DNA from: a virus
Length of the DNA: 28,377 nt
IMG/VR virus record: IMGVR_UViG_3300042896_000643
Location: 1 to 28,377 of that record
Reading direction: 5' to 3' (one strand)
Each line of letters begins with the position of its first letter. Positions within the stretch are counted from its first letter, which is position 1. The notes below the pieces were generated by a model that did not search any database, was not told the DNA's origin, and was given only the letters and a program-made list of their open reading frames with translations. Both the position numbers and the translations under genes were made by a program. Of this stretch, positions 1 to 28,377 are shown piece after piece.

Positions 1-104
1 TTGATGGCTGGATTGCTGTGGTGACGGCACCGCCTGTTGTGGAAGAAGTAGCCCCCGCAGACTTCATTGAGGTGGATGGCGTTCAATACGCAAAGGTGGT
101 CTAA
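1..104 (+). CDS. C-terminal fragment of an upstream late gene
   Basis: The open frame entering from the left edge encodes about 33 residues ending in VDGVQYAKVV and stops with TAA directly abutting the ATG of the tail protein gene. The visible part is rich in Val, Pro and Glu with no recognisable motif. The zero-base junction suggests it is in the same late operon as the tail protein; a virion or tail-associated protein would fit the position, but the family cannot be read from this piece. Confidence 0.7.
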   Translation, partial: DGWIAVVTAPPVVEEVAPADFIEVDGVQYAKVV

Positions 105-3100
105 ATGGCTGATCGTTATTGGGTTGGCGGTTCGGGTTCGTGGTCAAGTACAGCTAAGTGGTCAGCCACATCAGGTGGCGCGGGCGGTCAAACTGTCCCA
201 ACTGCGGTAGATAACGTTTTTTTTGATGCTAACTCGGGAACTGCTTCTGCTGTGTATGGGGCGGTTATTGATACCCTTGCAGCTACTTGTTTAAATCTGA
301 CAATCACCCCAGTATCAACAGTTGGGGTAACTCAGATTACCATTTCTGGAACACTGACAATAGTAGGCACGCTGTCCAGTTCAGGTACTTCGGGGAATAA
401 ACGTACTTGGATTCGCGGCACCACATACGGTATTGCCAATAATTTGTCAGTTGCTACGCTTGGAACCTTGACTGATGTTGACTTCCGAGACATCTACGTT
501 GTAGGCTCTGCTGCGCCGATCTCCGGCACTCGTATTGGTGACTTGTGTGGCATCCGTGGCATCACTGCTTCTACACCTAAGACAGTGTATTGGAACTTAC
601 CTGCTGGCGGCAGTTGGTCTTCTAACGCTTGGGCTACTTCATCTGGTGGCGGTGTTAGCACAGACAACTTCCCATTGGCTCAGGATACGGCTGTCATCGA
701 GAACACGGGCATGAATACCTCTGCTACGGTGACAATGAATTCGTTGTCTATGCCATATACGGGTACAGTGGATATGTCCGGGCGCACAACCGCGATGACA
801 TTAACAGTTTCTGGCCCACAAACTATTTATGGTGATTGGAAAAATGGTAGCGGGACAACGATAACTGGAACAGGTGTTTTTTCATTTAGCGGTAGAAACA
901 CTCAAACAATCACAAGTGCAGGTAAGACTTTTACAAACGGGCTTACTATTGACACCTTTGGCGGTACTGTACAACTTGCAGATGCGTTTAATACAAGTTC
1001 AACTATTTTTGTTTACAACGGTACATTTGATACAAAGAACTATAACGTCACTGGTGGAGCTTTTTCTACTAGTTCTTTTTTTGTTAGAAGTATTATTCTT
1101 GGTTCAAGTACCGTTTTAATTACCTCTGTTGGTAGCACTTATAACTTTTCACCAGCGACTAATTTAACATTTAATGCAGGCACTTCTACATTGAGTTGCG
1201 GCTCAACAATTGGTACGTTAATAACTGATGGGGGCTTAACTTTTTACAATATTTCATTTACGGGTACGGTTGCAACGACACATAGTATTTCAGGTGGTAA
1301 CGTATTTAATAACATAACGGTGACTGCACCAGCATCTACTGGTATTTCTGGCCTTACTTTTAGTGGTAACCAAACCATCAACGGCACCCTCACCGTTGCA
1401 GGCGCTTCCGCAGTACGCCGTATCTTCTTGCGCTCTAACACCCTAGGCACTACCCGCACACTAACCGTCAACAGCCTGTCCGCTGATGACTGCGACTTTC
1501 TTGACATTGATATCGCTGGCGCTGCTGCTGGCTCATCGCCTGTTCGTGCTGGTGACTGCGGTGGCAATACAGGCATCACGTTTCCTGCACCTAAGACGGT
1601 GTACTGGAACTTAGCAGGTGCGCAGAACTGGAGCGCTACAGCTTGGGCACCGGGGTCTGGAGGCACACCTGACATTAATCAGTTCCCGTTGGCTCAAGAT
1701 ACAGCAGTGTTTGATGACACAGGAGCGGGCACTTCCATTTCTATCCAGTCGTTTAACATTGGAACCATTGACGCATCTGCTCGGACTACGGCGTTAACAT
1801 TTAGTCCTCTTGGTGGGTTCTCTATGTATGGGAACTTAACATTAAGCAGTGCTATTACAATGTTCAGTACAGCTCAGGCTATAACTTTTTCAGGGAGAGG
1901 CACAACAGCCATTACCAGTAGTGGGGTTGTGATTGGGCGCCCCGTCACCATCGACTGCGGTACAGGCACAGTCCAGCTTGCTGATGCTCTGACGCTTGGC
2001 TCAACACGACTACTGACCTTGACATCCGGCACATTTGATGCTGTGACGTACAACGTGACAACGGGTTTAGTGGCTGTAAGCGGAACAGCAATAAAAACAC
2101 TGAAGATGGGCTCCGGGACTTGGACGCTTGCAGGTACTGGCTCAGTATGGACTTTGGCAAACGTAGGAACCACGTTTTTTAAAGGAACTGCAAATATTGT
2201 TTTGTCTGATACCAGCACAACTGCTCGAACTTTTGGGGGAGGCAATTTCTCCCTTAACAAGCTCACTATCGGCGGTGCTACAGGCACGTCAACTACAACA
2301 ATTAACGACAACAACCAGTTCACAGAACTCGCTTCTACCAAAACAGTTGCCCACACTATTGCCCTTGGTGCAACCGCACAGACCTTTGGCGCTTGGACAG
2401 TCACAGGGACAGCAGGTAACGTAGTCACAGTAACAGGCACAGCCGCCATAACAATAGCAGGCGCTCGGGTATCGGGTGTTGACTACCTTGCTATGAACGG
2501 GACTATCCTTTCAAACACATCCCCCGGTGAGTTCTATTCTGGAGCCAACTCTACAGGCACTGGTGCAAACATCATCAAGACTGCCGCTCCTGCTCCAGTG
2601 ACACGCTATTGGGTTGGTGGGACTAACACATGGGATGCAACTACTACTACCAAGTGGTCAGCATCTTCTGGAGGTGCTGGCGGTGCTTCTGTGCCTACTT
2701 CTGCTGATGCTGTGGTGTTTGATACGCTGTCCAATGCAACGGCTTACACGGTGACTTGTACTGCTACGCAGCTTCGGTGTGGTTCCTTGAACATGGCAGG
2801 CCCGCTCTCGGGTAACGTTACATGGGCTGGCTCTGCTCCTATTGCCATGCACGACAACGTGACCTTGGCTGCTACGGGGATTACTCGGACGTATACGGGT
2901 GCAATTACGTTGTCTGGTTCCAGCACTGGTAAGACGTTTACGACCAACGGTGTAGCTTTGGCTTCAACAACTACGGTTAATGGAGTTGGTTGCGGGTGGA
3001 CTTTGGGCAGCGCTGCAACTATTGGAACACTGGATGTTATAAACGGGTCTTTTGCTACCGCTTCATATTCTTTTTCTGTAGGCAATATTCGGTCTAATTT

Positions 3101-4745
3101 TAGTCATGCAAGATCAATTTCACTTGGAAGTAGTGTATTGACTTTTAGTTCTTTTGGTTCATATCCTATTGATTTTGGTGCATCAGAAAATGAAAGGGCA
3201 AATTTAACTTTCTCTGCGGGTACGTCTCAAATAAACGATCCACGACTATCTCCTGTTTTTATCGGCAACAACCAGACTTTTTACAACTACAGTTTTACCA
3301 GCACGCAGGCTGGCACAGTGACACTTAACGGTTCAAACACCTTCAACAATCTGTCCTTCACTGGCATGGCAGCGGCTGGCCTGAAGAACGTATCTCTCAC
3401 AGCCAACCAAACTATCAACGGCACTCTGACGCTCTCCGCTGGAACTAACGCAACAATGCGGACGTTCTTACAGTCAGACGTTATTGGCACAACACGCACT
3501 CTAACCTGCGCTGCTGTTGCTGCTCCAACAGACGCTGACTTCCGTGACATCACCATTGCTGGCGCTGCGGCTCCTGTCAGTGGTACTCGCTTGGGTGACT
3601 GCAAAGGCAACAGCGGGATTACGTTTGATGCGGCTAAGACTGTGTACTGGAACTTAGCGGGTGGTGGAAGCTGGAGTTCTATTGGCTGGGCTACAACAGG
3701 CGGAGGAACCCCTGCGGTTAATAACTTCCCCCTTGCACAAGACACAGCTATATTTCAATCCACAGGGTTGGATTCAGGAGCTATAGTTACGGTCAACGCC
3801 GCCTACAACATCGGCACGATTAATATGTCAGCCCGGACTGCCAACACGATGACACTGACATTAAGTGCTGCGTTTTCAATTTATGGCAACTGGATTAACG
3901 GCACTGGAACTACGATAAGTGGGACAGCAAGAACAACTTTTGTAGGGCGTGGCAGTCAAACAATTACGAGTGCTGGCAAGACTTTTACGCAAGATTTTAA
4001 GTTGGATAACCCCGGTGGAGAGGTATCTTTACAAGATGCTTTTGTTGTGTCAAACGGATTTAACTTAAATGCTGGGTCATACTATTTGAATAATTACAAC
4101 CATACTTCAACTAATGCAAACGCAGACGGCTTAAACGTCCGATTAATTTCTTTTGGTTCTGGCACTTGGACCGTACCAAACGGGGGGTGGAGCGCAACCC
4201 CCGCAACCAATCTTACAGTCACAGGCACAGGCACAATTAACCTCCCCTCTGCGTCCGCCAAGACTTTTGTAGGTGCGGGTCTTTCCTACTCAGGCATCAC
4301 ACTTAACCAAGGCGGTGCGGGCGCATTGACCATTACAGGTAATAACACCTTTGCAAACATCACGAATACCTCTGGTGTGGCTACATCCATCCTGCTCGGA
4401 ACGACAACGCAGACAGTAGGCACATGGGATGCAACAGGCACTGTTGGCAAGGTGCTGACGGTATCAGGTACTTCCGCTGCTTCTTCTGCTACGCTTATTG
4501 TCACAGGGACACCTTCAGCTACGCTGGACTATCTGACCATCACAGGTGTACGAGCTTATCCACTGGAAACAAAATGGTACGCAGGGGCGAACTCAACTAA
4601 TAACGGATCGCTTGGTTGGTACTTTAAGTCTTTAATTATAAATATAACAAAAAGACTGTACTATGGTGCTATTCCTATTGCATCATTAAAATTTGGCAGC
4701 TTTCCAGTAACTTCAGTGTATTTTGGATCAAAGAAAGTTTTGTAA
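105..4745 (+). CDS. Giant repetitive tail fibre/adhesin-like structural protein
   Basis: A 1546-residue protein very rich in Thr, Ser, Gly, Ala and Asn, with almost no charged stretches, as in extended beta-structured phage tail or surface proteins. It is modular: a Y-W signature (RYWVGG or KTVYWN, followed by a Ser/Gly-rich segment and a D-T-A-V-F-like strand) occurs near nt 118, 588, 1602, 2607 and 3645. After a short first module the period is about 1014, 1005 and 1038 nt, so roughly 335-346 residues per module. Sub-motifs such as NQTINGTLT and DITIAGAAAPVSGTRLGDC recur within modules. The C-terminal 35 residues (RLYYGAIPIASLKFGSFPVTSVYFGSK) are different and may be an attachment or trimerisation tip. 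It lies just before the lysis genes. Receptor binding is likely from position and composition, but no enzymatic domain is visible. Confidence 0.7.
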   Translation: MADRYWVGGSGSWSSTAKWSATSGGAGGQTVPTAVDNVFFDANSGTASAVYGAVIDTLAATCLNLTITPVSTVGVTQITISGTLTIVGTLSSSGTSGNKRTWIRGTTYGIANNLSVATLGTLTDVDFRDIYVVGSAAPISGTRIGDLCGIRGITASTPKTVYWNLPAGGSWSSNAWATSSGGGVSTDNFPLAQDTAVIENTGMNTSATVTMNSLSMPYTGTVDMSGRTTAMTLTVSGPQTIYGDWKNGSGTTITGTGVFSFSGRNTQTITSAGKTFTNGLTIDTFGGTVQLADAFNTSSTIFVYNGTFDTKNYNVTGGAFSTSSFFVRSIILGSSTVLITSVGSTYNFSPATNLTFNAGTSTLSCGSTIGTLITDGGLTFYNISFTGTVATTHSISGGNVFNNITVTAPASTGISGLTFSGNQTINGTLTVAGASAVRRIFLRSNTLGTTRTLTVNSLSADDCDFLDIDIAGAAAGSSPVRAGDCGGNTGITFPAPKTVYWNLAGAQNWSATAWAPGSGGTPDINQFPLAQDTAVFDDTGAGTSISIQSFNIGTIDASARTTALTFSPLGGFSMYGNLTLSSAITMFSTAQAITFSGRGTTAITSSGVVIGRPVTIDCGTGTVQLADALTLGSTRLLTLTSGTFDAVTYNVTTGLVAVSGTAIKTLKMGSGTWTLAGTGSVWTLANVGTTFFKGTANIVLSDTSTTARTFGGGNFSLNKLTIGGATGTSTTTINDNNQFTELASTKTVAHTIALGATAQTFGAWTVTGTAGNVVTVTGTAAITIAGARVSGVDYLAMNGTILSNTSPGEFYSGANSTGTGANIIKTAAPAPVTRYWVGGTNTWDATTTTKWSASSGGAGGASVPTSADAVVFDTLSNATAYTVTCTATQLRCGSLNMAGPLSGNVTWAGSAPIAMHDNVTLAATGITRTYTGAITLSGSSTGKTFTTNGVALASTTTVNGVGCGWTLGSAATIGTLDVINGSFATASYSFSVGNIRSNFSHARSISLGSSVLTFSSFGSYPIDFGASENERANLTFSAGTSQINDPRLSPVFIGNNQTFYNYSFTSTQAGTVTLNGSNTFNNLSFTGMAAAGLKNVSLTANQTINGTLTLSAGTNATMRTFLQSDVIGTTRTLTCAAVAAPTDADFRDITIAGAAAPVSGTRLGDCKGNSGITFDAAKTVYWNLAGGGSWSSIGWATTGGGTPAVNNFPLAQDTAIFQSTGLDSGAIVTVNAAYNIGTINMSARTANTMTLTLSAAFSIYGNWINGTGTTISGTARTTFVGRGSQTITSAGKTFTQDFKLDNPGGEVSLQDAFVVSNGFNLNAGSYYLNNYNHTSTNANADGLNVRLISFGSGTWTVPNGGWSATPATNLTVTGTGTINLPSASAKTFVGAGLSYSGITLNQGGAGALTITGNNTFANITNTSGVATSILLGTTTQTVGTWDATGTVGKVLTVSGTSAASSATLIVTGTPSATLDYLTITGVRAYPLETKWYAGANSTNNGSLGWYFKSLIINITKRLYYGAIPIASLKFGSFPVTSVYFGSKKVL

Positions 4746-5140
4746 TGGACACTGTACTTATTTTTTTATTCTTGGCGCTTCAACTACTGTTGCCAATATC
4801 TGCACACGCTCAATCAGTAATGAAAACTCCATTAAGTTATTCATTAACTGAGTATGGTGTGGTGCTTGGAACAGCTTTACTAGGTGGTGCTGCAAACTGG
4901 TATATCAAAGCTAAGAAAGATCCAAAAGGATTTAGCATAGCTGCGCTTATTGGTGAGCTGTGTGTGTCTGCTTTTGCAGGCGTCATAGCGTTCTGGCTTT
5001 GCGAGAGCTTTGGCGTGCAGCCATTACTGACTGCTGCTGCAGTAGGCATGGCAGGCCACGCTGGTGCCAGGGGATTGGATTGGCTTGAGAGCACTATGCG
5101 CAAGACTGCTGAACGTCGTTTAGGTTTACCCAAGGAGTGA
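4745..5140 (+). CDS. Holin, probably LydA/phage_holin_3 type
   Basis: A 131-residue membrane protein whose ATG overlaps the tail-protein stop (TAATG). Residues 5-22 form a signal-like hydrophobic segment ending in AHA; two or three more hydrophobic segments follow (about 36-53, 64-88 and 92-105), then a charged C-terminus (RKTAERRLGLPKE). The central part, with ALLGGAANWYIK, FSIAALIGELCVSAFAGVIA and GMAGHAGARGLDWLE-like sequence, resembles LydA-type holins, which are usually about 105 residues without the leading segment. A start at the internal ATG near residue 26 would give that length, but the overlapping start is better placed. The endolysin follows at once and has no export signal, so a holin is required here to release it. 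Confidence 0.7.
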   Translation: MDTVLIFLFLALQLLLPISAHAQSVMKTPLSYSLTEYGVVLGTALLGGAANWYIKAKKDPKGFSIAALIGELCVSAFAGVIAFWLCESFGVQPLLTAAAVGMAGHAGARGLDWLESTMRKTAERRLGLPKE

Positions 5141-5144
5141 TCGA

Positions 5145-5570
5145 ATGAACCTTGAACTGACTAAACAACTGCGTCGTGATGAAGACGAAGTATTGACTGC
5201 TTACACAGACTCATTGGGCTACTTGACTATTGGTGTGGGACGTTTGATTGACAAGCGCAAAGGAGGCGGGATCTCTGAAGAAGAGTCTTCTTACTTGTTG
5301 GCCAATGACATCAGGAACAAGACTGCTGCGGTCATCAAAGCATTGCCTTGGGCTGAGCACCTAGAGCCAGCTCGCTTAGGCGTACTGGTGAACATGGCGT
5401 TCCAGCTCGGTATTAACGGTTTGCTTGGATTTAAAACGACTTTAGCTCTAGTACAAGGTGGAAATTACGACCGTGCCGCTGAAGGCATGGATGATTCACT
5501 GTGGTCCAAGCAAACACCGGCTCGCTGTGCGCGCTTGCAAAAGCAGATGAGAACTGGGGTGTGGCAATGA
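5145..5570 (+). CDS. T4-type endolysin (GH24 muramidase)
   Basis: A 141-residue lysozyme that cleaves the MurNAc-GlcNAc bond of peptidoglycan. The catalytic triad of the T4 lysozyme family can be aligned without gaps: Glu13 in LRRDEDEV, Asp22 in AYTDSLGY and Thr28 in LTIGVGR (E11, D20 and T26 in T4). There is no N-terminal hydrophobic segment, so this is a cytoplasmic endolysin depending on the holin upstream rather than a SAR endolysin as in N4 itself. A Shine-Dalgarno AAGGAG lies in the end of the holin gene, just before its stop. The stop overlaps the start of Rz (ATGA). Confidence 0.93.
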   Translation: MNLELTKQLRRDEDEVLTAYTDSLGYLTIGVGRLIDKRKGGGISEEESSYLLANDIRNKTAAVIKALPWAEHLEPARLGVLVNMAFQLGINGLLGFKTTLALVQGGNYDRAAEGMDDSLWSKQTPARCARLQKQMRTGVWQ

Positions 5571-6034
5571 ACGCACTTCTATCTTATTGGCGTGTTGGCT
5601 TGGTAGGCGCAGTGATTGTTGCTGCTGGTGTCTGGCACCTGGCAGACAAATCCAAAGGTATAGACGACGCAGTGGAGCTTGTCAGGGCTGAGTACATCAA
5701 TGAAGCACTTGCTGTTAGTGAAGCAGCACGCTCCAGAGAACAGCAATTAATCACAGCAAACCAGAAAGTTGCAAATGACTTCCAGACTCAAAAGACTCGC
5801 AATGCCGCTGCTGTTGTCGTTAGTACTGGCAAGCTGCGCGACCTCGAAGCCGCCATTGCCAATGCTGGTTCCAGCAGCAGTTATACCGCAAGCCCCAGCG
5901 GAGCTGATGCACCCTTTGCCGCCATCGCCAGTGAATGTGGACGAGCTTTTGTTGCGCTGGACGAATATGCTACAGAGATGGCAAGCACGGCGAGAGCTTT
6001 GCAACAGTATGCCAACGGCTTGCGCTTGAAATGA
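5567..6034 (+). CDS. Rz: Rz-like inner-membrane spanin subunit
   Basis: The ATG at the ATGA overlap with the endolysin gives a 155-residue protein; the frame is open further upstream but that would run inside the endolysin. Residues about 7-24 (YWRVGLVGAVIVAAGVWHLA) form one N-terminal transmembrane anchor, followed by an Ala/Glu/Arg-rich, probably coiled-coil periplasmic domain. This is the typical i-spanin architecture that spans the periplasm to an o-spanin and fuses inner and outer membranes in the last step of lysis. The identification is strengthened by the Rz1 lipoprotein nested in the +1 frame. Sequence similarity among Rz proteins is low, so the call rests on topology and context. 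Confidence 0.85.
   Translation: MNALLSYWRVGLVGAVIVAAGVWHLADKSKGIDDAVELVRAEYINEALAVSEAARSREQQLITANQKVANDFQTQKTRNAAAVVVSTGKLRDLEAAIANAGSSSSYTASPSGADAPFAAIASECGRAFVALDEYATEMASTARALQQYANGLRLK
5775..6029 (+). CDS. Rz1: Rz1-like outer-membrane spanin lipoprotein nested in Rz
   Basis: An 84-residue frame lies entirely inside Rz in the +1 frame. It starts MTSRLKRLAMP and has a hydrophobic segment ending in a lipobox (LVLAS-Cys, Cys about residue 20), then a proline-rich mature part (SKPPLPMLVPAAVIPQAP). Short size, a lipid-anchored Cys, proline richness and nesting in Rz are the hallmarks of the lambda Rz1 o-spanin. A TTG two codons upstream is possible, but the ATG is preferred. It would pair with the C-terminus of Rz across the periplasm. 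Confidence 0.87.
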   Translation: MTSRLKRLAMPLLLSLVLASCATSKPPLPMLVPAAVIPQAPAELMHPLPPSPVNVDELLLRWTNMLQRWQARRELCNSMPTACA

Positions 6035-6402
6035 GCAAAGCATCTAGGAACCTAGTCAGGGAACCAGATGCACTTATCTTTGATGGCTTTGTCCGTAAGT
6101 GGGCAAAGCTGCTAAACCTTCAGAACTGGCGACTTGAGCGCGGTTCAAAGGCAGCAAAGAATGCCATGGCCTCAGTGGAGTTTGACATGCCAGCTCGCTT
6201 GGCAGTCTACCGACTGGGAGACTTTGGCTCAGAGGCGATCACTCCAAGATCGCTTGAAGACACCGCTATCCACGAACTTCTTCATGTCCTGTTGCTTGAC
6301 TTAATCCTCATAGCCAGTGGTAAGCCCACTGGTGAGGAACTTGAGGCAGCAGAACATGCAGTGATCAATGTTTTAGAAAAACTTCTGAAAGAACACGCAT
6401 GA
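6031..6402 (+). CDS. Small HExxH protein, putative zinc metallopeptidase
   Basis: The start at the ATGA overlap with Rz gives 123 residues. The centre carries IHELLHVLLLDL, an HExxH zinc-binding/catalytic motif at residues 81-85, and about 20 residues further on lies EELEAAEHAVINVLE, whose Glu or His could supply a third ligand. The N-terminal 70 residues (FVRKWAKLLNLQNWRLE, SVEFDMPARLAVYRL) look like a compact domain of SprT-like or minigluzincin type. The substrate is unknown. It is translationally coupled on both sides (ATGA with Rz and with the phosphoesterase), so it belongs to the end of the late operon. Catalytic activity is inferred from the motif only. Confidence 0.6.
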   Translation: MSKASRNLVREPDALIFDGFVRKWAKLLNLQNWRLERGSKAAKNAMASVEFDMPARLAVYRLGDFGSEAITPRSLEDTAIHELLHVLLLDLILIASGKPTGEELEAAEHAVINVLEKLLKEHA

Positions 6403-7556
6403 TTGACGCTCAACTGGTCAGCTACGCAACAGTGCGCCAACTGGAATACATCGAAGCGATTGAGGCCAAGGGTAGCAACAAGAAGGCTGCAAAGTACTTG
6501 GGTGTGGCTGAAGCCACCATTGAAAGATCATTGAGAGATTTGCGTGTCCGGGCTGCAAGCCAAGGACACGCTCCATCACATGACATGACTCGGACTGTGC
6601 CGATTGGCTTCAAGGTGAAAGGTGTGTCTACCCTGTACAACACCAAAGGTGAGGTAGCAAGCCAATGGGTTAAGAGCACAGCTGATGACCAAGCCATGGA
6701 AACAGCTATGCAAGAGTTTGCGGCCACCTTGGCTGAAGGCGTGAAAGGTTTGGGTGGTATTACTAAGGCTCCGGCGCATTGCGTTGAAGACTTGATGTGT
6801 GTGATCCCCATCGGGGATCCACACTTTGGCTTGAGAGTTTGGGCACAAGAGGGCGGTGATAACTTCGACTTGGACATGGCAGAGAAGCTGACCTGTAGTG
6901 CGTTAGACCGGCTCATTGCCAGTGCCCCACCAGCCAAGACAGCGATGCTGCTGAACCTTGGAGATCACTTTCACAGCGACAACCAGAGTAACACCACGAC
7001 TGCAGGCACTGTGGTTGACGTTGATGGTCGCTGGGCCAAGATCCAACAGATTGGTTTGCGCTCAATGCTGTATTGCATTCGTCGTTTGCTTGAGAAACAT
7101 GAGAAGGTGATCTTCAGGATTAACCGAGGCAACCATGACAAGCACAGCAGTTATGCCTTGGCTTTGATGATCAGCTGTTACTTTCACAATGAACCAAGAG
7201 TTCAAGTCGATCTGTCTCCGGCAGCAGCGTTTTATCACCAGTTTGGCCGGAACTTGATTGCGTCAACCCATGGGGATACCATGAAAGGTCCAGCCATGAT
7301 GGGTGTAATGGCAGCTGACCAGCCCAAGATGTGGGGAGAAACCAAGCACCGATACTGGTACGTTGGGCATATCCATCATGTAGACAAGAAAGAATATCCT
7401 GGCGGTATTGTGGAGTACTTTAGAACTTTGGCCAGTGGTGATGCTTGGCACAATGGACAAGGCTACAGATCTGGTCGTGACATGAGCTTGATTGTTTTGC
7501 ACAAGGAGCACGGTGAAGTGGAACGGCACCGTTGCGACGTTGGAATGCTTAGTTAA
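6399..7556 (+). CDS. HTH-metallophosphoesterase (calcineurin-like)
   Basis: A 385-residue protein with two parts. Residues 1-55 look like a helix-turn-helix (KKAAKYLGVAEATIERSLRD), suggesting DNA binding. The rest contains the metallophosphoesterase motifs in order: GDPHFG (Asp140, His142), LGDHFHSDN (Asp189), RGNHDK (Asn245, His246), STHGDT and YVGHIHH. These ligate two metal ions that catalyse phosphodiester or phosphomonoester hydrolysis, so a nuclease or phosphatase acting on DNA or nucleotides is expected. It is the last late gene before the attP and terminator, its start overlapping the HExxH gene by ATGA. Whether it has a packaging, repair or integration role cannot be decided here. 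Confidence 0.8.
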   Translation: MIDAQLVSYATVRQLEYIEAIEAKGSNKKAAKYLGVAEATIERSLRDLRVRAASQGHAPSHDMTRTVPIGFKVKGVSTLYNTKGEVASQWVKSTADDQAMETAMQEFAATLAEGVKGLGGITKAPAHCVEDLMCVIPIGDPHFGLRVWAQEGGDNFDLDMAEKLTCSALDRLIASAPPAKTAMLLNLGDHFHSDNQSNTTTAGTVVDVDGRWAKIQQIGLRSMLYCIRRLLEKHEKVIFRINRGNHDKHSSYALALMISCYFHNEPRVQVDLSPAAAFYHQFGRNLIASTHGDTMKGPAMMGVMAADQPKMWGETKHRYWYVGHIHHVDKKEYPGGIVEYFRTLASGDAWHNGQGYRSGRDMSLIVLHKEHGEVERHRCDVGMLS

Positions 7557-7652
7557 ATAGAAGCAGTGTGTGTTACAGGGACTTAGAGTGTTTGCAAGGT
7601 AGAATCCACCGTTATTTTCTCAACAAATCATCGCTTTAGTTGGTTGAGATTT

Positions 7653-7757
7653 TAAGTGGTTGATTTCTAACGAGATTACACCCCTTTACACGGCGTAGGT
7701 CGGCGGTTCGAGCCCGTCAGCACTCACCACCCACTTCCTAATGAAATCAACCACTTA
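7653..7757. repeat. 14-bp inverted repeat flanking attP
   Basis: TAAGTGGTTGATTT at 7653-7666 is matched exactly in inverse by AAATCAACCACTTA at 7744-7757, the two copies bracketing the tRNA-derived core. A partial third copy, TAAGTGGTT, lies at 7766-7774. These are good candidates for integrase or excisionase arm-type binding sites. The right arm is shared with the terminator hairpin next to it. Confidence 0.75.
7680..7729 (+). other. attP: attP core: 3' half of a tRNA-Val(UAC)
   Basis: The segment folds as the 3' half of a tRNA: anticodon loop TTTACAC (anticodon UAC, 7687-7689), anticodon 3' stem GGCGT, variable loop AGGTC, T arm GGCGG-TTCGAGC-CCGTC, acceptor 3' strand AGCACTC, discriminator A and encoded CCA (7727-7729). 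The 5' half of a tRNA is absent, and the 5' anticodon strand ACCCC has a C-C mismatch with GGCGT, so identity with the host gene should begin about 7683. Such a fragment next to an integrase is the classical attP that restores the 3' end of the target tRNA after integration. Crossover near the anticodon loop is likely. It is flanked by phage genes on both sides, so this is attP and not attL or attR. Confidence 0.85.
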
Positions 7758-7780
7758 GAGTAATTTAAGTGGTTTTTTTT
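7749..7780 (+). terminator. Rho-independent terminator of the late operon
   Basis: A 9-bp stem (AACCACTTA / TAAGTGGTT) with an 8-nt loop is followed by at least six T on the plus strand. It would end late rightward transcription before the integrase gene. Confidence 0.8.
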
Positions 7781-7879
7781 ATAGCAGGATACGCTTTTAA
7801 AGCCACTCTGAGCCACCCATACCAACCAAGAAAACATAAATACCAACTGGAACAACGCCTAGTTGGTTGTGTTTGTGGC

Positions 7880-9040
7880 ATGATGACCAGCCTTATGGCA
7901 CACGAAAAATTTATCCCATCTACTGGTAATTGGCAATTTACGATCAAGAGGGCAGGGCTTTTACCAAAACCTTTGTACTTGACGTTCAACGACAAAGCCG
8001 CAGGTCTTGCTTACTGTCAGCGCATTGAAGCTTTGCTGGACAAGGGCATTGTTCCTTCAGAGTACCAAACTCAAATCAAAGCCATGAGCATGGTAGATCT
8101 GGTTCGTGAGTACGAAAGCAATGCTCACCCTTCTCAGAAAGACAAGTCAGCCATTGGCACGTTGTTATTGCGGTGGGGTAAAACCCCCCTGACTGCTTTT
8201 AACGTGCGCTGGGTAGACGCTTGGATTGATGAGATGAAGCGAGTGGACAAGATTTCACCTGACACTATTCGGTCTAAGGTAGGTGCTTTGGCTCGGTGTA
8301 CAGACTGGGGCGTCAGAAAAGGATTGCTGGTAATGCCAGATCATCCTTTTAGAACGCTGCCTGATGGTTACTCGCAGTACACAGTCCAAGATAAAGCTTT
8401 GGCAGGTGTGGCGCGAGAAGACATTGAGCGTGATAGACGCCTGGAAGACGGTGAATACGAAAAGATTTTGACCATCATTGATGGTGGTGTGTTGCCCCGT
8501 AAGCAACGACCTTACAGTATTGAATACGTTGCTGCTACACGCACACTGTTTATTTTGGCAGTGGAGTCTGCAATGCGTTTGCAAGAAATGTACACATTGA
8601 CGTTAGATCAAGTGAAATTTAGCAAACGAACTGTGTTTTTAGAAAAAACCAAAAATGGTGACAAACGGCAAGTGCCATTGAGTACAGTGGCAATGTCTAC
8701 GCTTAAAGATTACTTAAAAGTGCGGGTGCTGCCAGAAGGTTCTAAAGAAGATGCTTTGTTTCCATGGTGGAATGGCACGATGACACCTTTGTACTTGCGC
8801 GTGATGAGTGCAGAGATGTCCAAGTTGTTTTGCAACACCCGCAGTCCGGGCATCTTTAAAGCAGCAAGCTGTTTGGATTTAAAGTTTCATGACTTGCGCC
8901 ATGAAGCGACGTGTCGTTTGTTTGAACGAACGACGCTCAGTGACGCAGAAATCATGAAGATTACAGGCCACAAATCAATGAAGATGCTTTTACGTTACGC
9001 AAATCTCAGAGGTTCTTCGCTTGCGCAAAAGATGTGGTGA
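7880..9040 (+). CDS. int: Tyrosine-family site-specific integrase
   Basis: A 386-residue recombinase carrying all the expected catalytic residues: Arg233 in ESAMRLQE, the beta-hairpin Lys at 256/258 in EKTKNG, His337 and Arg340 in FHDLRHE, His364 in TGHKS and Tyr373 in RYANLR, the nucleophile that forms the 3'-phosphotyrosyl link. Residues about 65-170 are the core-binding SAM-like domain and the first 60 an arm-binding-type domain. The frame is open up to a GTG inside the terminator T-run, but ATG at 7880 (followed by ATG at 7883) is the first plausible start; the Shine-Dalgarno is weak. It lies directly beside the tRNA-derived attP. Expression must come from a promoter downstream of the terminator, which I could not assign. 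Confidence 0.93.
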   Translation: MMTSLMAHEKFIPSTGNWQFTIKRAGLLPKPLYLTFNDKAAGLAYCQRIEALLDKGIVPSEYQTQIKAMSMVDLVREYESNAHPSQKDKSAIGTLLLRWGKTPLTAFNVRWVDAWIDEMKRVDKISPDTIRSKVGALARCTDWGVRKGLLVMPDHPFRTLPDGYSQYTVQDKALAGVAREDIERDRRLEDGEYEKILTIIDGGVLPRKQRPYSIEYVAATRTLFILAVESAMRLQEMYTLTLDQVKFSKRTVFLEKTKNGDKRQVPLSTVAMSTLKDYLKVRVLPEGSKEDALFPWWNGTMTPLYLRVMSAEMSKLFCNTRSPGIFKAASCLDLKFHDLRHEATCRLFERTTLSDAEIMKITGHKSMKMLLRYANLRGSSLAQKMW

Positions 9041-9265
9041 GCCACTGACAGCGTGCAATGGACCGCCCATACGGCGTTGACTGGTTTGTGTTGATATCAG
9101 TCGTTCAATGTATTGCATGACATCGACCAACAGTAATACGTAAGCACGGCCAATCTTGGCTGCTGGCAAAGTACCAGCATCAATAAGTTTTAGTACGGTG
9201 TTGATGTGCACGTTCATGAGTTCTCCCGCTTCTGGTACTGATAAAGTTGATTTAACAAAGGTCAC
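8990..9265 (-). CDS. Excisionase-like / MerR-type HTH protein
   Basis: A 91-residue protein with LSVPEAGELMNVHINTVLKLIDAGTLPAAKIG, the winged-helix pattern of the HTH_17/excisionase family (helix-turn-helix followed by the wing residues that set the phage Xis fold). GTG is chosen as start because AAAGGA lies at the right distance upstream; the overlapping ATG would stop at once. The C-terminal tail overlaps the 3' end of the integrase by 51 bp in convergent orientation, so int and xis transcription oppose each other. It probably bends attachment-site DNA and directs excision, although a transcriptional role is equally possible for this fold. Confidence 0.7.
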   Translation of the reverse strand: MTFVKSTLSVPEAGELMNVHINTVLKLIDAGTLPAAKIGRAYVLLLVDVMQYIERLISTQTSQRRMGGPLHAVSGSPHLLRKRRTSEICVT

Positions 9266-9311
9266 ATGGATTCCTTTGTACGTTTTGTATTGCTTTGCAT
9301 TTGCTTAATGC

Positions 9312-9518
9312 TCATTTTGTTTTTCTGAAAGTTGGTAACGGGAACCAGTGAGTGAAAAATTTATCACTTGGGTCGTAGTGCCCCTTCTGAGCCACACCTG
9401 ACCGTTTGTTTATCAGCCACATACTCGCACCCCGAGGGGTGTTGGCATCGACGGGAATCCAGTGGCACGCAGGGGCCACAGCAGCAGCACCATCACTTGT
9501 TATCTTGTGTTCTGTCAT
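9312..9518 (-). CDS. Small DUF551-like phage protein
   Basis: The ATG at 9518 lies a few bases after GGAGAAAAGAG, giving 68 residues. It has HWIPVDANTPRGASMWLINK near the middle and ends with THWFPLPTF, matching the W-I-P-V...H-W-x-P-L-P pattern of the DUF551 family seen in many phages. Function is unknown. It is the last gene of the leftward accessory cassette, and its start overlaps the end of the next gene upstream by ATGA. Confidence 0.65.
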   Translation of the reverse strand: MTEHKITSDGAAAVAPACHWIPVDANTPRGASMWLINKRSGVAQKGHYDPSDKFFTHWFPLPTFRKTK

Positions 9519-9751
9519 TCTCTTTTCTCCCAAACAGAACAGGAACTAAACGGTGGTGTATTTATATTTTCAATCATGTGGCTTACTGCGTGCTGCGCAC
9601 CAAGCCGATACGCATGACCAACAGCAGCTTGCACCGCAGGTGTCCATTCTTTGGCAGGTATATCCCACACGTTCCAACCGTTGATGTATGGCGCAATCAT
9701 TTTCTTGCCCGTGTCGCTCTTGCGCTCTTGGATTTCTAGTTTCATCTTCAT
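9515..9751 (-). CDS. Small accessory protein, unknown
   Basis: A 78-residue protein with charged N-terminus (MKMKLEIQERKSDTGKK), an aromatic central part (YINGWNVWDIPAKEW) and an Ala-rich predicted helix (AVQAAVGHAYRLGAQHAVSHMI). I do not recognise the family. Both ends overlap neighbours by four bases (ATGA), so it is translated as part of the coupled cassette. Confidence 0.6.
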   Translation of the reverse strand: MKMKLEIQERKSDTGKKMIAPYINGWNVWDIPAKEWTPAVQAAVGHAYRLGAQHAVSHMIENINTPPFSSCSVWEKRE

Positions 9752-10089
9752 ACTATTTTGTTCCCGTAGTCGTCGAATGTTCTTGCTCTCAATTCTTCTT
9801 TTGCATTTGGCTTTTCACTAAACCACGCACCCAATTTCTTGTCGTAGTCTTGAGATAGTCCGTTGTCCCAGCCTGTAGGTTGTGTTTGCCCTAGTCGCGC
9901 CACATACAAACCCGAACGGACGCACACCCCTGTAGCTTGGCAAGTAGGCTCCTGCTCTGTTTGCGCTAGGGCTTCATGGATATACCCCAAGGCGCGTTCG
10001 TGTGCTCTAAACCGAGCCACGGAGTCGTCTGTAGTTAACGCCTCTTTTAATGCCGAAACAGCCAGCTTCAGTGCTTCGTCTTTAATCAT
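9748..10089 (-). CDS. Modular cassette protein (KDEALKLA / EALAQ type)
   Basis: 113 residues. The N-terminal part, IKDEALKLAVSALKEAL, followed by YIHEALAQTEQEP, is the helical module and linker that recur in several neighbours. The C-terminal part (YDKKLGAWFSEKPNAKEELRARTFDDYGNKIV) is different. Function unknown. The Shine-Dalgarno AAAGGAG is encoded inside the last codons of the upstream gene, whose stop overlaps this ATG. Confidence 0.65.
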   Translation of the reverse strand: MIKDEALKLAVSALKEALTTDDSVARFRAHERALGYIHEALAQTEQEPTCQATGVCVRSGLYVARLGQTQPTGWDNGLSQDYDKKLGAWFSEKPNAKEELRARTFDDYGNKIV

Positions 10090-10340
10090 GTGTTCAACTC
10101 CTTTAGTTTTTCATTAGCCCAGAGCGCCCCTGCATAAAAAGATGAAATCGAGTTAACCCCTGAATCCATTGCTTTGATTTGATCATCCGTCAGCCCCACC
10201 CACTCGCGCTTGCCAGCTTCATAGTTATCTTTCTTCGGTCTAGCAGTACAAATAACAAAATGATGTGACCTGACTTGCCTAGTTTTCTTGTCAACACCTA
10301 CTGGCAAATCACATCCACAGTATTCACACGGCTTGCTCAT
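10086..10340 (-). CDS. Modular cassette protein with CxxC and WVGLTDDQI module
   Basis: 84 residues. It starts with a possible zinc-binding knuckle (PCEYCGCDLP; the second pair is less clear), then the module REWVGLTDDQIKAM shared with the next gene upstream, and ends KLKELNT. Function unknown. It has ATGA overlaps at both ends. The C-terminal KELNT is encoded by the ribosome-binding site of the following gene. Confidence 0.65.
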   Translation of the reverse strand: MSKPCEYCGCDLPVGVDKKTRQVRSHHFVICTARPKKDNYEAGKREWVGLTDDQIKAMDSGVNSISSFYAGALWANEKLKELNT

Positions 10341-10564
10341 GTGTTCTTCTCTTTCAGTTTGGCTTCGATGGCTTGATACTCATCCATGCTCATGTCAATC
10401 ACCGACTGAGCGAGTTTTGGCGTATCACACAAAGGGAGAATGGCCTTAAAAATATCATCATCCGTCAGCCCCACCCACGTACGTTGAGGTTTGCGAGACA
10501 TAATTTCTGGGAAGCGTTCCCACATAACTGCAAGCAGCGTTTCATCTTTAATTGGTGCTCTCAT
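10337..10564 (-). CDS. Modular cassette protein with WVGLTDDDI module
   Basis: 75 residues. PQRTWVGLTDDDIFKAI is the module also present in the adjacent gene, and the end is KLKEKNT. The N-terminus begins with IKDETLLAVMW, a divergent form of the KDEAL helix. Function unknown; it is coupled by ATGA to both neighbours. Confidence 0.65.
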   Translation of the reverse strand: MRAPIKDETLLAVMWERFPEIMSRKPQRTWVGLTDDDIFKAILPLCDTPKLAQSVIDMSMDEYQAIEAKLKEKNT

Positions 10565-10905
10565 GCGTTCAACTCCTTTAATTTGGCGTCAATAGCTTGA
10601 GCAAATTTGTAGGGGCATAAATACTCAAACGACGACCTTCCAGCTTCGTAATCTGAATACAAAGTTGGCGTGTCCCCTAATTTTTTTATCTGCTTTTTAC
10701 TAAGCGCAACCCATTGGCGCTCTGGTTGTGCGATAGCTGCGCGAATGGCATTTTCAAGTCGGTTGACATACATCGACAGCGCGTTTAAGTCGCCCGCTGC
10801 GCCTTCATAAGTCACGAAGCACGCACCCGCTTCAAGGTGGCCGCGCTTCACATTTTCATTTTTCGTGTTAAGCGCCTGCTTCAGTGCTTCAGTTTTTGTT
10901 GTCAT
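10561..10905 (-). CDS. Modular cassette protein
   Basis: 114 residues, with an N-terminal helix KTEALKQAL, a central linker AAIAQPERQWVALSKKQIKKLG that is a variant of the AQPE plus WVGLT module, and the sequence DYEAGRSSFEYL before the common end KLKELNA. It resembles a fusion of the modules seen singly in the neighbours. Function unknown. Its ATG shares one base with the stop of the gene upstream. Confidence 0.65.
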   Translation of the reverse strand: MTTKTEALKQALNTKNENVKRGHLEAGACFVTYEGAAGDLNALSMYVNRLENAIRAAIAQPERQWVALSKKQIKKLGDTPTLYSDYEAGRSSFEYLCPYKFAQAIDAKLKELNA

Positions 10906-11279
10906 CAGTTATCTCCCATATCTCTATCAGCAAGCAGTTGTTCATCTTCGTTGTCCGCCTTCATCCAGTCCAGCTTTTGCTCTGGTTGCTCTGGTTGCGC
11001 TTTGGGCGCTGCTTCAAGCATGGCTCGATAAACGCTCGTGTAGTCGCCAGCAACGGCTTGTTCCGAGTCGTCCTCTGCAATGCAGGGTACATCGCGGCCT
11101 GCATTGATCATTTCAATCGTCGGATCAACCGGAACAAGCACATAACCCGCTTGCTGCGGTTGCTCTGGTTGCGCTAGGGCTTCTTCTGCTGCTTGCACAG
11201 TTCCGGGGCAAACATCTAAGTGATTAGTAGCTACCAGCAGGTTTTTAAGCGCCATGCGTAGTGCTTCGTCTTTAGTCAT
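10905..11279 (-). CDS. Modular cassette protein rich in AQPEQ repeats
   Basis: 124 residues. It starts TKDEALRMALKNLL and contains EEALAQPEQPQQ and later KAQPEQPEQK, so the linker occurs twice. The middle, AGYVLVPVDPTIEMINAG, is a segment I recall from other phage small proteins of unknown function. The acidic C-terminus is DNEDEQLLADRDMGDN. It overlaps the gene upstream by eight bases. Confidence 0.65.
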   Translation of the reverse strand: MTKDEALRMALKNLLVATNHLDVCPGTVQAAEEALAQPEQPQQAGYVLVPVDPTIEMINAGRDVPCIAEDDSEQAVAGDYTSVYRAMLEAAPKAQPEQPEQKLDWMKADNEDEQLLADRDMGDN

Positions 11280-11859
11280 GATTGAGTTCCTTTACTTTCA
11301 TTCCTTCAACCCAATATGTTTTAGATGTACAAGGACTATTGTTTAGTCTGTTGGCTTCTGCTTTTGCTTCTTTCCTATTGGCATAAATAGCTTTTATCTT
11401 TGGTGATGTAAGATAAATTGGCGAACAAGAGAGGCCAATTAAAAGATATACCTTCCAATCTTGTTTTGTTAATGGCTCCATCACGCATTCAATGCAAGAA
11501 CAAAAGCCTGAGCCGCAATTCTGTGGACGCTCTGGTTGCGCTAATTCTTCAGCCAAGCCCTCATGTTTTGCAATGAGTTTCGTAAACAATGGCTCTGGTT
11601 GCGCTAGGGCTTCTTTGCACCGTCTCGCAAATTCAGCCTCGCACTCAGCTTTAACTGCATCTGGGTCTGACCCCTGTGCTTGAAACTCACCGGGAAACTC
11701 ATCAACAGTAGCGCAGGGGTAGTCTTTCCATCCTTTCCATGTAATCAAAATTTTGCCAAATGGTGTCTCACCCAGCCAATTGTCATAACAACAATCTTTC
11801 TCGCCACCAAGCGTCCACTTAATTAGCGCCAGCTTCAGTGCTTCGCGTTCTTTAGTCAT
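11272..11859 (-). CDS. Larger modular cassette protein
   Basis: 195 residues, the largest member of the cassette. It starts EREALKLALIKW, carries two linkers (KEALAQPEP and AEELAQPERPQ), then a Cys-rich stretch (CGSGFCSCIEC) that may bind metal, and a C-terminal part with IKAIYANRKEAKAEANRLN, ending KVKELNHD. Function unknown. It overlaps neighbours by eight bases at both ends and again carries the Shine-Dalgarno of the next gene in its last codons. Confidence 0.65.
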   Translation of the reverse strand: MTKEREALKLALIKWTLGGEKDCCYDNWLGETPFGKILITWKGWKDYPCATVDEFPGEFQAQGSDPDAVKAECEAEFARRCKEALAQPEPLFTKLIAKHEGLAEELAQPERPQNCGSGFCSCIECVMEPLTKQDWKVYLLIGLSCSPIYLTSPKIKAIYANRKEAKAEANRLNNSPCTSKTYWVEGMKVKELNHD

Positions 11860-12058
11860 AGCTAAACCCCACTAAATCTTTGTGTTCGCCAACCCACCCG
11901 CACGCTAGGCAACGTGCCTTGGCGTCTGAGTCCTGCGTCTTGACGCTGTGACAGTAGTGCTCCCCTGTGTTGGCCATGAACGACTGTTCTGCTGTCACCG
12001 TAACTTTATCGCTGCCACATTCTGGACAACGTTTCAGTGCTTCGTCTTTAGTTTTCAT
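11852..12058 (-). CDS. Small zinc-ribbon protein
   Basis: 68 residues. The KDEALK start is followed by CPECGSDKVTV and, later, CLACGW, giving two CxxC pairs about 35 residues apart, as in a zinc ribbon. The first pair begins right after the shared N-terminal module, so the module seems fused to the ribbon. Function unknown, probably nucleic-acid or protein binding. It overlaps the upstream gene by ATGA. Confidence 0.7.
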   Translation of the reverse strand: MKTKDEALKRCPECGSDKVTVTAEQSFMANTGEHYCHSVKTQDSDAKARCLACGWVGEHKDLVGFSYD

Positions 12059-12321
12059 TCTGTTACTCCAAAGTGTTTCTTAACATCTGCAATACAGCGC
12101 AGCACTTCCAAGTCTTCCCTGTTGTTGTCGCCCATGTATCGCTTTTGCAAGATGTCCAGCACCATTCGCAACTCTGGTGGACGTTTGTAAATAGGGAAGG
12201 CTACAGAACCAATACCAGTGGATCGTGCTGCATCTTCTGCGTCTTCCCTTGCAAATTCATCAAACCAAATGCAAGAAAAATGTGTGGCGGTCCAGCCATA
12301 AGGTTTGACTACTGGGGGCAT
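12055..12321 (-). CDS. Small accessory protein, unknown
   Basis: 88 residues without the cassette modules: an aromatic N-terminus (WTATHFSCIWFDEFARED), then PIYKRPPELRMVLDILQKRY and a charged C-terminal helix. I do not recognise the family. It is coupled to the zinc-ribbon gene by ATGA. Confidence 0.6.
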   Translation of the reverse strand: MPPVVKPYGWTATHFSCIWFDEFAREDAEDAARSTGIGSVAFPIYKRPPELRMVLDILQKRYMGDNNREDLEVLRCIADVKKHFGVTE

Positions 12322-12464
12322 TTAAATAGCTCATCAGTAAGAGCAGCTACGCATTTTTCTAGTTGGTCGTGCAAGTAATGCGGCATACTGTGACCGCAAG
12401 AAAATGACCACGACTCAACTGCTGATAATAATTTGATGACTTCTAAGATTTGTTCTTTTGTCAT
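12309..12464 (-). CDS. Very small conserved-looking phage protein (51 aa)
   Basis: The frame starts MTKEQILEVIKLLSAVESW, continues with SCGHSMPHYLHDQLEK and stops TAG, overlapping the next gene by 13 bases. Its start overlaps the stop of the HTH gene upstream by one base (TGATG). The pattern IKLLSAxESW...PxYLxDxL is one I associate with small phage proteins of unknown function in podophages. Coding is supported by the continuous stop-start coupling on both sides. Confidence 0.6.
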   Translation of the reverse strand: MTKEQILEVIKLLSAVESWSFSCGHSMPHYLHDQLEKCVAALTDELFKCPQ

Positions 12465-12829
12465 CACTGCACCCCCGAATAAAAGAATGACTTTTGATGG
12501 TTGTGTTTGTTTTTACACAGTTCTTTTGTTATCAGTGCTGACCGTAAAAGTCCTGCTATTCGGGCGTAAATTGTTTTATCACTTCGCCCCGTCAGTACTG
12601 TGAGCTGAATAAGACTAATAGGGCCATTTGCCCTAATAGCAGCAAGCACTAAATCCACTGTTGGACCCAGTTGAATTTGTGTAGTTTTTGCTTTGCGTTC
12701 ACGAATACGTTTTTCAATATCAACGTATTGGGGTACGCATGTTGTAGCCACACCTGGATAAGTACCACCGATCCAGTGTGTTTCTGGTTTGTAAGCTACA
12801 TTGGTTTTGCTAAGTGTTTTTGTATTCAT
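12464..12829 (-). CDS. Winged-helix-like DNA-binding protein
   Basis: 121 residues. The N-terminal 50 are polar, and the C-terminal part has VLAAIRANGPISLIQLTVLTGRSDKTIYARIAGLL, a helix-turn-helix pattern of the kind used by small regulators that test promoter DNA. It could regulate the cassette or the integration module, but no operator is visible. Coupled to genes on both sides. Confidence 0.6.
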   Translation of the reverse strand: MNTKTLSKTNVAYKPETHWIGGTYPGVATTCVPQYVDIEKRIRERKAKTTQIQLGPTVDLVLAAIRANGPISLIQLTVLTGRSDKTIYARIAGLLRSALITKELCKNKHNHQKSFFYSGVQ

Positions 12830-13017
12830 GGTGTACTGAGTAAATTAAATGAGTTTTCTTTGTTGACTAAGTTATCTAAAACTTTGATGTTGTTTAACGC
12901 AGCTTGATGCTGCATTCTGCTTTCCACGCAAGAAGATGTAACTACGTTGTGGTCGTAAAGCGTTTCCCAAATTTGTATGAGTGCGCAACGAAACATGGTT
13001 TTTTCATCGGCAGTCAT
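12826..13017 (-). CDS. Small protein, unknown
   Basis: 63 residues, mostly helical in appearance (DEKTMFRCALIQIWETLYDHN, QHQAALNNIKVLDNLVNKEN). No known motif. It overlaps the HTH gene by ATGA and follows the 123-residue gene by only a few bases, so it belongs to the same leftward unit. Confidence 0.55.
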   Translation of the reverse strand: MTADEKTMFRCALIQIWETLYDHNVVTSSCVESRMQHQAALNNIKVLDNLVNKENSFNLLSTP

Positions 13018-13020
13018 AAA

Positions 13021-13392
13021 TTACTCCACCCGCATAGCTTCAAGATAGTGACCTGTTACAGCAGTCATAAAAGCACCTTTGCCATACAGTTGGCAACCCT
13101 GTGATGACACGGTAGAGCGAAAAGATTCAATACTTTCATCTGTTTTAACTGTCCAACTTACTACATCACCTATTTGCATAGCTTTAACTTGGTTTATGTA
13201 ACCTGGCATCGCAATACGCCAGTTATTAGCTTTGCGACGAGGACTTTTAACTGCTACTGTTAATTCCCCAACAAAAGAGCCGTTTGGCATCTGCACAGCA
13301 AACGCTGCTTTGGCAGCGGTCAGTAATCTAATAGCTCGTTCTATTGCAAGTTGTTGAACTGATGATTCAGATGTGGTGATAGATGTGTTCAT
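13021..13392 (-). CDS. Small phage protein, unknown, possibly DNA-associated
   Basis: 123 residues, with an N-terminal helix (ESSVQQLAIERAIRLLTAAKAAFAV) followed by a basic beta-rich part (VKSPRRKANNWRI) and the C-terminal segment FRSTVSSQGCQLYGKGAF. I do not recognise a named family. It is the first gene downstream of the DNA polymerase terminator and may open the accessory transcription unit. Confidence 0.6.
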   Translation of the reverse strand: MNTSITTSESSVQQLAIERAIRLLTAAKAAFAVQMPNGSFVGELTVAVKSPRRKANNWRIAMPGYINQVKAMQIGDVVSWTVKTDESIESFRSTVSSQGCQLYGKGAFMTAVTGHYLEAMRVE

Positions 13393-13408
13393 GATTTCTT
13401 TCAGACGT

Positions 13409-13432
13409 AAAAAAGCCCGGACAATGCCGGGC
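13409..13432 (-). terminator. Rho-independent terminator after the DNA polymerase gene
   Basis: Read on the minus strand, GCCCGG, a 6-nt loop and CCGGGC are followed by six T. It lies about 30 bases beyond the DNA polymerase stop and separates the replication genes from the accessory cassette. Confidence 0.88.
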
Positions 13433-13460
13433 AGGGTGAAGAACAGATTACTTTTCTAAG

Positions 13461-16064
13461 TCACGCTAAGGCGTGTTCCTCTTTTGTTGCTTTGCACAGC
13501 TCTACCAAGGTAGCCAGATCTGCGTTGTTAGGCACGGTGGTGGCATGTGCCCAGTTGGGCCAGAAGATATCCAGTGCAGCACCTAACTTCACAGTGGGGT
13601 GTTGAATCTCTGGCAAGTCTTGCCATTGCATGGACTTGATTAGTTCTTGGTTGGCCCACAGAACGGTTTCTGCATCATCTTTGATAAGGATGTAGATAGC
13701 GTCATGGATCAACGCTACTGGCTTGATGCAGTAACGGTACTTGGATACCCAGACCTTCTGCATAAAGTCTACAGCAGCTCTGTTGTTGAGCAGGCCATAA
13801 GACTGGCCCATGGCATTGCCAGCAGTACGCCCTTCTGCAGCAGCTTCGTAAGGCATTTTGGAAGAGCCAAACAACACTTGCTTTAGAAGTGGGGTACGCA
13901 CACGCAAACCAAAAGCAACTTCGACATAGCCATCTTTTGCCGCTTGGTGCAAGCGATCTTGGATGTACTGGTCAGAGACTTGGTACAGGTCGTGGTAGCC
14001 CTTCTCAATAGCTTGTGACTTCTCTTTGTCCCAGCCAAGGTTGCTCATCATTCCGTGATGGGTGCCGCCATACGTTAAAAGAAAGGTTGGTGCCTTACTG
14101 TCTTGTCGAAGCTGTGGGTATTTTTTCTTGATAGTGTTTACCGATACTGAATCGTTTAGATCAATCTCAGGACACTGCTCTCTGAAGTAATAAGCAGCTC
14201 TAAGGGAGTGACCATCAAAACCTCGCTCATAGACCGCTAATTTGTTGGGATCTCTGGTTGTTAGGGCGCTGATCATGTCTTCCAAACTGTTGAAGTCAGC
14301 ACCACACATAAGCCATCCAAGCGGTGCTTGAAAGCACTCTTTAATCAGCTTTGCATAAGTTGAGCCTGCTGGAATATTCTGCAAGTTTGGGTCGCTTGAA
14401 CTCAATCGCCCTGAAACAGTGCCGCCTAAGTTAAACGAGCCATGAAGCCAAGCGATACCGTCTCCTTTGTCCAATGCTTTTTCAAATGCTGGTATGAAGG
14501 TAGACAAGATTTTGCTGACTTTGCCGTGACCAATCAACGCCGCCAATAGCTCCTTGTAGGTGCTGTCGTCAGTGTGGTTGATCAGCTTCTCAATGGTGTC
14601 TGCTCCAGTTGATGGCTGGCCTGTGTCAGTGGTATCCAGCACAGGCAGATTCATCCTGCCATACAGCAGCTTTTGGAGCTGTAAGCCAGAGTTTGGGTTA
14701 AACATGACAGCGTCAAATTTATCCAGTGGATGCTGTTTGACTTTAAGCTTGGCATTGGCAGCGGCTTGTGCATCATTGCGCAGCAGTACGTTGAGTTGGT
14801 ACACAACTTTGCTGCTGGTAATGACTGACAAGTGATCTGCTTGAATAGCTTCTAGCTTGGCTTTGACTTCTTGAACCTTGTGTGGATTTAATGGCATCCC
14901 TGTCAGCTCAACTTGAATAATCATTTTGAGTGAGGGCAGCATTAGCTCTTTGTAAAGAGCTTCTTGCTGGTCGGCTTGCATGACAGGGTAGTACTTGGCT
15001 TTGACGTAGTGGGTGCACAGCGCGTCAACCAAGTTGTACTGAAGTAACTCTGCTAATGGAATCTTACGAATGTCCTTAATATCTTCCTTAGCCCAGTTAC
15101 CAGCAAATTCATGAGCTAAGCTTTTTAAGCCTAGTACGTTGCCTGCTGTGGAGTTAACAGCCAAGTACGCAATTACCTTGGTGTCGTGAAAGCATTTGGT
15201 CATTAGATCCAAACCATGCAGCATCATGGGTGTGTCCAGCAAGTCTTTCATCCACAGTGCACAAATAATGGCTTTGATGTCATAAGTGGCGTTGTGAAAA
15301 GTTAGTTCACCGTTGTAGCTGACAAAGAAGTCTCTAAGTAATGCTCTGACTTCAGGGTTAACACGTTTAAGTCCATAAAATTCGTCGTGGCTGGTAGCGT
15401 AGTCACATGCAAAAGCAATGCCTTCATGCTGGCTCCAAGCAAAGGCAATGGTGCCAATGCCTGCTTGATCAAACGCCAGTGAGAAGCCCTCAATGTCGCA
15501 ACTGAGTTCTGGGTAGCTCAACAGCTTCTGAAGCGCTGCAGCGATGTCCTGAAGGCTTTCTGGATACTCTGCTGAGTGGATGATTCCAGTGCCTGGTGCT
15601 ATGTAACCACCTGTCATGCTAGAAGTTAGCGCGATCAAGCTTGAATTGAGCTTGGGCTGCAAATCTGGATTGAAGATCAGCTGGCGGTAGTTCAAGCCAA
15701 GGACTACGCTCAAGTGCTCGTAGCCTTTGATCTTGCAAGGTAGCACGTAACCAAAGTGCGGATCTGCTTTAGCTTGGCCAGTGAGCACTTTAAAGTACGC
15801 TGCATCAGCCACGTACAGGTGTTTAACGCCCAAGGAAACCAAGGCAGGTAGCAGCTTAGTCAAATACTCTTTGCAGTGCGCTGCGGTGGCTTTGTCTTGG
15901 TCGTTGTAGCTTAAGGTAAATGCAATGACATCCTTGATGGTTATGCCTTGCTCACTGAGAGGCGCAACATAGCTGTTGACCAATTCTTGTTTGATAAAGC
16001 AGCTGCTTTTAATCAAGATAGCAATGGCATAGCTATTAGATTCTTCAAAGATGTGATGTCTCAA
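13461..16064 (-). CDS. Family A DNA polymerase with 3'-5' exonuclease domain
   Basis: 867 residues, close to the N4 DNA polymerase (gp39). The exonuclease domain has DIEGFS (Asp190, Glu192), HNATYD (Asp262) and YNLVD (Tyr343, Asp347), so proofreading should be intact. The polymerase domain has SGRLSSSDPNLQNIP, motif A as GADFNSLED (Asp590, Glu595), motif B as RQDSKAPTFLLTYGG (Arg653, Lys657, Tyr665) and motif C as IHDAIY (His787, Asp788). Motif C is usually HDE; here the third residue is Ala. Both metal-binding Asp are present. No ATG exists near the N-terminus, so TTG at 16064, preceded by AAAAGGA, is the start. It would replicate the phage genome with the helicase encoded two genes upstream. 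Confidence 0.93.
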   Translation of the reverse strand: MRHHIFEESNSYAIAILIKSSCFIKQELVNSYVAPLSEQGITIKDVIAFTLSYNDQDKATAAHCKEYLTKLLPALVSLGVKHLYVADAAYFKVLTGQAKADPHFGYVLPCKIKGYEHLSVVLGLNYRQLIFNPDLQPKLNSSLIALTSSMTGGYIAPGTGIIHSAEYPESLQDIAAALQKLLSYPELSCDIEGFSLAFDQAGIGTIAFAWSQHEGIAFACDYATSHDEFYGLKRVNPEVRALLRDFFVSYNGELTFHNATYDIKAIICALWMKDLLDTPMMLHGLDLMTKCFHDTKVIAYLAVNSTAGNVLGLKSLAHEFAGNWAKEDIKDIRKIPLAELLQYNLVDALCTHYVKAKYYPVMQADQQEALYKELMLPSLKMIIQVELTGMPLNPHKVQEVKAKLEAIQADHLSVITSSKVVYQLNVLLRNDAQAAANAKLKVKQHPLDKFDAVMFNPNSGLQLQKLLYGRMNLPVLDTTDTGQPSTGADTIEKLINHTDDSTYKELLAALIGHGKVSKILSTFIPAFEKALDKGDGIAWLHGSFNLGGTVSGRLSSSDPNLQNIPAGSTYAKLIKECFQAPLGWLMCGADFNSLEDMISALTTRDPNKLAVYERGFDGHSLRAAYYFREQCPEIDLNDSVSVNTIKKKYPQLRQDSKAPTFLLTYGGTHHGMMSNLGWDKEKSQAIEKGYHDLYQVSDQYIQDRLHQAAKDGYVEVAFGLRVRTPLLKQVLFGSSKMPYEAAAEGRTAGNAMGQSYGLLNNRAAVDFMQKVWVSKYRYCIKPVALIHDAIYILIKDDAETVLWANQELIKSMQWQDLPEIQHPTVKLGAALDIFWPNWAHATTVPNNADLATLVELCKATKEEHALA

Positions 16065-16077
16065 TGGGGAGTCCTTT

Positions 16078-16596
16078 TTAAATAAGCAGGTTATTGACCA
16101 TACGTTGCTTCATTAACTGAATAGGTATTTGGTTCTTTTTGTGAAGCAAATCCACTGTTTCTTCAGAAAGCTTTTTACCTCTGCAAGGGCAGGTGTCAAT
16201 AAGACTTTGAACGGGATGGTGGACAGATTGCGGTAGCAGTCGAAGATAGTCATGTAGCTCATTAGAGGCGTTAAGTACTTGGGTAATGAAGCCAATGACG
16301 TATGGCAGCTCTTTCTCATTGAGCTGCTTGGCTTCTTTGAGATACTCATTCATGACAGGTTGCAGCTGCTCGTGTAAGCGATTTAACTTGCGTGGCAGCG
16401 CTGTGCTGTCGCAGTTATAAACCACATTTTTATAAATAAAAGACACGTGGGTATAGCCACTTATCGCTGCGTTTTTAATAGCAATCTGCTGAAGTCTGGC
16501 TTTAAACTGGCGGTCTATTGGCTCATAAAGGTGCTTGTAAAGCACGTCTTTAATTTGCTGTTTAGTACGAGGGTCGTGTTGCAACTGTTCTGTCAT
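16078..16596 (-). CDS. Protein between helicase and polymerase, positional match to N4 gp38
   Basis: The ATG at 16596 is chosen over a TTG four codons upstream, giving 172 residues. The protein is helical and basic, with SFIYKNVVYNCDSTALPRKL in the middle and CPCRGKK near the end. No catalytic motif is evident. In N4 a small gene also lies between helicase (gp37) and polymerase (gp39); its position and similar size suggest a replication-associated role, but this is synteny and not sequence evidence. Confidence 0.6.
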   Translation of the reverse strand: MTEQLQHDPRTKQQIKDVLYKHLYEPIDRQFKARLQQIAIKNAAISGYTHVSFIYKNVVYNCDSTALPRKLNRLHEQLQPVMNEYLKEAKQLNEKELPYVIGFITQVLNASNELHDYLRLLPQSVHHPVQSLIDTCPCRGKKLSEETVDLLHKKNQIPIQLMKQRMVNNLLI

Positions 16597-16617
16597 GAAT
16601 GTACTCAAAAGTTTGGT

Positions 16618-17874
16618 TTATTTGGCTAGATCCCCTGTTAGGTAAACGTGGTTTCTTGCACGGGAGACTGCTACATAAAGCATTCTTGCTATTTGATCGC
16701 CACTGTTACAGCGGCTGATATCGTCTAAGTCAATGAAGACTTGGTCAAACGTAGAGCCTTGGGCTTTGTTGATCGTGCAGGCATAGACTGCCCTCAGATC
16801 AATCCAACGCTCTTCTATCTCGCCTACCAAGTGCAGCTCATCTTGTGAACGAGCCAATTTAATACGGGCATTTCTGTCTTGCAGTGTTTTAGGCATAAAA
16901 GCAGCAAATTCATTGTTGATGCTGAAGTTATTGCCTGCAACGCCTAAGTTTTCAAGGTCTATAGAGATGCCTGTGATTTGCACCATTTGCTCTGTTTTTA
17001 AAGACTTTTTGCCTTGACTAAAAAAGCTGTTGCATACGGCGTAATCACCTACTTGAAAGTTTGGATCCCCTTTGACGTGGCTACTGACAAATTGATTAAA
17101 AGCAATCACGCACTTGTTGGTCCATCCCAAGATCTTGGAGTCAGAGAAACGCCAATCAGGTCGGCTGAACTCTGCTGCAATGGCTTGGTTAAAGTCCTCT
17201 CGTCCAAGATGTTTGACGTGATGGCCATCAGGCTTGAACTTAAAGAACTCACCTGAGTTCACAGTGTTTCTGAACTTGGTAGACAGGTCCACAATGGGAT
17301 TGCCTGCTGCTTGCCGCACGACGCTGGTAAGCGTTGCACCAGAGAACGTGGAACCAAACACAGGCGTTCCTGTTGATTTAACAGGCGTAAGTTGTGCCGG
17401 GTCACCAACAAAAACAATCTTGCAGTGTTTAGTCATCTGAAAGATAAAACCTAACAACTGAGAGTCAATGTAGCTGGCCTCATCAATAAACAAGATAAAG
17501 CCTGTTTTAAGATTGGAGCTGCTAGGGATTAAGCGAGTTGTGTTGGTTTTGTAGTCTGTTTCTACCCGCAAACCTAAAAAAGAATGAATAGTGCCAGCAT
17601 CTTGGCCAGTAATCTGGCTTAGGTTCTCAGCAGCTTTGTTAGTGGTAGCAGTAAGCTTTACTTCGTACTCACACTGCTCTGGGTTGACTAAGCTGGCACT
17701 TTTAACGTAGCCAGGGATCTTGTCAATCATTGTGCGAACTAAAGTTGACTTACCGCACCCTGAATAGCCTGACAGTACAAATACTGTCTCTGTTGGATTT
17801 AATAAGAAGCGATGAAAAGTTTTCAATGCTTCTTCTTGGTCAGGCGTAAGTGTTATTTCAGCAGTAGTTGTCAT
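16618..17874 (-). CDS. SF1 DNA helicase (RecD/Dda-like)
   Basis: 418 residues, nearly the length of the N4 helicase. Superfamily 1 motifs appear in order: Walker A GYSGCGKST (36-44), Walker B DEAS (131-134), motif III GDPAQL (157-162), motif V INKAQGSTFDQVFID and motif VI YVAVSRARNHVYLTGD near the C-terminus. It should unwind duplex DNA 5' to 3' at the expense of ATP, as Dda and RecD2 do. The start overlaps the upstream gene by ATGA, and the polymerase follows after one small gene, forming a replication operon. Confidence 0.9.
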   Translation of the reverse strand: MTTTAEITLTPDQEEALKTFHRFLLNPTETVFVLSGYSGCGKSTLVRTMIDKIPGYVKSASLVNPEQCEYEVKLTATTNKAAENLSQITGQDAGTIHSFLGLRVETDYKTNTTRLIPSSSNLKTGFILFIDEASYIDSQLLGFIFQMTKHCKIVFVGDPAQLTPVKSTGTPVFGSTFSGATLTSVVRQAAGNPIVDLSTKFRNTVNSGEFFKFKPDGHHVKHLGREDFNQAIAAEFSRPDWRFSDSKILGWTNKCVIAFNQFVSSHVKGDPNFQVGDYAVCNSFFSQGKKSLKTEQMVQITGISIDLENLGVAGNNFSINNEFAAFMPKTLQDRNARIKLARSQDELHLVGEIEERWIDLRAVYACTINKAQGSTFDQVFIDLDDISRCNSGDQIARMLYVAVSRARNHVYLTGDLAK

Positions 17875-18185
17875 GTAGTAATTTCTGTATAGTTTGTTTT
17901 AAGCAAGTCATCTGCTTTAACGCCTAACAAAGCTGCAACTTTGATGCGTATATATTCAGCGTGAGACATTACACTAATATGAATAGTATTTTTATTGTAT
18001 TCAGTAATAGTATGTTGTTCGTTGTAGGGTTCGCTGAATATCTCTGCGTTAGTTAAACTTTCCATGAAAGCAACACCTGCTTTAAAAGGCAAGACAAGTT
18101 TGGTATCGTAATTTAATTTGATGACCATTAAATTGTCTTTGATCTTTTGAGCAGTAATTGTTTTTAGTGCTTCTGCATAATCCAT
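17871..18185 (-). CDS. Small protein, unknown
   Basis: 104 residues, alternating hydrophobic and charged segments (ITAQKIKDNLMVIKLNYDTKLVLPF) and a C-terminal helix YIRIKVAALLGVKADDLL. No motif recognised. It is directly adjacent to the VWA gene and overlaps the helicase start, so it is part of the middle operon. Confidence 0.65.
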   Translation of the reverse strand: MDYAEALKTITAQKIKDNLMVIKLNYDTKLVLPFKAGVAFMESLTNAEIFSEPYNEQHTITEYNKNTIHISVMSHAEYIRIKVAALLGVKADDLLKTNYTEITT

Positions 18186-19307
18186 TTATTTCTCCATTGA
18201 GTAATGAATAACTTTGCCAAATGGCGCAGTAAATGTTTTGTTGTCATTAATTAACCAAAGTGTTTTGACTTTAGTAACTTGGTCATAAAATCTAAAATGA
18301 CCGTCGGTAAACACAAGTAACAACTGTGGTTTATTAATATCGGCCCATTCCAAAACAGGCGTAATATATGTACCGCCTCGGCCTATAAAATTAACCGCCA
18401 TTAATTCACGTACATTGCGTATTTGAGTAACTGATTGAATCTCAGTATCAAACTGTATCAATGTAATTTTTTCTGGCTTCATCATTTTCATGATGCTTTG
18501 TGTTTCAGTAATAAAACGCAGAAAGTCTGCGTCAGTTACTGAGCCAGATATATCTACAGCAATAGCAATATCTATTAACTGCTCGCTGTACAAACTAGGC
18601 AGGTGATACTTTGGAAAGTGTCTTCTATTAGGTTTGCGGAATGTGTAATCATTCTTTGCAAAGGTCAGTAAATACTTTTGCAGGATACGGTGCCAAGGTA
18701 GTTTAGGTGTTAATAGTTTGTTCAGGAATATCTGAATCTCACCTGGAATAGCACCTGGCTTTTCATTGGCCATTTGCGACTTTAAAGCTGCACGCATAAT
18801 GATGTCTTGCATCTCTCGCTCAACTAATTCAGCAGGCGCATCGCACTCTTGCAAGTCACCATCCATGCTTTGAGGCGGTGGCTTTGGTAACTGGATGAGT
18901 ATCTTGTATATCTCTTCTGCACTCATGTTGGTATATGCAGCATCTGCATAACCACCTTTGGGCATTTTAAAACCTCGCTCAATAAGCTGCAGGTTAATAA
19001 CGTGATCACAAGCAATATTAAATAAGTGCTGGTCACATCCTTTGCCACGAATCATGTGCAAATAGGCGCAGTGCATGGCCTCATGCAACATCAAGAATAT
19101 TCTTTCATCTGGATTTAAATCCATGAAAAACTTGGTGTTGTATTTAATAACTGTGCCGTTGGTGGCAGCAGTTGGAATACTGTCATCAAACGATTGCTTA
19201 AGTGAGTAAGCCAGTGTGGTGTAAAACACCGAATCTGGATACAACATAAGCTGTATCTTGGCTTTACTCAGAGCAAGCAACGCATTACTTTGGGGAATAT
19301 AAGACAT
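18186..19307 (-). CDS. VWA protein with N-terminal HExxH domain (DUF2201-like), N4 gp25-like
   Basis: 373 residues in two domains. The N-terminal one contains LHEAMHCAYLH (His75, Glu76, His79) followed by FNIACDHVINLQL, the pattern of the putative metallopeptidase domain paired with VWA in the DUF2201 family. The C-terminal VWA domain starts at AVDISGSVTDADF with the MIDAS Asp252-x-Ser254-x-Ser256, and has TDGHF near the end. MoxR-type ATPases and VWA proteins work in pairs in remodelling or metal-insertion systems, and the MoxR gene lies just upstream. N4 encodes the same pair (gp24, gp25), of unknown role in infection. Whether the HExxH site cleaves anything is unknown. Confidence 0.82.
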   Translation of the reverse strand: MSYIPQSNALLALSKAKIQLMLYPDSVFYTTLAYSLKQSFDDSIPTAATNGTVIKYNTKFFMDLNPDERIFLMLHEAMHCAYLHMIRGKGCDQHLFNIACDHVINLQLIERGFKMPKGGYADAAYTNMSAEEIYKILIQLPKPPPQSMDGDLQECDAPAELVEREMQDIIMRAALKSQMANEKPGAIPGEIQIFLNKLLTPKLPWHRILQKYLLTFAKNDYTFRKPNRRHFPKYHLPSLYSEQLIDIAIAVDISGSVTDADFLRFITETQSIMKMMKPEKITLIQFDTEIQSVTQIRNVRELMAVNFIGRGGTYITPVLEWADINKPQLLLVFTDGHFRFYDQVTKVKTLWLINDNKTFTAPFGKVIHYSMEK

Positions 19308-19327
19308 AGGGCCAATTCAATTGAAAT

Positions 19328-19340
19328 GGGCCTATGGCCC
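19328..19340. promoter_or_regulatory. Perfect 3-nt-loop hairpin upstream of the VWA gene
   Basis: GGGCC-TAT-GGCCC is a 5-bp perfect stem with a 3-nt loop in the 42-bp gap before the VWA start. It resembles the TGGCC/GGCCA hairpins of the early region, but its loop differs (ATA on the gene strand) and no GTGG lies at the corresponding downstream distance. It may be a promoter or processing site. Confidence 0.35.
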
Positions 19341-19349
19341 GTGGATTAA

Positions 19350-19538
19350 TTAAGCCAGTTCAACCGCTTGTTTTTGCAAGCGTTTAATACCATCACGATA
19401 GTATTCAACCATTTTCTGGCTATATGAAGTAGCAGCTTCATGCTGCAACAAACTACGCTCATACTCTTTTAAGTTGTTGCGAATAATGTCTTGAGCAACT
19501 GGTTTATGAAATGGATTAAATATTTTGAAAGTGTTCAT
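19350..19538 (-). CDS. Small helical protein
   Basis: The ATG at 19538 gives 62 residues (MNTFKIFNPFHKPVAQDIIRN...), an almost entirely helical, charged protein (EYERSLLQHEAATSYSQKMVEYYRDGIKRLQ) that may form a coiled coil. An upstream frame extension would run into the terminator of the MoxR gene and is rejected. Function unknown. Confidence 0.55.
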   Translation of the reverse strand: MNTFKIFNPFHKPVAQDIIRNNLKEYERSLLQHEAATSYSQKMVEYYRDGIKRLQKQAVELA

Positions 19539-19565
19539 TAATGTATTTTTGATTAATTTTAGACA

Positions 19566-19590
19566 AAGAAAAACCACCTCAAGGGTGGCT
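19566..19590 (-). terminator. Rho-independent terminator after the MoxR gene
   Basis: On the minus strand CCACC, loop CTTGA, GGTGG and five T lie about 20 bases after the MoxR stop. The stem is short (5 bp), so some read-through to the VWA gene is likely. Confidence 0.65.
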
Positions 19591-19610
19591 GCATATTAAA
19601 TAAATACTAT

Positions 19611-20624
19611 TTAAAACAGTGCTTCTGCAAATTCAGTCCGCCATTTAATAATGGCAGGATGCTGAAGCAATGGTTTATTGCGCTGAGTAGTTTCCCGCAC
19701 TGTAATCACTTGAAATTCATGCGGCATTCTGACAATGAACTTCATGAGCTGGCTCAAGTTAGATTCCGTAGCGTTGTGAGCCAAAGCACCTGTAATGGCG
19801 TATTGCACAGAGGTTTCTGTAGGCATCTTGATAGTGTCTGGTGCTGCCACGATCTGGCTGATCTTAGGCAAGGTGTCGTAGATCTTGCAGAACGTGATGA
19901 ACTCACGAGCTACGCCTTCAGACACCGTACCTGCGTACAGCTGAAGCGACTCAGGATCATTTGCAGGCACCACCGCCATGAGCCGGCTCAAGAACTCCCA
20001 TGTACGTGGACAAGCGTAAGTACTGTCTGTGTGGTCAGGGCGAAACGTAAACAATGCACCTGGCTTGAACTTGATGTAATCCACAATGTGGTGATTAAGC
20101 TTGGCTTCACTGGCCCAGTTAATCCACTCCAAGGAGTCGATATCCAGCTCCATGTGCACCAGACGAGACTGCAGAGCAGTGCTCATGGGTTGCACGATGG
20201 CGTTGTCTGTCTCCAGATTGCCTGCGCACATGATGGCTACGTTCTTGTGCAAGTGGTGCACACCGACCATGCGGTCAAGAATGAGCTTGTAAGCCGCTGC
20301 CTGTACAGCAGGGGAGGCTGAGTTGAACTCATCCAAGAACAGCAACCAGCCAGAATGTCCTGCAGGCAATGGATCATCTTCAATAGGGAAGGTTTCCATG
20401 GGCACATAGCCTGCTTTGTTACCCAAGATAGTGGGAAAGCCCAACAAATCTGTGGGATCGCACTGGCTCAAACGCAAGTCAATGACTTTCAAGTTGTAGT
20501 CAGCTGCAATCTTGTAGGCAATTTGTGATTTGCCACAGCCAGGACTGCCTGCGAGCATGGGGACAAGCTTTGCTTTGATAATGGCCGTGATTAGACTGAC
20601 GGCTTGAGAGACTTTGACTTTCAT
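19611..20624 (-). CDS. MoxR-type AAA+ ATPase, N4 gp24-like
   Basis: 337 residues. Walker A GSPGCGKSQ (26-34), Walker B LLFLDEF (Asp98, Glu99) and sensor 1 in CAGNLETDN (Asn136) show an active AAA+ ATPase. The stretch between, with DPTDLLGFP and ASPAVQAAAYKLILDR, is typical of the MoxR/BchI-like clade. The length equals that of N4 gp24 (about 336). Together with the VWA protein it probably forms a chaperone or remodelling machine; the target is unknown. Confidence 0.87.
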   Translation of the reverse strand: MKVKVSQAVSLITAIIKAKLVPMLAGSPGCGKSQIAYKIAADYNLKVIDLRLSQCDPTDLLGFPTILGNKAGYVPMETFPIEDDPLPAGHSGWLLFLDEFNSASPAVQAAAYKLILDRMVGVHHLHKNVAIMCAGNLETDNAIVQPMSTALQSRLVHMELDIDSLEWINWASEAKLNHHIVDYIKFKPGALFTFRPDHTDSTYACPRTWEFLSRLMAVVPANDPESLQLYAGTVSEGVAREFITFCKIYDTLPKISQIVAAPDTIKMPTETSVQYAITGALAHNATESNLSQLMKFIVRMPHEFQVITVRETTQRNKPLLQHPAIIKWRTEFAEALF

Positions 20625-20633
20625 AGGTATCTT

Positions 20634-20837
20634 TTAGTTGGTTATGACAAGGGGATCGCCTTGTAGAAAATGGAAAATTCGTGCGGCTTCTAAAGTGGTG
20701 AAGCACATACCAGGATCACCACGGTAGTAAGAGGCCCATGGTTGTTGTTTGCTTTTATCTGGACGGTAAACAATATGCCGAATACGGCTACTGCTTCTGT
20801 AAATTTGAGCCAGATCGTGTTCTTGGTTGGGTTGCAT
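20634..20837 (-). CDS. Small protein, unknown
   Basis: The ATG at 20837 gives 67 residues; a GTG one codon earlier is also possible. It has YRSSSRIRHIVYRPDKSKQQPWASYYRGDPG and FTTLEAARIFHFLQGD, a basic N-terminal half and a helix. No family recognised. It lies a few bases after the stop of the gene upstream and just before the MoxR gene. Confidence 0.55.
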   Translation of the reverse strand: MQPNQEHDLAQIYRSSSRIRHIVYRPDKSKQQPWASYYRGDPGMCFTTLEAARIFHFLQGDPLVITN

Positions 20838-20840
20838 CAC

Positions 20841-21188
20841 TTACCACCAAGATGTGTAATACGGCGTGTTGCCATCAGCCAAAGATAATCGTGCAGCTTC
20901 AAGCAACTTGGTAGCTTCTTCAGTTACTGATTCTTGGTTATTGCCACTGCCAAAGAAGAACCCTGATGTGGGTATGAGCATTCCCTTTTTGAGGTCATCT
21001 TCAAATTCATCAAGGAGTTCTGCTGTTAACTCAAAGTCAACACAGTTAAAGTCATTGGCTAAAACACCTGATTGTCTTTGCATCCAGCCGTGAATTTCAT
21101 TCTCTTTACGGCCATACCAAAGCTCTGTTGATTCAATTTCATCGTCTACGCCTTTAAAGTCGTGACGAACGTAAGCATCTAATCCCAT
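20841..21188 (-). CDS. MGLD-type conserved phage protein
   Basis: 115 residues beginning MGLDAYVR and continuing LWYGRKENEIHGWMQR, a pattern shared by a phage family of unknown function (sometimes mislabelled as a kinase in databases). The C-terminal half is acidic (ELLDEFEDDLKK) and contains FFFGSGN. No catalytic motif visible. Confidence 0.6.
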   Translation of the reverse strand: MGLDAYVRHDFKGVDDEIESTELWYGRKENEIHGWMQRQSGVLANDFNCVDFELTAELLDEFEDDLKKGMLIPTSGFFFGSGNNQESVTEEATKLLEAARLSLADGNTPYYTSWW

Positions 21189-21207
21189 GATGTTCTTTCT
21201 TTATGGT

Positions 21208-21402
21208 TTAACAACCAAGTTGTATCTGCCTAAGCAAAGTATTGTGATAAGTCATCAACAAAGTAGTGATGTCATTTTTGGTAGTAATAGGTAGCTTGGA
21301 GTCAGCGAAGTTCAGTACCTCTTGTAAGCTGCCTAATGTAGGGAACAAAGGCATAGCCACCGCACGGAGTGGCGGTTGTAGTTGACAGTAAACTTTAGAC
21401 AT
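21208..21402 (-). CDS. Small protein, unknown
   Basis: 64 residues (MSKVYCQLQPPLRAVAMPLF...), moderately hydrophobic with a C-terminal helix. It overlaps the HTH gene upstream by eight bases. Function unknown. Confidence 0.5.
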   Translation of the reverse strand: MSKVYCQLQPPLRAVAMPLFPTLGSLQEVLNFADSKLPITTKNDITTLLMTYHNTLLRQIQLGC

Positions 21403-21646
21403 GCAGGCTTTTGCTTTTGAACAGGTTTTTTAAGAAACGCATCACTTTGTAAACAAAGCTGGGTTGAGTAGGGATAGCTACTGGACGTGCTCTAGGAGTT
21501 GGTACGATTGACTTCTCTTCTAGTACGCGCCTAATGGTGCGTTCTGAGTAACCGTACATTTGCGCTAACTCTTTGATGGTGAGTTGTTGCTTGTAGAACT
21601 TTGCAATATCTCGTTTGTCCAGATCATTAATACATTTGACAGTCAT
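21395..21646 (-). CDS. Small HTH regulator
   Basis: 83 residues. LTIKELAQMYGYSERTIRRVLEEKSI is a clear helix-turn-helix of the homeodomain-like resolvase/transposase type, followed by a basic C-terminal tail (KVMRFLKNLFKSKS). It could regulate middle transcription. The start overlaps the stop of the 41-residue gene (TCATGA). Confidence 0.7.
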   Translation of the reverse strand: MTVKCINDLDKRDIAKFYKQQLTIKELAQMYGYSERTIRRVLEEKSIVPTPRARPVAIPTQPSFVYKVMRFLKNLFKSKSLHV

Positions 21647-21768
21647 GATTTGTCCTTGGGTTTTGGTTTAAGTTGTTGGCGTGCTGCCAAGACATGGGGT
21701 AACAGCACAATGGCTACCTTGACTGTCTTAATCAACATGGGCATAAGTTTGAGAATGAATGGACTCAT
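21643..21768 (-). CDS. 41-residue membrane-type peptide
   Basis: The frame encodes MSPFILKLMPMLIKTVKVAI followed by VLLPHVLAARQQLKPKPK and stops with TGA overlapping the HTH start. One hydrophobic segment of about 25 residues and a basic tail suggest a small inner-membrane protein. AGTAAATAGG upstream gives a modest ribosome-binding site. The tight junctions on both sides support coding. Confidence 0.55.
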   Translation of the reverse strand: MSPFILKLMPMLIKTVKVAIVLLPHVLAARQQLKPKPKDKS

Positions 21769-21773
21769 CCTAT

Positions 21774-22037
21774 TTACTCCATTAGTAGTTCTGTTGCATC
21801 ACCCAGCTTGAACTCACGCCGAGCAACTTCTCCACGGTCTTTTACTGCAATGTCATTTAATTCAAGCCAGAACTTGAGACGGTCTTTTATCTTGTCAGCG
21901 CTGACATATTCAAGTACTGTCCAGTCAGTCCATTGCAATTCAGACTTGGCATGTACGCCGTGGTAGCAGCGCCTTTGTGGGTCAGTGTTTACTTCTATGC
22001 GGAGGCGAGAAAGTATGGTTTGTACAGCTGCAATCAT
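21774..22037 (-). CDS. Small protein, unknown
   Basis: 87 residues, with LQWTDWTVLEYVSADKIKDRLKFWLELN in the middle. No family recognised. It overlaps the zinc-ribbon gene by ATGA. Confidence 0.6.
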   Translation of the reverse strand: MIAAVQTILSRLRIEVNTDPQRRCYHGVHAKSELQWTDWTVLEYVSADKIKDRLKFWLELNDIAVKDRGEVARREFKLGDATELLME

Positions 22038-22231
22038 TTGTCACCTTTTTGGAAGTCTTCATATCCAATGAGCTTGTACATATCTGTCCAGATACCCCCG
22101 CAGTCGTGGCACTCTATTTGTTGCCAAGATAGACCAGAATCCATTTCATGATCTCCGACTGTGGCTATGTTGCTACTGCTGCAGTATGGGCATTCATTAG
22201 GGTTTGCTAAATATTCTTCAGATGTTTTCAT
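22034..22231 (-). CDS. Small zinc-ribbon protein
   Basis: 65 residues with CPYCSS and, 24 residues later, CHDCGG, two CxxC knuckles typical of a treble-clef or zinc-ribbon fold. GGAG lies upstream of the ATG within the end of the preceding gene. Probably protein or nucleic-acid binding; role unknown. Confidence 0.68.
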   Translation of the reverse strand: MKTSEEYLANPNECPYCSSSNIATVGDHEMDSGLSWQQIECHDCGGIWTDMYKLIGYEDFQKGDK

Positions 22232-22232
22232 G

Positions 22233-22454
22233 CTAAATCTCCGAAGATGCGCTTGAACTGGTGGTGGTTGTGTCAGAACTCGGTACGAATTTCTTTTTGT
22301 GGGGTGATGGTGTATTTTCTGCAGATACTCCCGCTTTATTAAGGGCGGCGTTAATGAGTGTCATGTCCCAGCCTGATTTGCGCAATTCGCGGTGAACGCT
22401 TTGTAGTGCAAGGAGTAAGTCGAGGGCGGCTCCTGTTAGTTCATTTGTTCTCAT
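22233..22454 (-). CDS. First gene of the middle unit, unknown
   Basis: 73 residues. The N-terminal half is helical (LTGAALDLLLALQSVHRELRKSGWD), and the C-terminal tail is Ser/Thr-rich (SSDTTTTSSSASSEI) and probably disordered. AAAAGGA is the ribosome-binding site. It is the first gene after the RNAP terminator, and the TATACACCCGATAC motif lies 19-32 bases upstream of its ATG. Confidence 0.65.
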   Translation of the reverse strand: MRTNELTGAALDLLLALQSVHRELRKSGWDMTLINAALNKAGVSAENTPSPHKKKFVPSSDTTTTSSSASSEI

Positions 22455-22472
22455 GTCATCCTTTTAGTAAAG

Positions 22473-22486
22473 GTATCGGGTGTATA
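22473..22486 (-). promoter_or_regulatory. TATACACCCGATAC motif, candidate phage promoter
   Basis: On the minus strand this exact 14-mer lies between the RNAP terminator and the first middle gene. The same 14-mer occurs upstream of the rightward gene at 28097 and a 10-base version near 27340. Position and exact repetition suggest a promoter for a phage polymerase, most likely the two-subunit T7-like one. Confidence 0.55.
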
Positions 22487-22540
22487 TAGTCAAAAATCAA
22501 AAATCTAACAAGTTAGGTTATCGGTTTAGATGTTTTGGCT

Positions 22541-22578
22541 AAAAAAAAAGTGGACACACCTTTTCAGGTATGTCCACT
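22541..22578 (-). terminator. Strong terminator after the RNAP subunit 2 gene
   Basis: On the minus strand a 12-bp stem with one mismatch (AGTGGACATACC / GGTGTGTCCACT) and a short loop is followed by nine T. It closes the early RNAP transcription unit. Confidence 0.9.
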
Positions 22579-22594
22579 AGTCCTAGTTCACCAA

Positions 22595-22609
22595 GTGCTC
22601 GGAGAGCAC
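22595..22609. promoter_or_regulatory. Perfect 6-bp hairpin with 3-nt GGA/TCC loop
   Basis: GTGCTC-GGA-GAGCAC on the plus strand lies between the RNAP2 stop and the terminator. The 3-nt loop with GGA on the template for leftward transcription recalls N4 virion-RNAP promoters, but a terminator follows at once, so a structural RNA or termination role is as likely. Confidence 0.35.
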
Positions 22610-22624
22610 CTAGATGTAGGGTTG

Positions 22625-23863
22625 TTAACTTAAGGCGTAGTTGCTGCCACGAATGTGGTCAGCTAAGTCATAGGTCATCTTTGGGAATACAAATGGTTTG
22701 TTATGTACTTGGCTAAGCAAGTCATCTAACACCATAGATGCCGCTATCTCCGCCAAGATCTCACGATACTGGCTTCGCACTGCATTGAGGTTGTTTGGAT
22801 GAGCTTTGAACTCATCGTGAACAGTTACCAATGCAAACGGTGCGTACTCCGTCATGCTTTCTGTCATGTCCCACAAGGCTTCTAAGTACTCATCACTGAG
22901 GTACTTGACGTTGTCAGCATTCAAGTGAGGCAGGATGACTGCACTGGCTAAAGTACTACGTTCATACTGAGCAATGTAATACGCTACCTTGCCGTATGGG
23001 TTGCTTACTTGAGCAGAGTCGTCGTGCAAACGATCAACCCGCTCATCACCCAACAGTTTGTTGACAGTGTCAATCATGTAGGCGTCATAGTTGCAACGGC
23101 GGTGCATCTCACGCAGCACAAAGGCGTCCATGGAGTGAACGACATTGGCTGCATTGCTTAGGCCATGACGTGCACCCAAGTTCTCATAGAACTCGTAAGT
23201 GAAGGTGGCATGGTCGAGTTCATCGACTTCAATGCGTACTTCTCTTTTGTTCATGACTTTGACCTTGGCATCAAACCCATCTGGCAGCTTCCACTCATGG
23301 ATCAAGCCCCATGGTTTCCAGCTACCCAACAGCTCTTGCAGCAACTGCCATGCGCCTGGTGCCACTTCATTGGCTGCTTGGTAGAAAGCATCTAGCTCAG
23401 GTGTGTCTTCCCCGAAGATCTGCTTGGGCATGGCTTTGGAGCCGTAGAAAGAGGTCATTAAGCTTTGCTTTGCATCAGCTCGGCTGATGTCAACGCTGTT
23501 GCCTAAGATGCCACTCATCACTTGTGTGGTGTAGGTGTAAGCATCAGCTCTTTCATTGGGGTTAACCAAGCCTGTCGCTGTAGCGCCTTTGACACAGCCT
23601 GTGAGGACTGACATCAACTGAATGCCCGAGCAACAAGCATCCAAGCCTACCATGTGGCCACTGGGAACGCCTGCTTGGGCTTTACGCACAGCTTGCATAG
23701 CCTTGTTGTACAGGGGCTTGGTTTCAGCTTGTTCAGCCAATGCTTCCAAGTTGTGCAAGTTGTCTGTAGCCCACTGAATACGCTCTTCAAAGACTAACTT
23801 GTCGTGGCCAAACTGGTTGGCCAAGTCGATCAGCAGGTACTGCCATCCGGTAAATGTTTTCAT
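22625..23863 (-). CDS. T7-type RNA polymerase, C-terminal half (N4 RNAPII subunit 2-like)
   Basis: 412 residues that align with the palm, fingers and C-terminal foot of T7 RNA polymerase, beginning at GWQYLLIDLANQFGHDK (T7 near residue 450). Catalytic residues are all present: Asp75 in LDACCSGIQ (T7 Asp537), Lys132 and Tyr140 in the O-helix-like RADAKQSLMTSFYGS (Lys631, Tyr639), and His349-Asp350 in VHDEF (His811-Asp812). The end NYALS matches the T7 terminus position (FAFA). It lacks the promoter-recognition and thumb regions, which lie in the separate gene upstream. N4 gp16 has the same length (about 404) and division. It has its own Shine-Dalgarno AAGGAAT. It should transcribe middle genes as a heterodimer with the N-terminal half. 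Confidence 0.9.
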   Translation of the reverse strand: MKTFTGWQYLLIDLANQFGHDKLVFEERIQWATDNLHNLEALAEQAETKPLYNKAMQAVRKAQAGVPSGHMVGLDACCSGIQLMSVLTGCVKGATATGLVNPNERADAYTYTTQVMSGILGNSVDISRADAKQSLMTSFYGSKAMPKQIFGEDTPELDAFYQAANEVAPGAWQLLQELLGSWKPWGLIHEWKLPDGFDAKVKVMNKREVRIEVDELDHATFTYEFYENLGARHGLSNAANVVHSMDAFVLREMHRRCNYDAYMIDTVNKLLGDERVDRLHDDSAQVSNPYGKVAYYIAQYERSTLASAVILPHLNADNVKYLSDEYLEALWDMTESMTEYAPFALVTVHDEFKAHPNNLNAVRSQYREILAEIAASMVLDDLLSQVHNKPFVFPKMTYDLADHIRGSNYALS

Positions 23864-23903
23864 GTTAATTCCTTAAAGGTAATGGTTTTGTGAATGAAAT
23901 CTG

Positions 23904-23933
23904 TTGACACGTGGCATACTGATTTCCTTTATT
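23904..23933 (+). promoter_or_regulatory. Sigma70-like promoter for the lipoprotein gene
   Basis: A perfect -35 TTGACA is followed after 18 bp by TTTATT as a weak -10, ending about 14 bp before the lipoprotein ATG. It would allow the host polymerase to express this gene independently of phage polymerases, for example in a lysogen. Confidence 0.5.
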
Positions 23934-23946
23934 TACAGGTCACGTG

Positions 23947-24390
23947 ATGCCTTCTTACTATTTGGCTTTATTGCCCGCTCTTGCTTTAGCTCTTGTTGGC
24001 TGTGCCAGCTCTACAATCAAGCCCATATACACAGGCCGTGATTTGATTTCAATTGCAGAAATTGATTACTTTTCTGAAAAATGCAGCCGTCAAGGACGCA
24101 TGGCTCTTGAAACAGCTGCCTATGGAAAACGCATCGTTTCTGAGGTTATGCAGAATTACCAAGTTGATATGCGCGAGTTTGAGCAAAACAAAGCACACAT
24201 CAACTCTTTTAATGCTGGAAACCAAGAGCTTTGCAACCAAGTCTCTTTAATGATTCTTAACATCAAAGGTAAGGATGATGCTAAGAAAAGCAGTGACTCT
24301 GCTTCTCAGGCTATGCCGCAAATACCATTCATGCCTACCAATACCAGATGCAATACAGCCTTTGGTCAGACTTTTTGCACCTCTTACTGA
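23947..24390 (+). CDS. Lipoprotein moron between the two RNAP genes
   Basis: 147 residues: a signal peptide (MPSYYLALLPALALALVG) ends in the lipobox LVGC, so Cys19 should be lipidated and the protein attached to a membrane. The mature part is polar and helical (YFSEKCSRQGRMALETAAYGKRIVSEV) and has a Cys-containing C-terminus (TRCNTAFGQTFCTSY) with two Cys able to form a disulfide. It is the only plus-strand gene between 9 and 28 kb, is inserted in the opposite direction between the two halves of the RNA polymerase and overlaps the 3' end of the N-terminal half by seven bases. Own promoter plus surface location suggest lysogenic conversion or superinfection exclusion, an inference. Confidence 0.8.
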   Translation: MPSYYLALLPALALALVGCASSTIKPIYTGRDLISIAEIDYFSEKCSRQGRMALETAAYGKRIVSEVMQNYQVDMREFEQNKAHINSFNAGNQELCNQVSLMILNIKGKDDAKKSSDSASQAMPQIPFMPTNTRCNTAFGQTFCTSY

Positions 24391-25295
24391 GCAGGCACGC
24401 CTTGGATTAGCTCTGCATCAGCCAGCTCAAGCATCGCCTTTTTGAAGGCAGATCCTTGGGTGTTGATGTGGTAGCCGTGAGAGTAAATACGCCCACGTTT
24501 ATCTACCTTGTGGGTAAGATAAAACTTATTGCCTTGCGTAGCCATGAGGTGATAGAAGTGGTAGCTTTGCTTCTTAAAGTGTGCCCAGCTTTCTTCTTTG
24601 TCTTGAGTATCCAAGTCAAAAGTAGGCATCTCTTCTACAGTACTTAAGAAGTCTGTATCTAGCTTGAGTGCTACCTTATTCATAATGTTCAGAGTATCTA
24701 TACAGATATCCCCATCATGATGATTACCTGACCCCAGTATCAATGAATCGTTATGGGTGAGATACCCTGAAGAGTAGTTATGGGTTAACTCTAAAGGCTC
24801 ACACACCATAGGTGGTAAGAACTGACTGTTATCAATAAACATCTTTAGTTCATCTGGCAATGGAATACAAGATACCACCATCAAGCTGGCATTTGGGCCA
24901 TCTTTAGTTATATCAAATGCATCTGTATTGCACAGTACAGCCATTAGTTCAGCTACAGTAGTAATAGCTTCTGTCCTATCACTGAACTTTAGTCTCGATG
25001 CCATCTGTGATGACACTGAGGTAAATAGTTCAGGACGCTGACAGTACGCTATGCCTACAAACATGTCCATCACCAAGGCTGGTATGTCCATGTTCTTAAG
25101 CTGCACTACACGACGCATCTTGGAGTCGTAGTAAGTTCCATTCATGTAATCTGTGGCCAGTTCAATGCCTTGAGCAACTTTATCTTGCATAAAGCTACTG
25201 GCTTCAATAGATGTACGTATTTTTACGTCAATATGTTTACGGTTGTAACGTTTTTCGTTAATTTCCTGAACAACTATCTCGCGCATGGTTTCCAT
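24384..25295 (-). CDS. T7-type RNA polymerase, N-terminal half (N4 RNAPII subunit 1-like)
   Basis: The ATG at 25295, seven bases after AAGGAAC, gives 303 residues. The last 50 residues contain KFYLTHKVDKRGRIYSHGYHI...AMLELADAELI, matching T7 RNAP around D-W-R-G-R (Asp421-Arg425) and its LAKGKPIG strand; here D265-K-R-G-R269. The rest corresponds to the thumb and part of the N-terminal domain, shorter than in T7 (about 300 against about 450 residues). The protein stops at QGVPAQ exactly where the C-terminal half begins in T7 numbering, so together they make one complete enzyme. N4 gp15 has a similar size (about 269). Promoter recognition should reside here. Confidence 0.87.
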   Translation of the reverse strand: METMREIVVQEINEKRYNRKHIDVKIRTSIEASSFMQDKVAQGIELATDYMNGTYYDSKMRRVVQLKNMDIPALVMDMFVGIAYCQRPELFTSVSSQMASRLKFSDRTEAITTVAELMAVLCNTDAFDITKDGPNASLMVVSCIPLPDELKMFIDNSQFLPPMVCEPLELTHNYSSGYLTHNDSLILGSGNHHDGDICIDTLNIMNKVALKLDTDFLSTVEEMPTFDLDTQDKEESWAHFKKQSYHFYHLMATQGNKFYLTHKVDKRGRIYSHGYHINTQGSAFKKAMLELADAELIQGVPAQ

Positions 25296-25359
25296 GTGAA
25301 GTTCCTTAGTGTTTAATTTATAAATGAAAGCAATCACCCAAGCGCAGGGAATGCGCCTG

Positions 25360-25734
25360 TTAGTAATAGACTATGTGAACGAACTTACCTAATTTCTTCA
25401 TGTAAGTAATCATGTGTGCCGTGTCTTTGCATCGCCCATCCCAGAAGGCTAGAAGTCCATCAGCAAAGTCACCCATTTGTATGTTCCATACAGACTGTGT
25501 TTTATTTGTGCATCGCTCTATCGCAGCTGGAAATTTGTACATTGGGATGTAGTTATCGCCAGAAAACTGTTTAGCTAAAGCGTTTACACCTGTAGCTACG
25601 CTACTAACGATGGTTATATTTTTATCGGCTAACTCAACATCGGCCATAGCAAAGATGACACGACTTAGGTAGTCGTAATTGGAGTAATCTTTACCACCAG
25701 TAACGATGAGTTTGAACTCAGGCATAGTTGTCAT
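25360..25734 (-). CDS. SLOG-superfamily protein (YspA/DUF2493-like)
   Basis: 124 residues. FKLIVTGGKDYSNYDYLSRVI, ITIVSSVATGVNALAKQF and GDFADGLLAFWDGRCKDTAHMI form the Rossmann-like SLOG fold used to bind nucleotides or nucleotide-derived ligands. SLOG proteins occur in prokaryotic signalling and anti-phage systems, and in phages as small early proteins of unknown role. The ATG at 25734 (ATGA with the gene upstream) is chosen; longer starts would lie inside that gene. Confidence 0.8.
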   Translation of the reverse strand: MTTMPEFKLIVTGGKDYSNYDYLSRVIFAMADVELADKNITIVSSVATGVNALAKQFSGDNYIPMYKFPAAIERCTNKTQSVWNIQMGDFADGLLAFWDGRCKDTAHMITYMKKLGKFVHIVYY

Positions 25735-26009
25735 GCTATTTCTTCTGTAGTAGATATGAACTCTGTACTTAACTGTGCAATGCAAGCATCGCGTCTAGTA
25801 CAGTCAACTGTGTTTCTGTCACTGTTTATAAAGTGCAGCCAACAAGTAAATGCACTCAGTAACACTGGATTGGTATTGGCTTGGGCACGTAGCTTGATTT
25901 CATTGGCTCTGCCTGCTTTCCACACACCGTGGTCATCAGAGAACTCATAGTGCCAGTCATGTTGTCGCAAAGCCTGCACATAGTTTTGGAAGTCTGTAAA
26001 TGTTGTCAT
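25731..26009 (-). CDS. Early small protein, unknown
   Basis: 92 residues from ATG 26009. The N-terminal part (FTDFQNYVQALRQHDWHYEFSDDHGVWKAG) has many aromatics and His; the rest is helical. No family recognised. The promoter-like hairpin lies about 40 bases upstream of the ATG, so the predicted leader is about 33 nt. A longer start at 26093 would run through the hairpin and is rejected. It is the first gene of the unit that includes both RNAP genes. Confidence 0.62.
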   Translation of the reverse strand: MTTFTDFQNYVQALRQHDWHYEFSDDHGVWKAGRANEIKLRAQANTNPVLLSAFTCWLHFINSDRNTVDCTRRDACIAQLSTEFISTTEEIA

Positions 26010-26046
26010 GGAGTACTCCAAGTAGCTGGCAAAAGCGCCACCAACA

Positions 26047-26059
26047 TGGCCGTAGGCCA
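26047..26059 (-). promoter_or_regulatory. Early hairpin site 1
   Basis: On the minus strand TGGCC-TAC-GGCCA (5-bp perfect stem, 3-nt loop). With the loop centre as -11, the predicted +1 is the first base of GGTGG at 26042, 33 bases before the ATG at 26009. It precedes the unit encoding the SLOG protein and both RNAP subunits. Confidence 0.65.
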
Positions 26060-26188
26060 GCTGTAGCTTTACTGTTGGAATAAAAATGCCCACGTATCGT
26101 TACCGACACGCAGGCAAGCAGCAAACATAAGCTATGAAGATGACTGTCTTAACTGGGGTTACTTTTAGCTCTGACTAAGTGTGTTCAG

Positions 26189-26231
26189 GAAAAAACTTAC
26201 CGCCTCACACCCTGTTAGAGGTGAGAGACGG
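26189..26231 (-). terminator. Likely terminator after the 94-residue early gene
   Basis: On the minus strand CCG...CTCACC pairs with GGTGTGAGGCGG (one bulge), followed a few bases later by TTTTTT. It separates this early gene from the RNAP unit. Confidence 0.6.
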
Positions 26232-26239
26232 TGATGGTT

Positions 26240-26524
26240 TTAGCTCAGGTCGAATCCTGTGCTCTCAGCAGCCTGAGCTGGCTGGAACTCAATGATGAGC
26301 TTGGCCATGATGGCTGTAACCCGAGTTGGGTCTTCATTGAGCCAGTCAAGCATCTGCTTTTCGCTTGGCTTAGCGGCCTTCAATGGGATTGCACCCAATT
26401 TACGACGCTTGGCACCATCTTTCGATGGGAGATACAGGTTCAGGAAACCCTGTGCTTTCCAGCTGTCATTGCTGGTGTTGTTAGAAGAAGACGAAGTTTG
26501 AACAGCGTTTGAACGAAATGTCAT
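26240..26524 (-). CDS. Conserved-looking early phage protein
   Basis: 94 residues. After a Ser/Asn-rich start comes WKAQGFLNLYLPSKDGAKRRKLGAIPLK and EKQMLDWLNEDPTRVTAIMAKLIIEF, a pattern I recall from small proteins in several phage groups. The fold seems to be beta strands followed by a helix; DNA or RNA polymerase binding is conceivable but not shown. The leader contains AAGGAGGAAAAAA, though at some distance from the ATG. Confidence 0.65.
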   Translation of the reverse strand: MTFRSNAVQTSSSSNNTSNDSWKAQGFLNLYLPSKDGAKRRKLGAIPLKAAKPSEKQMLDWLNEDPTRVTAIMAKLIIEFQPAQAAESTGFDLS

Positions 26525-26578
26525 GAGATATATCCAGTAAAAGGAGGAAAAAAGATGCGTTGGGTCAAGCCCAAGAAA

Positions 26579-26591
26579 TGGCCGTAGGCCA
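26579..26591 (-). promoter_or_regulatory. Early hairpin site 2
   Basis: On the minus strand TGGCC-TAC-GGCCA. The predicted +1 is at 26574 (TTGGGC), giving a leader of about 50 nt to the 94-residue early gene. Confidence 0.65.
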
Positions 26592-26696
26592 GGATGTTGC
26601 TATAACAAAAAGTTATATCAGATATGGAATTTATTACAAAGTGATTGATTGTAAGTATTAACAGTAGGGTTAATCCTTATCCCACATAAGGTGTGG

Positions 26697-26774
26697 TTAT
26701 CCGCGCCAAGCAAGCATGACGCCAATGCTGGCAACCAGCACAAAGGTGAGCACACCACATACAAATTCATTCAT
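26697..26774 (-). CDS. 25-residue membrane peptide
   Basis: A frame preceded by GGAGTCTTCT encodes MNEFVCGVLTFVLVASIG followed by VMLAWRG and a stop, one transmembrane segment with a short basic end. It starts about 20 bases after a terminator, so it is expressed by read-through or by a promoter I could not find. Coding is supported only by the ribosome-binding site and the hydrophobic pattern. Confidence 0.45.
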   Translation of the reverse strand: MNEFVCGVLTFVLVASIGVMLAWRG

Positions 26775-26793
26775 AGAAGACTCCAATAGGCGT

Positions 26794-26817
26794 AAAAAAA
26801 GACTCCTAAGAGTCTTG
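26794..26817 (-). terminator. Terminator after the 40-residue early gene
   Basis: On the minus strand AAGACTC, loop TTAG, GAGTCTT (7-bp perfect stem), then TTTTT. It ends transcription from early hairpin site 3. Confidence 0.85.
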
Positions 26818-26840
26818 TTTGGTTGATTGACAGGGATGAC

Positions 26841-26963
26841 TCAGGCAAGCCATTCGTCGTAGTACTCAGACTCTAAGTGGTCTGTGAGTGCGTCATAGAA
26901 GGCACACAGCTCAGCGTCAAGGTAATCAAAATCGTCAGAAATAGGCAAATCTTGGTAAGACAT
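26841..26963 (-). CDS. 40-residue acidic early protein
   Basis: The frame begins MSYQDLPISDDFDYLDAE, contains DHLESEYYDEW and stops TGA. The composition is strikingly acidic and aromatic (12 Asp/Glu of 40), as in small phage proteins that mimic DNA or bind host enzymes, but this is only an analogy. GGAG lies eight bases upstream of the ATG. The gene has its own promoter-like hairpin and terminator, so it forms a single-gene unit. Confidence 0.7.
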   Translation of the reverse strand: MSYQDLPISDDFDYLDAELCAFYDALTDHLESEYYDEWLA

Positions 26964-27019
26964 AACTTCTCCAGAAGTAGGGTGGACGAACGCAAGACAG
27001 CCTTGGTCATTCCACTTAA

Positions 27020-27032
27020 TGGCCGTAGGCCA
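27020..27032 (-). promoter_or_regulatory. Early hairpin site 3
   Basis: On the minus strand TGGCC-TAC-GGCCA, flanked by A and T that extend the stem to six pairs. The predicted +1 at 27015 starts GTGG; the leader to the acidic protein is about 52 nt. Confidence 0.68.
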
Positions 27033-27043
27033 TCAGGTTGTTG

Positions 27044-27256
27044 TTAATGAGAGTACTTACGTTCTTGATGAACGATGTACAGGACATTGAGTGCAGCAAT
27101 AACAAAGAAAGTAATAGCTGCGATTAATGCGAGTTTAGATAACAAAGTGTCAGGTAGAGCAAAGTAACAAAGTACTTCTACTAAGGACAAGATTAGTAGT
27201 AATACTGCAAGAGATGCTTCTGTATAGATGAAGAAGATGCGTGATAAAGATGTCAT
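27044..27256 (-). CDS. Two-TM early membrane protein
   Basis: 70 residues from an ATG behind AAGGAAT. Two hydrophobic segments (about 9-32 and 40-60) are separated by a short loop (PDTLLSK), and the tail is basic (QERKYSH). Small early membrane proteins of phages can affect host membrane functions or exclusion; no specific family is recognised. Confidence 0.7.
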   Translation of the reverse strand: MTSLSRIFFIYTEASLAVLLLILSLVEVLCYFALPDTLLSKLALIAAITFFVIAALNVLYIVHQERKYSH

Positions 27257-27307
27257 GATGATTCCTTAGTTGTAGTGATGATGTATAAGGTAATAGATAC
27301 CACTAGA

Positions 27308-27320
27308 TAGCCGTAGGCTA
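27308..27320 (-). promoter_or_regulatory. Early hairpin site 4 (compensatory variant)
   Basis: On the minus strand TAGCC-TAC-GGCTA. Relative to the other copies both stem partners changed (G-C to A-T), so pairing is kept. The predicted +1 at 27303 starts GTGG; the leader to the two-TM gene is about 47 nt. Confidence 0.68.
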
Positions 27321-27337
27321 GGTGGTTATTGCTTCGA

Positions 27338-27347
27338 GTATCGGGTG
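27338..27347 (-). promoter_or_regulatory. CACCCGATAC motif (third copy)
   Basis: On the minus strand CACCCGATAC, preceded by CCGATACT, so half of the motif is repeated in tandem. It shares 10 bases with the TATACACCCGATAC copies and lies about 80 bases upstream of the two-TM gene, just above early hairpin site 4. Confidence 0.4.
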
Positions 27348-27562
27348 AGTATCGGAATGAATAATGAGATGGGAATGTGGATGATTGGTAAGTTAATCAG
27401 CTAGAACACTAGACTAATACCCAACTGTCTACTACTCAGCTAAACCTGAGATTGCTAATGCAATGCTAGTAATGATTAGTAATGGTGAATAGGCATACTC
27501 TGTCTATTACATAGACTATCTCGATGCCTTTGTGTTGGACTCCTATGTGTAGGAAGTTACAA
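27348..27562. other. Non-coding stretch between early genes
   Basis: No frame of convincing length or ribosome-binding site is visible on either strand. It holds a direct repeat TAGTAATG (twice) and an isolated hairpin GTCTAT-TAC-ATAGAC at 27502-27516 whose loop orientation is opposite to the early hairpins. I see no clear function. Confidence 0.5.
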
Positions 27563-27580
27563 GCCACCCCGAAGGGTGGC
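27563..27580 (-). terminator. Terminator-like hairpin after the 63-residue early gene
   Basis: On the minus strand GCCACCC, tetraloop TTCG, GGGTGGC; the following T tract is weak (TTGTAACTT). It lies directly after the stop of the gene. Confidence 0.65.
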
Positions 27581-27586
27581 GTTGTA

Positions 27587-27778
27587 TTAAGGGTTGTTGA
27601 TGAGAGCTTGCATTTCGCGCTCTTGTGCCAGTAGTTTCTTCTGGCGATCTGAACGTGCTTCGTCTACGAACGTAGCAGCGGTTTCCTCTGACCATTTGCT
27701 GATGTGCCCAAGGGCAGTACAGAAATTGGTGATGGCCTCAAGCAATGTTGTGACCATGATGTTGAATGAACGGAACAT
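27587..27778 (-). CDS. First leftward early gene, unknown
   Basis: 63 residues from an ATG behind AGGAG. The N-terminal half is hydrophobic (FNIMVTTLLEAITNFCTALG), the C-terminal half a charged helix (FVDEARSDRQKKLLAQEREMQALI) likely to form a coiled coil. No known family. Position at the head of the early region, behind early hairpin site 5, implies it is among the first genes expressed. Confidence 0.62.
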   Translation of the reverse strand: MFRSFNIMVTTLLEAITNFCTALGHISKWSEETAATFVDEARSDRQKKLLAQEREMQALINNP

Positions 27779-27824
27779 ATATAACTCCTATAGGATGAAT
27801 GAGATGGGGTACGTACCCACTGGA

Positions 27825-27837
27825 TGGCCGTAGGCCA
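27825..27837 (-). promoter_or_regulatory. Early hairpin site 5
   Basis: On the minus strand TGGCC-TAC-GGCCA with A/T extending the stem. The predicted +1 at 27820 starts GTGGGTACGTACCC, so the leader (about 42 nt) opens with a perfect 12-bp palindrome. Confidence 0.68.
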
Positions 27838-27861
27838 TGTGTAGGGGGGGGTATTAGTGTT

Positions 27862-27878
27862 TTAGGGCTCCGCCCTAA
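27862..27878 (+). promoter_or_regulatory. N4-like hairpin with GGA loop on the template, rightward
   Basis: TTAGGGC-TCC-GCCCTAA is a perfect 7-bp stem with a 3-nt loop. On the template strand for rightward transcription the core reads GCGGAGC, the same as I recall for N4 virion-RNAP promoter P2, with G at the positions equivalent to -11 and -8. It could start rightward transcription near 27881. Confidence 0.45.
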
Positions 27879-27911
27879 TAAGTCCTGCATCCATACCCAT
27901 TTTTAAAATAC

Positions 27912-27954
27912 TGTGGAAACCTGCGGTCTAAAAATTCTGCAGAATATTTCCACA
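27912..27954. repeat. Nested inverted repeat in the divergent control region
   Basis: TGTGGAAA (27912-27919) pairs exactly with TTTCCACA (27947-27954), and inside it CTGC (27921-27924) can pair with GCAG (27939-27942). The region between the leftward and rightward genes has no frame. It could be an operator, a structured RNA or part of an origin. Confidence 0.5.
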
Positions 27955-27977
27955 TACCTTTTGGTTTTATATATACT
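27949..27977 (+). promoter_or_regulatory. Possible sigma70-like promoter, rightward
   Basis: TCCACA (-35, four of six) and TATACT (-10, five of six) are separated by 17 bp. The -35 overlaps the right arm of the inverted repeat, so a protein bound there would block it. The only element downstream before the next motif is a terminator. Confidence 0.35.
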
Positions 27978-28012
27978 GAGTACTTGGTTGTCATGTGATG
28001 AGTAGACTTAAT

Positions 28013-28038
28013 AAGGAGCTTCGGCTCCTTCTTTTTTT
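28013..28038 (+). terminator. Rho-independent terminator in the control region
   Basis: AAGGAGC, tetraloop TTCG, GCTCCTT, then C and seven T on the plus strand. No plus-strand gene ends here, so it must stop a short transcript or insulate the rightward gene. Confidence 0.9.
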
Positions 28039-28062
28039 ATTGTTTCTAATAATGCCGTACCA

Positions 28063-28076
28063 TATACACCCGATAC
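28063..28076 (+). promoter_or_regulatory. TATACACCCGATAC motif, candidate phage promoter, rightward
   Basis: This is an exact plus-strand copy of the 14-mer found before the first middle gene, placed 20-34 bases upstream of the rightward ATG and directly after a terminator. The placement is what a promoter of a phage polymerase would have. Confidence 0.55.
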
Positions 28077-28096
28077 AGTAACTCTTGGATATATAT

Positions 28097-28377
28097 ATGA
28101 CGGCACTTACTATTGAGCAATTCAAGCAAGCTCTACCTGATAAGGTAAAGAAATCTGTGAACCAAGAGTTAATTGACTCAGTTAATAACGCCTTGGCTGA
28201 TCCAGAGATGTTTGAGGCTTACCGGGATAACCTGCTGAGTTACACACGGGTCATGGCTGATGGCAGGTTTAAGGTGCACAACTATGTGGATGCTGTCCGG
28301 TATGTGAGCCAGAAGCTCATGGGATGCAGCAACATTGAGGCTTACACCAAAGCATTCCCTGATAAGTACGCCAGGTT
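28097..28377 (+). CDS. Start of rightward gene, possibly terminase small subunit (partial)
   Basis: The frame runs off the window after 93 codons. It begins MTALTIEQFKQALPDKVKKS and includes NYVDAVRYVSQKLMG and AYTKAFPDKY. Such a pattern (helical N-terminus followed by NYVDAVKYVS...NxEAYxxxFP) is one I associate with small-terminase-like packaging proteins in podophages, but I have only the first part. It would be the first gene of the rightward late region, whose last genes are at the left end of this window if the genome is circular or permuted. The Shine-Dalgarno is weak (TTGGA). Confidence 0.6.
   Translation, partial: MTALTIEQFKQALPDKVKKSVNQELIDSVNNALADPEMFEAYRDNLLSYTRVMADGRFKVHNYVDAVRYVSQKLMGCSNIEAYTKAFPDKYAR

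Follow-up and report, generated by a model that had tools for sequence, protein, structure and literature searches.

A tRNA-Val attP, a tyrosine integrase and an excisionase-like gene form a very probable integration module in an N4-like phage

The window, by which we mean the whole stretch of 28,377 bp analysed here, is a linear virus fragment (IMG/VR record IMGVR_UViG_3300042896_000643). A scan for tRNA 3' halves located an attP core at about 7681..7726 (plus strand), which corresponds to the 3' half of tRNA-Val(UAC), running from anticodon loop to CCA; the window contains no complete tRNA gene. Across 1.40 Mb of N4-like DNA the same scan returned 11 matches, with one match each in the 72 and 69 kb relatives, adjoining the integrase. 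A repeat search placed the core between the 15-nt arms of an inverted repeat that match perfectly (100% identity), with the left arm (TAAGTGGTTGATTTC) at 7653..7667 (+), the right arm (GAAATCAACCACTTA) at 7743..7757 (+) and 75 nt between them. A terminator-like hairpin followed by a T-run (7750..7780, +; hairpin search) lies just behind the tRNA half, and similar hairpins stand behind other attP cores.

The adjacent gene encodes a tyrosine integrase of 386 aa (7880..9040, +; PF00589, E=4.7e-22; phrog_1, E=9.8e-36). The listed ORF spans 7769-9040, and translation probably begins at the ATG of position 7880, since homology to L002, a related contig described below, is solid from there. The translation contains all catalytic residues (R, K, HxxR, H and Y), within AMRLQE, KTKNGDKR, HDLRHE, TGHKS and RYANLR, whilst a single-sequence search of the protein against solved structures gave no match. 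A small convergent gene (8990..9265, minus strand) overlaps the 3' end of the integrase gene and encodes an excisionase-like HTH protein (HTH_17, E=1.5e-10; phrog_66 and phrog_1840). Thus the complete integrase and the convergent excisionase-like gene proposed in the preliminary description are both present, and the catalytically complete enzyme adjoins an attP that matches a host site.

The preliminary description placed this module between the late lysis genes and an N4-type replication block. The placement holds, but a lysis gene is not its direct neighbour: the last gene before attP encodes a DNA repair exonuclease/phosphoesterase-like protein (6399..7556, +; phrog_704, E=1.1e-102), and the genes for the endolysin, a phage lysozyme (5145..5570, +; PF00959, E=4.3e-10; phrog_7), and the holin (4745..5140, +; PF16083, E=3.2e-21) lie further upstream. 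This late/lysis cluster starts with a large ORF of 1546 aa (105..4745, +) that has no PHROG or Pfam match and, judged by its position, probably encodes a tail spike or fibre; an ORF of 1406 aa occupies the corresponding place in the G007 prophage (see below).

The right two thirds of the window carry, on the minus strand, an N4 middle/early block consisting of the N4 gp39-type DNA polymerase (13461..16064; identified by its match to phage 98PfluR60PP and by the tree), a Dda-like helicase (16618..17874; phrog_325, E=3e-108), an N4 gp25-like VWA/metallopeptidase protein (18186..19307; match to Littlefix), an N4 gp24-like AAA ATPase (19611..20624; phrog_1297, E=1.6e-122; Littlefix comparison) and the large and small subunits of the N4-type early RNA polymerase, RNAP2 (22625..23863; phrog_2051, E=5e-150) and RNAP1 (24384..25337; phrog_2166, E=3e-103). 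The contig end cuts an N4 gp69-like gene (28106..28369, +; 53% to Littlefix), the first of the structural cluster. This order is colinear with Littlefixvirus, and together with the PHROG matches it confirms the N4 gene content and order noted earlier. A plasmid search with gp24/gp25 DNA gave no match. Between RNAP1 and RNAP2 we observed an inverted 148 aa ORF (23944-24390, +) with a lipoprotein-like start (LVGC box), missing at the corresponding place in G001 and without a match among phage records; it is possibly a moron.

In a polymerase tree of 25 sequences the window polymerase was nested in Schitoviridae (support 100/99). It is 55.6% identical over its full length to that of 98PfluR60PP, about 55-56% to Littlefixvirus and less than 60% to all 463 phage records matched (E up to 1e-60); among the matches listed, nearly all are records of 59-79 kb, and those whose taxonomy was checked are Schitoviridae. 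RNAP1 and RNAP2 match N4-type families, and RNAP2 also matches the solved N4 RNAP2 structure (PDB 6dt7, E=1.1e-61), so that the affiliation of the polymerase and the RNAPs agrees with the backbone first proposed. Hallmarks of Schitoviridae are a giant virion RNA polymerase (vRNAP) of about 3,500 aa and terminally repeated genomes of about 60-80 kb. The position of vRNAP falls outside the 28 kb fragment; the search for it in longer sequences was positive, with open frames of 3372-3733 aa in three long relatives (G001, G003 and G005, polymerase 57-87% identical to that of the window) and in the G007 prophage. These relatives measure 68-72 kb, with end repeats of 127 bp in G001 and 43 bp in G003. 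Next to the vRNAP gene of G001 we noted a 160 aa protein (25864-26346; L018:5864-6346) with an end similar to the C-terminal domain of the RNA polymerase alpha subunit. The closest cultured relatives by polymerase, the Littlefixvirus Pseudomonas phages Littlefix and 98PfluR60PP, have the same gene order and a convergent late cluster after the polymerase gene, but no integrase is annotated at the junction.

We surveyed integrases with the PF00589 profile in 50 records, nearly all of them N4-like contigs. An integrase was present in 19, and 17 of these lie 0.9-10.3 kb downstream of the polymerase when records are read as circular (wrap-around in three or fewer; 15 without wrapping). The slot is filled differently in different relatives. 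G001 (71.7 kb, polymerase 87%) has another integrase on the opposite strand together with a tRNA-Asn(GUU) half, whereas G003 (polymerase 75%) and G004 (70%) share yet another integrase type, the third, paired with a tRNA-Asp(GUC) half; these integrases are unrelated to that of the window, although the polymerases are 70-87% identical. A tRNA-Arg(ACG) half is found in five of the 19 integrase-bearing records. In the polymerase tree G001 is the sister of L002, which has the Val cassette, and cassettes have therefore been exchanged inside a close group. The Val cassette (same integrase type and tRNA-Val attP) is also found on unrelated backbones, namely in L003 and Pseudomonas phage USP_18. As read from these comparisons, the slot between the polymerase block and the late/lysis genes is a place for interchangeable cassettes, each an integrase with the tRNA attP that fits it; cassettes of these types also occur in unrelated phages and islands. 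Two further contigs have tRNA-Arg halves in the slot (L109, 14623; L115, 15721) and no detected integrase, and may hold decayed or divergent cassettes. G005 (68 kb) was considered as a further temperate member and set aside, having no PF00589 integrase and none among its slot ORFs, as was L187, a second locus with the tRNA-Asp integrase type, which lacks N4 genes.

We found an integrated relative in a 127 kb contig of a Burkholderiaceae metagenome-assembled genome (G007; JANJVG010000124.1), which contains a 76 kb N4-like prophage. Its ends are marked by a duplicated 3' half of tRNA-Cys(GCA) (53 bp, 98%; attL 166-218, attR 76431-76483). The integrase and a convergent HTH_17 gene adjoin attL, followed in N4 order by polymerase, RNAPs, terminase, portal, capsid, vRNAP and primase, and a tail ORF, a lysozyme gene and an Rz-like gene precede attR, beyond which the GC content steps from about 0.50 to 0.63. 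The TTGATTT arm, which recurs in L002, L003 and USP_18, lies on the attR side and the right-arm sequence AAATCAA on the attL side, the arrangement expected for phage arms. On the left, the contig starts just 165 nt before attL, which keeps that flank short; when joined, the flanks are continuous in congeners (G009, 91% over 833 nt; G414, G410 and G421, 81%), which represent the empty site. The prophage is a distant relative of the window (polymerase 54%, integrase 34%; host genome a MAG), and its integrase had no relatives in viral_contigs. Its module resembles that of Curvibacter phage PCA1, with tRNA-Cys, integrase and convergent excisionase. Because a relative with the same layout is already chromosomal, part of the N4-like family lives as dormant prophages. 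Another N4-like short contig, L033 (JABSQH010000019.1) from an Ilumatobacteraceae (Actinomycetota) MAG, was not taken as a prophage and is likely a binning error.

We consider it very probable that the segment serves a temperate N4-like (Schitoviridae) phage as its module for site-specific integration. At the level of sequence this reading draws on the module itself, its repetition in a second contig, its linkage to tRNA-Val, the swapping of cassettes and a relative with occupied and empty sites. The preliminary description had left the choice between a temperate branch and a recent gain; the branch fits better, as many relatives have an integrase in the same slot and the cassette has been swapped, and a recent single gain was rejected on this occupancy. 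A virulent N4-like phage might still have picked up a cassette that it does not use, a passing insertion in a lytic phage, and both the occurrence of this cassette type on unrelated backbones and the lack of a visible CI-type repressor would suit such a history. We regard it as improbable, since the slot holds integrases in many relatives, several with matching tRNA halves, phages related in the tree hold different cassettes, two members have an intact integrase, xis and attP arms, and one relative is integrated.

An assembly chimera, in which an N4-like phage was joined to a temperate phage or island, is highly improbable. An integrase shared with other backbones could bridge an assembly, but the junction is repeated in L002, an independent contig from another metagenome, which largely refutes a chimera. 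L002 has an integrase 90% identical to that of the window, the same attP core, the same genes in the same order to either side of the junction and an inverted repeat that is 93% identical at equal spacing. The 7.5-9.3 kb junction, flagged earlier as a possible artefact, thus passed this check, and G001, G003 and G004 hold other integrases at the same junction.

Homologues of the window integrase (57-60% identity) occur in 5 of 401 Burkholderiaceae genomes, and in all five a tRNA-Val(UAC) gene adjoins the integrase, which has a xis-like partner; N4 genes are absent from the stretch read around each of them. The 45-nt att core was found with at most one mismatch in 42 of 301 Burkholderiaceae genomes (exact in 11), and the reversed 45-nt pattern, used as a control, in none of the 301. 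Since core and integrase homologues both point to Burkholderiaceae in the GTDB sense, we infer that the host probably belongs to this family. The proposed search for prophages at tRNA-Val(UAC) hence succeeded for the integrase but not for the combination: among the 401 Burkholderiaceae and 369 class genomes sampled, none had a prophage with the window's own integrase on an N4 backbone, and N4-type RNAP2 was found only in G007. That the recombinase works on phage DNA alone, in dimer resolution or inversion, is scarcely credible: tyrosine recombinases are capable of this and some database matches are named shufflon recombinases, but attP is a tRNA 3' half adjoining the integrase, homologues in chromosomes occupy that same tRNA, and one relative is found integrated.

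In the favoured reading, a site-specific integration module, the integrase would act on the attP core (7681-7726) and on the 3' half of a host tRNA-Val(UAC) gene, recombining the two. The phage-borne half would restore the tRNA and may supply its own terminator, the hairpin at 7750..7780. The small HTH protein encoded at 8990..9265 would act as excisionase and presumably controls the direction of recombination. The middle operon and the late/lysis operon run towards each other, and the module lies in the gap between them, so that integration would open the phage map there and yield a prophage with the integrase and polymerase block at one end and the lysis genes at the other. An integrated copy flanked by attL and attR is seen for G007, and the window phage probably integrates likewise.

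A CI/LexA-type repressor is usual in temperate phages but not required of every one. Profile searches of the window and its relatives gave no HTH_3 match over the cut-off and no Peptidase_S24 match at all, in line with the earlier remark that no obvious CI-type repressor is visible. A Pfam scan of 135 small ORFs from G001, the prophage and part of G003 had no CI/LexA-type family among the matches listed (25 of 40). No CI/LexA-type repressor was thus found in the window or its relatives by these profiles, and a repressor of another type may be present. Two HTH proteins had been named as candidates. The one at 12464-12829 was discarded, with no family assigned and no match in relatives. The other, a small HTH protein (21395..21646, -; HTH_23, E=3.6e-06), is conserved in close integrase-bearing relatives and tends to accompany the integrase (19 of 23 integrase-positive versus 6 of 35 integrase-negative contigs; Fisher p 1.4e-6, kinship ignored); two of those six integrase-negative contigs bear a tRNA-Arg half. 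None of its best 15 phage matches is N4-like, its profile found nothing in Littlefix, and the G007 prophage has no recognisable copy. We retain it as a candidate lysogeny regulator only.

The early genes of phage N4 depend on an RNA polymerase that is carried in the virion and injected along with the DNA. Because of this dependence, the lack of vRNAP alone may keep an integrated N4-like genome silent. Lysogeny could then be kept without a classical repressor, with the HTH protein at 21395-21646, or nothing, as the switch and with immunity of a non-CI kind, an idea that we put forward as doubtful.

N4-like phages have been described as strictly lytic, and several have been proposed for therapy. 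The preliminary description took them as virulent and the combination as new; temperate relatives are confirmed here, whilst the novelty is weaker, as integrase genes and proviruses in N4-like genomes were reported in 2023 with an argument for lysogeny (PMC10654107, mSystems) and the kind is therefore already known. That study lists lysogeny genes in 21 proposed subfamilies and 40 proviral regions, mainly in Moraxella, and its proviruses combine N4 core genes with an integrase, as in the window; its text does not speak of attachment sites, the tyrosine type of recombinase, a repressor or hosts from Burkholderiales. A second paper (PMC7650795) makes no mention of integrase, prophages or lysogeny. 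Compared with those proviruses, the present case documents att cores with their arms, sites both occupied and empty, and the exchange of cassettes; proof at the att level, a slot in which cassettes are swapped and the lack of a repressor appear to go beyond the earlier work. Among other known phages, Pseudomonas phages USP_18 and 8P have integrases 60-62% identical to that of the window, preceded by a tRNA half or tRNA (in USP_18 the same tRNA-Val attP), but the backbones of these two phages and of PCA1 are unrelated, and the annotations read show no N4 gene set. The att-level case, with occupied site, empty site and matching module, shows that integration occurs in part of the N4-like family, and the exchange of cassettes within one slot shows how phages switch integration site. 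How a phage that depends on an injected polymerase for early transcription keeps and leaves lysogeny thereby becomes a testable question.

Several minor features were observed along the way. Insertions of 0.8-1 kb interrupt the polymerase genes of G003 and G005 (L007 11914-12814; L009 11710-12511) and the RNAP2 and terminase genes of the G007 prophage (JANJVG010000124.1, about 15.9-16.8 kb and 25.6-26.6 kb), and are probably homing introns or endonucleases. One ORF in the set from G001, G003 and the prophage has a Tad2-like match (Thoeris anti-defence, E=3e-23). The prophage also carries three tRNA genes (Trp, Gly and Ser; JANJVG010000124.1 23221-23470) just before its structural cluster. In a sister species of the lysogen (G416:C51, about 21.6-65.6 kb), another element of about 44 kb seems to be inserted at tRNA-Leu in the same tRNA cluster.

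Follow-up and report, generated by a model that had tools for sequence, protein, structure and literature searches.

The stretch of DNA analyzed here (28,377 nucleotides, referred to as the window) very probably carries a two-part RNA polymerase of the N4 RNAPII type, into whose subunit junction an antisense cassette encoding an accessory lipoprotein was recently inserted. The elements of this region are as follows.

24384–25295, minus strand: RNAP1, 303 aa from ATG, predicted N-terminal subunit and orthologue of N4 gp15, carrying the DxxGR motif
22625–23863, minus strand: RNAP2, 412 aa, predicted C-terminal catalytic subunit and orthologue of N4 gp16, with motifs A, B, and C
25303–25307, minus strand: Shine–Dalgarno AAGGA of RNAP1, 7 nt ahead of the ATG, as read from the sequence
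23870–23874, minus strand: Shine–Dalgarno AAGGA of RNAP2, 6 nt ahead of the ATG and at the edge of the insert, as read from the sequence
23875–24393: inserted segment of ~519 bp, replacing 16 bp (relative L001) or 14 bp (relative L002) in blastn alignments
23947–24390, plus strand: lipoprotein gene, 147 aa, ATG at 23947 (GTG at 23944 possible), lipobox LVGC

The two subunits of N4 RNAPII form an active polymerase that is recruited by gp2. The homology of the window proteins to these subunits and their catalytic residues were established computationally. RNAP1 matched PHROG 2166, "N4-like RNA polymerase", over aa 2–302 (E 9e-103) and N4 RNAP1 (6dt7_A) over aa 122–297 (E 4e-33), and RNAP2 matched PHROG 2051, "RNA polymerase" (E 5e-150), and N4 RNAP2 (6dt7_B) over its full length of 412/412 aa (E 1e-61). 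No match to RNAP1 was found in a scan across bacterial genomes, and the RNAP1–RNAP2 region gave no Rfam match. RNAP1 ends with LIQGVPAQ followed by the stop codon (24384), and RNAP2 starts with MKTFTGWQ (23863). In an alignment of 22 sequences, including T7 RNAP, N4, and other relatives, the boundary between the two proteins lies at about T7 residue 454 without overlap; T7 D421, R423, R425, and Y427 are all conserved in RNAP1, as are D537, R627, K631, Y639, H811, and D812 in RNAP2. The initial annotation had placed the start of RNAP2 at the T7 position next to the QGVPAQ end of RNAP1, had listed Asp537, Lys631, Tyr639, and Asp812 equivalents as conserved, and had described a division as in N4 RNAPII with a separate ribosome-binding site for each half; the alignment, the 6dt7 matches, and the AAGGA ahead of each ATG bear this out.

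The published description of N4 RNAPII agrees with the division and the motifs of the window subunits (PMC4496689). As in the N4 enzyme (gp15 + gp16; EF056009, PDB 6dt7), the polypeptides do not overlap, the T7-like division point is identical, DxxGR lies in the small subunit and motifs A–C in the large one, and the position in the operon is equal. RNAP1 and RNAP2 are thus predicted to be the gp15 and gp16 orthologues of a Schitoviridae phage, and we infer that they would assemble into a single T7-like polymerase for the middle genes. The window RNAP1 is 34 aa longer than its N4 counterpart. The intergenic distance also differs: N4 has 47 bp between its subunit genes, whereas the window has 520 bp holding a plus-strand ORF, the antisense lipoprotein gene, just as had been described earlier.

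The gap is short in the nearest relatives of the window, L001, L002, and L003, whose RNAP proteins are 74–90% identical to those of the window: there, 14, 15, and 29 nt, respectively, lie between the stop codon of RNAP1 and the start codon of RNAP2. In a maximum likelihood tree computed from the concatenated RNAP1 and RNAP2 sequences, the window falls within the fully supported L001–L003 clade (100/100), adjoining L001. As the junction of these nearest relatives measures only 14–29 bp, the insert represents a recent gain in the window lineage. The breakpoints, determined by nucleotide alignment (blastn), are identical against L001 and L002, and repeats that would mark a mobile element were not evident at the insert edges. 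The cassette of ~519 bp would thus have entered a short RNAP1/RNAP2 junction, recently and in the opposite orientation. Its left edge falls directly behind the Shine–Dalgarno sequence of RNAP2, which was therefore kept; with this ribosome-binding site left in place, both subunits should still be translatable.

The order of events on the tree indicates that the insertion is later than the split, so that the insert did not create the two-part enzyme. The two-part state is shared by the Schitoviridae examined and predates the insert. The earlier picture of a polymerase interrupted by an antisense gene is hence not supported, as the polymerase is split family-wide, including the nearest relatives with their 14–29 bp. 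The initial annotation had also proposed a survey of relatives for the inserted gene: L001–L003 lack the insert, and one clear homologue exists, at another locus of another N4-like phage.

The junction was also compared across N4-like phages. Among 23 IMG/VR contigs with both genes, the spacer is nil or near nil in some and 120–1240 bp long with small co-directional ORFs in others, these contigs having been judged by ORF lists alone, in which a short antisense gene could escape notice. The spacer of L027 contains no gene and that of L028/L029 contains one, although their polymerases are nearly identical. The spacers of L004, L006, L007, L010, L015, L023, L025, L026, L030, and L031 contain one to five short ORFs of ~70–95 aa; these resemble tandem copies of a single family, with C-termini of the form ...VPKELRxLxLLLxL. 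Separately, inserts break RNAP2 in both L010 and L011 as well as the L010 DNA polymerase (L010 5013–6000, L054 7190–7756; L011 4455–5566), and the DNA polymerase insert encodes an HNH-like ORF; homing endonucleases also lie inside RNAP2 of several annotated phages.

In 24 of the 25 annotated phage records, spacer genes are either missing or only co-directional, up to about nine of them. The exception is the Agrobacterium phage OLIVR1 (NC_055840), which has six antisense genes between RNAP1 and RNAP2, band 7-like membrane proteins being among their products. OLIVR1 resembles the window in having opposite-strand genes at this place, but its gap is 4.2 kb long and mixes co-directional with antisense genes, and a tblastn search across the phage collection revealed no lipoprotein of the family seen in the window. 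A single antisense spacer gene is therefore uncommon, yet not unprecedented. In the literature, subunit genes with spacer genes between them, zero to eight in number, are called "G7C-type" (PMC5418858), and insertions at this place have been noted in N4-like phages, roseophages among them (PMC2784036, PMC3915230). The window shares with the G7C type an unrelated gene between the subunit genes (lipoprotein, 23947–24390), but this gene is antisense, whereas the spacer is co-directional in nearly all surveyed records. Comparison with N4 alone makes the arrangement seem rarer than it is: interruptions of the junction have been described before in the family, and the one in the window is a recent insertion of an accessory gene.

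The sites that may govern transcription of the region, together with two genes that bear on the lifestyle of the phage, are listed below.

27824–27838, minus strand: early (vRNAP-type) promoter-like hairpin ATGGCC-TAC-GGCCAT
27308–27320, minus strand: early promoter-like hairpin TAGCC-TAC-GGCTA
27019–27033, minus strand: early promoter-like hairpin ATGGCC-TAC-GGCCAT
26579–26591, minus strand: early promoter-like hairpin TGGCC-TAC-GGCCA
26047–26059, minus strand: early promoter-like hairpin TGGCC-TAC-GGCCA, the last one ahead of RNAP1
22549–22578, minus strand: strong intrinsic-terminator-like hairpin, 13 bp stem and T8, just 3' of RNAP2
23904–23933, plus strand: candidate sigma-70-like promoter TTGACA-18-TTTATT ahead of the lipoprotein gene
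7769–9040, plus strand: tyrosine integrase (PF00589, 4.7e-22)
8990–9265, minus strand: HTH_17 (excisionase-like) ORF beside the integrase

Five TAC-loop hairpins in one orientation were observed in the 25.3–28.4 kb region, where 0.02 would be expected. Each is followed by a TGG-containing stretch, and the same series is found in L001–L003. At the corresponding place, N4 and KP8 have hairpins of the AAGCTGC-TCC-GCAGCTT type, and that of KP8 is annotated as an early promoter; on this basis, we infer that the hairpins of the window are candidate vRNAP early promoters of the phage, with the loop TAC instead of the TCC of N4 and KP8. The TAC loop occurs in the window and L001–L003, and the TCC loop in the more distant L006 and L010 as well as in N4 and KP8; the specificity of the vRNAP promoters seems to have shifted within the window clade. 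The early region also encodes a 94-aa protein (26240–26524, minus strand) that matches PHROG 6271 (toxin; moron / host takeover; E 2e-10).

Leftward early transcripts would start at the vRNAP-type hairpins at 26–28 kb and stop at the 22.55 kb terminator after RNAP2. No early-promoter-like hairpin was found on either strand of the RNAP1–RNAP2 gap. It is plausible that the early transcript spans RNAP1, the insert, and RNAP2, and a transcript running through the insert would include antisense RNA to the lipoprotein gene. The lipoprotein gene itself would most likely have a promoter of its own, used by the host RNA polymerase. The TTGACA-18-TTTATT site ranks second best of 56,662 positions in a scan with an approximate PWM and is absent from the list of a stricter consensus scan; it leaves ~7 nt before the lipoprotein ATG, so that the mRNA would have almost no leader. 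Farther upstream lies a weaker extended -10 site (TGGCATACT), which would yield a normal leader. From the lipoprotein stop to 26459, no terminator-like site was found on the plus strand, so that read-through toward RNAP1 is possible. The overlapping transcription pictured in the initial annotation is thus plausible in view of the positions of the hairpins and the terminator.

These signals could be taken to mean that the antisense gene serves for regulation: the early transcript, being antisense to the lipoprotein mRNA, would silence it during early infection, and the lipoprotein transcript running into RNAP1 would damp polymerase synthesis late in infection or in the lysogen. The convergence of the lipoprotein and RNAP1 genes, whose 3' ends overlap by 7 nt, fits such a device, as do the early-promoter-like hairpins located upstream on the minus strand and missing from the gap, the sigma-70-like site on the plus strand without a terminator-like site up to 26459, and the integrase. 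However, any inverted insertion produces an overlap automatically, the arrangement is seen in one contig only, and the relatives work without the insert; we consider regulation by the antisense gene unlikely. Its extension to a two-way switch of a temperate phage is very unlikely: here, the host polymerase would express the lipoprotein in the lysogen and alter the envelope, its transcript would hinder RNAP1, and the vRNAP early transcript would silence the lipoprotein gene on induction.

The coding nature of the lipoprotein gene was established by computation. The N-terminus of the predicted protein, MPSYYLALLPALALALVGC, is a lipoprotein signal. Among the six frames, that of the lipoprotein alone scores positive for phage codon usage (0.24 per codon, with z 5.5 relative to shuffles; RNAP1 gets 0.15 when excluded from the scoring set), which indicates that the ORF did not arise by chance. 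A search of whole N4-like contigs revealed one clear homologue (E 3e-11, 31–34% identity) in IMGVR_UViG_3300025831_000006, an integrase-bearing N4-like phage. The two proteins share the lipobox, conserved cysteines, and the C-terminal CNTxFGQTFCTxY. The homologous gene does not lie at the RNAP1/RNAP2 junction; it follows the DNA polymerase and integrase genes and is co-directional with the RNAP genes. Starting from this homologue, a weak one was found on the Acinetobacter plasmid CP144467, next to endolysin, adhesin-family, and phage antirepressor genes; this plasmid looks phage-derived. No family match was obtained in Pfam, PHROGs, NCBIfam, PADLOC, or PDB, tblastn detected no homologues in phage and plasmid collections, and pattern scans of IMG/VR and 84,980 genomes gave no match.

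It is highly improbable that chimeric assembly or a spurious ORF accounts for the insert, with RNAP1 and RNAP2 adjacent in the true phage. This would agree with the occurrence of the insert in a single contig and with its absence from the nearest relatives, but not with the phage codon usage in one frame only, the homologue in another N4-like phage, or the exact preservation of the flanking genes and the RNAP2 Shine–Dalgarno sequence at the junction.

The window also contains the following lysis genes.

4745–5140: holin, ahead of the Rz/Rz1-like pair
5145–5570: lysozyme, ahead of the Rz/Rz1-like pair
5501–6034 / 5769–6029, plus strand: Rz/Rz1-like nested pair, the inner one with a lipobox

The least probable reading is that the lipoprotein, being small and encoded on the late-gene strand, is an outer-membrane spanin or another lysis protein moved from the late region; the spanin role was rejected since a separate nested Rz/Rz1-like pair already follows the holin and lysozyme genes, and the lipoprotein has no proline-rich spanin-like sequence. 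Upstream of the lysis genes lies a gene for a repetitive protein of 1546 aa (105–4745, plus strand) without a Pfam or PHROG match, perhaps a tail or surface protein.

The preferred reading remains that of an accessory cassette, the lipoprotein being probably an envelope protein of the moron type. The window also has an integrase, and for this reason the lipoprotein gene was read as an accessory (moron / lysogenic-conversion) gene. Integrase-family matches were found in 5 of the 21 uncultured contigs of the set, two of these matches falling short of the Pfam cut-off; the five include the two contigs that carry the lipoprotein gene. Besides the window, the contigs of L001, L010, L011, and L015 gave integrase matches. 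The IMG identifier of L015 looks like that of an isolate genome. Integrase-bearing N4-like viruses have been described (PMC10654107), and the N4-like phage of the window may be temperate. Our best guess for the lipoprotein is therefore an accessory role or one in lysogenic conversion, the numbers being too small to go further. As for the features of a moron, the segment is inserted relative to close relatives (519 bp for 16/14 bp, and by the tree), and a promoter-like site is present, but no terminator-like site directly follows the gene. The lipoprotein also resembles moron lipoproteins such as Ltp of the S. thermophilus phage TP-J34, an example of a lysogenic-conversion lipoprotein (PMC3952083), in being a small phage lipoprotein of an apparently autonomous cassette in an integrase-bearing phage. 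It might act in a lysogen or in the late phase of infection, for instance in superinfection exclusion.

These results leave the knowledge of the enzyme unchanged, as the polymerase of the window is a plain orthologue of N4 RNAPII. They indicate that N4-like phages continue to acquire and lose genes of both orientations between RNAP1 and RNAP2, the polymerase being neither joined nor disabled, and they link one insertion of this kind to a lineage of N4-like phages that bears an integrase and may be temperate.
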